Part shown: positions 1 to 64,000 of the stretch, piece after piece | How positions within the stretch are numbered: position 1 is the stretch's first letter | Layout of the letters: every line of letters begins with the position of its first letter | Source of the DNA: Haloferax massiliensis | GTDB taxonomy: Archaea; Halobacteriota; Halobacteria; Halobacteriales; Haloferacaceae | DNA length: 64,000 nt | Reading direction: 5' to 3' | Assembly (NCBI RefSeq): GCF_001368915.1 | Contig: NZ_CSTE01000002.1 | Location: forward strand, 224,248-288,247 | The notes under the pieces: generated by a model | What the model was told of the DNA's origin: nothing | Databases searched by the model: none | The model's input: only the letters and a program-made list of their open reading frames with translations | Program-made: the position numbers and the translations under genes

Positions 1-950
1 CGGCGAAGATGGCCGACGGCGCCGGTATCGACGCCCTTGTCGACGCGCTCGACGACCTGCACGACGAGACCGGCGAAGAGCGTTACGAGGCCGTCGCGTA
101 CCTCCGCGACCTCGCGCAGTCCGGCGAGGGCTTCTACGGCGGCGAGGGGTCGTCCGACGACGCTCCCGCGTTCGACGACATCTCCGTCGAGGTTCGCGAC
201 GGTATCGGCCACATCACCCTCGACCGCCCGCACCGTCTCAACACGATTAGCATCGAACTGATGGACGAACTCTCCGAGGCGCTCGACGCCCTCGCCGACG
301 ACGACGAGGTCCGCGCCGTGCTTCTCACGGGGGCCGGCGACCGCGCGTTCTCCGCCGGGGCCGACGTGACGAGCATCGCCGCGGGCGGCGGCGACGCCGT
401 CTCGGGCGTGGAAATCTCCCGGAAGGGCCAACAGACGTTCGGAAAGCTCGAAGCGCTCGACAAGCCGGTCATCGCCGGAATCGACGGCTTCTGTCTCGGC
501 GGCGGAATGGAACTCGCCATGTGCGCCGACCTCCGCATCGCCACGGAGCGCTCCGAACTCGGCCAGCCAGAACACAACCTCGGGCTCCTCCCCGGCTGGG
601 GCGGCACGGTCCGTCTCCAGCGCATCGTCGGTACCGGCCGCGCGAAGGAGATTATCTTCAGTGCCGACCGCTACGACGCCGAAACGATGGCCGATTACGG
701 CTTCATCAACGAGGTCGTCGAGAACGACGGCTTCGAAGAACGGGCCTACGAGTACGCGAAGCGGTTCGCACAGGGACCGCCGGTCGCCCAGCGCTACACC
801 AAGCGCGCCATGCACAACGGCTGGGAAGACACCGACTCCGGACTGGAAGTCGAAGCACAGGCGTTCGGCCTGCTGTTTACCACCTCCGACCTGATGGAGG
901 GCATCGCGGCCTTCACGAGCGACCGCGACCCCGAGTTCACGGGCGAGTAA
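1..950 (+). CDS. 3-hydroxyacyl-CoA dehydrogenase/enoyl-CoA hydratase, C-terminal part (partial)
   Basis: The reading frame is open to the left edge, so the gene begins outside the window; the ATG at 9 is probably internal. The first ~45 residues, ending in GEGFYGG, look like the C-terminal tail of a 3-hydroxyacyl-CoA dehydrogenase domain. They are followed by a complete crotonase (enoyl-CoA hydratase/isomerase) domain with the oxyanion-hole signatures AFSAGADV and GFCLGGGMELA and a trailing ELGQPEHNLGLLPGWGG segment. This fits the fused dehydrogenase-hydratase of haloarchaeal fatty-acid beta-oxidation, a cytoplasmic enzyme that hydrates enoyl-CoA and oxidises the hydroxyacyl-CoA. The fusion is an inference because most of the dehydrogenase half is missing. 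It is core-genome DNA outside the integrated element. Confidence 0.85.
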   Translation, partial: AKMADGAGIDALVDALDDLHDETGEERYEAVAYLRDLAQSGEGFYGGEGSSDDAPAFDDISVEVRDGIGHITLDRPHRLNTISIELMDELSEALDALADDDEVRAVLLTGAGDRAFSAGADVTSIAAGGGDAVSGVEISRKGQQTFGKLEALDKPVIAGIDGFCLGGGMELAMCADLRIATERSELGQPEHNLGLLPGWGGTVRLQRIVGTGRAKEIIFSADRYDAETMADYGFINEVVENDGFEERAYEYAKRFAQGPPVAQRYTKRAMHNGWEDTDSGLEVEAQAFGLLFTTSDLMEGIAAFTSDRDPEFTGE

Positions 951-1000
951 GCCGCCGTCGTGGGTGGGTTCCTCTCACTTACCCACGATGGAACGCAACG

Positions 1001-1010
1001 CTTAAAATAG
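1001..1010 (+). promoter_or_regulatory. TATA box of the tRNA-Glu gene
   Basis: The sequence CTTAAAATAG lies about 27-36 nt upstream of the mature tRNA 5' end, the usual archaeal TATA distance, in an otherwise G+C-rich spacer. Confidence 0.6.
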
Positions 1011-1036
1011 TCCAACGACCACTCGTGAATGCAGAC

Positions 1037-1111
<75 letters not shown>

Positions 1112-1297
1112 TACCATTCTACCGCCGTCCCGCGTTTTCGAGCCGTGAATCCGGTTGTGATAGCCAATGTTTCAGGCCAAGCCGATTCACTCGACTCGAC
1201 GAACTCGACGCCGTCTTGCGATTAGCCGTTTTGTCCGGCCACGTAGATTCGCCGGGTTCAAACAGAACCGCAGGTACGGCCGCTGGAGGCGGCGTTC

Positions 1298-2401
1298 ATG
1301 AGCGATCTGGACGAGCTACCGGTCGTCACCGACGCCTCGAAGGAGTACCTGAACCCCCGCCAGTTACTCGACTACCGAGCCGAACGAGAGGCGTGTCTCG
1401 ACTGGCTGCTCACCTTCGGGAAGAAGCCCGACGAGGCGAAGGGGTACGCCCTCGGGACCATCAAGACGGGTGCATACCGGATGGACCGATTCTACCGGTT
1501 CGTCTGGGAACGAGAGGGTGGGTACACCGCGAACGTCACCCATGAGCACGCCGACGCGTGGATGAAGCACCTCGCACGCGGCGAATCCGGTGCGGCGCAC
1601 AAGCGCAACTGCCAGAAATCGACCAAGCGACTGTTCAAATGGCGACAACACGAGCACGGCCTCGGAGAGTGGAAGCCCGATATAACGTTCGCCGCCGACT
1701 CAAGCACGAACCCTCGTGACTACTTGACACGCGACGAGCGCTCGGCCGTGCGTGAAGCGGCACTCGAATACGGATCCGTCCCACACTATGACAGTCTTAC
1801 ACCAGCTGAGCGTGACCGCTGGAAGCGGTACCTCGCCCAGCGGTTCGAGAAGCCGAAGTCCGAGGTGACGCCGGACGACTGGGGCCAAGCAAACGGGTGG
1901 AAGATTCCGTCGCTCGTCTGGACGAGCCTCGACGCCGGACTCCGGCCCATCGAGGTAGAACGCTCCACGGTTAGTTGGATCGATACGGACAACGCGGTGC
2001 TCCGAATCCCGAAAGAGGAGAGCTCGAAGAACCGCGACCACTGGGTCGTCGGACTCACGTCACGTACCGCGCAGGCGCTCGACAACTGGCTCGAAGAGCG
2101 CGAGACGTACCCCGTGTACGACGACACGGACGCGATCTGGCTGACGCGGAAGTCGAACCCGTACAACACGAAGACGCTCGCGTACCTCTTGCGGCAGCTC
2201 TGTGACATCGCCGACATCGACGCGACCCACCGGCAGATGTCGTGGTACGCGATCAGGCACTCCGTCGGGACGTACATGACCCGTGAGGAGGACCTCGCGG
2301 CGACGCAGGCACAGCTCCGCCACAAGAGCCCCGAGACGACGATGAAGTACGATCAGGTGCCGGTCGAAGACCGGCAGGACGCGTTGGACCGGATGGGGTA
2401 G
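1298..2401 (+). CDS. Tyrosine recombinase/integrase 1 (tRNA-Glu element)
   Basis: A 367-aa phage-type integrase. Residues ~40-115 resemble an N-terminal SAM-like core-binding domain, and the rest is the catalytic domain. Visible catalytic motifs are the box I arginine in DAGLRPIEVE, the box II segment WYAIRH (Tyr in place of the first His of the usual HxxR), the histidine in LRHKS and the nucleophilic tyrosine in MKYDQ. Its position beside tRNA-Glu and the matching att repeat 54.6 kb away make it the likely enzyme for integration and excision of the element. It is a paralogue of the integrase at 5461-6573: both carry the same insertion containing LTPxERDRW and WKIPSL. Confidence 0.92.
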   Translation: MSDLDELPVVTDASKEYLNPRQLLDYRAEREACLDWLLTFGKKPDEAKGYALGTIKTGAYRMDRFYRFVWEREGGYTANVTHEHADAWMKHLARGESGAAHKRNCQKSTKRLFKWRQHEHGLGEWKPDITFAADSSTNPRDYLTRDERSAVREAALEYGSVPHYDSLTPAERDRWKRYLAQRFEKPKSEVTPDDWGQANGWKIPSLVWTSLDAGLRPIEVERSTVSWIDTDNAVLRIPKEESSKNRDHWVVGLTSRTAQALDNWLEERETYPVYDDTDAIWLTRKSNPYNTKTLAYLLRQLCDIADIDATHRQMSWYAIRHSVGTYMTREEDLAATQAQLRHKSPETTMKYDQVPVEDRQDALDRMG

Positions 2402-2919
2402 CGCTGGACGCGAGAAACAACGTTTCCTATCATAACTATTACTTGATGTGGTCACGGGGGGTGTCCAGAATTATTTTGGGTCTACAGCCGTTTTCAAGCG
2501 ATACCTATCGGTAGTCTCACGGGGTTGTCCAGAAAACCTCCCAGATAGCTGTTAGAAAATGGTGATTCTACGCTGGGCGATTTCGAGCATTCCGCTGTAG
2601 GACCGCGTAGGACGAATCACGCGTCGGTGGAATAGTATTATTTTGAGTCGATCTCCGCTCTAGAATTGGTAATTCAGGTAGGCTACAGATGTTTGTTGGC
2701 AGAACTTTGAACCAGGAGATCTGTTGAAAGCCACAATCGGTGATAGTTTTTCGAGGCCGTGCTGAATACAGCGCGCGTACCTTGTACCCGAAGTCTGTAC
2801 GAAAACACCGATTCCTAAGCCTACATAGCGACGACACATTATGAGATGAGCCGGACTAACAGCACTTTAGTGAGGTACTGGATGAAGTAAATGCATAACG
2901 AGACCCCAAAATTATTGAA
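2402..2919. other. Intergenic region with short direct repeats
   Basis: No convincing gene. A short direct repeat of the form TCACGGGG(GG)TGTCCAGAA occurs at 2452-2470 and 2517-2534. A related AT-rich motif, ATTATTTTGGGTC / ATTATTTTGAGTC, occurs at about 2470 and 2628. A minus-strand frame of 89 codons (2568-2837) is open but shows no recognisable domain. The repeats lie just downstream of the integrase and could be recombinase or excisionase binding sites; that is speculative. Confidence 0.4.
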
Positions 2920-4023
2920 TTACTCAGCTGGGTCATCCGATGAAAGACTCGACACCTTGTCGAGCGTAATAAACAAGAACCCCATCGCCGCTGCAATGTT
3001 TCCAGTGTATAAGAAGAGAATCGTCGTTATCGCAGCAATCGCTGCGATTCTACCGTCGGAGATATGGGATCCAATTGCGGCGGCACCCGCATGGGTTGAG
3101 CTCCAAAAGGTCAAATACAATTTCCCGGCTGTTTCCCTATCGATGTTGCCGAGCTGGGCAACGGCCTTCGCCCCCTGTTCCTCGTAGCTTTCTCGAACCT
3201 CTGGTTCTTCCTGAAGTTCCTCTTCGTCGATCTCATCGATAACTGAGTACGCTTCCCAATTATCGGGTGGGGACGACGCTGCAGTGGAAATCGCTCCAAT
3301 GAATTCTTCATCGAAGTTGAGATTGGCTTCTTCGAAGACGCGTAACGTGGGAAGAATTGCTTCCCGCATCTCTTCAACTTGGAGACTAAAGCTTTCAATA
3401 ATCGGTGCGACCGGAAACTCGATTTCCGGCATTATCACGGGGAGAATTGGTTCAATTGTCGGTATTTCAAATCGGATTCCTTCCAAAAAGGAACCCATCA
3501 TGTCCTGTAGTGGTTCGAAGAGTTCTCGATATGGGCGATATGGATTGTTGGGGAGTGATTGATCCAGGTCAATCCCGTCAACATCGTGTTCCCGGAGATA
3601 TGCACCAACGAACTCCACTACATCCTCCCGAGCTTCCTCGTGAGTTCGATCGTTGTTCTCGGCGATCTCCTCTATGCTCCGCCCCGAAAAGAATTCCCGA
3701 CCGGCGGTATCAGCGTGACCCGAAGCGTAGCCCGAGAGTTCGGTGAAGATACGTGCATAGATTGAAAGGAGCCAGGTAGCTTCCTTTTGATCGAGTTCTA
3801 GAATCTCGCTTACGAGGTCAATCGCATCAGCGGGGCTTTCAAACTCTGATTTTTGGTACAGGTCCCCCGCTTGCCTTATTAGTTCACAATCCTCAAACTC
3901 GGCGTAGGCCAGGTTCTCTTTTCGACGTTCTTCAAAGTTTGAATCGAGCAATTTGTCCGCAACCTCTTCCGGGGTGGATTCCAATTCTTCCTCGTCTTCT
4001 GGTTCCTTATTCTCGTCTGTCAT
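2920..4023 (-). CDS. Hypothetical acidic protein with C-terminal membrane hairpin
   Basis: I do not recognise the family. I chose the ATG at 4023 (MTDENKEPED), which begins a typical acidic haloarchaeal N terminus; the frame stays open to 4185 but the extra residues look non-coding. The protein is 367 aa. A soluble, highly charged region of about 300 residues contains a proline/isoleucine-rich stretch (EIPTIEPILPVIMPEIEFP). Two hydrophobic segments close to the C terminus (around IAAIAAITTILFLY and IAAAMGFLFITL) would form a membrane hairpin. Base composition is lower in G+C than the flanking core genes, in keeping with acquired DNA. It lies divergently from the HNH gene at 4276. Confidence 0.6.
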   Translation of the reverse strand: MTDENKEPEDEEELESTPEEVADKLLDSNFEERRKENLAYAEFEDCELIRQAGDLYQKSEFESPADAIDLVSEILELDQKEATWLLSIYARIFTELSGYASGHADTAGREFFSGRSIEEIAENNDRTHEEAREDVVEFVGAYLREHDVDGIDLDQSLPNNPYRPYRELFEPLQDMMGSFLEGIRFEIPTIEPILPVIMPEIEFPVAPIIESFSLQVEEMREAILPTLRVFEEANLNFDEEFIGAISTAASSPPDNWEAYSVIDEIDEEELQEEPEVRESYEEQGAKAVAQLGNIDRETAGKLYLTFWSSTHAGAAAIGSHISDGRIAAIAAITTILFLYTGNIAAAMGFLFITLDKVSSLSSDDPAE

Positions 4024-4275
4024 TAAAGGCCGGTCACATCCAAGTTGGGAAAATGTTTCTCTCAACCATTCTTCATTTACTGGCTGATCTCGTTCCCAAT
4101 TTCTACTCCACCTATTGATCCCACGTTGCTGAATGTATCCTCTATGTGTCAGGCACTTCCTATCAAGGTCCAGAGGATTCAACAATGCCTCGATTCTCTC
4201 TTTTCTCGGTCATTGGACCTCTGAATCTGTCTGTAGAGCATGATTAATCCGTGCTGGACTGTAGATTCATGCTAG

Positions 4276-5202
4276 ATGCTACTCGGTACGTACAAGCAGT
4301 CTGGGGGAAGGCATCACGACCACCTCGTCTTCGTCATACTGAACGCCGAGGGCCACGGCCTTCGTCGAACCGAACACAGATACTACAAATGTGACTGCGG
4401 TAATCCGCTAAGCCCACGAGAACTGGACCTCGGGGACCGTCAGAAGCAGTCTTGGCCGGATTGCATGCCGTGGCGAGAGGGTGGACAAAAGCGGTGTCCA
4501 GAATGTGGCGAACGGTTTTCCACGTCTCAGGAGCAGTGGGTGCGACCGCGTGGATACGACGTCGTCCCGGACGACGAGTACGACGAAATCACCGACGAGG
4601 CTCGGGGCGTTGTCTTCGACCAGTACGATGGAGAGTGTATCGCCTGCGATCAGTCCGCCGATGCGGTTCACCGGATAGTTCCCCCGCGGTACGGGGGGTC
4701 TGGTGACCCCGACAATTTAGTCCCGGTATGTGACGAACATCGTCACCGGCGAGGGCACATATTCCTCGACATTCTAATGCCGTGGGAGTGGGAGGACGTG
4801 AGCGGTTTAGATTGGGAGTCGTACGTGGAGCGTCTGCGTGAACAGTATTCCAGCGGCGACTCGACCGCCGCAAATAGAGTTGTGAGCCTCTGTGATGACA
4901 TGCTCGAACGGGGAAAGCCACAGAATCCGAACCCCTACGCCGAGAGCAATCTCGATGACCCGGTCGAGATCGACGACGCGGTCGACGAGGGTGAGTCAGC
5001 TACTCCAGAGAACGTCAAGGTCATCATCAAACGCGTCGGTGAGCAGTATCCCGACGCTGCTGGAGCACCTGAGCGAGATGTGTTGTTCGTAATGCGAGAC
5101 CGATTTGACATGGATAGAGAGAGGGCGTCATCTACCATCGAATCGCTGCAGAGTAAAGGCGAGGTCTATCGTCCAACCGACACGACTCTGGAAGTCGTAT
5201 AG
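4276..5202 (+). CDS. HNH endonuclease-like protein with zinc ribbon and C-terminal wHTH
   Basis: A 308-aa protein with three recognisable parts. Residues ~35-80 carry paired cysteine motifs (KCDCG and RCPECG), suggesting a zinc ribbon. Residues ~118-160 are an HNH module: CIACD, the HRIVPPRYGG segment, the asparagine of DNLVPVC and the terminal HRHRRGH. Residues ~245-305 resemble a winged-helix domain. HNH domains are metal-dependent nucleases found in restriction enzymes, homing enzymes and mobile-element proteins. The gene sits between two integrases, so a role in mobility or defence is possible. A second HNH-wHTH protein with a different framework is at 42726-43520. Confidence 0.75.
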   Translation: MLLGTYKQSGGRHHDHLVFVILNAEGHGLRRTEHRYYKCDCGNPLSPRELDLGDRQKQSWPDCMPWREGGQKRCPECGERFSTSQEQWVRPRGYDVVPDDEYDEITDEARGVVFDQYDGECIACDQSADAVHRIVPPRYGGSGDPDNLVPVCDEHRHRRGHIFLDILMPWEWEDVSGLDWESYVERLREQYSSGDSTAANRVVSLCDDMLERGKPQNPNPYAESNLDDPVEIDDAVDEGESATPENVKVIIKRVGEQYPDAAGAPERDVLFVMRDRFDMDRERASSTIESLQSKGEVYRPTDTTLEVV

Positions 5203-5460
5203 AGGGCGAGAAACACGTTGACGGGTCGAATAGACGATTTATCGGTTCTAGGCACGTCGCAACAGATCAAACATTGACGGCCTAACTTCGTCGAGTGGTT
5301 TACGCCGCAAGGTCGATGATTACGGCTTTGACGGTCCGATAATTCAGCACGGACTCTCTGGGCTCTCACCTACCGAGGATTTCGATGGCATTCTGAGTAC
5401 CGGATTACCGGTGGACAACTGACCTCACGGTTAAGCGGATGAGGTCACCGAGGGCCCGCA

Positions 5461-6573
5461 TCAGAGAATGCTCCCGACTTCACGCTTCATTTCATCAGTC
5501 GGGTGAACGTACCGCGCAGCCGATTCCGTACTGTTCTGTCTGAGCGTTTCGGCGACGATTTTCAGATCCCGGTACTCCTCGTACGTGTACGTGGCGAGCG
5601 TGTGCCGGAACGAGTACCACGTGAGCTTTCGGCCTCGCTCGCTAATCCCTGCCTCTTCCATGAGGTTACGGAGGAGGTAGTTGAGGTTCTGAGACGAGTA
5701 CGGGTTCCCCTTCCGATTAAGCCACACGTGGTCGTCGTCGTCGTATTTGGCGATGTTCGACCGCTGCTCCAGCCACCACTCCAGCGTGTTGGCCGCTTCG
5801 TTCGGAAGGGGCTGACGCCACTCCGAATCGTTCTTCACCGCGTACTCTCCCGGGATTACAATCGCTTGCGTACTCGGGTCGTACCAACCCGCACGCATTC
5901 GTCCGACGAGCGCAGGTCTCCAAGCGGCGGCTTTCTCGGTCGCAATCAATGACGGGATTTTCCAATTCTCGTTGAGCTTGTTCCAGTCCGCCGGTCGGAC
6001 GTCGGCCTTCGGTTTCCCCAGCTCTTGGGCCAAGTACGCGTACCACCGGTCCCGTTCGTCGGGGGTGAGGTCGTTGTACTTCGGGATGGATTTGTACGTG
6101 AGCGAGGTCTCGTACAGCAATCTCACTTCTTCCCGCGTGAACGGATCCGAGTTGTTCTTCGAGGGCTCGTCGCGGAACACGATCTTGGGTTCCCAATCGA
6201 CTCCCCGGAACTCGAACCAGGTCACCAGCGCGTTCGAGATCTTGCGCTTGCTTCCCTCGAAGTATCGCTCACCGTCCCGACGGCGGAATTCGTCCGTGTC
6301 GAGCGCTTCGATCGCTCTGTCCGCCTGATCTGGATTGATTTCCGTGGACACCTCGTCCTCGACTTCCCAGAGCCACCGGACGACTTGTAGGACTCGTGAG
6401 ACGCGTGTCTCGACTGATTTATCCGCGTAACCTATCCGTTTCCGTGGATTCCTTCCCTCCGACCGGAGGTACCGCTCGAACTCCGAGAGCGTCGATCTGA
6501 ACACCGTCTGTTGCCGCGAATTCAGCTGCGGGAACGTCCACCTCTCGTCGCGGTCGAAGGGACCGGTCACCAT
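5461..6573 (-). CDS. Tyrosine recombinase/integrase 2
   Basis: A 370-aa integrase from the ATG at 6573 (a GTG at 6582 would add three residues). It is paralogous to the integrase at 1298-2401, sharing the LTPDERDRW...LAQ and NWKIPSL segments. Catalytic features are the arginine in AAWRPALVGR, the box II segment WYSFRH and a tyrosine in ARYVH. The histidine expected in the LRHxS motif is glutamine here (LRQNS), so catalysis may be altered. It points towards integrase 1, and the two bracket a ~5-kb segment with the membrane protein and HNH genes. It could belong to a nested element or be a relic of an older one. Confidence 0.88.
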   Translation of the reverse strand: MVTGPFDRDERWTFPQLNSRQQTVFRSTLSEFERYLRSEGRNPRKRIGYADKSVETRVSRVLQVVRWLWEVEDEVSTEINPDQADRAIEALDTDEFRRRDGERYFEGSKRKISNALVTWFEFRGVDWEPKIVFRDEPSKNNSDPFTREEVRLLYETSLTYKSIPKYNDLTPDERDRWYAYLAQELGKPKADVRPADWNKLNENWKIPSLIATEKAAAWRPALVGRMRAGWYDPSTQAIVIPGEYAVKNDSEWRQPLPNEAANTLEWWLEQRSNIAKYDDDDHVWLNRKGNPYSSQNLNYLLRNLMEEAGISERGRKLTWYSFRHTLATYTYEEYRDLKIVAETLRQNSTESAARYVHPTDEMKREVGSIL

Positions 6574-7136
6574 CGTGACCACCGAGAGTTGCCTCGCCTC
6601 GGCTGATGGATGACCGTTTTCGGTTCCGCGTGTGGGAATCGGATCTCTCCCGACCCCGCGCGGTTGCGGCCACCAGTTCGATTATACGCTGTATACATTG
6701 GAGTGAAATTCTTCAGAAACCTGCCCGGTTTAAACGTTAGTGTTGGCTGGCTGATTGCTCCCGATTGGGTGATAACTGAATTCCACGGAATCAAGGAGGT
6801 AGAAGCAGTTTACCGGGAGATATCATATTGAACGAACGATGCCGCGGAGGGGAATCGGCTCTCGATTCTGCGGGTCCTTTCCACGGATACTGCGGTCTAC
6901 AAACGATCCATCAACGCCAGCACTACGTCCTCTCTAATACCGGCACGAACTGCGATCGTCCCGCGCGTTCAATTAGTGGATTTCGCTGGCATCCACGATA
7001 TGGTCGTGCTGTCAGTCTGTCGGTCGGGCCGTCAGTGCGGATTTCGGTTTCTGCTCCCCTTTCCCCCTCCCTCTCGGCGGGAAATGGCCGAGTCTGGGGC
7101 GAGGTTTCTTCCCTGAGTGGCGGTTTTGCCGGTGTG
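6574..7136. other. Intergenic region upstream of the N6 methyltransferase
   Basis: About 560 bp without a supported gene. The methyltransferase frame is open from 6828, but the part before 7137 has non-acidic composition unlike the rest of the protein and is treated as leader. AT-rich stretches around 6677-6735 (ATTATACGC, GGTTTAAACG) could be promoter elements. No tRNA, repeat or hairpin stands out. Confidence 0.4.
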
Positions 7137-9695
7137 ATGAATCACGCACTCGACGGTGACGTCGTCGGTGAGTCCGAGCACTCGACCGAACCCGCCGTCA
7201 ACGGCACACGTCTTCGCAGAACGAGTCGCGCCCAAACGTACCCCTCGGGTGGTACCCCGAGACTCACAACGACCGGAGAAATAGACGATTCACCGGTCTC
7301 GCCGGCCGGTCTGGAAGCATTGAGACGCGAACAGATAGACGGCGTCATCGACCGTCTCACGGGAGACGACCGAGAACTTCCACCGCCATTCTCGAAGTTT
7401 GAGCTCTACCGAGCCGCCGCAGAGATCGGCGTCCCCGTCTGGGAACCAGACGCGAAGAGTCAGTTCAAGGACCGCGTCCTCGACCGCCTCGATTACGAGT
7501 GGGACTCGGCGTCGGGGTCGTTCGTCCCGATCGTCGGAGACCGACTCGTCGAGAGCATCGAACGCGTGGCTGAGACCGTCGTCTCGGCTCTCGATTCCGA
7601 CCTGCCACAGTCACTCAGCGAGCAGCTCGACAAGTGGTGCGACCTGCACGGGTTCGATTCGGTCGAGAGCGAGACGATACGAACGACCGTCGCACGGCAA
7701 GCAGTTTTGAGTGTCCTAGTCAAAGCGACGTTGTACGAATGGTACCACCGGAGGGGCGACGTCTCGCCCCTGTCGAGGGACCCGCGGCGAGACTTTCAAC
7801 GGGCCCGGCACCGAACGGACGATCCGGCTTTCGAAGAGTTCGTTCTCGACCGAGTCGCGGCGTTCGCGGACGATGACGCACTGGAAGCCGTCTTAGGGGG
7901 CCGATTCCGACTGCTTCACTCCGTTCGACCAGCTGACGACTTCGGGTCGGTCTACGAGTCCGTAACTCCGAACGAGGCTCGAAAGGCGGCGCTCGGCCAG
8001 TTCCGAACTCCCGCCGAGATCAGCGACGCTATGTACTCGTGGGTGACGAACGGTGACGCCACCGTTCTCGACCCGGGGATGGGAACGGGCGCGCTGTCGG
8101 TCCCGCGCCACTCGCGCTGGTCTCTGTCCACGGACCCGTCACACGTCGACGGGATCGACCGCAGCCCGCTCTCGCTGTTGATGGGTCACACGGCACTGAC
8201 GCTGTGCGGACAGGACGGCGAGATGCGCTCGACCGATTTCCTGGACCTCGTTCCGGAGGATCTTGGGACTGACATCGACGGGATCGTCAGCAATCCTCCG
8301 TACACGGCCGGCGACGCGCTCCCGCCCGCGTACAAAGAATCCATCAACGCGCGGCTGGAGCAGTCCACCGGCCTCGATATCAGCGTGCGGTCGGCCCTGT
8401 ACGCGTACTTCGTGTACCACGCCCGCGAGTTCCTCTCCGAGGGAGACCGGGCGGTGTTTCTGACTCCGCAAAACTACCTGTGGAACGACTACGGGAAGTC
8501 CCTCAAGCAGTTCTTGCTTGATGAATTCGCCATTAAAGCGCTCGTGCAGTTCGATTCGGACGGCGATTCGGTATACGATACCGCCCAGTCCACCGCGCTA
8601 CTCGCGTTCTTAGAGGTGCAGTCTGAAGGCGAGAAAGACGAGCTCACTCGTTTCGTCCGGCTCGACGAGTCCGTCGACGAGAGTACGCTTCGAGACGCTG
8701 TGAGAACAGATAACCACGGAGAAACTGAGTGGGGGTTCGTCAACTGCGTTAAACAGGCGGAGCTCGACCGGTGCGAGAACTGGGCACGGTTTTTCGATCC
8801 GTGTCCGATCGACACCAGCGGTCTTCCGTCGCTCGGGGAGTTCGTCGATATTCACCGGGGAAAGACGACCGGAAGCACCGCGGCGTTTTGCTTGTCACAA
8901 CAGGACGTCGACGAATACGGAATTCCGGAACGCCACCTGACCAGACTGATACGTCGTCCAGAACTCGTTTCGGGGTACGATTTCCGCGAGGAAGACTGGG
9001 AAGCGTTACGAGAAGACGGAGATGATGTCTGGTTGCTGGACCCCGACGATCTCCCCGAAGTACCGGAATCGATAGCGGAGTTCGGTGAGGAAATCGCGTC
9101 CGTGACGGAATTGGACTTGGAGACCGAATCCACCGGATCGAAAAATACGGTTCAGTACTTGCAACATGCGGCGGTCGAACACGACCTGTTCGAGACAGAA
9201 GCACTCGAAAACCGGGCGTGTTGGTATCGTCCTCGTCGTCAGGCGTCGCCCCGAGTTCTAGTTCAAGACGCCGGCCGAGACGGGTTCGATTTCGTCTCAA
9301 ACGAGACTTGCGCACGGAACATCAACAACTTCCGCGGGATCTACAACGCGAACCTCACTGACATGGAACTCAAGGCCTTACTCGCGTATCTCAACAGTCA
9401 CATCGGTCAACAGATCATCAACCATCACACGGAACCGAAGCAGGGAGGATACGAGAAGCTCAGCATCTCGGCACTCAAGGAACTACCCGTGATCGACCCC
9501 ACCACCTTGGACGATGAAACCGCGAGAGACCTCGCGGCGGCGTTCGACGATCTGTGTCAAGCAGCTCGGTTTGAGGTCGATCAAGAGCCGGTTATCGATC
9601 GCGTCGACAAAATCCTTGATCGAGTACCCGAGATAGCGTCTGCTTCTTCTATTGAGGAATCTCCTATCGAGTATCCGATCGAAGAAACCCTGTGA
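7137..9695 (+). CDS. N6-adenine DNA methyltransferase (gamma class, Eco57I/PglX-like)
   Basis: An 852-aa protein from the ATG at 7137. Residues ~311-318 are SAM-binding motif I (LDPGMGTG), and residues 386-389 are the catalytic NPPY of N6-adenine methyltransferases. The order motif I then motif IV, followed by a long C-terminal part with probable target recognition (RGKTTGS near 570, ending in NHHTEPKQGGYEKLSISALKEL), is typical of Type IIG/PglX-type enzymes. I see no PD-(D/E)XK or helicase motifs, and no restriction, PglZ or BrxC partners nearby. It therefore looks like an orphan modification enzyme that marks host or element DNA, or the remnant of a system. Confidence 0.85.
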   Translation: MNHALDGDVVGESEHSTEPAVNGTRLRRTSRAQTYPSGGTPRLTTTGEIDDSPVSPAGLEALRREQIDGVIDRLTGDDRELPPPFSKFELYRAAAEIGVPVWEPDAKSQFKDRVLDRLDYEWDSASGSFVPIVGDRLVESIERVAETVVSALDSDLPQSLSEQLDKWCDLHGFDSVESETIRTTVARQAVLSVLVKATLYEWYHRRGDVSPLSRDPRRDFQRARHRTDDPAFEEFVLDRVAAFADDDALEAVLGGRFRLLHSVRPADDFGSVYESVTPNEARKAALGQFRTPAEISDAMYSWVTNGDATVLDPGMGTGALSVPRHSRWSLSTDPSHVDGIDRSPLSLLMGHTALTLCGQDGEMRSTDFLDLVPEDLGTDIDGIVSNPPYTAGDALPPAYKESINARLEQSTGLDISVRSALYAYFVYHAREFLSEGDRAVFLTPQNYLWNDYGKSLKQFLLDEFAIKALVQFDSDGDSVYDTAQSTALLAFLEVQSEGEKDELTRFVRLDESVDESTLRDAVRTDNHGETEWGFVNCVKQAELDRCENWARFFDPCPIDTSGLPSLGEFVDIHRGKTTGSTAAFCLSQQDVDEYGIPERHLTRLIRRPELVSGYDFREEDWEALREDGDDVWLLDPDDLPEVPESIAEFGEEIASVTELDLETESTGSKNTVQYLQHAAVEHDLFETEALENRACWYRPRRQASPRVLVQDAGRDGFDFVSNETCARNINNFRGIYNANLTDMELKALLAYLNSHIGQQIINHHTEPKQGGYEKLSISALKELPVIDPTTLDDETARDLAAAFDDLCQAARFEVDQEPVIDRVDKILDRVPEIASASSIEESPIEYPIEETL

Positions 9696-10024
9696 GTCAG
9701 GTCTGTCGTCGTCTTCCCCATCACTTGTCGAACAAACCTGGCCCTTGGCTCTAGCACGATACGCTAAAGCCCAATACGACCTTGTCTTGGGGCTCTCCGA
9801 ACTTTCACAGCCATATCTATAGATGTTGATAAGAGAAACTGGTTTCTAAAGGACGGCACTCGCTGCGACCAGCGTGAGCAAATCCCACCTTGCAGAACTC
9901 TCTTCCATTGATAAGTACCTACTCACGTACGTCTGTACGTACGCTCGTGAGTACACGGACGAGTATGGAGAAAAACAAGCCCTCTACACGCGACCCGTAG
10001 GGGAGATTTGTTACGTACCGTGAG
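9696..10024. other. Intergenic region with a long palindrome
   Basis: The spacer lies between the convergent ends of the methyltransferase gene and the small gene at 10025. At 9920-9953 there is a nested inverted repeat: TACTCACG ... CGTGAGTA outside and TACGT-CTGT-ACGTA inside, with a CGCT bulge. Its place between converging 3' ends would suit a bidirectional terminator, but the dyad could also be a protein-binding site. Confidence 0.45.
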
Positions 10025-10279
10025 TCACCACTTGTCTTTGGGATACCTGATTCCCAGCCGTGCCACGATTTCCTCGTGATTGTTTAGCCACTGAAGCGCT
10101 TGATCGATCCCATCTAAAGCTGCCTGGATCTCAGTCGTGTCGACGGAGTCTAGATCCTCAGCTAGCAATCGGTCATCCTTACGAACGTACGACGCACAGA
10201 GTTTCGTGATGAGCTCATCCGCTTGACGATGGAGAGCCTCATCTAGAGTTTCTCCGTAGTCTGCGATGGAGTTTCGCAT
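10025..10279 (-). CDS. Small acidic hypothetical protein
   Basis: An 84-aa protein from the ATG at 10279 (an upstream ATG at 10297 would add six residues). It is acidic, predicted helical and without recognised motifs; the C terminus is IRYPKDKW. It follows a broken 54-codon gene (10322-10486) on the same strand, so the two may have been a small operon or toxin-antitoxin-like pair. The acidic composition supports a real haloarchaeal gene, but no function can be given. Confidence 0.5.
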   Translation of the reverse strand: MRNSIADYGETLDEALHRQADELITKLCASYVRKDDRLLAEDLDSVDTTEIQAALDGIDQALQWLNNHEEIVARLGIRYPKDKW

Positions 10280-10321
10280 CGAGTCGCCGTGTTCCACCTG
10301 TGGCTCACGGGCGGTAACAAA

Positions 10322-10486
10322 CTACCGAGATTGTTCTGACAACACTAGGAGACCACGGAACTGCTCGTCGCTCCTCAGTTCCTCAGCAATAGTCTCGCGC
10401 AACGGCCGATAGCAGAACTTGTCCTGTTTCAACTCGACGAGCTAATTAAATCGATCTTGGTCCTGGTCCGTTGATCTAAAACTCAT
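10322..10486 (-). pseudogene. Small gene interrupted by an in-frame amber codon
   Basis: Reading the minus strand from the ATG at 10486 gives 54 sense-like codons to a TAG at 10322-10324, with one internal TAG at codon 15 (plus-strand CTA, 10442-10444). Before the stop the peptide reads MSFRSTDQDQDRFN; after it, LVELKQDKFCYRPLRE and onward to LLVLSEQSR. A single G-to-T change of a GAG codon would explain the break. The acidic composition fits a former haloarchaeal small protein. It lies directly upstream of the gene at 10025-10279. Confidence 0.5.
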
Positions 10487-10752
10487 CGCTGACTCACCTC
10501 AAACGCGGTTCTTTCGCGTTCCAGTGAGTGCATCTGGCTCCGGTTTTCTTTCCTCATATGAGCGGTCCCTCACTATGATTAATAAACTACGCAAAATACC
10601 GACGGCCTGCCTCCTGCGACTCACTTGCCAGAAAAATACTGTAGAGATTACTGTTGACACTCGTATATTCTAGTTCTGTAGCTATTACTTTCACTTCGGT
10701 CACCACACGTTATTGTACCTTCAACTGTCAGGTTAGGGTAGTTCAGAAATCT
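10487..10752. other. Promoter region of the Mre11-Rad50-NurA-HerA operon
   Basis: The spacer is divergent between the minus-strand small genes and mre11. It is noticeably A+T rich (for example ATTAATAAACTACG near 10579 and CTCGTATATTCTAG near 10662), as expected for archaeal promoters in both directions. I cannot assign one TATA box with certainty. The reading frame of Mre11 is open upstream of 10753, but those residues are Cys/Tyr/Val-rich and unlike the acidic protein. Confidence 0.35.
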
Positions 10753-11922
10753 ATGACGAGGATCCTCCATCTAAGCGATACACATCTCGGGAATCGCCAG
10801 TACGGAAGCGATATCCGGCGAGACGACTTCACGAACGCCTTCGACGCGGCCATCAACCGCGCAGTCAGTGAAGACGTGGACGCCGTCATACACACGGGCG
10901 ATCTGTTCCACCGTCGGACGCCCTCACTGCCGGTCGTCACGGACTGCATCCAAACCCTCCGGAAACTCTCCGACGCGGACATCCCGTTCTACGGGATCGT
11001 CGGGAACCACGACCGGAAGATGGACGAACAGTGGCTGGACCTCATCCGAGAGACAGGCACGGCCGAACGCCTAGACCGCACGCCGACGACGGTAAACGAT
11101 GACGTCGCGCTCTACGGGATTGACGCCGTCACTAAACCCGCGTGGGAGGCCACTGACTTCACGCTTGACGAGCCCGAGAACGACGACACGTTCTGCCTGC
11201 TTGGTCTCCATCAACTGTTCGAGCCACTCGTCCCCGAGTTCTACGCCGACCACGACCTCGTAGAGGTGCTCGAACGAGTGAACATCGATGTCGACGCGCT
11301 CGCACTCGGTGACTATCACCAGACTGAGAGCGGCATTATCGACGGCGTCCCTGCGTGGTACGCTGGCTCGACCGAACGCTGTGCGACGGACGAAGTAGAG
11401 CCGCGGACCGTCAGCCTCCTCGAAATCGAGGACGGTGAACTCGACCGACGAGAGATCGAACTCGACACGCGGGAGTTCGTCTCGATCCGAATCGAGTTCG
11501 ACGAGGAGGACAGTCACGGGTACGCACGCGACCAGATCGCACGACACCAGCTCGATGACACGGTTGCTATCGTCACGCTCGCCGGTGAGCGGACACCCGT
11601 CACGTCGAGCGACGTCTACGAGATGGTCGTCGATAACGGCGCGGCGGTCTGCAAGGTCGACGACCGTCGTGGCCGAACACAGTTCGATCCCGAGGACGGC
11701 CCGCAGGGCGCGATTCAGAGCGCAGACAAACTCATCGAGGAGAAACTCGCCGAGCAGAACCTAAGCGAGATCACGACCGCCGTCGAGGAACGCATTCGGA
11801 GCGATGACGATCTGGCGACCAACGAAATCGACGACGTCATCGAAGGGATGATCCAAGACGCCCAGACGGACGCCTTCGCGGATTTGGACGACGCGGATAA
11901 TGACGAGGTGAGCGAACAGTGA
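10753..11922 (+). CDS. mre11: Mre11/SbcD-type DNA double-strand break nuclease
   Basis: A 389-aa calcineurin-like metallophosphoesterase. The metal-binding motifs are in order: D9-x-H11 (DTHLG), GDLFH with D50, GNHD at 84-87, GLHQL near 151 and GDYHQ near 187. This is the Mre11/SbcD set. The ATG at 10753 was chosen because the protein then starts directly with MTRILHLSDTHLG, as in Mre11. The acidic C-terminal tail (~300-389) should include the Rad50-interacting region. The stop overlaps the GTG start of rad50 by 4 bp. Mre11 trims DNA ends as a dimer with Rad50. The location inside the element suggests an accessory copy, perhaps for defence or element maintenance. Confidence 0.93.
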   Translation: MTRILHLSDTHLGNRQYGSDIRRDDFTNAFDAAINRAVSEDVDAVIHTGDLFHRRTPSLPVVTDCIQTLRKLSDADIPFYGIVGNHDRKMDEQWLDLIRETGTAERLDRTPTTVNDDVALYGIDAVTKPAWEATDFTLDEPENDDTFCLLGLHQLFEPLVPEFYADHDLVEVLERVNIDVDALALGDYHQTESGIIDGVPAWYAGSTERCATDEVEPRTVSLLEIEDGELDRREIELDTREFVSIRIEFDEEDSHGYARDQIARHQLDDTVAIVTLAGERTPVTSSDVYEMVVDNGAAVCKVDDRRGRTQFDPEDGPQGAIQSADKLIEEKLAEQNLSEITTAVEERIRSDDDLATNEIDDVIEGMIQDAQTDAFADLDDADNDEVSEQ

Positions 11923-14900
11923 AGATCAACTCGCTCACGCTCCAGAACATCCGGAGCTACGAGGACCAAACCGTCGAATTCCCGGAAGGAACGATCCTCA
12001 TCCACGGTGAGAACGGAGCCGGGAAGACCTCGCTCCTGATGGGAATCTTCGGCGGGCTGTTCCTCTCGAAGATCCGCAACGTCGGGACGAGTAACTTCAC
12101 GCTCGACGACCTCGTGCGACGCGGCGAAGACAAAGGAACGGTAGAGCTCGTCTTCGAGATCGACGGCACCGAATACACCGCGACGTGGAAGCTGTACACC
12201 ACAAGCACGCCGAACAGCGCCACACTCGACGCGCCTTCGTTCTCCGAGCCAATCACCGGGATTGGTCCAGTCCGCGAAGAAGTCATCAGCCTCCTCGGCA
12301 TGGATGAGGACGACTTCTCCAGTTCGGTCTACGTGAAACAGGGCGAGATCGACCGGTTGATCGACGCCGGCAACCGCGCCGAAATGATCGACAGCTTGCT
12401 CGGCCTCGACGAGATCGACGAATACATCGACCGGATGAAACTCGCGCGCCGCGGAGCCGGGCGCGTCCAAGAGCGAAACAAGAACAGCCGTGAGAACTAC
12501 CAAGAGGACCTCGACGGCTTCGAGCACACCGAACCGGAGTACGAGGACGAAATCCAGTCACTCACCGACCGCATTCAGGAACTGGAAGACGAGATCGAAG
12601 AATACGACGAGTTCATCGACCAACTCAAAGAGCAACGCAACCGCATCGAGGGCGACATTGAGGATTACGAAGACCTCGAAGCACGACGCGACGACAAGAT
12701 CGAACAGATCGAGTCCGCACAGGAAGACCGCACAGACGCGCAGTCCACCATCGACGATAGCGAGTCCACAATCGAAGACGCCCAGGACGACATCGAAGCC
12801 CTTGAAGACGAGATCGCCGCCCTCAACGACGAGGTCAAGTACGACCTCACCACGGCAGATAGTGCTCGTGACGCCCGCGAGGAGGCACAGAGCGAGTACA
12901 CGACCGCGTCCACAGAGCGGACGGAGCGGAAGAACGACTTCGAGAACGCACAAGCCGAGCTAGAACGCCTCGAAGAACGCCTCACCGAAGCCCGCGACGA
13001 GCGCGAAGCACGCGTGAACGAGCTCGACGAACTCGAAGCACGCCTCGAAGAGGCAGAGGCAGACCTCGAAGACGCCGAATCGGACCTCCATACTCGGCTC
13101 AACGACCGGAACGAGCGCGTCGCGGCGTTCCTCCCTGCGGTCGACGACCCCGACGAGGTCACTGACGAGCACGAGCGCGCCGTCACGGACCGTATCGAGG
13201 AGCTCCGCGAGCAGCGCGAAGACCTGACCGGGACGAAACGCGAGGTCACAACGACACGCGAGCACACCAGCAAGGATCTCGAAGACGCGCGGTCTGAGCG
13301 AGACGACGCCGAAGACGAGTTAGCCGATGCCGAGGTCGAACTCGCTGACATAGAGGACGACATCGAACGCGCCGAGGACGACCTCTCGGAAGCCGAGGAC
13401 GAGTTCGAACGCCGTCTCGACGAGCTCGCTTCGCTCGGCTCCGACCTCGATATCGACGTTACCTCGGAGAACCTCGGCGAGCTCCGCGACACGGTCCTCC
13501 CGACCCGACTCGAACAGGTCAACACCGAGTTGAACGACGTCGGGAACACTATCGCCGGCCACGAGAACGACATCGAGCGCTACGAGGAGGAGATCGCTGA
13601 ACTCCAAGCCCTCGAAAACGAAGGGACGTGCCCGAAATGCGGACAGTCGGTCGACGAAACACACGTGACTGATGAGGTTGCGGACCTCGAAGCGCAGATC
13701 GATAACGCGGAGTCTGCCCTCGAAGACACGAGAGAGACCGAGGCAGCGCTCCAGTCGGAGAAAGAGTCACTACAGGACCTCCGTGATGATGTCATCGATG
13801 TCATTCAGTTCCGCGAGAACACGCTCGTCGAGGCACGGGAGGACGTGACGTCGCTCCGAGACGAGGCGGCCGACGTAGAGAATCACATCGATGATCTTGA
13901 AGAGACTATCGAGGCCCGTGAGGCGACGATCACCGAACTGGAGGCTGAAATCGACGAGTTCGACGACCGCGTAGCGGACCTTGACGACGAGATCGAAACC
14001 GTCACCGCTGACGTCGAGACCGGGGACGAGGTGCTCGGCACGTTCGACGCGGTCCGTGAGCAGCGTGACGTGGTCGACACGCTCGAAACCGAGATCGAAG
14101 ACCTCCAGAGCGATATCGAAGACGTGGTCGATACCATCGACACGCTCGACGAGGACATCGCGGACCTCAACGGCGACATCGCTGACCAGGAAGCGGCTGT
14201 CGAGGACGCGGAAGCCGCCCTCGAAGCTGCGGACGAGCGCGTCGAACAGCTCGACGACGCTCGGAAGACGGTCGAAGACGCAGTCGAACGCTACGACGAC
14301 ATCGCCGACCTTCGAACCACGATCCAGCAGGAACAGCAGTCTATTCAACACGCGCGTGACCGGATCGAGGATCTCAACAGCCAGATCGCCCGTCTCCGCG
14401 AGGAGAAAGAGGACATAGAGGACAACCTCGGCGAGAAGGATATCGAGGATCTCCGGGACGACCTGGACCAAGTCGAGGAACTCGTCGAGAAGCGCCAGGA
14501 CCAGCGCGACGACCGGCAAGAGGAACTCCAAGATACCCGTGACGAGCGGACACGCCTGGAAGCAGACCTTGAGAACTTCCGTGGGAAGAAGGCGCAGATC
14601 GACCTCTTGGAGCGGAAAGAGCGCTGGGCGCAGGAAGTCCACGACGAGCTGGACTCGACGATTGCCATCTACGAGAGCACGAAGTCCGACCTCCGCGAAC
14701 AGTACCTCGCGTACATCAACGAGTACACGAACGACATCTTCAAAGAGATCTACAAGAACAGCAGCTACCAGCAGGTCCTCATCGAGGAAGCGTACAACGA
14801 CCGCAGCGGGAGCTACGAGTACGACATCCGTCTGCTGCGCGACGACGGAACGACCGAGGACCCGAGCAACGCCAGCGGCGGCGAGCGCGCCATCGTGAAT

Positions 14901-15188
14901 CTCGCGCTCCGCGCCGGCATCTACAAGCTCATCGCTGAACTCCACGGCGGCAACCAGGGCCAGCTCCCGCCGTTCATCCTCGACGAGCCCACGACATTCC
15001 TCGACGAAGGCCACGTCGGCCAGCTCGAACAGATGCTGACGACGATCCAGGAGTGGAACGTCCCGCAGATCATCGTCGTTTCACACGACGAGAGCCTCAT
15101 CCACGGCGCTGACCACGAGTGCTACATCACCATCGACGAGGCGTCGAACACGAGTCAGATCACGATGCGGACTGCGGGGAACGACTGA
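11919..15188 (+). CDS. rad50: Rad50/SbcC-type SMC-like ATPase
   Basis: A 1089-aa protein starting at a GTG that overlaps the mre11 stop (GTGA). The N-terminal half-ATPase has Walker A GENGAGKTS near 31-39. Two very long acidic coiled-coil arms flank a zinc hook with CPKC at residues 571-574. The C-terminal half-ATPase has signature ASGGERA and Walker B FILDEPTTFLDEGH. This is complete Rad50 architecture. With Mre11 it forms the ATP-gated nuclease complex that bridges and processes DNA ends. The next gene begins with no gap, so transcription and translation are coupled to nurA and herA. Confidence 0.95.
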   Translation: MKINSLTLQNIRSYEDQTVEFPEGTILIHGENGAGKTSLLMGIFGGLFLSKIRNVGTSNFTLDDLVRRGEDKGTVELVFEIDGTEYTATWKLYTTSTPNSATLDAPSFSEPITGIGPVREEVISLLGMDEDDFSSSVYVKQGEIDRLIDAGNRAEMIDSLLGLDEIDEYIDRMKLARRGAGRVQERNKNSRENYQEDLDGFEHTEPEYEDEIQSLTDRIQELEDEIEEYDEFIDQLKEQRNRIEGDIEDYEDLEARRDDKIEQIESAQEDRTDAQSTIDDSESTIEDAQDDIEALEDEIAALNDEVKYDLTTADSARDAREEAQSEYTTASTERTERKNDFENAQAELERLEERLTEARDEREARVNELDELEARLEEAEADLEDAESDLHTRLNDRNERVAAFLPAVDDPDEVTDEHERAVTDRIEELREQREDLTGTKREVTTTREHTSKDLEDARSERDDAEDELADAEVELADIEDDIERAEDDLSEAEDEFERRLDELASLGSDLDIDVTSENLGELRDTVLPTRLEQVNTELNDVGNTIAGHENDIERYEEEIAELQALENEGTCPKCGQSVDETHVTDEVADLEAQIDNAESALEDTRETEAALQSEKESLQDLRDDVIDVIQFRENTLVEAREDVTSLRDEAADVENHIDDLEETIEAREATITELEAEIDEFDDRVADLDDEIETVTADVETGDEVLGTFDAVREQRDVVDTLETEIEDLQSDIEDVVDTIDTLDEDIADLNGDIADQEAAVEDAEAALEAADERVEQLDDARKTVEDAVERYDDIADLRTTIQQEQQSIQHARDRIEDLNSQIARLREEKEDIEDNLGEKDIEDLRDDLDQVEELVEKRQDQRDDRQEELQDTRDERTRLEADLENFRGKKAQIDLLERKERWAQEVHDELDSTIAIYESTKSDLREQYLAYINEYTNDIFKEIYKNSSYQQVLIEEAYNDRSGSYEYDIRLLRDDGTTEDPSNASGGERAIVNLALRAGIYKLIAELHGGNQGQLPPFILDEPTTFLDEGHVGQLEQMLTTIQEWNVPQIIVVSHDESLIHGADHECYITIDEASNTSQITMRTAGND

Positions 15189-16478
15189 ATGGACGCGGAC
15201 GCGCTCGGCATCGTCCGCGAGATGTTCGACCACATCGACACGAACATTCCGCGCGACGTCACGTCACAATCCGAGTACGCGCGCGAGCTGTTCGCTCACC
15301 TCGCACTCGACGGCGGCCGCGTGAGCGCGCTCGACGACCCGTCATACCGAAAGACACGGATCGACGAACTTGGGACGTGGACTGGCGACCCGTGGGGCAG
15401 TCCAACGTACGGGCTCGACGCGAGCACCACCCGGCCCTTAGAATTCAACAACGGACTCATCGTGGACACAGCGTACGCCAAGATCGGCGTCGCCGGCGCG
15501 AACGCGGACAAACGCATCGAGGACACGGGCACCATCGAAACCGTCGTCTACCTCGCCGACAGCGAGAGCACGCTCCACCCCCAGCAGTTCGAAACGAACC
15601 ACGTCGCCGGTGAAGTCGTCCAGTTCCCGTCGACCCAACGCTCGGCGACGCTCTCGAAGTCCGTCGCCACAGCCGCACAAGGCCTCGCGGAAAGCTCGCA
15701 CGCCGCTGCGAACGTGGATGCGTTCGATGGCGTGTTGTTCATCGACGGCGCGGTCTACCCGCTCGGCGTGCTCTACTGGGTTCTTCTCGACAAAGTCGGC
15801 CGGACGACACCCGTTGGGACGTGGAAGAAACCCGACGAGATCGTCCGCAACTACATCGACGTGATCGACACCCAGTACGAGCAGGGATTCCCCGTTGTCG
15901 GCGTCGTCAAGACCTCCACCATCAGCCAACTCCTCGACGCCCTCGACGAGAAACTCGGGGCGAACGATATCACGGGTGAGCGCGGGACAACTCCGGACGT
16001 GCCGTGGACGCGCGACCACCAGTTCATCGCAGAGGTACTCCGCGACGAGAGCCTCGAACACCTCACGTACACGTCCTGGTTCGTCCACGAACAAGCCCCG
16101 GTCAACGGCGAGGCGTTCGAACTCCTAGAGCCCTACAGCAGCGAGCTCTCGCACGGCGCACCGGAAGACTACCGCCGTGCGTTCTTCTACGTCCGACTCC
16201 CGAAGACCGGCGGTGTCCTCCGCGTCGAAACGCCGCAGCTCATGATCGCCGACGCGGCGACACGCGACGAACTCCAGTACAAGGTACTGAAAGAGATTGC
16301 ACAGACGCAAGACGTGCCGCGTGCCGTCAAGCGCGCCGACCGCATCGCCCGAGTGAGCCCCGAGAACCGCGACACGATACGCGACTTCCTCACGACCGCC
16401 GACTACGCCCACGACTACAACTGGGACGGCCGCTGGAACGACATCGAACAACCACCAGAAACCCAATTCCAACAATGA
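15189..16478 (+). CDS. nurA: NurA family 5'-3' nuclease
   Basis: A 429-aa protein whose ATG directly abuts the rad50 stop. NurA-domain features are visible: an aspartate in YGLDAST (D77), a second acidic motif FIDGAVYPL near residue 183, and the VVGVVKTST strand near 239, followed by the conserved C-terminal GGVLRVETPQ segment. NurA is the nuclease partner of the HerA hexameric translocase; together they resect DNA ends for recombination in thermophilic archaea. The stop overlaps the herA start (ATGA), so the pair are coexpressed. The presence of NurA and HerA in one unit with Mre11-Rad50 resembles the thermophile operon, here on a mobile element. Confidence 0.88.
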   Translation: MDADALGIVREMFDHIDTNIPRDVTSQSEYARELFAHLALDGGRVSALDDPSYRKTRIDELGTWTGDPWGSPTYGLDASTTRPLEFNNGLIVDTAYAKIGVAGANADKRIEDTGTIETVVYLADSESTLHPQQFETNHVAGEVVQFPSTQRSATLSKSVATAAQGLAESSHAAANVDAFDGVLFIDGAVYPLGVLYWVLLDKVGRTTPVGTWKKPDEIVRNYIDVIDTQYEQGFPVVGVVKTSTISQLLDALDEKLGANDITGERGTTPDVPWTRDHQFIAEVLRDESLEHLTYTSWFVHEQAPVNGEAFELLEPYSSELSHGAPEDYRRAFFYVRLPKTGGVLRVETPQLMIADAATRDELQYKVLKEIAQTQDVPRAVKRADRIARVSPENRDTIRDFLTTADYAHDYNWDGRWNDIEQPPETQFQQ

Positions 16479-18346
16479 GCGACGACCTAGACGATCTCCT
16501 CGAAAACGACCCCGGCGCAGACGACGAATCAACTGAAACCGAATCCACCGCCATGACCAAACAGGCCACGGATGGTAGTGCTGACGTCGAATCCGAAGCG
16601 AACGTCCCCGAGACATCCGTCCCGAACGCGCTGACCGATTCCGACGAAGACGAGCTCGGCCACATCGTCGCCAGCGAAGAAATCCACGTCACCCGCAGCG
16701 ACTACAAAGTCAACGCGTTCGTGAAAACCAACTGCCGTGACGACGTCCGCGTCGGCGACTACGTCCAAATCCCATACCCCGAACCAGACCCGACCGAGCA
16801 ACCCGACGAACTCTTCGCCATCGTCGACGGACTCCGATACGAACCCTACACCGAACTCGACGATAAATCCGACACCCACAACCGGATTACGGCAGCCCAC
16901 ACCCTCGACGAGACAGAATTCGTCCTCGTCGCCGAACTCGAACCAATCGCCATCATCTCCGCCACTGACGATGACCTCGAACGCAGCATCGTCAACAAAA
17001 TCCCGAAACCCAATACGCCCGTCGCACTCTCCCTCGACGAAGAATACCTCCGAACCGGCCTCAACATCCCGCACGACGGCGTGTTCGCCGGATACCTCTC
17101 TGTCGGCGGCGACCGAATGACCGTCGACGGCGACCCACTCCCCTACTTCATCAACAACCCCGGCATCGACCCCGTAACCAATGAAATCGAATCCGGTGAA
17201 CCCGCGATCTTCCGGCACACCCTCGTCGCCGGCTCAACTGGGAAAGGGAAAACACACTTCACGAAGAACCTGCTCCGCCAGTTCGCCACCGATAAGCGAT
17301 ACCCGATAGAGAACCACCAGACCGGCGACACTGAACACAGCCGCCTCAACCTCGTCATCCTCGACCCCGAAAACGAATACTCCGAAATGCGGAACGACAA
17401 CCCCGAACTCCGCAACGAGGACGAACTCATTCAACGGCTCGAACGGCAAGGCATCGAAGTCGGCGGCATCGACAACTTCGAGACATTCATCCCGGACATC
17501 GGGAACACCAACGACCCGAGTACCGGTGAGAGTCGAAGCCTCACGATCCCCTTCTCGCTCGTCGAGCACCGCCCGCAGCTCCTCATGCCGTACTCTCCGA
17601 CGGAAGTCACACGCGGTGCCCTCGAAAACTGCATCGACGCGTACTTCTCCGACACTAACACGCCGACGTACGACGGGTTCCTCCAGTACCTCCGCACCAA
17701 CGAAGACTCGGAAAGTCCGCTCCGCCAGCGGTACAACATCGAAGACGGCACATGGGGCGCAATCATGCGTCGCGTCACCGACGCCGCCTACCGCGACGTC
17801 TTCGACCACGGCACCAACCCCCTCCCCGACGTGTCAAACGCCGTGTTCCGCGAAGGCCAAGTCACCGTCATCCCAACCAGCCACCTCCACGGCGCAAAAG
17901 AAGAACTCACCGTCCTCTCCATCCTCTCCTACATCATCGACAACAAAATCGACGACTACGACGTTGATCCCAACGTCAAAGACACCCCACTCCTCGTCGC
18001 CGTTGACGAAGCCCACAACTACGTCTCAGACCCGGGAACCCTCCGCGAACAATACATCGTCAACCGCGCCCGCGACGCCGTCAAACAAGGCCGCAAAGAC
18101 AAACTCGGCCTCTTCATGATCACCCAAAACCCCGAAGACATCGACGGCGACATCCTCAAACAAACCAACACCAACATCTTCCTCGGCCTCCGCGAAGAAG
18201 TCATCACCAAAGTCCCCTCCATCCCCCGCGGCTACGAACAAGACCTCCAAAAATACGGAAAAGGCCAAGCCGTCATCAAAGCCCCCGACGTCGAAGCCGT
18301 CGAAGTCAAAGGCCTCCCCTACTGCCTCACCCAACACAGCAACTGA
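16475..18346 (+). CDS. herA: HerA-type hexameric DNA translocase (FtsK-HerA ATPase)
   Basis: A 623-aa protein. Residues 1-60 are an acidic low-complexity leader, followed by a HAS-barrel-like beta domain (~65-200) and the HerA ATPase core with Walker A GSTGKGKTH near 252-260, Walker B VAVDEAHNY near 508 and the sensor segment FMITQNPEDI. HerA pumps double-stranded DNA into or through NurA. The start overlaps the nurA stop by 4 bp. Codon choice shifts visibly within the last ~600 bp towards A-rich synonymous codons (CAA, AAA). An IS begins only 13 bp after the stop, so anything formerly cotranscribed downstream has been separated. Confidence 0.92.
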   Translation: MSDDLDDLLENDPGADDESTETESTAMTKQATDGSADVESEANVPETSVPNALTDSDEDELGHIVASEEIHVTRSDYKVNAFVKTNCRDDVRVGDYVQIPYPEPDPTEQPDELFAIVDGLRYEPYTELDDKSDTHNRITAAHTLDETEFVLVAELEPIAIISATDDDLERSIVNKIPKPNTPVALSLDEEYLRTGLNIPHDGVFAGYLSVGGDRMTVDGDPLPYFINNPGIDPVTNEIESGEPAIFRHTLVAGSTGKGKTHFTKNLLRQFATDKRYPIENHQTGDTEHSRLNLVILDPENEYSEMRNDNPELRNEDELIQRLERQGIEVGGIDNFETFIPDIGNTNDPSTGESRSLTIPFSLVEHRPQLLMPYSPTEVTRGALENCIDAYFSDTNTPTYDGFLQYLRTNEDSESPLRQRYNIEDGTWGAIMRRVTDAAYRDVFDHGTNPLPDVSNAVFREGQVTVIPTSHLHGAKEELTVLSILSYIIDNKIDDYDVDPNVKDTPLLVAVDEAHNYVSDPGTLREQYIVNRARDAVKQGRKDKLGLFMITQNPEDIDGDILKQTNTNIFLGLREEVITKVPSIPRGYEQDLQKYGKGQAVIKAPDVEAVEVKGLPYCLTQHSN

Positions 18347-18351
18347 AAAGC

Positions 18352-18359
18352 CTTGGAAG
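18352..18359 (+). repeat. 8-bp target-site duplication, left copy
   Basis: CTTGGAAG directly precedes the left terminal inverted repeat of the IS; the identical right copy is at 19298-19305. An exact 8-bp duplication implies insertion by transposition. Confidence 0.85.
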
Positions 18360-19297
18360 GGCTCTGGTGAATCACTAGACGGCGTCGGTTTCGGCCGTTA
18401 GAATTTGGAAGATGAAGCGGGAAACCGTCGATGCTCTATGTCGAAAATTTCCCGCTTCACGAGCAAAGCGGTCACGTTGGCTAAAAATGTTGTTGGTGAC
18501 CGAGGCGAAGTCGCCGCCCCCGAAGGGGGTGGCGGCTTCGCCGACTACGCCCTTGTATCGCTCCACTGTCTGCGGATTTACCACGATGAGTCGTACCGCA
18601 ACGCCCTCGATCTGCTGAGCGAAATGCCGCATATTTGTGGGGAGATCGGCCTCGAAGAGGGCGATCTCCCTGACCACTCGACGTTGGTTAAGGCGTTTGA
18701 TAGGTTTCAGATGAAGGTCTGGCGAGTGCTGCTGCGCCTGTCGGCGCAGCTGCACGACCCCTCGGGTCACGCCGCCATCGATGCCACGTTTTTCGACCGC
18801 GAAAACGCTAGCAAGCACTACTGCCGCCGCACGAATCACCGCGTTCAGACACTCAAAGCGACGGCTCTCGCCGATACGCAAACCCAAGCTGTTCTCGACG
18901 TTCATTGTACGACCGAGAAAACCCACGACACACAACTCGGCTGGCAGGTCGCCTCCCGCAACGCAGGCGACCTGCACAGCCTCGCCGCCGACAAAGGCTA
19001 CGACTGGATGCAGTTACGTGAAAGACTCCGCGAAGAAGGCGTGAGACCGCTGATTAAACATCGCATCTTCCGGCCCATCGACCACGCGCATAACGCGCGG
19101 GTCGATGGGCCTCGATACCGTCAAAGATCGATGTGTGAGACGGTTTTCTCGTCGATCAAGCGCACGCACGGCGACGCCGTGCGAGCGCGAACGTGGTACC
19201 GTGAATTTCGTGAACTCGTTTTGAAATGTGCCGTTCACAACATCAAGCGTGCCGCAACATAGCCAAATCAACCGCTGTATGGCGATTCACCAGAGCC
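18360..19297 (+). mobile_element. IS5-family insertion sequence (ISH1-like), 938 bp
   Basis: The ends are perfect inverted repeats over at least 14 bp: GGCTCTGGTGAATC at 18360-18373 and its complement GATTCACCAGAGCC at 19284-19297. They are bounded by the 8-bp direct repeat CTTGGAAG. One transposase gene fills the element. The size, one-ORF layout and 8-bp duplication match the ISH1-type branch of the IS5 family in haloarchaea; the exact IS name needs a database match. It sits between herA and the STAND gene without breaking either. Confidence 0.92.
18438..19262 (+). CDS. IS5-family DDE transposase
   Basis: A 274-aa transposase from the ATG at 18438 (MSKISRFTSK). The acidic triad can be placed at AAIDATFFD (first D), AADKGYDW (second D) and CETVFSSIKR (E in the Y/C-E-x6-K/R form). 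This is the IS5/IS1031 type. It catalyses cut-and-paste movement of the surrounding 938-bp element. No frameshift or internal stop is seen, so it could be active. Confidence 0.92.
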   Translation: MSKISRFTSKAVTLAKNVVGDRGEVAAPEGGGGFADYALVSLHCLRIYHDESYRNALDLLSEMPHICGEIGLEEGDLPDHSTLVKAFDRFQMKVWRVLLRLSAQLHDPSGHAAIDATFFDRENASKHYCRRTNHRVQTLKATALADTQTQAVLDVHCTTEKTHDTQLGWQVASRNAGDLHSLAADKGYDWMQLRERLREEGVRPLIKHRIFRPIDHAHNARVDGPRYRQRSMCETVFSSIKRTHGDAVRARTWYREFRELVLKCAVHNIKRAAT

Positions 19298-19305
19298 CTT
19301 GGAAG
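19298..19305 (+). repeat. 8-bp target-site duplication, right copy
   Basis: CTTGGAAG, identical to 18352-18359 at the other side of the IS. Confidence 0.85.
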
Positions 19306-19407
19306 GAGTTTCTCTATTGCAGCATCTATATTCTATCAAAAACCGAGAGTTCTGAAAGAGTCAGCACATCCTCTTTTCTTAGAAGTGTGAGTGACTGGCG
19401 GTCGGAC

Positions 19408-19416
19408 TTTTTATAC
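19408..19416 (+). promoter_or_regulatory. TATA box of the STAND NTPase gene
   Basis: TTTTTATAC lies about 50 bp upstream of the ATG at 19465, giving an expected start of transcription around 19438 and a leader of roughly 25 nt. It is downstream of the IS, so the gene has its own promoter. Confidence 0.5.
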
Positions 19417-19464
19417 TCATTGACGAGAAAAAGTTTGCCGACAATATCAATTCAGGTTACCTCC

Positions 19465-22400
19465 ATGAGTGTCTCTGTAGACTTTAGCAATATTAGACCG
19501 GTTGAAGACTCGCGTAGGAAGGGGTTTGAAGAACTGTGTAGCCAGATAGCACATCAGTTCGAAGAGGTGTCTGATTCTTGGAATTATACACGTCTTGGAG
19601 ATCCTGATGCAGGGATTGAATGTAAGTGGGAATCTCCCAGGGGCGAGGTCTGGGGGTGGCAAGCCAAATATGTCGACAGTATTGACAGCAGTAGTCTGTC
19701 ACAGATTGATGATTCAATTGAGAAGGCATTAGATACGTATAACGACCTAAGCCGGTACTTTGTATGCGTCCCTTGTGATCGACCGCATAGTCCAGACGAC
19801 GACGGCAGAACAAAGACCGCTCTGCAAAAGTGGAATGATCGAAAGGAAAAGTGGGAGCGATGGGCTGATGAACGGGACATGGATGTTGAGTTCGTTTTCT
19901 GGGGTCAGTCACAGCTCTACGAGTTTTTAAGCGATGAAAAGCACAAAGGTCGGCTTTACTTCTGGTTTGATTCGGAACAACTCACAGAACCCAAGCTGAG
20001 TGAAGAACTGGAGGTGACGATCTCAAATGCTAATGATCGGTATAGTCCGGAGCTTCACGTGGATACCGGAAGCGCAGATATATTTGAGCCATTAGGTCGG
20101 ACCCCCTGTTTTGTTGAAGATGTTGAGGAGCGCTTGGAAGAACTGAATAATAAAGCAGGAGACTTGTTCACAGAAAGTTCGATTGAGAGATTGAAAGAAG
20201 CTGATGAAGAGGCATTCCTTGACCTGCGTGACGCTATTGAGAAGATCCCCGTTCTGCTTGAAGATATTGAAGAGATTCAAAAGGAGATCCCAATTTCAGA
20301 GTTACAAGATGTAAGTGAGACTGCTCATGATGCAATTTGGGATTTGGATTCTGCACTGCAAAAGTTGCAGGAGGAAGGCGAAGAAGGGGATGAAAATGCT
20401 TCAGATGACTATACATCCTACTCTTTCCGCCAGCTTCGGAGTGAAGTCTATAATTTCAATAATTTTGTAGAAACTAGTGATTTGGAGGTGGCAGAAACGG
20501 CAGGACTGAAGCTGCTCGGCGACGCCGGTATGGGGAAGACCCACCTACTATGTAACGTAGCTAAAAGGCGAATGAAGAACGGTCACCCCACCGTTCTAAT
20601 GTTAGGAGAGAATTTCACTAACAGGAGTATCTGGTCACAGATAATTGAACGCTTAGGGTTAGACTGTACTACTGAAGAGTTCCTGGGTGCGTTAGATTCC
20701 TTTGGGGAGTCGCGCGGTGTCCGATCCCTGCTAATGATTGACGCCCTGAATGAGAGTCCTGATCCACGGATTTGGAATAGTCGGCTTCCGGGCTTATTGA
20801 AAAAGCTTGATAGCTATCCACACATCGGGCTGTGCGTCAGCTGCCGGTCAGGGTATGAGGATCTGGTCATCCCTAGTAGCATTGGTGATGGCTTAGTGGA
20901 GTCCCGACATTACGGATTTCACGAGGTCGAATATGAAGCGGTGCGGAAGTTCTTTGATGAACACAGCATTGAGCATTCCTCGATTCCTGTTCTCCAACGT
21001 GAGTTCCGAGTTCCTTTGTTCTTGAAGTTGTTCTGTGAGAATCTGGAAAATCAGGGGAAGAGCCGGGTATCCCACGGTCCAGAGGGTCTGAGTGAGATCT
21101 TTGAGGGCTATATTGACGGGATCAATGAGCGGCTACGCTGGCGATTGGATTATGATCCCCGCGCTAACCTGGTCAAGCGATCCGTCGAAGCATTGGCTAG
21201 AGAAATGGCAGAGCGAGGAAAAGGGACAAAGCGTCTACCCAAAGAGGTGGCGAAAGAGATCGTTGATGATATCTTTTCTGGTACATCCTACTCTGAGAGC
21301 CTCTATGGGAATATATTGAGTGAAGGTTTGATCTCGGAGGTCGTTAATCCGATTGGGGGCGATGTGAGTGAAGCAGTCAGATTTTCCTACGATAAATTTG
21401 CGGATCATATGCTGGCGCAGCAGTATTTAAAGATATATGTGGACGGAGACTTTGAGCAGGCTCTTGCAGAAGAGGAGGAGTTACAGAAGATCTTTGAGAG
21501 CCCTAAGCAGTATCCTGGCTTGATCCAGGCATTTGCAATTCATCTTCCTGAGCAGGAGGGCGTCGAAGTCTTCGAGTTTATTGATTCAGAGGAGGTTCTA
21601 AAGCCGTTTATCAAGAGCCTGGGGTGGAGACATCCTCAGTCACTAACGGGTTCTGACGGTGAGTTGAAAGAGGATATAGAGGAGTATCTGTGGGAGGAGA
21701 TGCATCTTTTAGAGGATTTGTATGAATTATGGCGTGTTCTTCTCACATTAGCCACCAGCCCGGATCACCCAATGAATGCAGAATATCTCTATCAAGTTCA
21801 TATGGGGCAAAAAGTGGCTCAACGCGATTTCAACTGGTCTACGTTCCTTCACAAGGAGTGGAGCGATGACACTTCTGAGGTGTTCCGTTTGGTAAACTGG
21901 GGATTCTCCTTGGAGAACAACCCGATTGAGTCACGCGAGTCAAAGCGTCTGATCTCACTTACTCTTTCCCTGTTCCTCAGTTGCCCTAACCGGTTCGTCC
22001 GCGACCGTGCGACTAAAGCAATGGTCAATGTCGTAGGGTCCGACATTGACCTGTTTATTGAACTGATCGAACGCTTCCAAGGCGTAAGTGATCCGTACAT
22101 CTTGGAGCGTGTTTATACAGCTGCATATGGTGCCGTCCTCCGCAACAAGGACCACGATGCAGTAGCTGAAATTGCCAATACAGTATTTGAGATAGAATTC
22201 TCAGAGAACGACCCTATCCCGCATCTACTGGCAAGGGACTATGCACGAGGAATAATTGAATTAGCGGATTACCGGATCGGTGATTTCGAGGTGGACATAG
22301 AGAAGGTGAGACCGCCTTACGATAGTTCGTTCTCTATTGAGGTGCCTTCACCGGAGGAGTTGCAGGAGAAAGTTCAGACGTGCCTTGAGGAGTCTGAAAC

Positions 22401-23670
22401 GGATGTGAATGCGCGGTTCTGGTGGGGATTAGTGGGATCTGATTTTGAGGGTAGAGGATCGAGTGATTTTGCCCGGTATATCGTTGGTAGTAATCATAGT
22501 GCTGGCAAGGTCCATGGGTTTGACTTTCCTTGTGATAAGGCTCTTCGCTGGATAACTAAACGAGTATTTGACCTCGGTTGGACCCCTGACAACTTTGGAC
22601 AATTCGATGACCGCGTCAACAGAGGCTTCCATGGGAGAATGGGAAACAGGAAGCCTGAGAAGTTCAGTAAAAAGTATCAGTGGATCGCGTACCATGAGTT
22701 AGTTGCCTGGGTTACCGATAACTATGGTCTCTCTGATTCTCGAAGAGGAACTCCGTACACCGGTCCTTGGACGTATTTCCGGAGGGATATCGACCCATCT
22801 GTTCTAGACCCTGTTTCGGAACCGGAGCGATCTCTGGACAACGTCGTTGATTTTGACTGCCTTGTTGATGAGGTGCCACTTGATGAGTGGGTCTCAAATC
22901 ACGAGGATTTCCCGGAGCTAACAGATCTACTTGAGGTTTCTGTGGATGGTGGGGAGTGGCTGCCATTAGATAGTACGTATAAGTGGAGAGCCGATGAGAG
23001 TCCTGAATCAAGTATAACGCGGGAAACGGTTGTTTGGATTGAATCTGTTCTCGTTCACGAGGATGACGAGGAGACTCTTCGAGATTGGATTAGAAGGGAT
23101 TGGATTGAGAGTGGTGAGATTGAGAGTAACTTGGTGTCTCTCGGTCAGGTGACCCAGATTCTTAGAGGAGAATATCCATGGCATCCTGTAGTTGAAGACC
23201 GGTGGGAGGAGAGTGGTGATGCAATTAGAGGTGCTCCGATTGATACGGAGAACACCACGCTTGACCTGATCTGGGAGGCGGAATATGATTGTTCTATTCA
23301 GGAGAAATACGGGATGTTTGCCCCGACTCCGTATCTCTGTGAATTACTGGATCTAGAATGGATCATAGATACGAGAGAATTCACGCAGGATACGGAAGCT
23401 CCAATTCGGGTAACCGATCTCTCTGAATCAGGGGGTTTGATGGGGAGAGTAGATTCCTTATCGATGCTTGCCGCAGAGAATGGCATTCGCGGTGAGTTAG
23501 AGAATGAAGGGTTATCGCTTGTCTGGATTGTGAAAGGTGAAAAGAGAGTGTTAACCGGGGATCCCGCAGGCAACCAGCTCGGTAAGAGTCAAATCCGGGC
23601 AGCATATTCACTTAACGCTGACGGGGAGTTCGTTGGAGAAGCGACAAGCGACTTCCATAGCTGGGATTGA
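19465..23670 (+). CDS. Avs-like STAND NTPase with N-terminal Mrr-like nuclease domain
   Basis: A 1401-aa protein. Residues ~15-150 look like a restriction-endonuclease fold of the Mrr type, with DPDAGIE followed by the strand WGWQAKY, a (D)...QxK form of PD-(D/E)XK (D48, Q66, K68). A P-loop NTPase follows: Walker A GDAGMGKTH near 352-360 and Walker B LLMIDALNES near 425, the NACHT/STAND style. About 900 C-terminal residues without known motifs would be the sensor. This nuclease-STAND-sensor order matches Avs4 (AVAST) antiviral proteins, which recognise phage proteins and then degrade DNA. Base composition is clearly less G+C rich than its neighbours, suggesting recent transfer from a different source. 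The upstream-open frame from 19228 was not used because it runs through the IS end. Confidence 0.75.
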   Translation: MSVSVDFSNIRPVEDSRRKGFEELCSQIAHQFEEVSDSWNYTRLGDPDAGIECKWESPRGEVWGWQAKYVDSIDSSSLSQIDDSIEKALDTYNDLSRYFVCVPCDRPHSPDDDGRTKTALQKWNDRKEKWERWADERDMDVEFVFWGQSQLYEFLSDEKHKGRLYFWFDSEQLTEPKLSEELEVTISNANDRYSPELHVDTGSADIFEPLGRTPCFVEDVEERLEELNNKAGDLFTESSIERLKEADEEAFLDLRDAIEKIPVLLEDIEEIQKEIPISELQDVSETAHDAIWDLDSALQKLQEEGEEGDENASDDYTSYSFRQLRSEVYNFNNFVETSDLEVAETAGLKLLGDAGMGKTHLLCNVAKRRMKNGHPTVLMLGENFTNRSIWSQIIERLGLDCTTEEFLGALDSFGESRGVRSLLMIDALNESPDPRIWNSRLPGLLKKLDSYPHIGLCVSCRSGYEDLVIPSSIGDGLVESRHYGFHEVEYEAVRKFFDEHSIEHSSIPVLQREFRVPLFLKLFCENLENQGKSRVSHGPEGLSEIFEGYIDGINERLRWRLDYDPRANLVKRSVEALAREMAERGKGTKRLPKEVAKEIVDDIFSGTSYSESLYGNILSEGLISEVVNPIGGDVSEAVRFSYDKFADHMLAQQYLKIYVDGDFEQALAEEEELQKIFESPKQYPGLIQAFAIHLPEQEGVEVFEFIDSEEVLKPFIKSLGWRHPQSLTGSDGELKEDIEEYLWEEMHLLEDLYELWRVLLTLATSPDHPMNAEYLYQVHMGQKVAQRDFNWSTFLHKEWSDDTSEVFRLVNWGFSLENNPIESRESKRLISLTLSLFLSCPNRFVRDRATKAMVNVVGSDIDLFIELIERFQGVSDPYILERVYTAAYGAVLRNKDHDAVAEIANTVFEIEFSENDPIPHLLARDYARGIIELADYRIGDFEVDIEKVRPPYDSSFSIEVPSPEELQEKVQTCLEESETDVNARFWWGLVGSDFEGRGSSDFARYIVGSNHSAGKVHGFDFPCDKALRWITKRVFDLGWTPDNFGQFDDRVNRGFHGRMGNRKPEKFSKKYQWIAYHELVAWVTDNYGLSDSRRGTPYTGPWTYFRRDIDPSVLDPVSEPERSLDNVVDFDCLVDEVPLDEWVSNHEDFPELTDLLEVSVDGGEWLPLDSTYKWRADESPESSITRETVVWIESVLVHEDDEETLRDWIRRDWIESGEIESNLVSLGQVTQILRGEYPWHPVVEDRWEESGDAIRGAPIDTENTTLDLIWEAEYDCSIQEKYGMFAPTPYLCELLDLEWIIDTREFTQDTEAPIRVTDLSESGGLMGRVDSLSMLAAENGIRGELENEGLSLVWIVKGEKRVLTGDPAGNQLGKSQIRAAYSLNADGEFVGEATSDFHSWD

Positions 23671-23674
23671 TCTG

Positions 23675-24488
23675 ATGACCGCTACGCTCACTGAACCGAC
23701 TGTTCTCGCTGCCGCGAAGGACACGCTCTACCCGACTCTCCATGATAGCGCAAATCACTACGCTGTCACGGAAACACAGTTCACACAGTCAACTTGGGGC
23801 GGATGGACAATCCCGGAAGAACTCCGAACCCGACTCTCACCTTACAATACGATACGTCTCGCCGAAGGTGAGCCCGATTTGCTCGGGGTCGGTATGCCAG
23901 CACTCGAAGTGTTGAATGGGGACGCCGCATCCACTCCTGTCGCAGTCATCGAAGCGAAAGGCCACAACTCAGACCCAGGTGCAGCGGACGTGACTCGCGG
24001 TATTAACCAAGCACACGCGCATCTCTCCGAAGTCAACCTCGGGTACGTCGCTGCCCCGATCCAGAGCATTACTGACACAGCACGCGCACTCGCCCGCGAT
24101 CTCAACGTCGGTATCATCGGTGTCGAAAACCGCTCACGACGCAACACTTGTCGAACCCGCTCGCGTCACCGGAGCCGGTGACTTCTCAACCACCATTGAC
24201 GCCATCCGGTTCCAAGCAACCACGCACCACCTCACCGAAGGCAGCTTCCCAGTCAACCACCCGAAAAACTACCTCGGCTGCGTCCTCGCCCTCACCGCAG
24301 ACGGCAATACACGAGACATCTACGCCGATAAGATAATCAACAGCGTGTCAGGCGGCCGCCGCGTCGCAATCCTCCTCGGATTAGTAGATGATCGTCCCGA
24401 TGGAGAGACGCTGACACACCTCGGGCTTGACCGGATGCGAACAAACGGCCTTGTCCGTCCCGTCGTTCGCCCTAGTATCTCTTGTTGA
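23675..24488 (+). pseudogene. Frameshifted PD-(D/E)XK nuclease-like gene
   Basis: The frame from the ATG at 23675 encodes about 150 clear residues with a nuclease-like pattern: EPDLLGVG, then the strand VAVIEAKGHN (D...ExK). After GIIGVE the frame is lost near 24125-24135, and the sequence continues in another frame as KTAHDATLVEPARV and onward to 24488. Both halves have haloarchaeal composition and join in sense, so a one-base indel in an ancestral gene of roughly 270 codons is the simplest reading. It starts 4 bp after the STAND gene. It might have been a nuclease partner of a neighbouring system. A sequencing error cannot be excluded from sequence alone. Confidence 0.65.
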
Positions 24489-24597
24489 CGGAGTACAGTC
24501 TGAACCAAATTTCATCCACAGCACTCTCAACGAACTTCCATCAATATCTCACTCTGCTATATGAGACCACTGTGAGAGAGCACAAACCACCAGCCCG

Positions 24598-25389
24598 TTA
24601 CGACCAACCCGCATCTTTACGCATCACGTCGTCACGGAGATTCTCTATCGTCTCTACGACGTCATCTTCCTCCATCATCTCCACACGCCGAACCGTCAGT
24701 TCCTCCCGTAAGAGCGTCGTCGTCCGGCTCACGATGTTACTGTTAGACGGTGGGTCGTCGTACGTACCTTCTTCTTTGATTTCGTTCAGTGTGTCGTGAC
24801 ATAGGAGATCACCGCAAGTATGTGTAACGGGGACGTACCGTGCAAAGTCGTGGTCCAAGATGTCGTTGGCGAGTTCCTGGAAACTGAGGACTTGCTTCGT
24901 TCTACTGTAGTCTCGATCATCAACGTCTCCTGATTCACCTTCCTCGTAAGTGAGCTCAGCACCCCACCAGATCCGGTGAAGTGCGTTGGAGTAGGCGTCG
25001 GTCCCTGCCTTCAGGAACTTCTCCTCCATGTTGCCCGGACTTTCTGGATTGAAAACGTGGTCCCACCGATAGTGGACGAACTCCGGAAACCGAACGACAC
25101 AGAGGTAGTGCCACAGGCCCGCGTCTGCCGCCTCGTTCCGCGTTAGATCGAGAGTACGGTGAAGTGTTGGTGCTAGCTCGGCGTCTATCAGCGAGTCCTG
25201 AGCGTCGATATCTTCGTCAGCACGGATCTCCTCAATCCGCTCGTCAACCGGACTCAAGTCTATGGAGCGACCGAGCGGTTGTAAGTACGGACGGAGGTCA
25301 TCCTCCGTGAGGTTTCGCTCGCCAGCGAGGAACCGATTGTCGATCATCGGATGGGCTGCACTCTGCAGGTGGAAAAGCTCAGTCGTCAC
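24598..25389 (-). CDS. Module 1 protein C (DUF6339-like)
   Basis: A 263-aa protein from the GTG at 25389, overlapping the end of gene B by 11 bp. It is homologous to the products at 32077-32784 and 40829-41518. Shared landmarks are GLWHYL, a P-x-F/L-V-x-x-RW segment, E-K-F-L followed by Y-x-NA-x-x-R-I/L-WW (here YSNALHRIWWGAELT) and a helical C terminus. From memory this resembles DUF6339, a small family seen near cytosine methyltransferases and GHKL ATPases; the name needs a profile search. No catalytic motif is evident. The fixed position after A and B suggests the three products work together. Confidence 0.7.
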   Translation of the reverse strand: MTTELFHLQSAAHPMIDNRFLAGERNLTEDDLRPYLQPLGRSIDLSPVDERIEEIRADEDIDAQDSLIDAELAPTLHRTLDLTRNEAADAGLWHYLCVVRFPEFVHYRWDHVFNPESPGNMEEKFLKAGTDAYSNALHRIWWGAELTYEEGESGDVDDRDYSRTKQVLSFQELANDILDHDFARYVPVTHTCGDLLCHDTLNEIKEEGTYDDPPSNSNIVSRTTTLLREELTVRRVEMMEEDDVVETIENLRDDVMRKDAGWS

Positions 25390-26449
25390 TTTGGATCGCC
25401 TCCTCGATCAGGTTCGTCGTATCGGACGGAAGGTTGTACTGCTGATGCACCGCACGTTCGATCCGCTGAACGAGGTCTGGGACATCAACGTGACTACGAA
25501 CGTCCTCGGCGAGTTGGATCTTCGCCTCGTCATCACCGAGATCTGGGTACAAATCGTCCAAAAAGATGCCCAATACGTCTTCCTGCCAACTGTACTCTGG
25601 TTCGCCCGTGTCAGGGCTCGTGTCACGTGCCGTCTGCATCAGTAGTTGCGTCCAAACGGAATGTTCGACGTAATCGTAGAGTACGTCACGCAGCCGGGGT
25701 GGTCCGCCTGTCGCCCCCGTGTTGTTTAGAACATTGATTATTTGCGGGTGTTCCTTGTTCAGATATAGCTGTGGGTTCCGAGGTGCCTCCAAGCTAAGGT
25801 AGTGGATATGGTTCTCGTCGGGGAAGCGGTCGTAGTCGCTGAAGTCTTCGATGATCGGCATGAGAAGACTTCCACCGTCGTCCCTCTCGTCAAGTCGAAC
25901 GATCCACGAGAGCCCGTCAGCGACTCGCGCGCCGACCTTGGACGCGTGCTTCGATCCACTGGAACCACCTTTCTCAGTTCTTGTGAGGAACGGCTTGATC
26001 TTCACTCGTCCACGGTGGTCGTCACGGTTGATGGACAAGGTGAACTCGTGGGTTCCTCCTTCCAGCGGTGAGTCCGTGAGGATCTGCCGGTCTCGACTCA
26101 TTGCGAGTGGATTCTCCTTCACTAGTGCAAGCCGCCCCGGCGTCTCATCCCACTCGTTGAACGGGAATACGTCTTCAACAGTGTCCTGATTGATGGTCAC
26201 GGCACCTTCCAGCTCCAACGTCTCCCAGTTACTCTCGTCCACCAGCGATAGATATTGGTCTTCCTCGTCAAGATCGCCTCTCTCACCGAGAAGAGCGCCA
26301 TCCAGGCGGAACGATTCGACGTTGAATTCGAGCGCCTCTTTTTGATACTCGTGCGGGAGTGATTGGCTGACTAAACTACCCGTCCGGACGTCTTGTTCCT
26401 CTTTTTCGTCCGGCTCAGCTCCTTCAACCTCTCCGTTGACCGTCGCCAT
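25379..26449 (-). CDS. Module 1 protein B, unknown family
   Basis: A 356-aa acidic protein. Its ATG (26449) overlaps the stop of gene A by one base (TAATG), so translation is coupled. It is related to the proteins at 32781-33764 and 39787-40827. Shared landmarks are RGRVKIKPFLTRT, a short P-x-LYLNKEHP motif, RLRDVLYDYV followed by VWTQLLM, and YSWQEDVL. The first half looks beta-rich and the second half helical. I recognise no nuclease or nucleotide-binding motif. It could be the DNA-binding or effector subunit for the GHKL ATPase, but that is inference from gene order only. Confidence 0.65.
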   Translation of the reverse strand: MATVNGEVEGAEPDEKEEQDVRTGSLVSQSLPHEYQKEALEFNVESFRLDGALLGERGDLDEEDQYLSLVDESNWETLELEGAVTINQDTVEDVFPFNEWDETPGRLALVKENPLAMSRDRQILTDSPLEGGTHEFTLSINRDDHRGRVKIKPFLTRTEKGGSSGSKHASKVGARVADGLSWIVRLDERDDGGSLLMPIIEDFSDYDRFPDENHIHYLSLEAPRNPQLYLNKEHPQIINVLNNTGATGGPPRLRDVLYDYVEHSVWTQLLMQTARDTSPDTGEPEYSWQEDVLGIFLDDLYPDLGDDEAKIQLAEDVRSHVDVPDLVQRIERAVHQQYNLPSDTTNLIEEAIQSDD

Positions 26450-28338
26450 TACTTGTCCCTCCGTTCTGCTACGTCAACCGACACTTTCATTCTGGTCTCT
26501 ACCTGTCTGTGATCTTCTGTCGACACGCCCTCGAAGGACACCTTTGACGTGCCAGGAACTGGCTCCAGCCGTCCCACTTGGACGCCCTTCTGCTCGGGGA
26601 GCGATATCGAGACACCCGCCGTATCTGACGAGATGTTCTGGACGGGCAAGCGATCCGACGTTGCTCTCTCCTCTGCCATCCGGATCAACGAAACGGTGAC
26701 CGCTCGTATCTCGTTACTATCGCTCAGAGGCTCCACCTCTCCGTCGAACGACCAGTGTGTGTACACCTCGTCGAACGAGATGTTCGTATCTCCGGTGACG
26801 CGCTGACTGCTAGGCGACTCACGCTCAGCACTTCCCCCTCGTGATTCGTTCCCGATCTTGAATCGGTTTCCCAGACGCTGAGGTCCGGTCGTGCCTCGGT
26901 CTACGTTGGGTGCGACGAGTCCGCGTAAGGTCTCCGTCACGTCAGATTTGATACCCTCTACTGCGGTTCTGAATCCCCGAGAGTAGGTGTTGGCCAGTGT
27001 CTCAGTTCGCACCCATTCGTCGTGCTGAGGTGGCTCTGCAGCAGTCAGGAACTCCTCTACGATAGTTTCTGCCTTTCCTGGAGCTTCGTCGGTTCCCCAC
27101 GGTCGCGCGCGCCCACCGAGTAGAACTGCGTGGAAGTCTTGGTTCCCTACGACGACTCGATCTCGGTCGTAGTACTCGACGACCATCCCCGCACCCCGGA
27201 CGAACGCCACCTGGTTCCGATGCTGATACTCACCCGTATCTGCACGCCGAACCAGCAAGTCCAGTTGGCCATCTGTACCGTCCCCCCCGTCGCTCTTTTC
27301 AGGTACATCGAGCGATATGCTCGCCTGCGCGACGTCTTCTGGATCGTCCAACTGGCTGACCGAGTCGTCACGGTCGTCCAAGCAGTCCGTGAAGGGCTTG
27401 TACTGTGGATACTCGCCGATACTTGCTTGCTTCGTCTCACCGTCCACTTCGACTGCGACCTCTAAGTCACCACGATAGACTGCAGGCCAGAACCACTCGA
27501 TTGCCATCTCCGTGATCTGGTTTGCTAACTCCTCGTCGTCAAGTCGTTCTTCGGCTGTAGGCACGCGGAAATCAACGACCTGGATGCTCGTTCCCGGTGC
27601 GTCTGGACGCTCCAACTGGAGGTTGTCCGCTATCGATTCGGCTTCGTCTCCCCAGATGGACTCCGGCCTCGCACCCTCCTCGTCCCCGTTCAGATTACCG
27701 TACCAACCGTGTCCTTGAAAGACCGTATCGCCGTCTTCGGACTTGTGCGTCGGCAATCGCGTTCGACCGATCAATCGGGGGGACTGGTCTGTCGGGTCGG
27801 GTTCGCTCAGCGTCGAATTGAACATGACGAGTGAGAGGCCCGAGTACAGCCAGAGGACAGCCTTCCCCAGACCGTAACTCCCCCCGGCGGTGTCCCCCGA
27901 CTTACTGCTGAATAGCACGTCACGGACCAGCGCGGTGAAGTTCGACTCGTCGGCGTTCTCCTCACCGAGGAGTCCCTCCGTGTTCTCGTCCTCGATGGTC
28001 AGAATGCGGATTTCCTCGTCGTCCTTTATTCGCTGGATCGCCTCAGCGATGTGTTTCCCGCTCTTCGTGTCTGTCGCTAAGTTGGCGTGCTCGGACCACG
28101 TCTCGATGTCGAGTGCTCTGAGGTACTCTATTGCCTCGTCACCCTGTAAAGATTCCAGCTTGAACGTCACCCGTGCCGGTTGATCGTTTTCCAACCGTGC
28201 GTCGTTCGAGTTCTGCAACACCTCCCGAACGAAGGTCTTCAGCCCGGGTTCACCGTGTGACATCGCGTACTTTGCGACGTCGTCTCCGTATCGAGCATCA
28301 GTCGGTCGAGACGTCGTGAATCCCCACTTACCGCTCAT
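26449..28338 (-). CDS. Module 1 protein A: GHKL (MutL/MORC/Hsp90-type) ATPase
   Basis: A 629-aa protein from the ATG at 28338 (a GTG one codon earlier is possible). The Bergerat ATP-binding fold is visible: N box FVREVLQNSNDA (E39, N43, D46), the ATP-contacting aspartate in TIEDENTEGL (D117) and the glycine-rich lid GGSYGLGKAVLW (152-163). The remaining ~450 residues are shared with the two paralogues, including FVRGAGMVVEYY and AEPPQHDEW. GHKL ATPases clamp or remodel DNA and proteins through ATP-driven dimerisation. MutL/MORC-like members have been linked to bacterial restriction-modification loci (Iyer, Abhiman and Aravind 2008). It is preceded on the same strand by the GIY-YIG gene. Confidence 0.85.
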   Translation of the reverse strand: MSGKWGFTTSRPTDARYGDDVAKYAMSHGEPGLKTFVREVLQNSNDARLENDQPARVTFKLESLQGDEAIEYLRALDIETWSEHANLATDTKSGKHIAEAIQRIKDDEEIRILTIEDENTEGLLGEENADESNFTALVRDVLFSSKSGDTAGGSYGLGKAVLWLYSGLSLVMFNSTLSEPDPTDQSPRLIGRTRLPTHKSEDGDTVFQGHGWYGNLNGDEEGARPESIWGDEAESIADNLQLERPDAPGTSIQVVDFRVPTAEERLDDEELANQITEMAIEWFWPAVYRGDLEVAVEVDGETKQASIGEYPQYKPFTDCLDDRDDSVSQLDDPEDVAQASISLDVPEKSDGGDGTDGQLDLLVRRADTGEYQHRNQVAFVRGAGMVVEYYDRDRVVVGNQDFHAVLLGGRARPWGTDEAPGKAETIVEEFLTAAEPPQHDEWVRTETLANTYSRGFRTAVEGIKSDVTETLRGLVAPNVDRGTTGPQRLGNRFKIGNESRGGSAERESPSSQRVTGDTNISFDEVYTHWSFDGEVEPLSDSNEIRAVTVSLIRMAEERATSDRLPVQNISSDTAGVSISLPEQKGVQVGRLEPVPGTSKVSFEGVSTEDHRQVETRMKVSVDVAERRDK

Positions 28339-28476
28339 CACGACTGCTCACCGGTACTAGCGAATGTGGCCGCAGACATATCGGAGAAGCATGCGATACG
28401 ATTCATAATTGGCACAAATCTCCCGTGCCGACATAAATGTGTGCGGTGTGTTGTCGGCGTAGTCACTCGATTAAGT

Positions 28477-30000
28477 TCAGAACTGTGCCTTTGGGGGAAT
28501 GCCGGTGGCCAAGTAGTGTGCGCCGACGAGGTCGTGACGGACTTCGCTGAGCTCACGCGACCGACGGTGGGTGTCAGAGCTTAGCCCGTCAAGGCTGACG
28601 ACAGAGAAACGCATATCCTCTCCGTATTCACCCTGCAACTTGAAGAGGCGGCTTGATATCGACCCGGTCGTACCCACCTCTTGAACCGTTCGATTCCACC
28701 GTTCCCCGGTTCCCTCCCACCACAGTCGAAACGCGTGTACTCCACTACTGTCAATCACGCCCCGCTCGGAGAGTGGGCGACTCTCGGTCCAGTTGAGTCC
28801 CAACCAGTTCTGGGCGGTCACGTCACGCCAAGGTTGCCACGACGGGATGGTGTACGATGACCGTTCTGCGGCGTCCTTCAGCTCCCGGTGCAACTTGCCG
28901 TGGGACCTGCTTACGTGTTCAACTGGCTTTCGGTTCAGTTGGACCATAGGAGTCCAGCCAACCTCTCGCCGACAGATGGCCACCAGGGTTGCTTCGATTG
29001 CACGCCGATGCCTCCGATTTGACGATATCGGGGGTGTCGTGACAGAAACCTCCATCTCACCTCCCACAAGATCAGTAATCTGCCGAAGGGCACGGGCCGC
29101 GCCGTGTTTGTCTCCAGTCTGTTGATTCGATCCGCTCACCCCAGCTGACAGACCAAGCCCTACGCGCTGTCGCACACCTCCTTCTGATCCCGACTCTCCG
29201 ACGTACATCAAACCCGGAATTTCTGAATGGCGAACTCGGTAGAGACCTGGGCGGCGTGGCAGTTCGTTACGAAGCGTTTTGTGGTCCCGAAGGTCGAACC
29301 ATCTCGACCAATCGAGTCCCATCCAATTCGGGGACTGCGGTTCCGGTTCAAGACGGGTGAGTGGTCCAGGGACGTCTAGGGTTCGTGTCTCCACCGCAAT
29401 CCGCCGGGTAGCCCGGTCAACAGTAGCGATTTCCGACTGAACAACTGATTGAGGAATCGAGAGTAAGCGGGCGATTGCGCCACTACCTGGGACGTACTGT
29501 GAGAGGATCCATATCGTCGCCTGCCGATTCGTCAGTCTGGTCCTGTCCGACACCGCTACGATGTCACCGATAGCGTCTGCAGGGAACTCTGAACACGAGA
29601 CGACGAACCCACCACTGCTCCCCTCAGTTCTGTCTCTAACTACTTTTTCGACCTGCTGGTCGTGAGCTGCCGCCACGGCGTCACGACCGCCTTCGGTGAG
29701 TCCGATTTGACTGGCAGCAGCATCCCAGCATCCGTCACCCTCGGCTAGTACGTACAACAGCCCGTCGTCACTACGTCCTACCGGCAGAGGGTCGAACCCC
29801 GTGAAGAGAGTCTCAACATTGATGGCGGGCGCATTTCGTACTTCTCGAAGCGCTCTAGCAAGTGAATCGGCCTTGATGGAATACTGAGTTGCGACGGATT
29901 CGACGATGTCACGAGACACGGGTACCCCTACGAACGGATCTCCAACGTACGACGTGTTGGACCCCCGGTCCAAATACACGTGACACTCGTCGTCGCTCAT
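28477..30000 (-). CDS. HTH plus GIY-YIG nuclease protein with a degenerate second GIY-YIG-like repeat
   Basis: A 507-aa protein whose ATG overlaps the preceding methyltransferase-like stop by 4 bp. Residues ~155-200 resemble a helix-turn-helix (RLTNRQATIW...SIPQSVVQSE). Residues ~252-360 are a GIY-YIG nuclease: GLY, then LMYVGESG, an arginine in GVRQRV and the metal-binding glutamate in HRRAIEATLV (E336). A second copy appears at the C terminus, with GVHAF, QEVGTTGS and a final HRR...E...LV...G-P-x-x-Q pattern; each copy is preceded by NW(M/L)GL(D/N)W. The first copy looks catalytically complete and the second degenerate. In context it is the best candidate DNA-cutting enzyme of the module 1 operon. 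Confidence 0.8.
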   Translation of the reverse strand: MSDDECHVYLDRGSNTSYVGDPFVGVPVSRDIVESVATQYSIKADSLARALREVRNAPAINVETLFTGFDPLPVGRSDDGLLYVLAEGDGCWDAAASQIGLTEGGRDAVAAAHDQQVEKVVRDRTEGSSGGFVVSCSEFPADAIGDIVAVSDRTRLTNRQATIWILSQYVPGSGAIARLLSIPQSVVQSEIATVDRATRRIAVETRTLDVPGPLTRLEPEPQSPNWMGLDWSRWFDLRDHKTLRNELPRRPGLYRVRHSEIPGLMYVGESGSEGGVRQRVGLGLSAGVSGSNQQTGDKHGAARALRQITDLVGGEMEVSVTTPPISSNRRHRRAIEATLVAICRREVGWTPMVQLNRKPVEHVSRSHGKLHRELKDAAERSSYTIPSWQPWRDVTAQNWLGLNWTESRPLSERGVIDSSGVHAFRLWWEGTGERWNRTVQEVGTTGSISSRLFKLQGEYGEDMRFSVVSLDGLSSDTHRRSRELSEVRHDLVGAHYLATGIPPKAQF

Positions 30001-30773
30001 CGGAACTCGTCTAACTGGCGATTGTCCGCACTTTTGCGTTTAGTGTCCATCCGCTCGTCGTAGTCGGAGTAGTCAACCCGACCTTCCGAGATGCCTTGCT
30101 CGTCCTCGTACACCATCAGCCACAACCGAACCAGATAGTAAATGTACGGTGCAGGTATCGCGTTTTTCGCCAGATGACTCTTCGGATACGGCCCCGGTGG
30201 GTAGTTCTTGACTGCCGCCCACCACTCTCTGGAGCGCTCCGAAAAAAAGAACGACGAGGTTTCCGCCTTATTAGACGATCCATCTGTCGTCAAAAACTGG
30301 CGCTCACGAGGGGGTTGTGGCACCTTGAACGAGGTCTCGAAGGCGCGCTCGTACTCAATCGGCATACCGAACATCCGCCCATTCAGAACGGCGGGGTCGT
30401 TGAGTGGTGCGCGCGGAACGTTTTCGATGATATGGTGGTCACAGTACTTCTCCGCGAGTATCCGCGCACTCGGGATCATGTTTTCGTGCTTGTCGGGGTC
30501 TCCTGAGATGCTCGTCGTCGCAGCCCATCGGGAACAGACCGGGTGGAACAGCCCTAAATCGAACGTGACGTCGTCCTTGACAGGAAGGTCCCACTCCTTG
30601 TCCTTGATGTGGGCATCTGCTTTGATCGGTGTGCTCTCGTTCGTGTCTTTGGGATCGATCCCGACACGAATTACATTCCCGAAGTCGCTGAGTACCTCTG
30701 ATTCCGTGCCGTAGTCCGCGAAACAGTGGAGGATGAGTGGTTCTTCACTCGGTTGGCCCTCGTTAGACGTCAT
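29997..30773 (-). CDS. Divergent C5 cytosine methyltransferase-like protein
   Basis: A 258-aa protein and first gene of the module 1 operon. A Rossmann-type start (LILHCFADYGTES ... VIRVGIDP) is followed by HPVCSRWA, which corresponds to motif IV with PVC in place of PPC/PCQ, and then by IIENVP, the ENV motif VI of C5 methyltransferases. The canonical FxGxGG motif I and QxRxR motif VIII are not clear, so this is a short, divergent member. The cysteine nucleophile and ENV glutamate are retained, so cytosine or modified-cytosine chemistry is plausible. It could instead be an inactive sensor of cytosine state. It overlaps the GIY-YIG gene by 4 bp. Confidence 0.65.
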   Translation of the reverse strand: MTSNEGQPSEEPLILHCFADYGTESEVLSDFGNVIRVGIDPKDTNESTPIKADAHIKDKEWDLPVKDDVTFDLGLFHPVCSRWAATTSISGDPDKHENMIPSARILAEKYCDHHIIENVPRAPLNDPAVLNGRMFGMPIEYERAFETSFKVPQPPRERQFLTTDGSSNKAETSSFFFSERSREWWAAVKNYPPGPYPKSHLAKNAIPAPYIYYLVRLWLMVYEDEQGISEGRVDYSDYDERMDTKRKSADNRQLDEFR

Positions 30774-31023
30774 TGGCGATCACCGACCGTTCGCTCGTCA
30801 CAACGGTCCATGTTGAGAGGACCGCCCCGAAACCACAGATGTACAGCAGTTGCGTAGATAGTCACTGGCTGGCAATAAAACACGCGAGCGAATAAAAACC
30901 ACCATATAGAGACAGCCTTCCGCCCTCCCTCTATTTGATTCCAGAGGCTAATTTCGGATTTATTCCAATACAAGATCGTTCAGAGTTCAAATCCTTCGCT
31001 ACGAGTCGTGGTCTCGATATTGG
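30774..31023. other. Promoter region of the module 1 operon
   Basis: A 250-bp spacer between two minus-strand operons. It is A+T rich, with TTTTTATTCGC and GTTTTATTGCC on the minus strand near 30897-30875, which are plausible TATA elements for the methyltransferase-like gene. No hairpin was recognised. Confidence 0.35.
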
Positions 31024-32076
31024 TTACAACAATTCTCGCTCACCATCCACCGTTAACTCGTACCCGACACCCCGAGTTCCGACGCGCTTTCGAGAGACTA
31101 GACCGAGCTCGTTCATTCTGCCGATGAGTCCAGAACGGATTGTACTTGCCTGTGCCGAGGTCCAGTCTTCGGAGAGTTCTGCCACACGCTCACTGAGGGG
31201 ATCTGGTCGATTGACGCCTCCTACAATCGCTTCGGCGACCAATTCCATTGCGTTGTACTCCGCGTGTAGTTCACTATTTACGTGGTCTAAGTAGAATCGT
31301 CGCTCACTTTCGGAGAGTGGGTTATCGCTCCGAAGACTCTGGTCAAGGACGGGGTTTTCGACTCGGGCGAAATCGAGGCCTGCATCGGAGAGGCCGAACT
31401 CACGCGTGCTTGGGGAGATGTTCACGAATTGGAGGTTGGGTAGCGAACCAGTTAGGCTGCCAGTCGAATCGATTTGGCCCACGAAGTGTGTTTTGAACCG
31501 ATTCAGGGAGCTCTCAACTTTATCACCCGTCGGAAATCCAGCCGAGAACTTTTCACCACGACCTCGGCCCGCTTCCTTATCGATCTCTTTCAACTTGTGA
31601 CCATACGCTCGCGCAACCGCTGCTGTCTGCTCACGAAACTCGTCGTAAGCGATCCCCCCCGCACCCGCCTTATCTAATTCGATGGCGAGTCTCCTTACAG
31701 AGACCTTCATCGGGAGGATGCGGTTGTACTGTCCCCACAGCGGACCAGTATCGATTCGACTCGGAGAGGGTGGATCAACCGTCAAGACGTCGAAATCACG
31801 AACGGAAAGATCTTCGAGTTCAGAACTATCCTCGTTGGTACCGGGCGTTTGCTCGCTAGCCAAAGTCTCTCCGAAGGAACTTTGCTCAACCTCCTGACTT
31901 CTGGGTTGAACAGCCTCACTGAACGACATCAGTGTCTGTTGTTCGTCGGATTCTAGCCTCAACTGTGTGTGGAGTGCCTGCTCCAGAAACTCCTCCGGAC
32001 CCGCGTAATTACCCTGCTCTATCGCGGATCGAATCTGATCGACGAGTTCTGAAGGGATATCTACAACGACTCGCAT
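31024..32076 (-). CDS. RHH plus winged-helix DNA-binding regulator (module 2)
   Basis: A 350-aa protein, last gene of the module 2 operon, with its ATG immediately after the stop of gene C. Residues 1-45 form a ribbon-helix-helix (CopG-like) domain: RVVVDIPSELVDQIRSAI followed by GPEEFLEQALH. The C-terminal ~100 residues resemble a winged helix (ASTIRSGLIGRMNELGLVSRK ... GYELTVDGE). The middle is charged and of unknown fold. RHH proteins usually bind operator DNA as dimers, so a role as regulator of this operon, or of all three modules, is likely. Modules 1 and 3 lack an equivalent gene. Confidence 0.7.
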   Translation of the reverse strand: MRVVVDIPSELVDQIRSAIEQGNYAGPEEFLEQALHTQLRLESDEQQTLMSFSEAVQPRSQEVEQSSFGETLASEQTPGTNEDSSELEDLSVRDFDVLTVDPPSPSRIDTGPLWGQYNRILPMKVSVRRLAIELDKAGAGGIAYDEFREQTAAVARAYGHKLKEIDKEAGRGRGEKFSAGFPTGDKVESSLNRFKTHFVGQIDSTGSLTGSLPNLQFVNISPSTREFGLSDAGLDFARVENPVLDQSLRSDNPLSESERRFYLDHVNSELHAEYNAMELVAEAIVGGVNRPDPLSERVAELSEDWTSAQASTIRSGLIGRMNELGLVSRKRVGTRGVGYELTVDGERELL

Positions 32077-32784
32077 TTATTTGCTCTCTTGATATATTTC
32101 GCCGATAATCTCTCTAAGTTGCTGATCTGTGAGGTGTTCCTCACTCGTCACCGACCATTGATGACTGACTGCTTTCGCGGTTCTTTCGACGATCTCGTTA
32201 TCCGATTCGCGGTTCGCTATTCGAGAGAGAACGCGACCAGTACGAGGTCGCCTGAGGTCCATCCTGTCGAATATGCGTTCGGATTTGTACGTCGTTTTAA
32301 GTATCGCCTCTGTCTCGCTATAATCCTCGCCATCTCTGGTAAACTCGGCCATGAACCAGAGGCGTGAAAACGCGTTCGTGTAGAGATCTTGGGTCGAGCC
32401 GAGGAACTTCTCAGTCATCGACTTCTTAGTCCGGTTGGGACCTGTGCGTGGCCAGCGGTACCGAACGAAGTCTGGACGCCACCCAATCGACAGATAGTGC
32501 CAGATCCTTGGATCGCCGGCATCCCGGAGCGGAATATCGATGTATTTTCGCACAGCCGGTGCGACGACCGCGTCTATAGCTTCTTCACCGGGATCTAGGT
32601 CACTCTCGGTGATGACGTAATCAAGGACTCGTCCAAGGTTTGTAAGATTCGCAGTGTGTCCGGTGTCTGTACGATACTCTCTGAGGCGGTCCTCAGAGTA
32701 GCGAGGCGTGTCTCCGTGCATCAGATCCTCTGTGACGAGGACTGAGGCGTCAGTACCCAGTCTGTAAAGTGTTTCTTGGCTCAT
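32077..32784 (-). CDS. Module 2 protein C (DUF6339-like)
   Basis: A 235-aa homologue of the C proteins at 24598-25389 and 40829-41518. Shared landmarks are RIWHYLSIGWRPDFVRYRW, TEKFLGSTQDLYTNA and SRLWFMAEFTRDGEDYS. It starts at an ATG that overlaps the gene B stop by 4 bp and ends one base before the regulator gene. WF replaces the WW seen in the other two copies. Function unknown; the strict linkage to A and B indicates a common complex or pathway. Confidence 0.7.
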   Translation of the reverse strand: MSQETLYRLGTDASVLVTEDLMHGDTPRYSEDRLREYRTDTGHTANLTNLGRVLDYVITESDLDPGEEAIDAVVAPAVRKYIDIPLRDAGDPRIWHYLSIGWRPDFVRYRWPRTGPNRTKKSMTEKFLGSTQDLYTNAFSRLWFMAEFTRDGEDYSETEAILKTTYKSERIFDRMDLRRPRTGRVLSRIANRESDNEIVERTAKAVSHQWSVTSEEHLTDQQLREIIGEIYQESK

Positions 32785-33764
32785 ATGTTTAGGTCAAGGA
32801 CGCGTTCGAGGGATTCGTGTGGAGCGCGGCGGCGCTGAACAGTCGTGGTGATTGAATTGAGCGTGTCCGATAGATTACCCGGCTCGATCATCTCGCTGAC
32901 CTCGTCCGGAGTCTTCCCTTCGAAAACATCACTGCACACGTCGGTCAGCATGCGGTCTTGCCAATCGAATCTCGTTTCGCCGTCGATGGCGTACAGTTCT
33001 GCTGCTTGAAGCACGAACTGTGTCAGGATCTGGGTTCCCTGAAGATCGACGACTAGCTGCCGAATCCGACCGCGAGAGTGTTGTCCTTCGTCCTCAAAGA
33101 ATGACTGAAGGAACCCGTGGTCGGAGTTAATGAAGAGCTTCGGTTTGGCTGGGTCGGTCAACTGGAGGTACCACATATTCCCATCATCGGCGGGGAAGGG
33201 AGCATCAGCAAACGACCGGGGGATAGTCGGCAGATTCTTCGACCGACCGCCAAGTGGATCGTCGATATCGAGGTGTCCCGAGATACCGTGGGCGAGTTTT
33301 CGTCCTACGCGCTCCGCGAATGGTGGTCCTGAGTGGCCAGATGGTTGTTTCTTCAGTCTCTTCGTCCGTACCAGTAGCGGTGTGAGTTCAACTCGCCCCC
33401 GGATGCTATCGTACTCAAGATCGATTGTGTTGCTGTAGGTTCCGTCAGTGAGTGGTGGACCCTCAACGACAGTCTCGAACCGATGGTGATTCGTGGGGCA
33501 GTACGCAACGACGACTAACGCTCCGTCGTAGGGGTCAGAAGAGGGGAACACCCTGTTTAGACTATGCTGAGTGACCGACACTTCGACCGTAAGTTCGCCC
33601 GTAGCCCAGGTTTCCTCTGATGCGAGATTTAGATTCAGAGTGTCACCGAGGGACCGACTCACCCCGGTGTTAAGATCGTACTTTACGAAGTCGAAACCTA
33701 ATACTTCACCGGCGTACCGATAGGGGTACGCGTCTACACGTTTGTGGCCAGAGTTCGTGCTCAT
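32781..33764 (-). CDS. Module 2 protein B, unknown family
   Basis: A 327-aa relative of the B proteins at 25379-26449 and 39787-40827. Recognisable shared pieces are RGRVELTPLLVRTKR, KPKLFINSDHGFL, RIRQLVVDL with ILTQFVLQAAEL and FDWQDRML. Overall it is the most diverged of the three. The ATG at 33764 overlaps the stop of the ATPase gene (ATGA), and its own stop overlaps gene C in the same way. No catalytic motif can be identified. Confidence 0.65.
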   Translation of the reverse strand: MSTNSGHKRVDAYPYRYAGEVLGFDFVKYDLNTGVSRSLGDTLNLNLASEETWATGELTVEVSVTQHSLNRVFPSSDPYDGALVVVAYCPTNHHRFETVVEGPPLTDGTYSNTIDLEYDSIRGRVELTPLLVRTKRLKKQPSGHSGPPFAERVGRKLAHGISGHLDIDDPLGGRSKNLPTIPRSFADAPFPADDGNMWYLQLTDPAKPKLFINSDHGFLQSFFEDEGQHSRGRIRQLVVDLQGTQILTQFVLQAAELYAIDGETRFDWQDRMLTDVCSDVFEGKTPDEVSEMIEPGNLSDTLNSITTTVQRRRAPHESLERVLDLNI

Positions 33765-35635
33765 GGTTGACCTCCCGGGGAGAGGTCGTACTCAAAGTCT
33801 AGACGAGTTCGTCCTGCGAGAATCTCGTCACCGATAGCGACCGACGAAAGCTCGAAAGTGGTTCGAGTCGTGTGCTTCGTGAACTCGTAAGTTATCTCTC
33901 CGTCACGCACCGTGGGTGCCGAGTCGTCGGGAGACGACCCCCTATCGATATCGATTTGATCGATGGTCTTGTTGGACCCATCAACTTCGTCAATCGAGAT
34001 CGTCAGCGTCCAGTTGTTCTCCGGTTGTGTATCGAGTTCTATCTCCCCTTGATAGCGATGTGCACCGTCGAACCAGCTGTCCAGCTGGACGACGTTGAAT
34101 GGTGAGTTTCCGCCCCCGCCCCCGCCACCGTTTCTTTCACCAGAGGTCCCGTGATCGTCTTCGAAAAACGGGAACTCCTCCCCCAGGTTCTTGACTCGTT
34201 CGTCATCGTCGGTTTGAGCGCCACCGAGTATCTGTTGTAGCTCTTTCTTTACTGTCGTCTTGAGGAAGGAGACGATACGTTTAGAGGGATTTTCGTCGTC
34301 GTAGGCGTTCGCCAATCTCGGTGTGGGCTCTTCCCAGGTATCGTGGGCCTCGGGCTCGGCATCACGGAAAAAGAACTCGATGGCTTGGTCGCCTGGATCC
34401 GGTATGTCTTCGGCTTTGAGGCCCGGTGGATGTTTGGCCCCTCCCGCAAGCAGGAGTGCGTGGAAGTCTTTGCCCGTTGTGCGAGAGGCTGACCCGTAGT
34501 TCCTATACTTCACGACGTGACGTGGACCGCGGAACATCGCCACTTTGTTCCGATACTTTTCGAGATCGTTCTCGTCAACAAGCCTGACCACAAGGACGAG
34601 TTCTCCCGTTATCTCTGGTTCTGAATCGGTTGGGGGGACCTCAAACTCAATTTCTTCGACCGCGACAGTGCCTGGATCACCAAAGTCGTCGTCCGGGTTC
34701 TGCCAAGCCTCGTAGGCTTGGGCGTAGGGAGACACGCGTGGGACTGACTTCGGATTGACCTCACGGGGTGTTGAGTCGTTCGGGCCTTCAACAGTTACCT
34801 CAATGCCGTCATCAACGATGAGTGGCCAGTAGTAACGCGCTGCGGCTTCATAAATAGCGTCAACGATATCTTCCGGCTCTCTCGTCGCTCGTGTTCGCTC
34901 TCTGAAACCGACGACGAGCGAAGTCGTCCCGTTTTCGCCAGTTCGGTCCAGCCTAAGCGTCTCGGCGAGGTTACTTGGGACTGGCTGAAGTGCGACCGAC
35001 CGGTCGTGCGAACCGTCGTCAACACCGAGCCAGCCGCCGCCCTTGTACTCTTCGCCTCCGAGTACGTGGTCAGGGAGGTCTAACCGGCCAACGAGTTTCG
35101 AATCCGTTTCAGATGCGGCGAGACTATGGAAGAGAACGAGTTTGAACCCAGAGAACGCCCACAAAACCGAGGCACCGACACCGTGGATGCCACCACCTTC
35201 TTTCTTGCCAGAGCTAGCGAAGTCTTTGACGAGATCTGCGTAATTGGTGTCTCGACTATCGTCGTCTCCGTCTAAACCTACTGCGTGAGTATCTTCGATG
35301 CCGAGTATGTAGAGTTCCCCTTCGTCAATCTGGTCAAGGGCTTTCTGGACGCCGAGCTTCTCGTCGTTCTCCGCGACGGCTTCGAGATGGGGCCGAAGTT
35401 GTTTCCAATCGATTGCATTTTTGAAATCCTGCAGTTCACTTCCCTCAAGACACTCGAAAAAGAAGTTGATCTGTGGTTTCTCACCGGTCTCTCTCGCGTC
35501 GTAGGTGTTCTGGATGAGTTCTCTGGGGAGGGTTCCCAGTACTGAATTTAGTGCGAACTCGGTTTGTGGTGTCCCGACGAACGTCTCGTCCGAATCCAAC
35601 TCCTTGAACGTTGCATCGAGCTTTGTGTGCGCCAT
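33761..35635 (-). CDS. Module 2 protein A: GHKL ATPase
   Basis: A 624-aa protein from the ATG at 35635 (MAHTKLDATF), chosen because a good TATA box lies ~35 bp upstream; the frame is open to 35719. The GHKL signature is present: PRELIQNTYDA (E39, N43, D46), LGIEDTHAVGL and the lid GGGIHGVGASVLW, in which Ala replaces the Lys seen in the other two copies. Later landmarks MFRGPRHVVKY and AEPEAHDTW match the paralogues at 26449-28338 and 37889-39790. A Gly-rich linker (about residues 518-528) separates the ATPase part from a C-terminal beta-rich domain. Likely an ATP-driven DNA or protein clamp in a restriction-like system. Confidence 0.85.
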   Translation of the reverse strand: MAHTKLDATFKELDSDETFVGTPQTEFALNSVLGTLPRELIQNTYDARETGEKPQINFFFECLEGSELQDFKNAIDWKQLRPHLEAVAENDEKLGVQKALDQIDEGELYILGIEDTHAVGLDGDDDSRDTNYADLVKDFASSGKKEGGGIHGVGASVLWAFSGFKLVLFHSLAASETDSKLVGRLDLPDHVLGGEEYKGGGWLGVDDGSHDRSVALQPVPSNLAETLRLDRTGENGTTSLVVGFRERTRATREPEDIVDAIYEAAARYYWPLIVDDGIEVTVEGPNDSTPREVNPKSVPRVSPYAQAYEAWQNPDDDFGDPGTVAVEEIEFEVPPTDSEPEITGELVLVVRLVDENDLEKYRNKVAMFRGPRHVVKYRNYGSASRTTGKDFHALLLAGGAKHPPGLKAEDIPDPGDQAIEFFFRDAEPEAHDTWEEPTPRLANAYDDENPSKRIVSFLKTTVKKELQQILGGAQTDDDERVKNLGEEFPFFEDDHGTSGERNGGGGGGGNSPFNVVQLDSWFDGAHRYQGEIELDTQPENNWTLTISIDEVDGSNKTIDQIDIDRGSSPDDSAPTVRDGEITYEFTKHTTRTTFELSSVAIGDEILAGRTRLDFEYDLSPGGQP

Positions 35636-35941
35636 GTGTTTTGTGTGTATGTCTGTGTGAACCGTGAATATATCAATGTTTGCCTGAACTACATGAGACC
35701 GGAATATCACCATACCCACCCGAAGATCGGCTAATATCGGTTATTCTGTCGATTCCAGAGCCCGTGAGGTTGTCAACGCTTCAGTGTATCGGGTTGTTCA
35801 ACTAACCTGATTGCCGTAGACCAATCTACACATAGGATTATGGTGTGTTTGTCGGGTTTCCCATTGTTGGCACGTACACTGAGACTCAGTCGTCAAAGTG
35901 CTCACAACCTGTGGGCGTGCCCACACGGTAGAACAGCTGGC
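35636..35941. other. Intergenic region upstream of module 2, with TATA box
   Basis: On the minus strand GATATATTC (35674-35666) is a good TATA box; the predicted start, ~26 nt downstream, leaves a very short leader before the ATG at 35635. The rest of the spacer, up to the glycosylase stop at 35942, is A+T richer than the genes and holds no supported ORF. Because the glycosylase gene is also on the minus strand, read-through from dcm is possible. Confidence 0.5.
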
Positions 35942-36571
35942 TCACTCCTGTAAAGATTGGAAATAGACGCAGTACTCGTTAGCGAAACAAGCACCACACA
36001 ATGGATCTGGCCCACATACTATCGCTCCGAAGTCTAATAGCGCAAGGTTGTATGCTCGTGCGTCTCCGGGGACCAACCTCTCAGTATAACTGAGTTGATC
36101 TGCTTCTGTCTCGGGCCACGCGTCTCGAAATACCCGACTGTACACCCTCTCGACGTTCCTATCAAGTATCGGCAACTGGTCCCCACGGGCGAAGCACAAC
36201 GTGGCGTTCGCCACGTAGCGGCCCACTCGCGGAAGTTCCATCAGTAATTCTGGTTCAGCAGGGAGGTGGTCGTGTGTCGAGGCAATTTGCTTCAGTGCCG
36301 CTGAGCGCATATTTTGGAATCCGAGAGGCTCGATAACTTCGACGAGTTCGTTCTCGTTGGCCTCCGATATCGAGTCCAGCGTGGGGAACCGTTCCAAGAA
36401 CCTCGGATAGACCGCTGCGACGTTGTCAGCCGGCGTCTGGGTCAGGAAGAACTCCGCTACGAACACTTCGTACAGCGTTCGGTTCGATTCGCGCCACGGG
36501 TACTCACGACGGTTCTCCTGCCACCATTCAAGCAGGTTCGTCCGAAACCGGCGCTCCGCCTCAGACAACAT
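35942..36571 (-). CDS. MIG-like T:G mismatch DNA glycosylase (HhH-GPD, 4Fe-4S)
   Basis: A 209-aa HhH-GPD glycosylase. The helix-hairpin-helix is LPRVGRYVAN; the residue at the EndoIII catalytic-lysine position is Tyr119, as in the archaeal mismatch glycosylase Mig.MthI rather than EndoIII. The catalytic aspartate is D137 (PILDRNV). Four cysteines (186, 192, 195, 201) form the iron-sulphur motif, with five rather than the usual six residues between the first two. It follows the C5 methyltransferase gene by 10 bp on the same strand. Such glycosylases remove thymine from T:G pairs produced by 5-methylcytosine deamination, so it probably protects methylated sites, the role Vsr plays in bacteria. 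Confidence 0.85.
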   Translation of the reverse strand: MLSEAERRFRTNLLEWWQENRREYPWRESNRTLYEVFVAEFFLTQTPADNVAAVYPRFLERFPTLDSISEANENELVEVIEPLGFQNMRSAALKQIASTHDHLPAEPELLMELPRVGRYVANATLCFARGDQLPILDRNVERVYSRVFRDAWPETEADQLSYTERLVPGDARAYNLALLDFGAIVCGPDPLCGACFANEYCVYFQSLQE

Positions 36572-36581
36572 CGGCTCTCAC

Positions 36582-37697
36582 TCAGTCGTCGGCGACAGAG
36601 GACTCGACAGACGGAGTTGCGGCCCCGACGTGCGAGAAAATCGCTTGTCCCATGTACTCACCGAGCTTCGGGGGGACAGCGTTTCCGATCAGTCGGCCCA
36701 GATTCGACACACCGACGTCTTCCCACTCGTCGTAGAAGTCGTAGTCTTCCGGGAACGTCTGCAACAGTGCACCCTCAAGCAACGAAAGTGCCCGGTTCTG
36801 GTCTGTATCGTAGTGACCAAAGCGGCCGCTGCCGTAGTTGTAGAACTGCGTCGTGATCGTCGGAGAGGGTTCGTCGGGCCGCATCCTGCTGTAGGGGGCT
36901 TTGTACGAGCGTCCGCTCGCTTTCCGGTGGCAATCCGCCAAGAGATGGTTGAGGCCTTCCTTCTCCCAGAGAGTCCAGTCTCCACCAGGTTCCATATTGT
37001 CGATACGCTCTAAGTTCTTTGCCGAAAGGGAACGTGCTCTATGTACGTCGTTCTCGTCGCTGACTTCCCCTGCTTCAAGTGGTGGCAAGTGATCAATCGT
37101 ATCTCTGACCGTAGGATAGTCATCCTCGCTCTGAATCGGTGGATCGGGCAGCGACAGAGGCCCTCGCTTAGACGCCATGACCACCCACCGCTTCCGCTTC
37201 TGTGGGATCCCGTACTTTGGGCAGTAGACGTTCTTGTTCTCGTCGCTATTGACGTGGTAGCCCTGTGATTCCAAGCTCTCGATGAACGCGTCGTAAACGC
37301 CGTCCTCCTGCTTAACTTGGAGTACGTTCTCGGTGACCACCACATCCGGCTCGACGTACTTTGCGATTCGTGAGACCTCGTTCAATAGCCCCCACTTTTG
37401 ATGATCTTCGTGACCTTTCCCCTTCGAGTGCCCCATCGTGGAGTACGGTTGGCAAGGCGCACAAGCCGCGAGGACCTTCAAATCCGCATCCCACGGGTAC
37501 ATCTGTGCGATTGGTTCTGGATCCTTTGCCAACGAGCGGATGTCCGCTCTGACGTACTTTCCGTCGATGTTCTGCTCGTACGGGTACTTGCAGTCCCGAT
37601 CCTTATCGATCCCTGCAACGACCGAAACACCGGACTCCTGGAGGCCATAACTGAGGCCGCCTGCTCCGCAGAATAAATCCACCGCAGCTACCTTCAT
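36582..37697 (-). CDS. DNA (cytosine-5)-methyltransferase
   Basis: A 371-aa complete C5 methyltransferase from MKVAAVDLFCGAGG. Motif I is FCGAGGLS, motif IV is APCQPYS with nucleophile C82, motif VI is ENV (123-125), motif VIII is GIPQKRKRWV, followed by a target-recognition stretch, motif IX (RPDEPSPTIT) and motif X (GNAVPP). It should methylate cytosine in a short target; the specificity cannot be read from sequence. It is transcribed with the mismatch glycosylase and divergently from module 3. No conventional restriction gene is adjacent, which supports coupling to the GHKL modules. Confidence 0.93.
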   Translation of the reverse strand: MKVAAVDLFCGAGGLSYGLQESGVSVVAGIDKDRDCKYPYEQNIDGKYVRADIRSLAKDPEPIAQMYPWDADLKVLAACAPCQPYSTMGHSKGKGHEDHQKWGLLNEVSRIAKYVEPDVVVTENVLQVKQEDGVYDAFIESLESQGYHVNSDENKNVYCPKYGIPQKRKRWVVMASKRGPLSLPDPPIQSEDDYPTVRDTIDHLPPLEAGEVSDENDVHRARSLSAKNLERIDNMEPGGDWTLWEKEGLNHLLADCHRKASGRSYKAPYSRMRPDEPSPTITTQFYNYGSGRFGHYDTDQNRALSLLEGALLQTFPEDYDFYDEWEDVGVSNLGRLIGNAVPPKLGEYMGQAIFSHVGAATPSVESSVADD

Positions 37698-37852
37698 AAG
37701 CATCTTTCTCGCGTATCGTCACATAAGCGTTCGGCAACTACACCATTCTGACTACTCCCACCGCAAGAGGAGCACGTCGGAGTGACCCGGTTAGAACTGG
37801 TATCCGTTCCGAGGGACGGATCTCATCGACGCGTAACAGTAATACTAACTAG

Positions 37853-39790
37853 GTGGTCTTAGTTCCGTACAGACATACCGGTTTATACATGGACCAGGAA
37901 CAGATTCAAATCAACGAAGCGGCTAAGTGGTTCTTCTTTAGTGGTGGGCCAGGAGCCCCACGCTACGGCGACGACCCCACAAAACACGCCGTAGATCACG
38001 ATTCGGAGGCATTCGTCCGTGAGGTCCTTCAAAATGCGAACGACCAGGGCCTCCCGAACGGAGATCCAGTCGAAGTGACGTTCCGTTTCGTCACGCTAAC
38101 CGGTGACGAGAAAGAGGTATTCCTTGACGGACTCGGCTGGTACGATGGGCTCGGAGAACGGATGCGAGCAGTCGCGGACACACACAATGGCCATCGTTAC
38201 GAACGTGTCGTCAAACGGGTCAACGATCCCGAGGCCGAACTCCGCCTCCTCGTCGTCGAAGACAGAAACACGACCGGATTGACTGGAAGCTGGAACGGAG
38301 ATTCCAACTACGCTGCACTGGTGCGTGACGAACTCTACAGCAGTAAGCAAGACGACACTGCAGGCGGCTCGTACGGCCTCGGTAAGTCCGTTCTCTGGAC
38401 GTTTTCGGGGGCTTCGACAGTCGTCTTCAATTCACATCTCACTAGCAAGCGTCAGGACGACTCGCCCCGTCTCATCGCCCGTTCTAAGTTCCCCACGCAC
38501 CAACTTCGGGAGGACGATACGACGTACCAAGGTGCGGGGTGGCTCTGCAAACCAATCGAGACCGACGACGGACCCCGCCCGGAATCCTTCTGGGGAGAGC
38601 ACGCGTCGCAACTTGCAGAACAACTGCACGTGGAACGGCCCGCAGTCAGCGGAACGAGCGCCATGGTCGTTGAGTTCCAGGATCCGACTCGGGACGAGCG
38701 ACCGGACGTCGAAGATCTCGCACAGGAGTTCGTTGACGCCTCTGTCAAGTACTTCTGGCCAGCCATCTATCGAGGCGATCTCGAAGTCACGGTCGAAACG
38801 CCCGAGGAAACACTGGCCGCCGACGTCGAGAGCGTTCCTGCGATCCGACCGTTCGTCGAGGCTTATGAGGAGAGAACTACGGAGGTTCAGACGCTGGTGA
38901 ACCCAGGAGACGTTGCTGGACTCGATATCCCAGTCAATCTCCCGCCTCGTGCCGATGGAACCGAGACCCCCGACGGATCGGTTCGGTTGTCGGCTCGCCT
39001 CGCTTCTCCCGCGGACGACGATTCGTATCTGAATAACATCGCATTGTTCCGAGGGGCGGGAATGGTGGTCAAGTACTACGACCAGAGTCGTGTCGCCTAC
39101 GGTGACCGGAACTTCTTCGGCGTGATAGCCGCTGGCGAAGCGCGGTCAGAAGGGATCCCCTCGGATAGTGATCTAGAGATCGACCGATTCCTGCGGTTCG
39201 CCGAACCGCCAGAACACGACGAGTGGGAATCCACTGAGAACCTCCGTGAGCAGTACCAGCGTGGATTCCGGATGGCACTTGACGATATGTTCGGAACGCT
39301 CCGTGACGGGCTCCGTCACCTGATCTCGAAGGGTAACAGCGGCGACTCACTATCCGACAACGTTCTGAATCGGTTCCCTATCCACGGGAGCGGAAATCCA
39401 CGGTCCACGACGTCGCCCGCCGATCCTGTCTTCGAAATCGACAGTTCGTCGCGCTTCGACGGCGATGCGTGGGTGATCTCTGGTCGAATTAAAACACTCC
39501 CAGAACAGTTCGACGGGTGGAGTGCCGACATCTCACTCACCGGTGTTGGTGAGGACGGATCCCGTTACGACGACATCCCCATCGACTACGTCGAAATCGA
39601 ACAATCCGGCGTAACCGTGTCGCAAGACGACGGATGTGTTCGCCTGGTCGCCGATGAAGACGTCGATGATCTCTCGTTCTCGGGCCGTTCTCATTCCGAC
39701 GAACATGCTGACTTAGTGCACGGTGATGTCGGTGCAACACAACTGGAGATACTCGCTGAGTTACAGACTTCGGAGGAGGATCAAGCGTGA
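37853..39790 (+). CDS. Module 3 protein A: GHKL ATPase
   Basis: The preferred start is the ATG at 37889 (MDQEQIQINE, 633 aa); an in-frame GTG at 37853 would add 12 residues. GHKL motifs: FVREVLQNANDQ (E45, N49, D52), VVEDRNTTGL and the lid GGSYGLGKSVLW. It is closest to the module 1 ATPase: both carry a YGDDxxKxA segment near the N terminus, SSKxxDTAGGSYGLGK, and RGAGMVVxYYD and AEPPxHDEW further on. The gene is divergent from dcm across a ~190-bp promoter region, and its stop overlaps the GTG of gene B. Expected role: ATP-dependent clamp or motor of the putative 5mC-linked system. Confidence 0.85.
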   Translation: MVLVPYRHTGLYMDQEQIQINEAAKWFFFSGGPGAPRYGDDPTKHAVDHDSEAFVREVLQNANDQGLPNGDPVEVTFRFVTLTGDEKEVFLDGLGWYDGLGERMRAVADTHNGHRYERVVKRVNDPEAELRLLVVEDRNTTGLTGSWNGDSNYAALVRDELYSSKQDDTAGGSYGLGKSVLWTFSGASTVVFNSHLTSKRQDDSPRLIARSKFPTHQLREDDTTYQGAGWLCKPIETDDGPRPESFWGEHASQLAEQLHVERPAVSGTSAMVVEFQDPTRDERPDVEDLAQEFVDASVKYFWPAIYRGDLEVTVETPEETLAADVESVPAIRPFVEAYEERTTEVQTLVNPGDVAGLDIPVNLPPRADGTETPDGSVRLSARLASPADDDSYLNNIALFRGAGMVVKYYDQSRVAYGDRNFFGVIAAGEARSEGIPSDSDLEIDRFLRFAEPPEHDEWESTENLREQYQRGFRMALDDMFGTLRDGLRHLISKGNSGDSLSDNVLNRFPIHGSGNPRSTTSPADPVFEIDSSSRFDGDAWVISGRIKTLPEQFDGWSADISLTGVGEDGSRYDDIPIDYVEIEQSGVTVSQDDGCVRLVADEDVDDLSFSGRSHSDEHADLVHGDVGATQLEILAELQTSEEDQA

Positions 39791-40827
39791 CCAGACACTC
39801 TCAACGACACCGTACTACGACACTTCCGTTTAGCTACCGAGATAAGGGGATAGACTTTGATCTGGACTCGTTCGCAGTTGATGATGGGGAGCGAACAGTA
39901 CTTGACCTGAATCCATCACAGACAGAGATCAACGTCGCATCGGCTGTATCGTCGTCTGGCAGTAGCAGTGACGAGTCGGATTGGGACACTATTACTCTCC
40001 ACGGAAAACTGCGCCTAGCCGAAGAGACGGTTCAAGCAGTCTTTCCACGGGACGAGTGGGCACAGCCTCCAGCCAAGCTCTACGTTACCCTCCGCTGTCA
40101 CGAGACAATCTATCGTGACCGAGTCGTCATCTCCGAAGCTCCCACCACACCCGGTGAATACGAGGTCAGGCTAGAGATTCCGAAGAATATCGTTCGCGGG
40201 ACCGTCGAACTGCGCCCGTATCTGGTTCGCACCGATGCTCGTCCGGGAGAAGAACCGAACGACTATGCCGATCAGAAGAACTTCCGCGTTGCCAGTGGGA
40301 CGCTGTACTACGTCGTCGTTGACGGCCACGAGGAAGAAGAGCGAGCCGCCATTGATGGTGAGCGAGTCCGGTTCTCCCAAAACGCCCACCTCCCAGATGG
40401 GAACAAGCTGTACTATCTCGACTTTCGGAACGAAACTCGACCTAAACTGTGGATCAACTCCGACCATCCCCGTATTGCCGAAGTGCTACAGAGTAGAGGA
40501 TCTGTGGGTGCTGAGGCTCGGATGCGTGACGTGATACTCGACCAGGTGAGCTACGGCGTGTGGGTACAACTACTCGTTCGTGCTGGGAGTGTTGTAGACG
40601 CAGAGGGCGAGGTTGAACACGAGTGGCAGGAGATGGTACTCCAAACTTTTGCTCGAAACCTCTACGAGACCAATGAGGTATCAGAAGCGATTCACCGTCT
40701 CAGAGACGACCTCTCTGACCCACAAACCCTACCCCACGTGATGCAGAAGATCGATAGCGAACTTCAAGAGTATATAAATCCCCGAGAGCAACTGATCCAT
40801 CTCATGGAGGAGGGCCTCCAGATCTAA
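39787..40827 (+). CDS. Module 3 protein B, unknown family
   Basis: A 346-aa protein starting at a GTG that overlaps the ATPase stop (GTGA). Homologous to the B proteins of modules 1 and 2 through LPFSYRDKGIDFDLDSF, the VFPRDEW segment, RGTVELRPYLVRT, RPKLWINSDHP, RMRDVILDQV with VWVQLLV and HEWQEMVL. The arrangement suggests an N-terminal beta domain and a C-terminal helical region. No known fold or active site is recognised. One base separates it from gene C. Confidence 0.68.
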   Translation: MTRHSQRHRTTTLPFSYRDKGIDFDLDSFAVDDGERTVLDLNPSQTEINVASAVSSSGSSSDESDWDTITLHGKLRLAEETVQAVFPRDEWAQPPAKLYVTLRCHETIYRDRVVISEAPTTPGEYEVRLEIPKNIVRGTVELRPYLVRTDARPGEEPNDYADQKNFRVASGTLYYVVVDGHEEEERAAIDGERVRFSQNAHLPDGNKLYYLDFRNETRPKLWINSDHPRIAEVLQSRGSVGAEARMRDVILDQVSYGVWVQLLVRAGSVVDAEGEVEHEWQEMVLQTFARNLYETNEVSEAIHRLRDDLSDPQTLPHVMQKIDSELQEYINPREQLIHLMEEGLQI

Positions 40828-40828
40828 C

Positions 40829-41518
40829 GTGACTGAGACAGAATTACAGCGACTGACCGAAGACGGACGTCGCCTTGTGGGGCAGTCGTTCATGAAAGGT
40901 GAGGCGACGTTAACCGAGGAACAGCTGAACGAGTACGTAGAGCCTATGCCGGGACGTCCGACGGCCGACCTTGACAGGATCGATTCCGCAGTACAGGACG
41001 TTCTGGAGGGGTACCCAGAGTACGAGACAGCTATAGATGGCGCACTCGCTGAAGAAATTCACCGTTCCCTCGACATCACGAGACGAACTGCCGGTGATCC
41101 GGGCCTCTGGCATTGGCTAGCAGTAGTCCGATACCCAGATCTCGTCCGACACCGATGGGAATATCGCTCCGAAGAGGCGATGAGAGAGAAGTTCCTCGGT
41201 GCGGGCTCCGACTTGTACTCGAACGCCATCCACAGGCTCTGGTGGATAGCGGAGCTCACTTCGCGTGGCAACGATTATTCGACGACTGACGCGGTCTTTG
41301 CCAATCAGACGATGGTCAACAAGGTGTTTGACCGCTGGTTCGCGCGCTACCAACCCGCCGTTCGAGCTATGTGTGACGAACTCGCAGACGAACCGTCGCG
41401 TGTCATAGACGAAACGACACGGCGGTTCAACCACGCACTGACGAACGTGCAGCTTGAAGGGCTCTCAGAGACCGAGGCACGAGAGATGATTAGACAGATC
41501 GTCACCGAATCTCGATAA
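40829..41518 (+). CDS. Module 3 protein C (DUF6339-like)
   Basis: A 229-aa protein starting at GTG, one base after the stop of gene B. It shares with the other two C proteins GLWHWLAVVRYPDLVRHRW, REKFLGAGSDLYSNAIHRLWW and AELTSRGNDYS. The C-terminal half is helical. The family assignment to DUF6339 is from memory. It ends the plus-strand module 3 operon; a 535-bp non-coding region follows. Confidence 0.7.
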   Translation: MTETELQRLTEDGRRLVGQSFMKGEATLTEEQLNEYVEPMPGRPTADLDRIDSAVQDVLEGYPEYETAIDGALAEEIHRSLDITRRTAGDPGLWHWLAVVRYPDLVRHRWEYRSEEAMREKFLGAGSDLYSNAIHRLWWIAELTSRGNDYSTTDAVFANQTMVNKVFDRWFARYQPAVRAMCDELADEPSRVIDETTRRFNHALTNVQLEGLSETEAREMIRQIVTESR

Positions 41519-42053
41519 ACGCCTCTTTACCGGTGTCGTCACAACTACGTTTCCGAACTCATTCTTGTAACGGAGCGTTCACGAGACCCTGGTTTGACCA
41601 CACGACATTAGCTGGTATGGACGTACTCTTAATCAGAGTGCTTGACTGTGAGTCCCAGTACATCACAACGCTGGTTAGTTGAGACGGCTGCTGAAGGTGT
41701 GTCTACGACCAAGCAAACACACAGTGAACTCCATGGGGCCAACTTCTTAGCTCACTCGTCCTCATCTATGAGGTGGAATTTCCTCTCAATCTTGCAAGCA
41801 ATACCGAATTTGATTCTGAGGGCCTAGATTTCGATGCCGTGAGATTCTATGTACTCTGAGTATTTCGACAGACCACCTGACTATAGACTTCTCCTTAGCG
41901 ACGACGGCGGTCCGACGCGCACGGCCCTTGAAATGGCTGTTTATCTTACCACTCACTAATTATACAAATAGTTTTTATACTCCATCAAGTACCCTGAGAT
42001 GGCGCAAAACCGCCGCCCGGTGGTGTGACACCGGGCAACAGGTGCTGCCTGGT
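41519..42053. other. Intergenic region: promoter and leader hairpin of the HNH-AddAB operon
   Basis: No supported gene. GTTTTTATAC at 41971-41980 is a good TATA box for the operon starting at 42054. Between it and the start codon is a perfect inverted repeat, GCCCGGTG-gtgtga-CACCGGGC (42015-42036), which would form a stable hairpin in the leader or act as an operator. The 41519-41960 part shows no repeats or RNA gene that I recognise. Confidence 0.5.
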
Positions 42054-42356
42054 ATGACAGCAAGAGACACTAATCGTGTCGGGAGTGATAACTCTGACCC
42101 TCGGTCGGTCGAGGACGCGGAGATCGTCACCGAGCACGATACGCGAAACAGGCGAATCGTCCAACACGCGCGGGAGAACGGCGGTACGACGACCCGCAGA
42201 GACCTCGTTGCGAAGACGGGTCTCACCGCGAGTGAACTCGAAGAACACCTACAGACGCTCGCAGACGGCGGGTGCGTGGACCTGATCAGCGACGGGGAAC
42301 ACGAACTGATCGCGCTGACGTTCCGCGGAGAACACCTCGCCGGAGGGTACCGATGA
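42054..42356 (+). CDS. Small winged-helix DNA-binding protein
   Basis: A 100-aa protein starting 17 bp after a leader hairpin. Residues ~30-90 form a wHTH: NRRIVQHARENGGTTTRRDLVAKTGLTASELEEHLQ is cut here for length to the key elements RRDLVAKTGLTASEL and a wing near DLISDGEHEL. It overlaps the next gene by 4 bp (ATGA). As the first gene of an operon with a second wHTH protein, an HNH protein and AddAB-like genes, it is probably the local transcription regulator. Confidence 0.65.
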   Translation: MTARDTNRVGSDNSDPRSVEDAEIVTEHDTRNRRIVQHARENGGTTTRRDLVAKTGLTASELEEHLQTLADGGCVDLISDGEHELIALTFRGEHLAGGYR

Positions 42357-42736
42357 GTGAGGCCGACCACGCCTACGCGATCCCAATCGACCCCGACGAC
42401 GCGTTCCGGGCGATCTCGAACGGCAGGCGTCGGCAAGTGATCCTCTCGCTCGCGCAGTCGGAGAGCGCGCTCACCGCGTCGGAGCTCGCGGTGGAGATCG
42501 CCGCAATAGAGAACCTCGTCGATCCGTCCGAGGTGACGAGCGAGCAGCGGACCCGAGTCTACGTCTCGCTGGTCCAGTCTCACCTTGAGACGCTCGACCG
42601 GGCGGGCGTCGTCGAGTACGACGAGCGGGGGAAGCGAGTCTCGCCGACCGACGCCACGGAACCGGTCGCCGGACACGTCCGCCGGATCACGACGGCGTGT
42701 TACAGGCCGGACGCGGGGAGGGTCGATGAGTCGTAG
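42353..42736 (+). CDS. DUF7344-type wHTH protein
   Basis: A 127-aa haloarchaeal winged-helix protein. The pattern DAFRAISNGRRRQVILSLA, a long helix with TSEQRTRVYVSLVQSHLETLDRAGVVE cut to its key part VYVSLVQSHLETLDRAG, then a wing, is typical of DUF7344 proteins, which resemble the one at 58149-58688 but lack membrane helices. It overlaps the previous gene by 4 bp and the HNH gene by 11 bp, so the three are coupled. A regulatory role is likely. Confidence 0.72.
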   Translation: MSEADHAYAIPIDPDDAFRAISNGRRRQVILSLAQSESALTASELAVEIAAIENLVDPSEVTSEQRTRVYVSLVQSHLETLDRAGVVEYDERGKRVSPTDATEPVAGHVRRITTACYRPDAGRVDES

Positions 42737-43520
42737 CGACGGGTACCGAACCTTCCCGACGAGCGTTCGGAGAGAAATCCTGAAGCGGGACGATTTCCAG
42801 TGCCAGGTCTGCGGACGCCTCGGCCCCGAGCGCGGCGGGAACATCGACCTCGAAGCGCACCACATGCGGGAGGACCCCGAGTACGTAGATCGGGACCACG
42901 CGGACAACGGCACGACGATGTGCATCCCGTGTCACCACCTGATCACCCACCGGACGACGGCCGACGACCTCCCGTTCGCCCTCGACGACGTCGCCGCCGA
43001 GGTCAACCTCCTGTACAAGGACATCGAGATCCTCGTGTACCTGTACGAGCACGGCCCCGCGACGACGAGCGAGATCCGCGAGGCGACGAGCGGTTCCGCC
43101 CGGACGTCGATCATCGAGCGGCTCTGGACGCTGATGTCCATAGACAGGGACGTCGATTCCCTCGACGGGCCGCTCATCGACAAGGACCTCGACACGGACG
43201 AGTGGGGGTACCCCGGCGACATCGGTCGGACCGTCCGCGGACGCGTTCCCGAGGGTGAAGAGGAGTTAGTCAACCGGTTGCGGGACGAACTGCTCCGGCG
43301 GCTCCTCGACGCGGGTGTGAACCGATCGACCCTCGCGCTGTTCTTCGGACGTTCTCGGAGGGCCACCTTCTACATCGCCAAGCGGGCCGGAGCGATCCGG
43401 GTCCCGTTCGACGACGAGTCTCACCCTGACGCACTGATGGACGAAGACGAGTTCGACCGGGTGGTCGATGGGATGGAACGACTGTTCAGGGGAATCGACC
43501 GGAGTCGGGATGACCGGTAA
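42726..43520 (+). CDS. HNH endonuclease domain fused to a C-terminal wHTH
   Basis: A 264-aa protein from the ATG at 42726. Residues ~10-80 are an HNH module: CQVCG, LEAHHM, the asparagine in HADNGTTMC and CIPCHHLITH, so two CxxC pairs can bind a structural zinc. Residues ~95-150 look like a winged helix (ILVYLYEHGPATTSEI). The C-terminal ~60 residues are highly charged. It lies within an operon of DNA-processing proteins and could be the nuclease of a defence locus. It differs in layout from the HNH protein at 4276-5202, which starts with a zinc ribbon. Confidence 0.78.
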   Translation: MSRSDGYRTFPTSVRREILKRDDFQCQVCGRLGPERGGNIDLEAHHMREDPEYVDRDHADNGTTMCIPCHHLITHRTTADDLPFALDDVAAEVNLLYKDIEILVYLYEHGPATTSEIREATSGSARTSIIERLWTLMSIDRDVDSLDGPLIDKDLDTDEWGYPGDIGRTVRGRVPEGEEELVNRLRDELLRRLLDAGVNRSTLALFFGRSRRATFYIAKRAGAIRVPFDDESHPDALMDEDEFDRVVDGMERLFRGIDRSRDDR

Positions 43521-43578
43521 TTGTTCAAGGGTGATGTGTGTAGCGACTGAGAGAACGACAACGAGTCGGAGCCGATCG

Positions 43579-44397
43579 ATGGAACACGTACACGCGCGAC
43601 ACGACGAACTGCCCGGGCAGTTGACGCTGCACGTCGGCGACGAGGAACTGCTGTTGGACCGGGCTCGCCCCCGCGTTCGACCGAACGAGCTGGTGGTCGC
43701 GCCCGTCGAGTTACACAAGCGGAACGTCCAGCGGAGACTTCGTGAGCGGAGCGCGTCGAAGGGTGCGTTCGAGTTCGAGGACCCCGTCGGAGCGAGCCGG
43801 AGCGTTCTCGACGAGACGAACGTGCCGAGCAAGGCGATAGACCGAATCGACCGCCTCGCGCTCGTGCGCTCGCTTCTGACGGAGAGTGAGTCGCGGGAGG
43901 CAGCCAGGGTATCGTTACCTCCGGGAGTCCCCTCGCGCGACCCGCAGTCCGTCGAACAGCTTCGCACCGAGGTGGAGGCGTTAACCAACTTCCACCCGGA
44001 GCGGGTCGGGGCGTGGAGGAGCGGGGCCGAGAGCCTGTACGAACCGATCGACGCCGAGAGCGAGAGGCAACTAGACGCCGCGCTCGACGTGGAGCGCGCG
44101 CTCCGTGAGCGGACGTCCAAAGCGGTTTCCGAGGCGGAACTCGTCCGGCGAGCGACCCGAGCGATCACGGCGACTGAGGGCTCCGCGTGGAGTGACGCCT
44201 ACCCCGAGATCGAGCGCCTCACGCTCGTCGGAGTGAGCAGTCTCTCCGCGCCGCACGCCGACCTCGTTCACTCGCTGCTGCTGGCGACGTCGCTGGAGAT
44301 TCACGTCCACTTCCGCCGAGGAACCGGCGAGTTCCTCCGAAGTCGGACGCCGGCGTTACTCGACGTCACCAGTCCCGGTAGGGAGGTGTTCGAATGA
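43579..44397 (+). CDS. AddB-like protein, N-terminal half (split gene)
   Basis: A 272-aa protein starting 58 bp after the HNH gene. Its content (RPNELVVAPVELHKRNVQRRL near the start, an LTLVGVSSLSAPHADLVHSLL strand near the end) resembles the N-terminal part of AddB/RecC-like subunits, which carry a degenerate helicase fold. The next ORF resembles the following part, and the two overlap by 4 bp (ATGA), so the subunit appears to be made as two chains. No frameshift scar is evident, which favours a natural split. Assignment rests on context and weak similarity. Confidence 0.5.
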   Translation: MEHVHARHDELPGQLTLHVGDEELLLDRARPRVRPNELVVAPVELHKRNVQRRLRERSASKGAFEFEDPVGASRSVLDETNVPSKAIDRIDRLALVRSLLTESESREAARVSLPPGVPSRDPQSVEQLRTEVEALTNFHPERVGAWRSGAESLYEPIDAESERQLDAALDVERALRERTSKAVSEAELVRRATRAITATEGSAWSDAYPEIERLTLVGVSSLSAPHADLVHSLLLATSLEIHVHFRRGTGEFLRSRTPALLDVTSPGREVFE

Positions 44398-45635
44398 CCT
44401 CGTCGAACCGACTCGCGCTCTCGCGTCCGCTCGAAGAGACCGAGACGCCGGTCGTCGAACTCGTGGCGACGACCCGCCGCGAGGAAGCGCGGAGCGCGAT
44501 GGCGGTCGTCGCGGCGCTGCGCGACCGGGACGTACCCGTCCGCGATATCGCGGTGGTGGTTAGAGACCTCGACGCGTACGAACCGCCGTTCTTCAGGGCG
44601 GCGATTCAGTACGGGATTGCCCCGGTGTTCTGGACGCAGCTCTACGTCACCAGGACCCGCCCGTACGCGCTCATCGAATCGGTCTGCGACGCGCTCGACG
44701 CGGAGGAACTCGACTCGGACGCGCTCCTCCGCCCGCTCGAACACCGGTGGGCACCGGTGGAGACGACGACGGACGAGTGGCCCGTCGAACCGGCGGCACT
44801 CGACCGGGTGAGACGAGCCCTCCCCGGGGGCTCTCGGACGCTCGAAGAGTGGACCGAGGTGCTGGAGGCGAGCGGCGCGGACCCCCGCGTTCTGACGTTC
44901 GCGGACTGGCTCGATACCGCTCCGGACCCGAGTCCTGAAACCGTTCGGTCCGTCCTGAGCGACGTCGTTGAGGGGTACGCCGAACACGGGCTCCCCGTGA
45001 CGAAGGAGGCGGACTCACCGGCACTGCTCGACACGGAGACCGACGCCCGGGCGGTCGTTCGGGTTCGGACCCTCGTCCAGCAGCTCCGTCACAAGTTCGA
45101 CGACAGGCTCGACGAGGGAGCGGTCGAACGCTCGTGGGGCGACGTGGCGGAACTCGCCAACGTGATCGCCACGCAACGCCCGGGGCGACGCGAGCACTCC
45201 AACGCCCGCGCGCTGGACGTACTGGAGGCGAACGACGTGTGGGCGCTCGATGTCCCGTTCGTCGTGGCCGTCGGTCTGACTGCCGACGACTGGCCCAGAG
45301 TGACCGACTCGATGGTCCCACCGGAGTTCCAAGAGACGGTGTTGAGGGGAGACGGCGACGTCGGGAAGCTCGCGCCGAGACCTTCGTGGGTGAACGGACG
45401 CGACCGCGACCAGTTTCTTGACATGCTCGGTGCTGCCGGCGAAGCGGTCATCGTGACGCGGCACACGCAGACCGTCGACGGGAACGAAGTCTACCCGTCG
45501 CCGTTTCTCGACCGGATAGACGCCCGGAGGATCAACGAATCCGACAGACAGCGGCTGGTGAGTGAGGAACGAGAGCTGCCACCGGAGATACGACGGTTAC
45601 TGCCACCGCAAGCGGAGGTGAGCGATGGTGAGTGA
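44394..45635 (+). CDS. AddB-like protein, C-terminal half (split gene)
   Basis: A 413-aa protein. The start region, TRREEARSAMAVVAALR followed by VPVRDIAVVVRDLDAYEPPF and YGIAPVF, is the RecB/AddB pattern that precedes helicase motif IV-like segments. Near the end, VVAVGLTADDWPR and EAVIVTRHTQTVDGNEVYPS correspond to motif V/VI-like parts. I see no C-terminal nuclease or iron-sulphur cysteines of bacterial AddB, so it would be a structural or Chi-scanning-like subunit. It overlaps the previous gene by 4 bp and addA by 11 bp. Confidence 0.6.
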   Translation: MTSSNRLALSRPLEETETPVVELVATTRREEARSAMAVVAALRDRDVPVRDIAVVVRDLDAYEPPFFRAAIQYGIAPVFWTQLYVTRTRPYALIESVCDALDAEELDSDALLRPLEHRWAPVETTTDEWPVEPAALDRVRRALPGGSRTLEEWTEVLEASGADPRVLTFADWLDTAPDPSPETVRSVLSDVVEGYAEHGLPVTKEADSPALLDTETDARAVVRVRTLVQQLRHKFDDRLDEGAVERSWGDVAELANVIATQRPGRREHSNARALDVLEANDVWALDVPFVVAVGLTADDWPRVTDSMVPPEFQETVLRGDGDVGKLAPRPSWVNGRDRDQFLDMLGAAGEAVIVTRHTQTVDGNEVYPSPFLDRIDARRINESDRQRLVSEERELPPEIRRLLPPQAEVSDGE

Positions 45636-48600
45636 GGAGGAGGAGGCGACACCCGACGGCCCGCTCCGGTTGAAAGGGGCACAGCGGGAGATCAGGGACG
45701 AGTACTTCGCCTGCGACGCGGGGCTGTTCACGCTCAGCTGCGTTCCCGGTTCCGGGAAGTCGGCGACCGCAACTCACATCGCCGCAGAAGACCTCCTCCG
45801 TCGGTACGTCGACGGTGATCCGACCCCCGAGCTGCACGTCGCGGTGGTCTCGTTCAACAGGGACGAGGCCGCCTCGATCGTTCCCGCGGTCTGTGAGCGG
45901 CTCCGAGTCATCGTCGAACACGAGCTCGTTCCGGCCGCGTCGGAGGTGTCCGAACCGGAACTGGAGTACCTCCTCCAGCGGGTTCGTCGAGCGCCGTTCA
46001 TCGGGACCATCGACAGCCTCCTCAGGGGAGTCCTCCGAGAGGTCGTTCACGACGTTGGGTTCGAGACGATGCCGTCGGTCGGAAACGAGGCGCTGTTGAA
46101 ACGAGTCCACGCAGAGTGTTACGACCGAATCTCCGACGACCCGGCGTGCGCACGCCGACTCGAACGGCTGGAAGCCGCGTATCCGCCGGGCGATCACGAC
46201 GCCGGCGTCGCGGAGATGCTCGAACGGGCGCTGACGTACTGCCGCGACCGGGGGCTCACGACGGGAGCGTTTCGGGTCGAGCTCGAACGGACGCGCGGCG
46301 CGGTGTACGGAGACGGCCAACCGGACTCGTTCGAGGATGTCGTATCGAGCGTGGAGCGCTGTCTGGGCGACGACGAGACGGCCGGAGAGCGAGTCCGCGA
46401 TTCGGTCAGCGACGTGGACCGTGGCCGCATCGTCGAGGCGGACAACGCGCTGTACCACGCCTGGGGCGCGCGTATCGAAGACCTCTGCGAGGCGCTCTCG
46501 ACGTACCGGGAGACCTATCAGGACGCCGTTCGTGAGTTCGGCGTCCTGTCCCACATCGACGTCTCGTACCTCGTCGACGCGTACTTCGGCGGCGAGTTCG
46601 ACGACTTCGACCGCGAGCTCCGGGACCACGTGCTCGGGAAGTACCGGTCCCGGATTCGGAGCCTCATCGTCGACGAGGCGCAGGACGTCTCCGAGATTCA
46701 GCACGCCGCGCTCTCGCACCTCGTCACGCCCGAAGTGCGCGTTCTCGGCTGCGGGGACGTCCTGCAGGGAATCTACCTGTGGCGGCACGCGGACCCGTCG
46801 CTGTTCGAGTCGGCCACTACGTCCGGTCGGTACCTGGGTATCGACTGGGACGTCCACGAGAACCGGACCGCGGCGACGACGTACCGCTGCGTGCCGGCGA
46901 TCGCGTCCGCCGTCAACACCGTCTCGGAACCGATATTCAGCGATCCCGCCCGCGGGAACATCGGCGACCTCGATGCGGGATACACTCCGCTGGAGGCCGC
47001 GCGAGACGAGGTCGACGAGACAGCGGTGCACGTCTCCTCGTTCACCGGCGTCGGCCATCCCGGGACGTCCACGTGGGCGAATCCCGAGGGAGGACAGGGA
47101 GAGGCGAACCTTTTGGCGACACACCTCTCTCGCGGTATCTCCGACGGGACGTTCGCCGACGAGAACGGAGATCCGCTCGGGATCACCGTCCTGTTCAGGC
47201 GCAAATCGAGGATGAGCGATTACGAAGCCGCGTTCGAAGCGGAGGGGCTCCGCGTCCGAAACGCGAGCGAGAACCTCTTCGACTGCCCCGCGGTTCGGGC
47301 CGTGTTCGACGTCTGCGACTGGCTCGTCGATTCGGCTTCGCCGGAGGGAACGAGGCGACTCATAACGGAGTCGGGTCTCGGGCTCGAATCTCTCGAAGGG
47401 ATCTTCGAAGCGAACGCGTGGAGTGTCGATCGCGTGCTCGACAGCGCCGACGAGGGCGCTCTCACCGAAGCACAACGAGAAACGCTCGCGGCGCTTCGTC
47501 GGCTCCGCGACCGCCGCGACGTCTTCGAGACGTTCCCCGCTCGGACGTACGTCGAGGAGGTCGTCGGAGCCCTCGCGCTCAGGGCGGACCCTCACGGTGA
47601 CTTCGGAGACGTCGATCCCGCGCAGCGGGTCGCAAACGCGGACGCGCTCGTCGAGACGATAGCGCAGTGGGCGGGTGACGAGCACCACTCTCTCCCCGAT
47701 CTACTGGAACTCGTCGAGCCGTTCCGAGAGGAACCGGACGCCGGGCCGACACGGCCGAGTTCCGTCGACGCCGATTACGACGTGCTCTTCCAGACGGTGC
47801 ATCGCGCCAAGGGCGACCAGGACGACGTCGTCGTTATCGCGGACCCAGGGTTCGATATCTGGACCCAGGGCCCCCACGCCCAGCGCTTCGTCGCACAAGG
47901 CAACATCGCGGGGCTCGCGCCGCCGACGGACGCGAGCGCTCCCACCGACGTCACGATCCCGCCCTTCGACGGTGGGCTGTACGACCCGAGCGACGGGTGG
48001 CAGCGCGACGTCGGGCTCCGTTGGGCGACCGCTCGATGGCGTGATACGGCTGTCCCCACTGCAGATCCCGACGTCCTCGTCGGTCCTCCGAGACTCCGCC
48101 GGTTGGCCGAGAACGAGCGGGCCGAGTCCTGGCGGCTGCTGTACGTCGCGCTCACGCGTGCGATGGACCACTTGATAATCCCGTTACCGAGGACTTTTCC
48201 CGGGGGACGCCCGCGAGACCGCTGGCTCGACTCGATCCGTGACGGGCTCCGCTTCCCGGACGGGTGTACAGAGACGTACACGCTCGCGCCGATCGAGTCG
48301 GACCTGAACAGCGAGCGGATACGGATCGGCGTCAACGACGCCGACCTGCTGGCCCGTCGGCACAGGAAGGGGAGCTCGACGCCGCTTCCCGAGGTCGCCG
48401 TGAGAGCTCCCATCTCCGATCGACTGGCTCCGTGGGTTCCTCGTTTCGTCAACCCGAGCACGATGTATCCCCTCACGAAGGACAAGGACCGATACGCGCT
48501 CGCTCACCTGCTCGGAGAACCGCTCCACACCGAGACGAACGACGTCGCGGAGGACCTGCCACTCGTCTTCGAGCGGATGGGCCCCGACGAGGTCGGGTCC

Positions 48601-49152
48601 TGCGTGCACGGGGTACTGACCGAACTCGTCAAACGCGAGGTGTCGGAGCGCGCCGTCCGATCGATGGGCGACGAGGTCAGAGACGTGTTCGACGAGGTCG
48701 TTCACGAACGCGAACCGGGTATCGGCGTCGACGAGCGGGACGGGCTGTTCGCCTTCTTCTCGGATGTGCTCGACGATTTCTTGGAATCCGACCTCTGGGC
48801 GCGGATCGCGGAGGCGGAGACAGTCGTCGTGGAGCGACCCATCGACGGCCTCGTGTCGGTCGGGGACGTCGAGATCGAAGTTCACGGGGAGGCGGACTTC
48901 CTCACCGTTTCACCCTCCGGTGAGCGCCACGTCACCGACGTGAAGGTGTCGCTGACAGACCTCACAGAAGAGACCCGACGTCGCTACGAGCTTCAGGTAG
49001 CCGCCTACGGATACCTCTTCGACCAGCAAGGAGACTCGGGGAGACAGGTGCGACGGACCGTCGAGACGTTCGGCGCGAAACGCGAGACCGTCACGTCGTC
49101 GTGGTCGCCGTCGGTCGTCGAACGCCGATTGTCCATGCTCACGGACGACTGA
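45625..49152 (+). CDS. AddA/RecB-like UvrD-family helicase with C-terminal PD-(D/E)XK nuclease
   Basis: A 1175-aa superfamily 1A helicase-nuclease. Motifs: Q-motif-like LKGAQREIRDE, Walker A VPGSGKSATA (40-49), Walker B IVDEAQDVSEIQ near 348-358, a motif V-type TVHRAKGDQDDVVVI near 730 and motif VI LLYVALTRAMDHL near 838. The C-terminal ~100 residues are a RecB-type nuclease: HGEADFL, the VTDVKVS strand (D...DxK) and YELQVAAYGYLF. It should unwind and cut linear double-stranded DNA together with the split AddB-like chains, either for recombination or to destroy invading DNA. The ATG overlaps the upstream stop. Confidence 0.85.
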   Translation: MVSEEEEATPDGPLRLKGAQREIRDEYFACDAGLFTLSCVPGSGKSATATHIAAEDLLRRYVDGDPTPELHVAVVSFNRDEAASIVPAVCERLRVIVEHELVPAASEVSEPELEYLLQRVRRAPFIGTIDSLLRGVLREVVHDVGFETMPSVGNEALLKRVHAECYDRISDDPACARRLERLEAAYPPGDHDAGVAEMLERALTYCRDRGLTTGAFRVELERTRGAVYGDGQPDSFEDVVSSVERCLGDDETAGERVRDSVSDVDRGRIVEADNALYHAWGARIEDLCEALSTYRETYQDAVREFGVLSHIDVSYLVDAYFGGEFDDFDRELRDHVLGKYRSRIRSLIVDEAQDVSEIQHAALSHLVTPEVRVLGCGDVLQGIYLWRHADPSLFESATTSGRYLGIDWDVHENRTAATTYRCVPAIASAVNTVSEPIFSDPARGNIGDLDAGYTPLEAARDEVDETAVHVSSFTGVGHPGTSTWANPEGGQGEANLLATHLSRGISDGTFADENGDPLGITVLFRRKSRMSDYEAAFEAEGLRVRNASENLFDCPAVRAVFDVCDWLVDSASPEGTRRLITESGLGLESLEGIFEANAWSVDRVLDSADEGALTEAQRETLAALRRLRDRRDVFETFPARTYVEEVVGALALRADPHGDFGDVDPAQRVANADALVETIAQWAGDEHHSLPDLLELVEPFREEPDAGPTRPSSVDADYDVLFQTVHRAKGDQDDVVVIADPGFDIWTQGPHAQRFVAQGNIAGLAPPTDASAPTDVTIPPFDGGLYDPSDGWQRDVGLRWATARWRDTAVPTADPDVLVGPPRLRRLAENERAESWRLLYVALTRAMDHLIIPLPRTFPGGRPRDRWLDSIRDGLRFPDGCTETYTLAPIESDLNSERIRIGVNDADLLARRHRKGSSTPLPEVAVRAPISDRLAPWVPRFVNPSTMYPLTKDKDRYALAHLLGEPLHTETNDVAEDLPLVFERMGPDEVGSCVHGVLTELVKREVSERAVRSMGDEVRDVFDEVVHEREPGIGVDERDGLFAFFSDVLDDFLESDLWARIAEAETVVVERPIDGLVSVGDVEIEVHGEADFLTVSPSGERHVTDVKVSLTDLTEETRRRYELQVAAYGYLFDQQGDSGRQVRRTVETFGAKRETVTSSWSPSVVERRLSMLTDD

Positions 49153-49391
49153 CCGGTACATGACCGATAAGGAAATCGAGATTGCGGAAATCACAATTTC
49201 TAAATCCGGGCCATCGGCCCGGAACGGTCTCTGGAGGCGAACGTTCGAGAGACGGTTCTCTCCGAGCGTGGACCCCTTTACCCGGAGTCTGAGCTCCTGC
49301 TCCGTACCCAACTCAGCCAGCCGAACACGCACTTCAGTAATCCGGTTTCGGGCGGTCGTGGACTTATGACCGTTCGGAAGAATTAGCGTGT
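49153..49391. terminator. Intergenic region with possible terminator hairpin
   Basis: At 49206-49222 CCGGGCC-ATC-GGCCCGG is a perfect 7-bp inverted repeat just after the addA stop, a candidate terminator although a T-tract is missing. A 69-codon frame (49160-49369) spans the region but has non-acidic, Arg/Ser-rich composition and is not supported. Confidence 0.35.
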
Positions 49392-50342
49392 ATGACCGAA
49401 TCGGACCCCGCGGAACTCCCACCGCTGAACGAGGGGACGCCGCCGCTCGACGCCGCGGTCGCGGTGGAGTGGTGGTTCGAATTCAAGGAGGACGGAGGGC
49501 CGAAGCTCGATACGTTCCACGGCTTTCACGACGCCGAGAAGATAGCTGACGGAGACCCCCCGGAAGTCGAAGACGGCGAGGTCGTCACCGCGACCGGTGA
49601 CCCCGTCGATTCGGACGGTGTGCTCGAAGGGGACGCGGGAGACTCCCGCCACGTGTTCCTCACGCACCGAGACGCGCTTTCGCGCGGTATCGACCCGTGT
49701 ACCAGTTGTTTCCCGCGGTACGCGACCGACCGTCGTATCGAGAGGGAGCGAGGAGACGACGGGCTCCTCACCGAGCCGGGCGTCGAGGGTGTCGTGTTCA
49801 AGCTCTCCACCCGGTACGACTTGGAGTCCGACTGGACCGTCGATTCGGTTCACGACTCCTACACGTCGATGCTGTACCGCGCTCGCGCGGTTCGCAAACA
49901 AGTCGGGTCCGCCGGTGGGCGGCTTCGCGTCTCGTACATGCCGATTCGTCGGTGTGACTACGCGTCGTTCTCGGAGGCGATGGCCGCGGAGCCGTCGATG
50001 GCGCACGTGTCCGAACTCAGGTCGATACAGCCCGACGAACTACCGGCAGTTCGTGATCGACTCGGCGACGACGCGCTTCGAACGCAGGTTGTCCACGAGC
50101 ACCGCGTCACGGACACGGCCGACACGAGACCGCCGATACTCCACGAGTCGGAGAGTCCGCCCTGTGGATACGAACGCGATTCGCCCCTCTGGGGCGGGGA
50201 AGAGGACGAAGATATCCGGGAGATGTTCGAGGATGTCCGACCGACGGTCGCCGACGTCGTCGAACAGGGTAACGTGGTCCGGTTCTGTGAGACGTGTTTC
50301 CCGGAGCTCGCGTCGTGGGACGAGGACGCAAGGGACGATTAG
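49392..50342 (+). CDS. Hypothetical protein with two CxxC motifs
   Basis: A 316-aa acidic protein that I do not recognise. Two short cysteine pairs, CTSCFPRYA (near 103) and CETCFPELA (near 301), are placed almost 200 residues apart and could jointly bind a metal. The central part has mixed alpha/beta character. It follows the AddAB-like operon on the same strand and is followed immediately by the repeat array at 50376. Acidic composition and codon use agree with a true haloarchaeal gene. Confidence 0.6.
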   Translation: MTESDPAELPPLNEGTPPLDAAVAVEWWFEFKEDGGPKLDTFHGFHDAEKIADGDPPEVEDGEVVTATGDPVDSDGVLEGDAGDSRHVFLTHRDALSRGIDPCTSCFPRYATDRRIERERGDDGLLTEPGVEGVVFKLSTRYDLESDWTVDSVHDSYTSMLYRARAVRKQVGSAGGRLRVSYMPIRRCDYASFSEAMAAEPSMAHVSELRSIQPDELPAVRDRLGDDALRTQVVHEHRVTDTADTRPPILHESESPPCGYERDSPLWGGEEDEDIREMFEDVRPTVADVVEQGNVVRFCETCFPELASWDEDARDD

Positions 50343-50375
50343 TTCCCTCGACCGCTCCCGTTTGATAGAAGAGCG

Positions 50376-50610
50376 CACCTCGTTTCCTCACTGAGGGGTA
50401 ACCCCGTTTCCGCACTGAAGACGATGTCAGGTACTCGACGCCCCTCTGAAGGCATGACCTCGTTTCCGCACTGGGGGTTTTTTGGCACCTTGTTTCCGCA
50501 CTGAAGGTAACCCCGTTTCCTCACTGGAGGTTCTGGGGCACCTCATTTCCGCACTGAAGCGTGACCTCGTTTCCGCACTGGAGGTATCCGGGCACCTCGT
50601 TTCCTCACTG
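50376..50610 (+). repeat. Iteron-like array of eight 18-bp repeats
   Basis: Eight copies of (C/G/A)ACC(T/C)CGTTTCC(G/T)CACTG start at 50376, 50400, 50456, 50486, 50509, 50539, 50563 and 50593. Steps alternate 24/30/23/30/24/30 bp, apart from one 56-bp step where a unit may have decayed; this gives a ~54-bp higher-order period. Spacers are only 5-12 bp, too short for a CRISPR array. The array lies between two convergent gene ends (50342 and 50634), so it is unlikely to be a promoter. Possible roles are a replication origin, a partition site or an accessory recombination site for the adjacent integrase. Confidence 0.75.
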
Positions 50611-50633
50611 GGACATCGAGTTCAAGCGCACGA

Positions 50634-51251
50634 TCACACTTTCAACAGATGGTCATAGATGCGCTCGGTCGTCTGGATGCTCCTGTGCCGGAGACGGTTC
50701 CGAACGTCGTAGAGCGTGTTCCCCTCCTCTTCGTTCATCATCCGGTAGGCGACGCCGTGTCGGAGGGCGTGCGGCGTGACGTCGTCGGGAGTACCCCTAC
50801 TCCCATCAAGCCTGAAGGGGCGAACCTCTGCCTTCTCGGCTATTTTGTGGATCATATTACGGACACCCTGTTCGGAGATGCGGTCGGAAGAGCGCGACGG
50901 GAAGAGCGCCGGCGTGTCTTTCCACCGGTTGGTGAGATACGAAGACAGCAGTCGCGTGGTGTCGTCGGCGAGCACGAGCGTGACCGGCGGCGGCGAGTGC
51001 TCGTTGGGGTAGTCCTTCTGGACCTCCGTCGGCAGGTAGAGTTCCGAGTTGTCGTTCCGGAGGAACTCAACGTCGACGCTGACGAGTTCGCCGACGCGGA
51101 GTCCCGTGTCGAACATCGTGGTCACGATGGCTTCGTTGCGTTGCTGTAGGTACTCGGCACCGGTCTTGTAACACGCCGAGCGGAGTGACTCGACTTGGTC
51201 GGGCGTCACCCACACTTTCGCTCGAACTTTGGAGTTTGCGTATTCGCTCAT
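50634..51251 (-). CDS. Short tyrosine recombinase (XerC/D-like catalytic domain)
   Basis: A 205-aa protein consisting essentially of the catalytic domain of a tyrosine recombinase, without a full core-binding domain. Catalytic residues: arginine in TGLRVGEL, HALRH (HxxR), LRHRS and the tyrosine in ERIYDHLL. The set is complete. It differs from integrases 1 and 2 and resembles haloarchaeal plasmid or element recombinases. Its 3' end borders the iteron array and its promoter is flanked by three copies of a GAACTTTGGAGT motif, which suggests a self-regulated unit used for element resolution or integration. Confidence 0.88.
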   Translation of the reverse strand: MSEYANSKVRAKVWVTPDQVESLRSACYKTGAEYLQQRNEAIVTTMFDTGLRVGELVSVDVEFLRNDNSELYLPTEVQKDYPNEHSPPPVTLVLADDTTRLLSSYLTNRWKDTPALFPSRSSDRISEQGVRNMIHKIAEKAEVRPFRLDGSRGTPDDVTPHALRHGVAYRMMNEEEGNTLYDVRNRLRHRSIQTTERIYDHLLKV

Positions 51252-51329
51252 TCTGGCACACCGACTTTATAAACAGTAACGCTCCAACCCTCTTTGAACT
51301 TTGGAGTCTACAAGAAGATTCCAAAGTTC
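51224..51329 (-). promoter_or_regulatory. Promoter and three operator-like repeats of the short recombinase gene
   Basis: A palindromic TATA box TTTATAAA at 51266-51273 lies 15 bp above the start codon at 51251, so the transcript is probably leaderless or nearly so. GAACTTTGGAGT occurs at 51224-51235 (inside the first codons) and 51296-51308, and its inverted form GATTCCAAAGTTC at 51317-51329. The last two form a dyad with an 8-bp loop. This layout suggests a repressor that binds on both sides of the promoter. Confidence 0.6.
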
Positions 51330-51625
51330 AGTATGTCTCCGCTGGATAAGAAAGAACACCGCGCCGAAAAAGAGGACATCCACATAGCCTGTCCAGACGA
51401 AAGAGTGGACTAGTTGAATCAACCATCAACTTTCCGGGAAAGATACCATGGATCACCACGCCAGAAAATTCAAAAGAAACAGACAGGTTCGACGATCGTT
51501 TGAGCCGTCACTGTCTGGCGCTCGAAGGACGGTAGCCATGCTGGCTTGAACGTAATCCCGGTTGGAGGGTAAATCCCTCAGGGTATATCACCGTACGTCT
51601 TAGGACGATACACCCCCCTGAGCGG

Positions 51626-51697
51626 AGTGTCTACAGACCGATTCGCAAGTTCATATCTCCGTAGACACTCTCTAAGGAGTGTAGAAAGTGTCTACGG
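51626..51697 (+). repeat. Inverted repeat CCGTAGACACT/AGTGTCTACGG with an extra half-site
   Basis: CCGTAGACACT at 51659-51669 and AGTGTCTACGG at 51687-51697 are a perfect 11-bp inverted repeat with a 17-bp centre. A third AGTGTCTAC lies at 51626-51634. It could be a transcript hairpin or a protein-binding site. Confidence 0.6.
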
Positions 51698-51741
51698 TCT
51701 TTGAGCAAACATCAATGTATTGATAAACATCCTGGAAATGT

Positions 51742-52335
51742 ACATTGAAAAGTGCACGATCTATTTGGAATCGTAGGACGGCAAGGGGAGACGTTTCTGA
51801 AAATCCTCTGTATGTGTGAGAATTTTTAGTTTATCTGGGTCGAATTTGAGTGGAGTCCGCAAATCCGCAGGTCAATCCATGCAACGAAATCACGATGATC
51901 TGTTTGGAACCAAAAGACGGCGATAGATCCGTCCATCACATTGATTTCTGCACGTGTTCTTTGGGATCGAAAGACGGCGGAGAGGCGGAAAGAAAGTTCC
52001 ATTTCCCGGCCGAACTCCGCTTGTGCGGCTACTTTCGGTGTCAATCCGGATCTGACCCTTCTGGACGCGATTATAGTCAAATTACTGAACTTTTGCCTAC
52101 ATTGAAATCCGCACGATTGATTCGTAATCCGGAGACAGGGCTCACTTCACGCTTCGTTGTAAAATCGACACGATCCGTTGGGAATCGCTATCCCGCAGCT
52201 CGGATACCGGATCTCGACGTGGCATCGGAATACTGATGATTGAGATGATAGGTTCCTAAACCACGGATCTCCCGGGTACTACCGGCGAATACTTACATTG
52301 AATTTCGCACGACTTTTTCGTGTGGCAAGTAGAAG
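51742..52335 (+). repeat. Degenerate dispersed repeat family (about six copies)
   Basis: Copies begin near 51742, 51881, 51938, 52099, 52156 and 52295. The pattern is ACATTGAAATCnGCACGAT followed by a TTTGGAATCG-like segment and often AAGACGGC. Spacing is irregular (about 57-161 bp) and divergence is strong, so this looks like decayed repeats or scattered binding sites. A short dyad CGATCC-gtt-GGnATCG can be seen in one copy. Confidence 0.5.
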
Positions 52336-52780
52336 CGCCAGCATCCCCAGCTAGCGGTGTTTGAATTTCTGCCATCCGTATCAAATATTTGTCTTGACAT
52401 AATTCTACCATGTAATCGAATAACTCTCTCGAATACCATCATAGAACCCGCGCAACTGCTGAGTGGATATATAACATAGATGTGTGTTCTTATCAAGAGT
52501 TTTGACGGATTCAATAAGAAATCTGATAGCTTGTCCGAGCAGACCGGAGTTGGTGGGATTCTAACCAATCATCGAATTTGAAATACCAACAGAGAGTGTT
52601 CTGAAAATATGTTCTCTGCTGGTATGCAGAGTCGGTGGTCGCGGTTGGGAGGTTCGATGCGCTTAGTCGAACGCCCCATCTTCGACGTCCGGAACCCCCC
52701 GAACGAATTGACGCGACGGATGTCTCAATGGTTTCGTTCTCTATTTGGTTGGCTGTACTGGTCCGGTCTCTGCTGCGCAG

Positions 52781-53677
52781 TCATTCTGTCCCGGGGTTCG
52801 ATTCCGTGGTCTTGAGACGCAGCGAGTCGCCGTCACGTTCGATGACCTGCTTATCGACGAGGCGGGTGATCGCATCGGTCACCGCCCGTTCGTCACCGTC
52901 CGAAAGCGACCGCACGTTCGACAGGACGAAGGACCGAATCGAACTCGTTTCGCGCCTCCCGTCGTCGATCGCCCCCAGAACGAAGTACTCGGCCTCGAAT
53001 TCGGTTGCGAATTCCGAAACGCGTTCAGTGAACGACGCCGGTAACCCGGAGAGCATCTGCACCGCGGTCTCGATGGCGAATAGCGGGTGAGATCGGTCGC
53101 GGATGTGTCGCGCCTCCGTCGAACCCGTATTGAACGGGCGCTGTTTCTCGATCTCCTCCAGGATCGACTCGTACTCCAGCCCGCGTTGCGCGTACAACCG
53201 CATGTCCTCGATGTCCCGCCGCCTTCCGCTCCCCAAGTCACCGCCCGAGACGGCCTTCAGCAGGAACATGTCTTCGTCGGAGAGTACGTACGCCGTCGCG
53301 TGCTCGCCGACCCAGAACTCCTCCGCCCGCTCGTGCATCCGAGTCGTGATCCACACCTTCCCGACTACCTGCCGTTCGAACAGGTCGATTCGGAGCCCTC
53401 GCTCGGGATGACGCGTCTCGACCGTTTTCCCGACGCCGTCGAAGGGCTCGGTGGGCTCGTCAATCACCTCGAACCCGTTCCGTTGCAGCGCTTCGTACAC
53501 GTGCTCGAATTCGGTCGTCACGGCGAGGGCCAAGTCGATGTCCTCAGTCTGGGCTTTGAGTCCCTGAACCGTCATCGCCGACCCACCCAACAGGTACACG
53601 TCGACGGGTTCCGAGAGCCATCCGTCGAACTCCGACAGGAACTCCCTGATGGCGTCGCCGCCGGTGAAGACCGCCAT
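52781..53677 (-). CDS. Nucleotidyltransferase-fold protein (DUF6036/AbiEii-like)
   Basis: A 298-aa protein whose ATG directly follows the stop of the HTH gene. The nucleotidyltransferase signature is VYLLGGSAMTVQG followed by TEDIDLAL, with the paired acidic residues that bind metal. A helical C-terminal half follows. Such proteins form pairs with HTH regulators in haloarchaea and resemble AbiE-type toxins, which modify nucleic acids or NTPs. Context suggests the toxin or effector half of a toxin-antitoxin-like pair. The catalytic activity is inferred. Confidence 0.75.
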   Translation of the reverse strand: MAVFTGGDAIREFLSEFDGWLSEPVDVYLLGGSAMTVQGLKAQTEDIDLALAVTTEFEHVYEALQRNGFEVIDEPTEPFDGVGKTVETRHPERGLRIDLFERQVVGKVWITTRMHERAEEFWVGEHATAYVLSDEDMFLLKAVSGGDLGSGRRRDIEDMRLYAQRGLEYESILEEIEKQRPFNTGSTEARHIRDRSHPLFAIETAVQMLSGLPASFTERVSEFATEFEAEYFVLGAIDDGRRETSSIRSFVLSNVRSLSDGDERAVTDAITRLVDKQVIERDGDSLRLKTTESNPGTE

Positions 53678-54628
53678 TCAGGCGACCCCGTACTGGTCTT
53701 TCAGCGCCGCGTACTCTCCGGGACTCGGTAAGCGAACTCCTCCCTCATCGCCCGCCTCGATGTTCTCGTCGATGAAAGCGTACATCTGAGAGATCGTCTG
53801 CTCGACCCCGTACCAAGTCGCGGTCTCCGTGAGCGCTTCCCGGTCGATCCCCTTCTGTTCGATGAGGAGTAACGCGTAGCTCGTCCGCCGCGAGTCCGCG
53901 TCTAGAACGAGCGTGTGGCAGACGACCTCTGCGGGGGTGAGAGGTTCGTCCGGCGCGTACCAGAACGCCGGCTCGCCCGCGAGGAAGAATCGCAGGCCGT
54001 ACGCCCGAAATCTCGCCAGCCCCGTCAGTTCCCAGTCTTCCGCGCTCTGGAGCGTGTCCGTGTCCTCCGGGTCGTGGACTCTGACCAGAGCCCGCTTCGG
54101 GTCGCACCACTCCACGGTCGCGCTCGGCGCGAGAGCGCGAACTCGGACTCGGTGTTCGTGCGCGACGACCGCGCGAGCGAATTCGAGCAGCGGTCGCAGG
54201 TCGTCGGCGAGCGCGTATTCCGGCCCTGCCGGATCTAACATCGCCCGGTTCTTCAGCGGTGAGAGGGCTTTGTGAACGGCCTGTCTCGTGATCCCCAGAC
54301 GGTCGGCGATCGCCGTGACGCGACGCGGTTCGTCGAGGAACCAGCAGACGCGTATCGTCGCGGGGGAGAGGAGCTCAGGCCATTCGACGTGTGCGAGTTT
54401 CGAGGCGAGGCGGCGGTACGCTTCGACGACCGGATCGTCCGTCGCTCTCACGACGCGCAGGTTGTGATGGCCGCGCGTCTCGCGCACCAGTCCCGCCTCG
54501 ATCATTTCGTCGACGACGCGATAGACTTGCTTCCTGCTGTTCCCCGTGTCCGCCGCGAGTTCCCGGGCGGTGGCTTCCCGACCGGAGGAGAGCGCGTCGA
54601 GAACAGCGATCCCGGTCTTCGAGAGCAT
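53678..54628 (-). CDS. HTH transcriptional regulator/antitoxin-like partner
   Basis: A 316-aa protein from the ATG at 54628 (MLSKTGIAVLDAL); an upstream in-frame ATG at 54694 is less likely. Two winged-helix units can be seen: ELAADTGNSRKQVYRVVDEM with wing residues to ~70, and AIADRLGITRQAVHKALSPL at ~115-135. The C-terminal part is mixed alpha/beta. It is immediately upstream of, and surely coupled to, the nucleotidyltransferase. The promoter contains inverted GTAAACCA/TGGTTTAC sites, consistent with autoregulation as in AbiE-type pairs. Confidence 0.75.
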   Translation of the reverse strand: MLSKTGIAVLDALSSGREATARELAADTGNSRKQVYRVVDEMIEAGLVRETRGHHNLRVVRATDDPVVEAYRRLASKLAHVEWPELLSPATIRVCWFLDEPRRVTAIADRLGITRQAVHKALSPLKNRAMLDPAGPEYALADDLRPLLEFARAVVAHEHRVRVRALAPSATVEWCDPKRALVRVHDPEDTDTLQSAEDWELTGLARFRAYGLRFFLAGEPAFWYAPDEPLTPAEVVCHTLVLDADSRRTSYALLLIEQKGIDREALTETATWYGVEQTISQMYAFIDENIEAGDEGGVRLPSPGEYAALKDQYGVA

Positions 54629-54632
54629 CTTT

Positions 54633-54682
54633 GTAAACCATATTGTCCGAACACTCAAAGGTGTTCCCACGGTTTGGTTTAC
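54633..54682 (-). promoter_or_regulatory. Operator-like inverted sites upstream of the HTH gene
   Basis: GTAAACCA at 54633-54640 and its complement TGGTTTAC at 54675-54682 flank the presumed promoter, directly upstream of the start at 54628. They are good candidates for binding by the encoded HTH protein. Confidence 0.4.
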
Positions 54683-54744
54683 GATTTGGCCCATAGTCTG
54701 AGTGCTCCCGGTGCGGGCAGAGCTATATTGCGTCACGCGCCAGC

Positions 54745-55383
54745 TCAGACCGCGCGCTCGGAGCTTCGGCAGTGTTCCCCGAACGGGCACGTCTCGCACT
54801 GCGGAGTGCGTGCGGTGCAGACGTCGGCCGCGAAGTCCAACATAGCGTGCTGGAAATCGCTCCCGCGTCGAGAGGGTACGAGCCCGTCGGCGAGATGCGG
54901 GAGAGTCCCCGAGTCCGGGGGTAAGTCGAAGAAGCGGGAAATCAGACGCCGAACGTTCGTGTCCACCGCCGCGATGTCCTCGTCGAACGCGTGTGTCAGG
55001 ACCGAGCGCGCGGTGTACGCGCCGACGCCATGGAGTTCCAGAAGGTCAGCGTATCGGCGGGAGACGTCGCCCGAGTGCCGCGCGACCAACTGCTGTGAGG
55101 TCCGTCGGATGAACTCCGCTCGTTTCGCCAGACCGAGCGGAGCGATTCGTCGTTCGATCGCCTCCGGGTTCGCGGCGACGACGGTTTCGGGCGACGGGTA
55201 CCGCGCGACTATCGGGAGATACGCACCGGAGACTGACGCGGCGGTCGTTCGCTGAAGCAGTATCTCCGCGATCAGGATCTCGAACGCCGACCGGCCGGGC
55301 TCGCGCCAGGGTAGCCGATGCCGGCCGTTCTCTTCGTGCCAAGCAAGTAGCGGTCCGACGAACGACTGCTGAGGGTTCAACAC
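54745..55383 (-). CDS. Second MIG-like HhH-GPD DNA glycosylase (4Fe-4S)
   Basis: A 212-aa protein from a GTG at 55383 (reads as MLNPQQSFVG). HhH-GPD features: ELHGVGAYTARSVL with tyrosine at the EndoIII lysine position, as in T:G mismatch glycosylases, and the catalytic aspartate in AAVDTNVRRL. The iron-sulphur motif is C-x6-C-x2-C-x5-C near the C terminus. It is related to the protein at 35942-36571 but is not next to a methyltransferase gene. It probably excises thymine or uracil from G mismatches. It is the last gene before the right attachment site. Confidence 0.82.
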   Translation of the reverse strand: MLNPQQSFVGPLLAWHEENGRHRLPWREPGRSAFEILIAEILLQRTTAASVSGAYLPIVARYPSPETVVAANPEAIERRIAPLGLAKRAEFIRRTSQQLVARHSGDVSRRYADLLELHGVGAYTARSVLTHAFDEDIAAVDTNVRRLISRFFDLPPDSGTLPHLADGLVPSRRGSDFQHAMLDFAADVCTARTPQCETCPFGEHCRSSERAV

Positions 55384-55474
55384 GTGACGCTCTGCCGCGT
55401 CATCGATGAAATACGTTCGTCGGGGACGTCGGTAGTTCGATTCTCCTCGATGGTGGGTTCAGCTTCGCCCGGAT

Positions 55475-55505
55475 CGTACTTCAGAGTATGATACTTTGAA
55501 GTACG
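55475..55505 (+). repeat. Inverted repeat near attR
   Basis: CGTACTTCA (55475-55483) and TGAAGTACG (55497-55505) form a perfect 9-bp inverted repeat with a 13-bp centre, about 200 bp inside the right attachment site. The position would suit an arm-type or excisionase site. Confidence 0.5.
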
Positions 55506-55710
55506 ATAATCGTCTCGCGTCGCTACCGGGACCACCCGTTCGACGACACAGAGACAGAGATATCAGGTCGAATCGAACTTGGCCGGTGGACAAGCGTCTG
55601 GTGATTTAAGTAGATAGCCCGCGTTTGTCCAGCCAGTAGCGGCCGAAAACCGCAGATGCGCGGAGGCGGGATGCGCTCGAACGGGCCGAGCTCGCGGCGA
55701 ACGGGGGAGC

Positions 55711-55752
55711 CCTTTCGAGCCGAGGACCAGGGTTCAAATCCCTGACCGAGCA
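55711..55752 (+). repeat. attR: displaced tRNA-Glu 3' half
   Basis: These 42 nt match 1070-1111 of tRNA-Glu except for four bases, which change two T-stem pairs (A-T to C-G and G-C to A-T). No 5' half of a tRNA precedes it, so it is a fragment and not a gene. It marks the right border of the ~54.6-kb element. Confidence 0.88.
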
Positions 55753-55829
55753 CTTCTCTGAGGAACAATGTGACGAAGAAGAGCGCACAGTGTAGGGATT
55801 TGAATCAGGGAGCAGCTTGCTGCGACTGA

Positions 55830-55859
55830 GGTTCAAATCCCTGACCGAGCACTTCTCTG
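55830..55859 (+). repeat. Second tRNA-Glu 3'-end fragment (30-bp direct repeat)
   Basis: A 30-bp stretch beginning GGTTCAAATCCCTGACC and running 8 bp past the tRNA end (CTTCTCTG) is identical to 55731-55760, exactly 99 bp away. It points to a second, older insertion or a tandem duplication at the same site. Confidence 0.75.
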
Positions 55860-55980
55860 CTGAACTTCCTTTCAAGCGACCGCCATCTCCACGCCCAATT
55901 AGCTTACACGTTTTTAACGATAGCAATTAAAATACGAACGATAGCATGGAACACGAACGTCCCGAGACGAGGGGTCGGTG

Positions 55981-57354
55981 ATGCTCGAAGAGTTCGTCTC
56001 GCAACTCGACCCCGTGGTCGTCCGCCTGTTCGTCGCGGCGGCGTTGGGTATGTTCCTCGGCTTGGAGCGCGAGCGGTCGAAAAAGAGCGCCGGCGTTCGG
56101 ACGTTCACCCTGACGAGTCTCCTCGGAGGCATCGCCGTCGCGGTCGGGAGCGACGTGCTCCTCGCGGCCGGCGGGTTGTTGGTGGTCGTACAGGCGGTGT
56201 TGCTCGGGAGTCGCGGGCTGTTCGACCGCGGGCCCCACGAAAGCGACGCCGGCGGAGCCGACTCGCGGGACGACCGCGACGCCGTCGGTGCGTCCGATTC
56301 ACACCGCGATGGGAACCACCGCGACGACGCCGAAGTCGCCCGGTTAGACGACCTCGGCGTGAGCCTCTCGCTCACCACGTCCACGTCGCTTCTGGTCGCG
56401 TACGCGGTCGGCGCGGCGGTCGTCAGCGGCTTCGTCATCGAGGGGGTCGTCGTCGCGCTCACCTCGTCGCTCCTGTTGGTCCTGCGGCGCGAACTCCACG
56501 GGTTCGCCCGGCGACTGACGGCGGACGAGGTCCGAAGCGCCGTCGAGTTCGCCATCATCGCGTTCGTCGTCTACCCGTTGCTCCCCGAGGGGCAGGTCGG
56601 CCCGTGGGACGCCGTCAGCCCCCGAACCGTCTGGCTACTCGTCGTCGCGGTGAGCGCCATCGGCTTCGTCAACTACGTCATCATCCGTCGGTACGGCGAG
56701 CGCGGCATCGCCATCACGGGGTTTTTCGGCGGGCTGGTGAACTCGACGGCCGTCATCGGCGAGATAGCCGGACGGACCAGTCGAAACCCGTCGATTCGGC
56801 CGCTCGCGGCCGGCGCGATTCTCATGGCCGACGCGGCGATGGCGCTCCGGAACCTCTCGCTCGTCGCCGTGTTCGTTCCGGAACTCGCGGTCGAGGTGGG
56901 CGTCCCCCTCGGACTCATCGCGCTCGTCGGGGTGAGCTACGCGCTGCACTCCCGGGAGTGGGGCGTCGACCTCGACGTGGCGTTCGAGTCGCCGTTCAGC
57001 CTCGAAAGCGCCCTCCGGTTCGGCGTCTTCTTCCTCCTCGTGTTGATCGCCTCCGCGGCCGCACAGGAGTACTTCGGCGCGACCGGGTTCGTCGTGACGA
57101 GTTTCCTCGGCGGACTCGTGTCGAGCGGGTCGGTCGTCACGACCGCCGTCACGCTCTACGGCGGCGGCACCATCGGCGAGACGACCGCCGTCGTCGGCGT
57201 CCTCGCCGGCACCGCCGCGAGCATCGCGGTCAAAGTCGCGCTCGCGGCGAGCGTCGACCGGGAGCTCCTCGGGCCGGTGGCCCGCCGGAGCGCGCTCCTC
57301 GTGGCCGCCGGCGTCGTCGGCGTCGTCATCGTCACCACCGTCGCCGTTCGCTAG
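55981..57354 (+). CDS. MgtC/SapB family membrane protein with DUF4010 domain
   Basis: A 457-aa integral membrane protein. The N-terminal MgtC-type motif MFLGLERERSKKSAGVRTF is at ~22-40 and is followed by membrane helices. A charged loop rich in Asp/His lies around 85-120. The DUF4010 part (from ~130) has about eight hydrophobic segments ending in a LLVAAGVVGVVIVTTV helix. The exact transport role is unknown; MgtC-like proteins are tied to magnesium or membrane homeostasis. An in-frame GTG one codon earlier is possible. It is the first core gene right of the element. Confidence 0.85.
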   Translation: MLEEFVSQLDPVVVRLFVAAALGMFLGLERERSKKSAGVRTFTLTSLLGGIAVAVGSDVLLAAGGLLVVVQAVLLGSRGLFDRGPHESDAGGADSRDDRDAVGASDSHRDGNHRDDAEVARLDDLGVSLSLTTSTSLLVAYAVGAAVVSGFVIEGVVVALTSSLLLVLRRELHGFARRLTADEVRSAVEFAIIAFVVYPLLPEGQVGPWDAVSPRTVWLLVVAVSAIGFVNYVIIRRYGERGIAITGFFGGLVNSTAVIGEIAGRTSRNPSIRPLAAGAILMADAAMALRNLSLVAVFVPELAVEVGVPLGLIALVGVSYALHSREWGVDLDVAFESPFSLESALRFGVFFLLVLIASAAAQEYFGATGFVVTSFLGGLVSSGSVVTTAVTLYGGGTIGETTAVVGVLAGTAASIAVKVALAASVDRELLGPVARRSALLVAAGVVGVVIVTTVAVR

Positions 57355-57518
57355 GCGAGCCGATGGCTTGAGGTACGCCGGGGGCTATCGTCGCTCCACG
57401 TCCAACAAGCGATGATACTCGACTCGACTCGACGTGACCGTGGCGAACCGCGGGGGGAGCGACAGCTACCGGCTCCGGAGCCGAACGGAACGAGGCACGT
57501 CCTCGGGAGCGCCTGACC

Positions 57519-57947
57519 GTGTCGGACGCGACGCGCGCCGCGCTCGCCGCGGGAACCCTCGTCGCCCTCGCCGCGACGAGCGGGAGTCTGTACTTCAGCC
57601 TCGGCCTCGGACTGACGCCCTGCGACCTCTGTTGGTACCAGCGCATCCTGATGTACCCGCTCGTCGTGGTGCTCGGTGTCGCCGCGGTCGAGGACCGACC
57701 CGGCGTCTGGAAGACGGTACTGCCGCTCTCGCTCGGGGGCCTCGCGCTCTCGGGGTATCACTCCTATCTGCAGGTCGCGCCGGGCGCGACCTGTACCGTC
57801 GGCGGCCCGTGTACGTCTATCCAGTATCCCATGCTCGGCGGTCTCCTGACCATCCCGCGACTCGCGTTCATCGGGTTCGCGCTCGTGACGGTCCTCGCGG
57901 TCGCCGTCGCCCGCCTCGGCGGGGCCGACGACGCGTGGGGGATGTGA
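57519..57947 (+). CDS. dsbB: Disulfide bond formation protein DsbB
   Basis: A 142-aa membrane protein starting at GTG. Four hydrophobic segments and the quinone-side pair CDLCWYQR (near 35-38) and the second cysteine pair CTVGGPC (near 92-98) are the hallmarks of DsbB. It reoxidises a thioredoxin-like DsbA partner at the outer face of the membrane and passes electrons to quinone. Length and motifs are typical. No DsbA gene is adjacent. A longer open frame upstream (57434) lies in a different frame and is not used. Confidence 0.93.
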   Translation: MSDATRAALAAGTLVALAATSGSLYFSLGLGLTPCDLCWYQRILMYPLVVVLGVAAVEDRPGVWKTVLPLSLGGLALSGYHSYLQVAPGATCTVGGPCTSIQYPMLGGLLTIPRLAFIGFALVTVLAVAVARLGGADDAWGM

Positions 57948-58148
57948 CGTGACCGCGGTCGGCCGCACAGGCGGCCGCGAGCGCCGCGTTGTCGTGCAGG
58001 CGGAGGTCGCGGCGGAACCACGCGAGCGAAGTTGACTCGGACATCGTCGGCGGCGCTTAGGATGGGGGTGACTTGAGTCGAACGGCAGATTCGGGGCTGG
58101 TGGAATCGGGGCGGGTGGAATAGGACGGACCGCGACCGCGTCACCGAC

Positions 58149-58688
58149 CTATGTCCGGCTTCGCGTCTGTAAGCCGAGTTCCGCGCCGGCGACGACCGCG
58201 ACGGCGGTGAGCGCGAGGCCGGCGACGAGTCGCGGGTCCACGCCGTCGATGACGGGGACGCCCATCCACCCGGCGACGAGGAGCGCGAGGCCGGCGAGAC
58301 ACGTCGCCAGCGACAGGAGCGCCAGCGGCGGCTGTGTCGGCTCCGGGTCGGCCAAGAAGTGGTCGAGTTCCGCCGCGGCCGAGCCCAGCGAGACGGTCTT
58401 CGCCCGCGAGTCGTACGCGACGATTCGGAGCGAGTCGAGTTTGGGGAGGTGCGTCTGGTGCAGCGAGATGTAGACGCTCTGCCGGACGTTCTTGGGGGGC
58501 GGCGACTCGCCGGACTCTACCTCGGCGATGTGTTCCGCGAGGTCGCCGACCGACTCCGGCCCCGGCGCGTCTCGCAGTCGGTCGAGCGCGAGCCGTCGCC
58601 GCTCGTTTCTGAGCACGTCGTGGATGTCGGCCTCGTCGAGCGAGTCGTCCGCCGGCTCGTCCACCGACGGCGGCTCAGCGTCGCCCAT
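58149..58688 (-). CDS. DUF7344 wHTH protein with two C-terminal membrane helices
   Basis: A 179-aa haloarchaeal protein. Residues ~20-100 are a winged helix: IHDVLRNERRRLALDRLR, VYISLHQTHLPKLDSL and a short wing. Residues ~115-175 contain two hydrophobic helices (LLSLATCLAGLALLVAGW and LVAGLALTAVAVVAG). Membrane-anchored wHTH proteins of this kind are common in haloarchaea and are probably transcription regulators. It is transcribed towards dsbB and lies 9 bp after the end of spoVR's neighbour on the same strand (58697), so it may be at the end of the prkA operon transcript or separate. Confidence 0.82.
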   Translation of the reverse strand: MGDAEPPSVDEPADDSLDEADIHDVLRNERRRLALDRLRDAPGPESVGDLAEHIAEVESGESPPPKNVRQSVYISLHQTHLPKLDSLRIVAYDSRAKTVSLGSAAAELDHFLADPEPTQPPLALLSLATCLAGLALLVAGWMGVPVIDGVDPRLVAGLALTAVAVVAGAELGLQTRSRT

Positions 58689-58696
58689 CGCCCCGC

Positions 58697-60706
58697 TCAG
58701 AGCCAGTCATCGGGCTTCGTGTCGTAGTCGACCTCGCCGGCGGCGATGCGCGCTTCCAGTTCGGCGTCGAGGTCGTGTTCCTCGAACGACTCGCCGTCGT
58801 ACCGAATCCGGATGGCCCGCTCTTCGGGCGTCGGCTCGCGCCCCCGTCGCCGGGCGACTTCGACCTCGTGTTCGTCGAACTCCTTCGTGATGGTCATCAG
58901 GTTCACCGGGCGACCCCAGAGGTGGTAGACGCGCTCTAAGACGCCCTTCGCCTGCTTCATGTCGAGGATGACGCCGTTGTACTGGTGGCCCAAGAGGAGC
59001 TCCCCGCGGTTGTCGAAGTTGCCGTCGTACACCGCGATGGTCGGCTTCCCGAAGTTGGTGAACTGGAACAGGAGCTTCTTTTTCACGTCGCGGTACTCCG
59101 ACGACGAGACGCGGAACTGCTGGGACGACTGGGAGTACTCGTAGGCGAAGTAGTGATTCGCGCGGACGAACTCCTCGGAGAGGAACGCGTCGAGGAACGT
59201 CACGTCGTTGTGGCTCTCGCGAATCTCGCGCATGCGGTCCCAGCCGGCGGTCTTGTCCACGTCGGCGACGGCGTCCGCGACGCTGTCGTACACCTCGTCG
59301 TCGAACATGTACCGCGAGAGCTGTTCGAGCTCGGAGCGCCGAATCCGGCTGAGGAACCCGCGGTTCTGCGCTTTGACCAGCGAGTAGTGTCGCTCCGCGA
59401 GCCCCTCGTAGGTGAGGAGCTTCCACGGGTACGCGTCGAGGTCGAGCGACTCGTCGCCCGACAGCGCCCTGTCGAGGGTCTCGTGGTCGACTCTCGGGTC
59501 GTCGGGGCCGAGTTCGGACAGTTCGTCGAGGGAGTCGGCGCTGACGCCGTCGATAGCTGGGTGTGCCCGGAGGAGTTCCTGCACCTCGTCGAAGTCGATC
59601 GTCTCGCGGAAGTTGCGCCACGTCACCCCCTTCACGCGCAGGAGCTTGTCGGCGACCGCCGCGCGGTTCGTCGAGTTCTCGATGTACTCCCACAGCTCCT
59701 TGCCGAGCTTGTAGGGGTTGAGCCCGGGCGACCCGAGGACGCGCGATTGGTGGTCGGCGTAGGTGATGAACTCGTCCGTGCCCGCGAAGCGCTCGTCGCC
59801 CATCATGAGCGACTCCCAGTAGGCCGCCCAGCCCTCGTTCATCACCTTCGTCATCTTCTGGGCGGCGAAGTAGTACGCCTCCTCGCGGAGCATGTCGAGG
59901 ACGTCCTTCTGCCACGGCTCCATCTCCTCCGCCTTGCCCGTCTCCTCGTCGTACCGCATGCCGTGTTCGCGGACGTACGCGAGCACGTCCTTCCGGGGGT
60001 CGGTGAGCTTCGCGGCCTCGCGTTCGGCCTCTTCGACCCCTTCGAGCCACGCGTCGTCGAAGACCTCGCGGCGCACGTCGTCGGAGATGTCGAGGCTGTC
60101 CAGTTGGGCGCGGATGTCTCCGGGGATGCGGCCGTCCTCGTCGGCGGCGGCCTCGCGGATGGTCCGGTGCTGGTCGATGGTGTCTTCCAGACAGAGGACG
60201 GCGTCGATGAACTTCTCCACGTCGTCCCGGCTGATTTCGGGGTTTTCCACGTACCGCTCGATGGTCTGGGCGTGGCGTTCGAGCATCGCGGCCGCGGCGA
60301 ACTGCCCCTCGTCCGAGAACAGCCCGAACCACTGGTTGTTCTTGAAGAAGTCCGAGTGCGCCTCGACGTGGGTGATGACGGCCTTCTGGTCGGCCAGCGA
60401 GTTCGACTCCTGCAGGAAGGCGTTCGCGGGGTCGTCGTTGTTGACGATTTCGAACGCCTTGCCCATGCCGAACTGGTCGGTCTTGCGCTGGCGGTCGTAG
60501 GTCATCCCCCACCGCCAGTGCGGGTAGCGCTCTTGGAACCCGCCGTAGGCGATGAGCTGGTTCATCTCGTCGTAGTTGACCACCCAGTAGTTCACCGGGT
60601 AGGGGTCGAGTCCGAGCTTCTTGGCGAGCGCGCCGGCCTCCCGGACGGGCTCGTCGAGTCTGGCGGCCTCGCGCTGTGCGTCTCTGCGGTGTCGTCTGAA
60701 ACTCAT
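58697..60706 (-). CDS. SpoVR family protein
   Basis: A 669-aa protein from the ATG at 60706, which overlaps the yeaH-like stop by 4 bp. SpoVR/YcgB landmarks are [33 protein letters not shown], a [14 protein letters not shown] segment and later [12 protein letters not shown]. The frame is open further upstream but that is the shadow of the yeaH gene. The SpoVR-UPF0229-PrkA trio is a widespread stress-response set in bacteria and haloarchaea (YcgB-YeaH-YeaG in E. coli); the biochemical role of SpoVR is not known. It is the last gene of the operon. Confidence 0.92.
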
Positions 60707-62022
60707 TCTGCTGTCGCCTCCGTGCTGAGGATGGTGTAGATGGCGTCGATGACGTCGTCGGGCTCCGAGACGTACGCGACCACGACGTTGCCCTGCTCGC
60801 CGAGGCTCCGTTCGACCTCCTCGGCGTGCGTGGCGTTGATGGCGGTCCCGCCGGGCTGGGTCTCCACGTAGGCGTGGAGGTTCGCGTCTATCTCCTGCAT
60901 GAGCGGGACGACACGCTCTTTCGTGTCGTTCGAGGAGTTCTCGGAGTCGCCCGCGGCGAAGACGTAGCGGTTCCACTCGCGCCACGGGTAGCGCTCGTCG
61001 AGCACTTCCTTCGCCAGCTCGTAGGCCGACGAGATGCGCGTCCCGCCGCCCGAGCGGATGCCGAAGAACTCGTCGCGTTCGACCTCCCACGCCTCGGCGT
61101 CGTGGGCGATGTAGACGAACTCGGCGTGGTCGTACTTGCCCGTGAGGTACCAGTCGAGCGGAGTGAAGGTGCGCTCGACGAGTTCGCGCTTCGTCTCCCG
61201 CATCGACCCCGACACGTCGCGGATGTTGACGACCACGACGTTCGACTGCTTCTTCTCGATGACCTCGGGGTGGCGGTAGCGCTCGTCCTCGCGGCGGAAC
61301 GGAATCTCGCGGAGCCCCTCGCGGCGGATGCGCTGGGTGGCCGTCGTCCGCTCGACGTTCTCCTCCATCTCTTCGAAGGAGGCCCACGCCCCGCGCTCGT
61401 CGTCCGGGATGCGACCCCACTCGTCTTCGATCCACGCCATCGAGACGAGGATGTTCTGCTCGCGGCACCACTCGAACACCTCGCGGGCGGTGGTGCCCTC
61501 GACTTTCATCGCCTCGCGGACGAACTCCTCGTCGAAGTCCATCGCCAGCTTGCGCTTCAGCCCCTCCTTGAACAGGCGCTCGAAGTCGAGGGTGCTGTGG
61601 GGGCCGCTCCGGGTGATGTCGGTGAAGTCGCCTTCGACCTCTTCTACGACCTCCTTGCCCTTCGGTTCGAGTTCGAGGCCGAGTTCCTCGTCCAGCGCCT
61701 CGGCGAACTGCTCGGGGTCCATCTCGTAGTACTCGTGTTCGGCCCCCTCCTCGCCGGGTTCGCCGTCTTCGCCGTCGCCGTCGCCGGGTTGCGGCTGGCC
61801 GAGCGGCTGGCCCACGTCGGGCGTGCCGCCCTTCCCCTGCCCGACGCCGCCCATGTCGAGGCGGTCGTATTTGAACTCCGGCAGGTCCACGACCTTGATT
61901 GGAATCTTGATGTCTTTCGAGCCGGACGCGCCGAGGTCGCCGTAGGAGATGAACTCCTTGAGGTCTTCGCGGCGCTCTTCGCCCACTTCGCGGAATCGTT
62001 CGAGGTCGTCTCTCAGTCCCAT
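60703..62022 (-). CDS. UPF0229/YeaH family protein (DUF444, vWA-like)
   Basis: A 439-aa protein from the ATG at 62022 ([14 protein letters not shown]). A Gly/Pro/Asp-rich linker at about residues 60-95 is typical of UPF0229. The C-terminal half has a von Willebrand A-like metal site in RDVSGSMRE (DxSxS). It is expected to act with the PrkA kinase, as YeaH does with YeaG. It overlaps the prkA stop by 10 bp and spoVR by 4 bp. Core genome. Confidence 0.92.
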
Positions 62023-64000
62023 GTGTGGCTCACCTCCTTCATCACGGCGCGGCTGGTCAGTTCGGCCGACGCGGCGGTGTAGCCGCGGTCGACCAGTTCG
62101 TCGATGGTGCGGGCTTTCACCCGCGCCGTCTCGGTGTTCGCCGGCGGGTCGTCCCACTGGCGGGGGTCGAGGTCGGAGAACAGCCGGCGCACGTCCTCCC
62201 AGTCGTGGGTTTCGAGCACCGTCCGGATGACCGGAATCTCGGTGAGGTCCACGTCGGAGACGGTGAATCCCTCGTCGCGGTTCTCCCACGCGTAGCGGTT
62301 GAGCGCGGTGATGACCTTCTCGTTGCGGAACTCCTCGACCGACTCGGAGGGCTCGTTGCCCTCGTAGTCGTCCGGCGAGAAGCGCCCGAGGTGCTCGGTC
62401 TCGAACAGCTTCATCAGAAGCGGGTCGGGGTCGACCGGCCCTCGCTCGGTCTCTATCTGCCCCTCGGACGCCCACGCGTAGACGTGTTCGACGTACTCCT
62501 CGACCGTCTCGCGCTCGACGCCCTTGTCGGCGAGGAGCGCGTCGAGCACGTCGGCCTCCTGTCGGTCGAAGATGTACTCTTTGACCATCGCGATGCGGCC
62601 CTCGTACTCCGAGGACTCCGCCCGCGAGAACACCGGCGCATCGGAGAGTTCGGCGACCATCTCGTCGAGCACGTCGGTCGGCATCACCACCGACGACACG
62701 TCGAGGTCTGGATGCCTGCGGTCGACGCGGTCGTGCAGCAGGTCGGCGATGACGTCGCGGGTGAACGTCACGGGAATCCCGTGGGTCCCCTCGGCGTCGC
62801 CGACGAACTCGAACGCCGACACCTCGCGGCGCTGGTCGCCGACTTGCAGGTAGCCGCGGTCGAACAACAACGCCTTGTCCACGAGGTCGAACTCCATGTC
62901 CGGGTCGCGCGGCACGTCGTCGCCGTCGAGACGGGTCACGACGCTGTAGAGCGCCGCGGCCTCGACCGTGTGCGGGGCGAGTTCGCGGGTTCGGACCTCG
63001 CCCGGCCCCTCGCGGACGTCCAATGCGACGGCTTCGGCGACTCGGTCGGCCATCGCCTCGGGGTCGTCGGTCCAGACGCTCGTCTCGTTCGTCAGCTCGC
63101 GGCGGATGAGTTCGGCCTCCAGCGAGAGGTTCGTCAGGTAGCGGAACTCGTGTTTGTTGAGCCGGCGCTTGAGCGCCTTCAGCGGGTCGCGGCCGTTCCT
63201 GTCCGCGTACTTGTCGAGTTCGGCGTCGAGGTCCGGGTTCGAGATGATGACGAGCTGGGTGTCGATGTCCATCCCGATTCCCTTGTCCAGTTTGACGTGG
63301 CCCTCGTCGGGAACGTTCAGGAGTTTCTGGAGCAGGTCGGCGTGCTGGGTGGCGTCCTCGACGATGGTGAGGAGTCCGTTGCCCTGCGAGAGCACGCCGT
63401 CGTAGCTGAACGCCTGCGGGTTCTTCCGGCCCCGGGAGTTCAGTTCGCGGAGCATGCTCGGCATCCACGACCCGACCAGTCGCTCCTTGGGCGAGCCGTC
63501 GTCCTCCGAGTGGAGGACCCCGACGCCGCGGCCGACGTCGACGACGTAGTTCTTCACCCGGAGGTGTTTCGGGTCGGTGACGGCGCTGAACAGGTCTTGC
63601 TTGCCCGCTCTGCGGAACTCCTCTTCGAGGTAGGTGTACGCCTCCAGACAGAACGGGTCGAGGTCCTCGTCCACGTCGACGGGGATGTGGTCGCCGTTCC
63701 TGCTGTTGAGGTCGGACAGCAGTCGCTTGCGCACGTCGGCGGGGAACACCGAAAGCGGGTGCGACTGGACCGGGCTCTCGTACCAGTCCTCGTCGGCTGC
63801 GTCGACCTCGCCGCCGTAGGACAGCCCGCGGGTGTCGTCGGCGTTGGCGACGTTCCACTCGACGGTGTAGCGCCGCCCCGCGTCGGTCTTCGAGTACTCC
63901 CGGAGGCCGTTGATGAGACAGCGTTTCAACTCGGATTTCCCCGTGGCCGTCGGGCCGTCGAACCAGATTATCTTCTCGGCTTTGCCGCGGTCGGCGGCGA
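62013..64000 (-). CDS. prkA: PrkA-type serine protein kinase, C-terminal part (partial)
   Basis: The gene enters from the right edge; about 660 C-terminal codons are in the window and the start is outside. Near the edge the frame encodes Walker [11 protein letters not shown], showing the AAA+ domain of PrkA. Further on are [15 protein letters not shown], the ISNPDLD segment near sensor 1, and the C-terminal kinase-like region. PrkA proteins are AAA-kinase fusions that work in stress and nutrient signalling with the YeaH and SpoVR proteins encoded immediately downstream. Confidence 0.9.

Follow-up and report, generated by a model that had tools for sequence, protein, structure and literature searches.

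What is a gene for a divergent cytosine C5-methyltransferase-like protein doing in overlap with a gene for a GIY-YIG protein, on a haloarchaeal virus-defence island that is rich in GHKL ATPase-like genes? We examined this question for Haloferax massiliensis, using a window (the whole 64,000-nucleotide stretch of DNA that was analysed) from a host genome of 4.0 Mb in which one end of the island bears a tRNA-Glu gene and an integrase-like gene. The two genes, here termed CM (29997-30773 (-), 258 aa) and GIY (28477-30000 (-), 507 aa), overlap by 4 bp (ATGA, 29997-30000 (-)), the stop of CM running into the start of GIY, and the GHKL gene of module a (26449-28341 (-)) starts approximately 136 bp past GIY. 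This arrangement agrees with a preliminary description of the locus made from the sequence.

Layout of the island

The island carries three copies (a, b and c) of a three-gene module, GHKL/B350/DUF6339. Module a continues downstream of GIY with a GHKL ATPase-like protein (PADLOC PDC-M33A, E 1e-35; motifs ExxxNxxDA and GxxGxG by reading), B350a (25379-26449 (-)), an approximately 350-aa protein encoded by the middle gene of the triplet, and a DUF6339 protein (24598-25389 (-)) assigned by PADLOC PDC-M33C and a domain match. Module b lies on the other side of CM and comprises a DUF6339 protein (32077-32784 (-); domain match), B350b (32781-33764 (-)) and a GHKL-like protein (33761-35719 (-)) similar to that of module c, together with a fourth gene, X350 (31024-32076 (-)), which reads as having an RHH-like N-terminus and has relatives in loci L076, L078 and L064. 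Beyond module b are a HhH-GPD Fe-S glycosylase of the Mig type (35942-36571 (-)), also matched by a PADLOC type II nicking endonuclease model, and a canonical C5-cytosine methyltransferase (36582-37703 (-)) matched by the PADLOC DrmMII model with 850 bits. Divergent from the methyltransferase gene is module c, with a GHKL-like protein (37853-39790 (+); similarity), B350c (39787-40827 (+)) and a DUF6339-type protein (40829-41518 (+)) similar to those of modules a and b. The GHKL proteins had no Pfam match, and their putative identity comes from motif reading and from PDC-M33A, a PADLOC model without a description. No PADLOC model matched B350a, CM or GIY of the window, and a literature search found no paper on DUF6339.

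Several further genes of the window were recorded. An Avs2-type antiviral STAND NTPase gene (19228-23670 (+); PADLOC Avs2, 1425 bits) adjoins a transposase-like ORF (18405-19262), and 10654-18346 (+) holds Mre11-, Rad50-, NurA- and HerA-like genes in series, identified by eye from their translations; instead of being the housekeeping copies, these possibly form a cassette for defence or DNA processing. Reading of translations also indicated a large ORF like a type IIG restriction-methyltransferase with an NPPY-type motif (6828-9695 (+)) and a second MutY/Mig-like HhH glycosylase-type ORF (54745-55383 (-)) beyond the GHKL part of the island.

Sequence and predicted structure of CM

Both reading frames are intact. 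CM has a dN/dS of 0.05-0.07 against relatives in other genera and GIY, which evolves approximately three times faster, one of 0.17-0.21. Because the two genes are conserved across genera with low dN/dS, they are not chance ORFs and are under purifying selection. Searches of Pfam, NCBIfam and PHROGs with the window CM, like that of PADLOC, gave no match, although PF00145 was touched weakly by four members of the CM family; PDB sequence-profile searches returned nothing useful for CM or GIY.

The identification of the first protein as a divergent C5-methyltransferase-like protein that keeps the catalytic Cys and ENV was borne out by alignment and modelling. C80 (in H-P-V-C80), E117 and N118 (in E117-N118-V) are invariant in 28/28 aligned sequences. 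An AlphaFold2 model built from the 28-sequence alignment (pLDDT 79.7, pTM 0.76) had C5-cytosine methyltransferases as its best structural matches (Foldseek E about 2e-6), and superposed on M.HhaI with a Z of 15.8 over 207 residues at 3.5 Å. CM is thus predicted to have the C5-cytosine methyltransferase fold, and the structure comparison proposed in the preliminary description returned C5-methyltransferases instead of an unrelated fold. Residues 10-231 of CM cover M.HhaI 10-327 with the target-recognition domain (TRD) absent: approximately 45 residues separate motif VIII from the C-terminal motif, and nothing corresponds to the TRD between motifs VIII and IX.

CM had also been said to lack clear motifs I and VIII, which holds for one motif only. 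Motif VIII is FGMPIEYERAFE, as against the canonical YGIPQKRxR (family pattern FG-x-P-I-x-Y-x-R-x-F), and since its Arg, R143 (equivalent to M.HhaI R165), is invariant in 28/28 sequences, this motif is altered rather than missing. Motif I is degenerate (LHCFADYGTESEVL), with FxGxG replaced, and the island members of CM have lost the proline of PC and the Gln after it. In a profile-profile alignment with the family of the window's own canonical C5-methyltransferase, F18-A19-D20-Y21-G22 falls on FxGxG with the first Gly replaced by Asp, a register for which the hhalign probability is low (6%) and which agrees with the anchored motifs and a MAFFT alignment. His16 stands in for the usual motif I Asp, and alignment A2 shows no variation at H16, E24, E26, R36 and H77. 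Among the adenine-pocket residues, F18 (Tyr in two sequences) and D53 are kept in the family and N204 is kept in 19/28, and residue 40, the position of the ribose-binding acid, varies between D, E, N, S, A and K.

Of two hallmarks of active SAM-dependent C5-methyltransferases, FxGxG in motif I is FAD-x-G in CM and the acidic ribose-binding residue is not conserved. Judged from these residues, CM combines a conserved catalytic core with a rebuilt cofactor pocket, and ordinary SAM methylation may have been lost, since FxGxG is replaced and residue 40 is variable. These changes leave room for the earlier suggestion that CM modifies bases in some other way than a classical methylase does.

The GIY-YIG protein

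The complete GIY-YIG site previously read in the second protein was found in a first repeat (residues about 250-350; GLYRVRH...MYVGES...R...E), and is followed by a degenerate second repeat (about 420-500) in which the tyrosines are lost (HAF and EVG). Preceding these, the N-terminal region of approximately 220 aa contains an HTH-like stretch, LTNRQATIWILSQYVPGSGAIARLLSIPQSVVQSEI. From about residue 225 to residue 507, the protein is a member of a two-repeat GIY-YIG family that is widespread in haloarchaea; PF01541 matched 9/10 of the scanned relatives, several in two stretches, and the window protein itself had no Pfam (PF01541), PADLOC, PHROGs or NCBIfam match. The quality of its structure model (pLDDT 51.7) did not permit a fold search. 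The N-terminal region is joined to the GIY-YIG core only in loci with CM and/or GHKL genes (nine genomes plus L086, L089, L090, L091 and L093), and a consistent absence of GHKL modules beside the full-length protein, the pattern that the preliminary description had set against its own proposal, was not seen. GIY is present in 9/16 genomes with CM and absent from 7/16, and is an optional partner.

Genes that travel with CM

Close relatives of CM occur in 16/292 haloarchaeal genomes, in islands. A canonical C5-methyltransferase is near CM in 15/16 of these genomes (gap 0.2-8 kb; Fisher P = 4e-18) and GHKL genes are found in 16/16 (P = 8e-22), both P values being calculated over 292 genomes and serving only as a guide due to the relatedness of these genomes. 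In the lone genome without the C5-methyltransferase, the sequence breaks 97 bp upstream of CM. The constant partners of CM are thus the canonical C5-methyltransferase and the GHKL triplets. Most often, DUF6339-B350-GHKL lies divergent from C5-methyltransferase, glycosylase, CM, GIY, GHKL, B350 and DUF6339, and the gene order of the unit is conserved across genera. Treatment of CM and GIY as a pair does not hold as it stands: GIY is optional, and the pair is a slice of a larger unit. CM is itself absent from 9/24 genomes having this C5-methyltransferase, which indicates that CM is an add-on and not essential to the system.

The Mig-like glycosylase is present in most CM loci. Its best PDB match is 1kea (E 2e-31), a G/T-mismatch repair enzyme of the Mig type, with VG-x-Y (Tyr at the position of the catalytic Lys), the Asp and the 4Fe-4S Cys residues all aligned, and such an enzyme would suit repair of deaminated 5-methylcytosine.

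A second lineage of C5-methyltransferase, C5MTb, accompanies or replaces parts of the CM unit in loci L091, L076, L096, L097, L078, L064 and L129-L137. It is often beside an ORF of approximately 680 aa, annotated in L064 as an ATP-binding protein. Haloterrigena sp. H1 has two copies of the whole CM unit, of which one (L093) is decayed.

Relatives and origin of CM

Apart from the islands, CM-like genes were found at other chromosomal loci, in halovirus contigs and in the pleolipoviruses HRPV-9, His2 and Hardyhisp2. The next relatives of this family are small methylases of actinophages, which form an outgroup with full support in the tree. The island members nest inside the haloarchaeal/haloviral (viral/proviral) family, although a single origin for them has weak support (56/39). 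Their position makes recruitment of CM from haloviruses into the island likely but does not prove it. Viral CM occurs alone, without the C5-methyltransferase.

In two halovirus contigs (L107:8500-8973 and L109:9274-9771), a small methyltransferase-like gene with a DPPW motif lies directly upstream of a CM-type gene. We propose no fixed viral partner of this type, as none was seen beside CM in HRPV-9 or His2. On a plasmid of Haloplanus sp. GX21 (L064:12001-12829), CM is split in two and directly follows drmE-drmA-drmB-drmC.

Possible functions of CM

Our preferred explanation, which we hold with about even confidence, is that CM is a mini enzyme for cytosine C5 modification that came from haloviruses and was taken up by a restriction-modification system of the GHKL type, which in some genomes lies next to DISARM. 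A haloviral ancestry is probable, and CM, the C5-methyltransferase, the DNA-repair enzyme and the ATPase modules probably act as one self/non-self system. CM would flip out a cytosine, Cys80 would attack C6 with the assistance of Glu117 and Arg143, and cytosines of host DNA would receive a group at C5 with little sequence specificity, in addition to the sequence-specific marks of the C5-methyltransferase. DNA without the host marks would then be the target of the GHKL modules and, in loci that have it, of GIY-YIG, while the Mig-like glycosylase would repair deaminated 5-methylcytosine. Viral copies of CM would make the same mark and protect viral DNA. The analysis shows the predicted fold, the retained catalytic residues, purifying selection, the constant linkage and the place of CM in a haloviral/proviral family; we infer catalysis by CM, DNA as its substrate, the transferred group, the role as a self mark and cutting by the GHKL and GIY-YIG proteins.

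Alternatively, CM may have no catalytic activity, or a regulatory role, and may partner the C5-methyltransferase or a GHKL module by using its fold for binding and not chemistry, as DNMT3L does for DNMT3A. Loss of FxGxG and of the PC proline, the variable ribose acid and the absence of a TRD would all fit such a role, as would the finding of island CM always near a C5-methyltransferase, but Cys80, Glu117, Asn118 and Arg143 are invariant even in distant viral homologues and viral CM stands alone, so that we regard a silent partner as unlikely. The proposal of the preliminary description that the two proteins together recognize and cut DNA by its modification state, with CM reading or flipping the modified cytosine and GIY-YIG cutting, seems improbable: seven of the 16 CM genomes have no such GIY-YIG protein, the nuclease evolves much faster than its supposed partner, and neither protein has a TRD or a known modified-base reader domain. 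These points have to be set against the gene overlap, which several relatives share with the window, and the limitation of full-length GIY-YIG to loci with CM and/or GHKL genes.

The chemistry of CM might also differ from methylation, with cytosine being converted to uracil or another donor being used. G-to-D mutants of M.HpaII (G40D) and M.SssI (G19D) make weaker use of SAM and are cytosine deaminases (PMC3804486); in CM the mutated site, the first Gly of FxGxG, is occupied by D20 (28/28 in alignment A2), which makes deamination a reasonable rival, and a base-excision glycosylase is encoded in most of the CM loci. However, the D20 position is Gly in His2 and Hardyhisp2 and Lys or Ser in two phage small methylases and is therefore not diagnostic of deamination, ruling out the argument that D20 proves a deaminase. 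In addition, D20 may preserve the loop by pairing with H16 (the canonical Asp), a deaminase that is always active would harm its host and repair of 5-methylcytosine accounts for the glycosylase, leaving this reading distinctly improbable. Transfer of a carboxymethyl group from carboxy-SAM is barely credible. CmoX, a phage DNA cytosine C5-carboxymethyltransferase, is a C5-methyltransferase relative with a changed donor (PMC12783734), which demonstrates that donor change is possible in phage relatives, and its fold matches that of the CM model (8yf3, Z 13.8). However, the carboxylate-binding Arg (CmoX R350, equivalent to M.HhaI N304) is Asn, His, Ser or Glu at CM residue 204 and the SPPC of CmoX is HPxC in CM; carboxymethylation was rejected because the donor-selecting Arg is missing. 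A bolder and rather unlikely conjecture is that the CM family gave up ordinary SAM methylation, deaminating cytosine or using another donor, and that its product is a contested self/non-self mark of the island and haloviruses.

The window outlines a haloarchaeal modification-defence system with testable parts. The CM family is common to the island and the haloviruses HRPV-9, His2 and Hardyhisp2; the viral records consulted give the ORF no name beyond hypothetical protein. If CM, as we favour, is an active enzyme, it would modify cytosine without a TRD and with a rebuilt cofactor pocket, and a DNA-modifying activity could be assigned to these pleolipovirus genes.

Comparison with known systems

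The nearest counterparts of CM outside its family are the small C5-type 'DNA methylases' of phages such as Mycobacterium phage Wanda (gp121) and Streptomyces phage BillNye, which at approximately 200-240 aa are, like CM, without a TRD. They share motifs IV, VI, VIII and X in the same order and detectable sequence similarity with CM, but most have a DLFxGAGG-type motif I and SPPCQ where CM has H-x-F-A-D-x-G-x-E-x-E and HPxC, and the CM family forms a separate, fully supported group in the tree. CmoX shares the fold and differs in its donor-selecting Arg and TRD, both of which CM lacks, CM having an altered motif I instead.

The C5-methyltransferase of the window resembles DISARM in its match to the DrmMII model, and a high-scoring DrmB lies within 14 kb in 9/24 genomes with this methyltransferase (linkage to DISARM in other genomes is significant, P = 2e-8). 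The DrmAB ATPase of DISARM is less active on DNA with 5-methylcytosine, the mark of DrmMII (PMC9142583). DrmB is absent from the whole genome of the window, so the DISARM core of drmA, drmB and drmC is incomplete there and membership of DISARM was ruled out for this genome; in most loci the GHKL module has no DISARM genes with it. No example with GHKL genes or from haloarchaea is given in a recent preprint on helicase systems related to DISARM. PADLOC offers neither a description nor a function for its candidate PDC-M33, of which model M33A matches GHKL and model M33C matches DUF6339 proteins of the window.

A close parallel for the locus is provided by the GHKL (MORC/paraMORC) restriction-modification systems, in which cytosine methylases and mismatch nucleases are established companions of GHKL ATPases (PMC2292703). 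Like these, the window combines GHKL genes with a cytosine methylase and a mismatch-repair enzyme, but the latter is a Mig-like HhH-GPD protein in the window and Vsr in the known systems. A superfamily II helicase is present in about 70% of MORC loci; no helicase gene was identified in the module itself, and drmA adjoins it in some relatives. B350 and DUF6339 stand in place of the helicase and restriction endonuclease genes, and CM is extra. GHKL-type restriction-modification is therefore already known, and what is new here is a variant of it with an unusual, virus-related enzyme.
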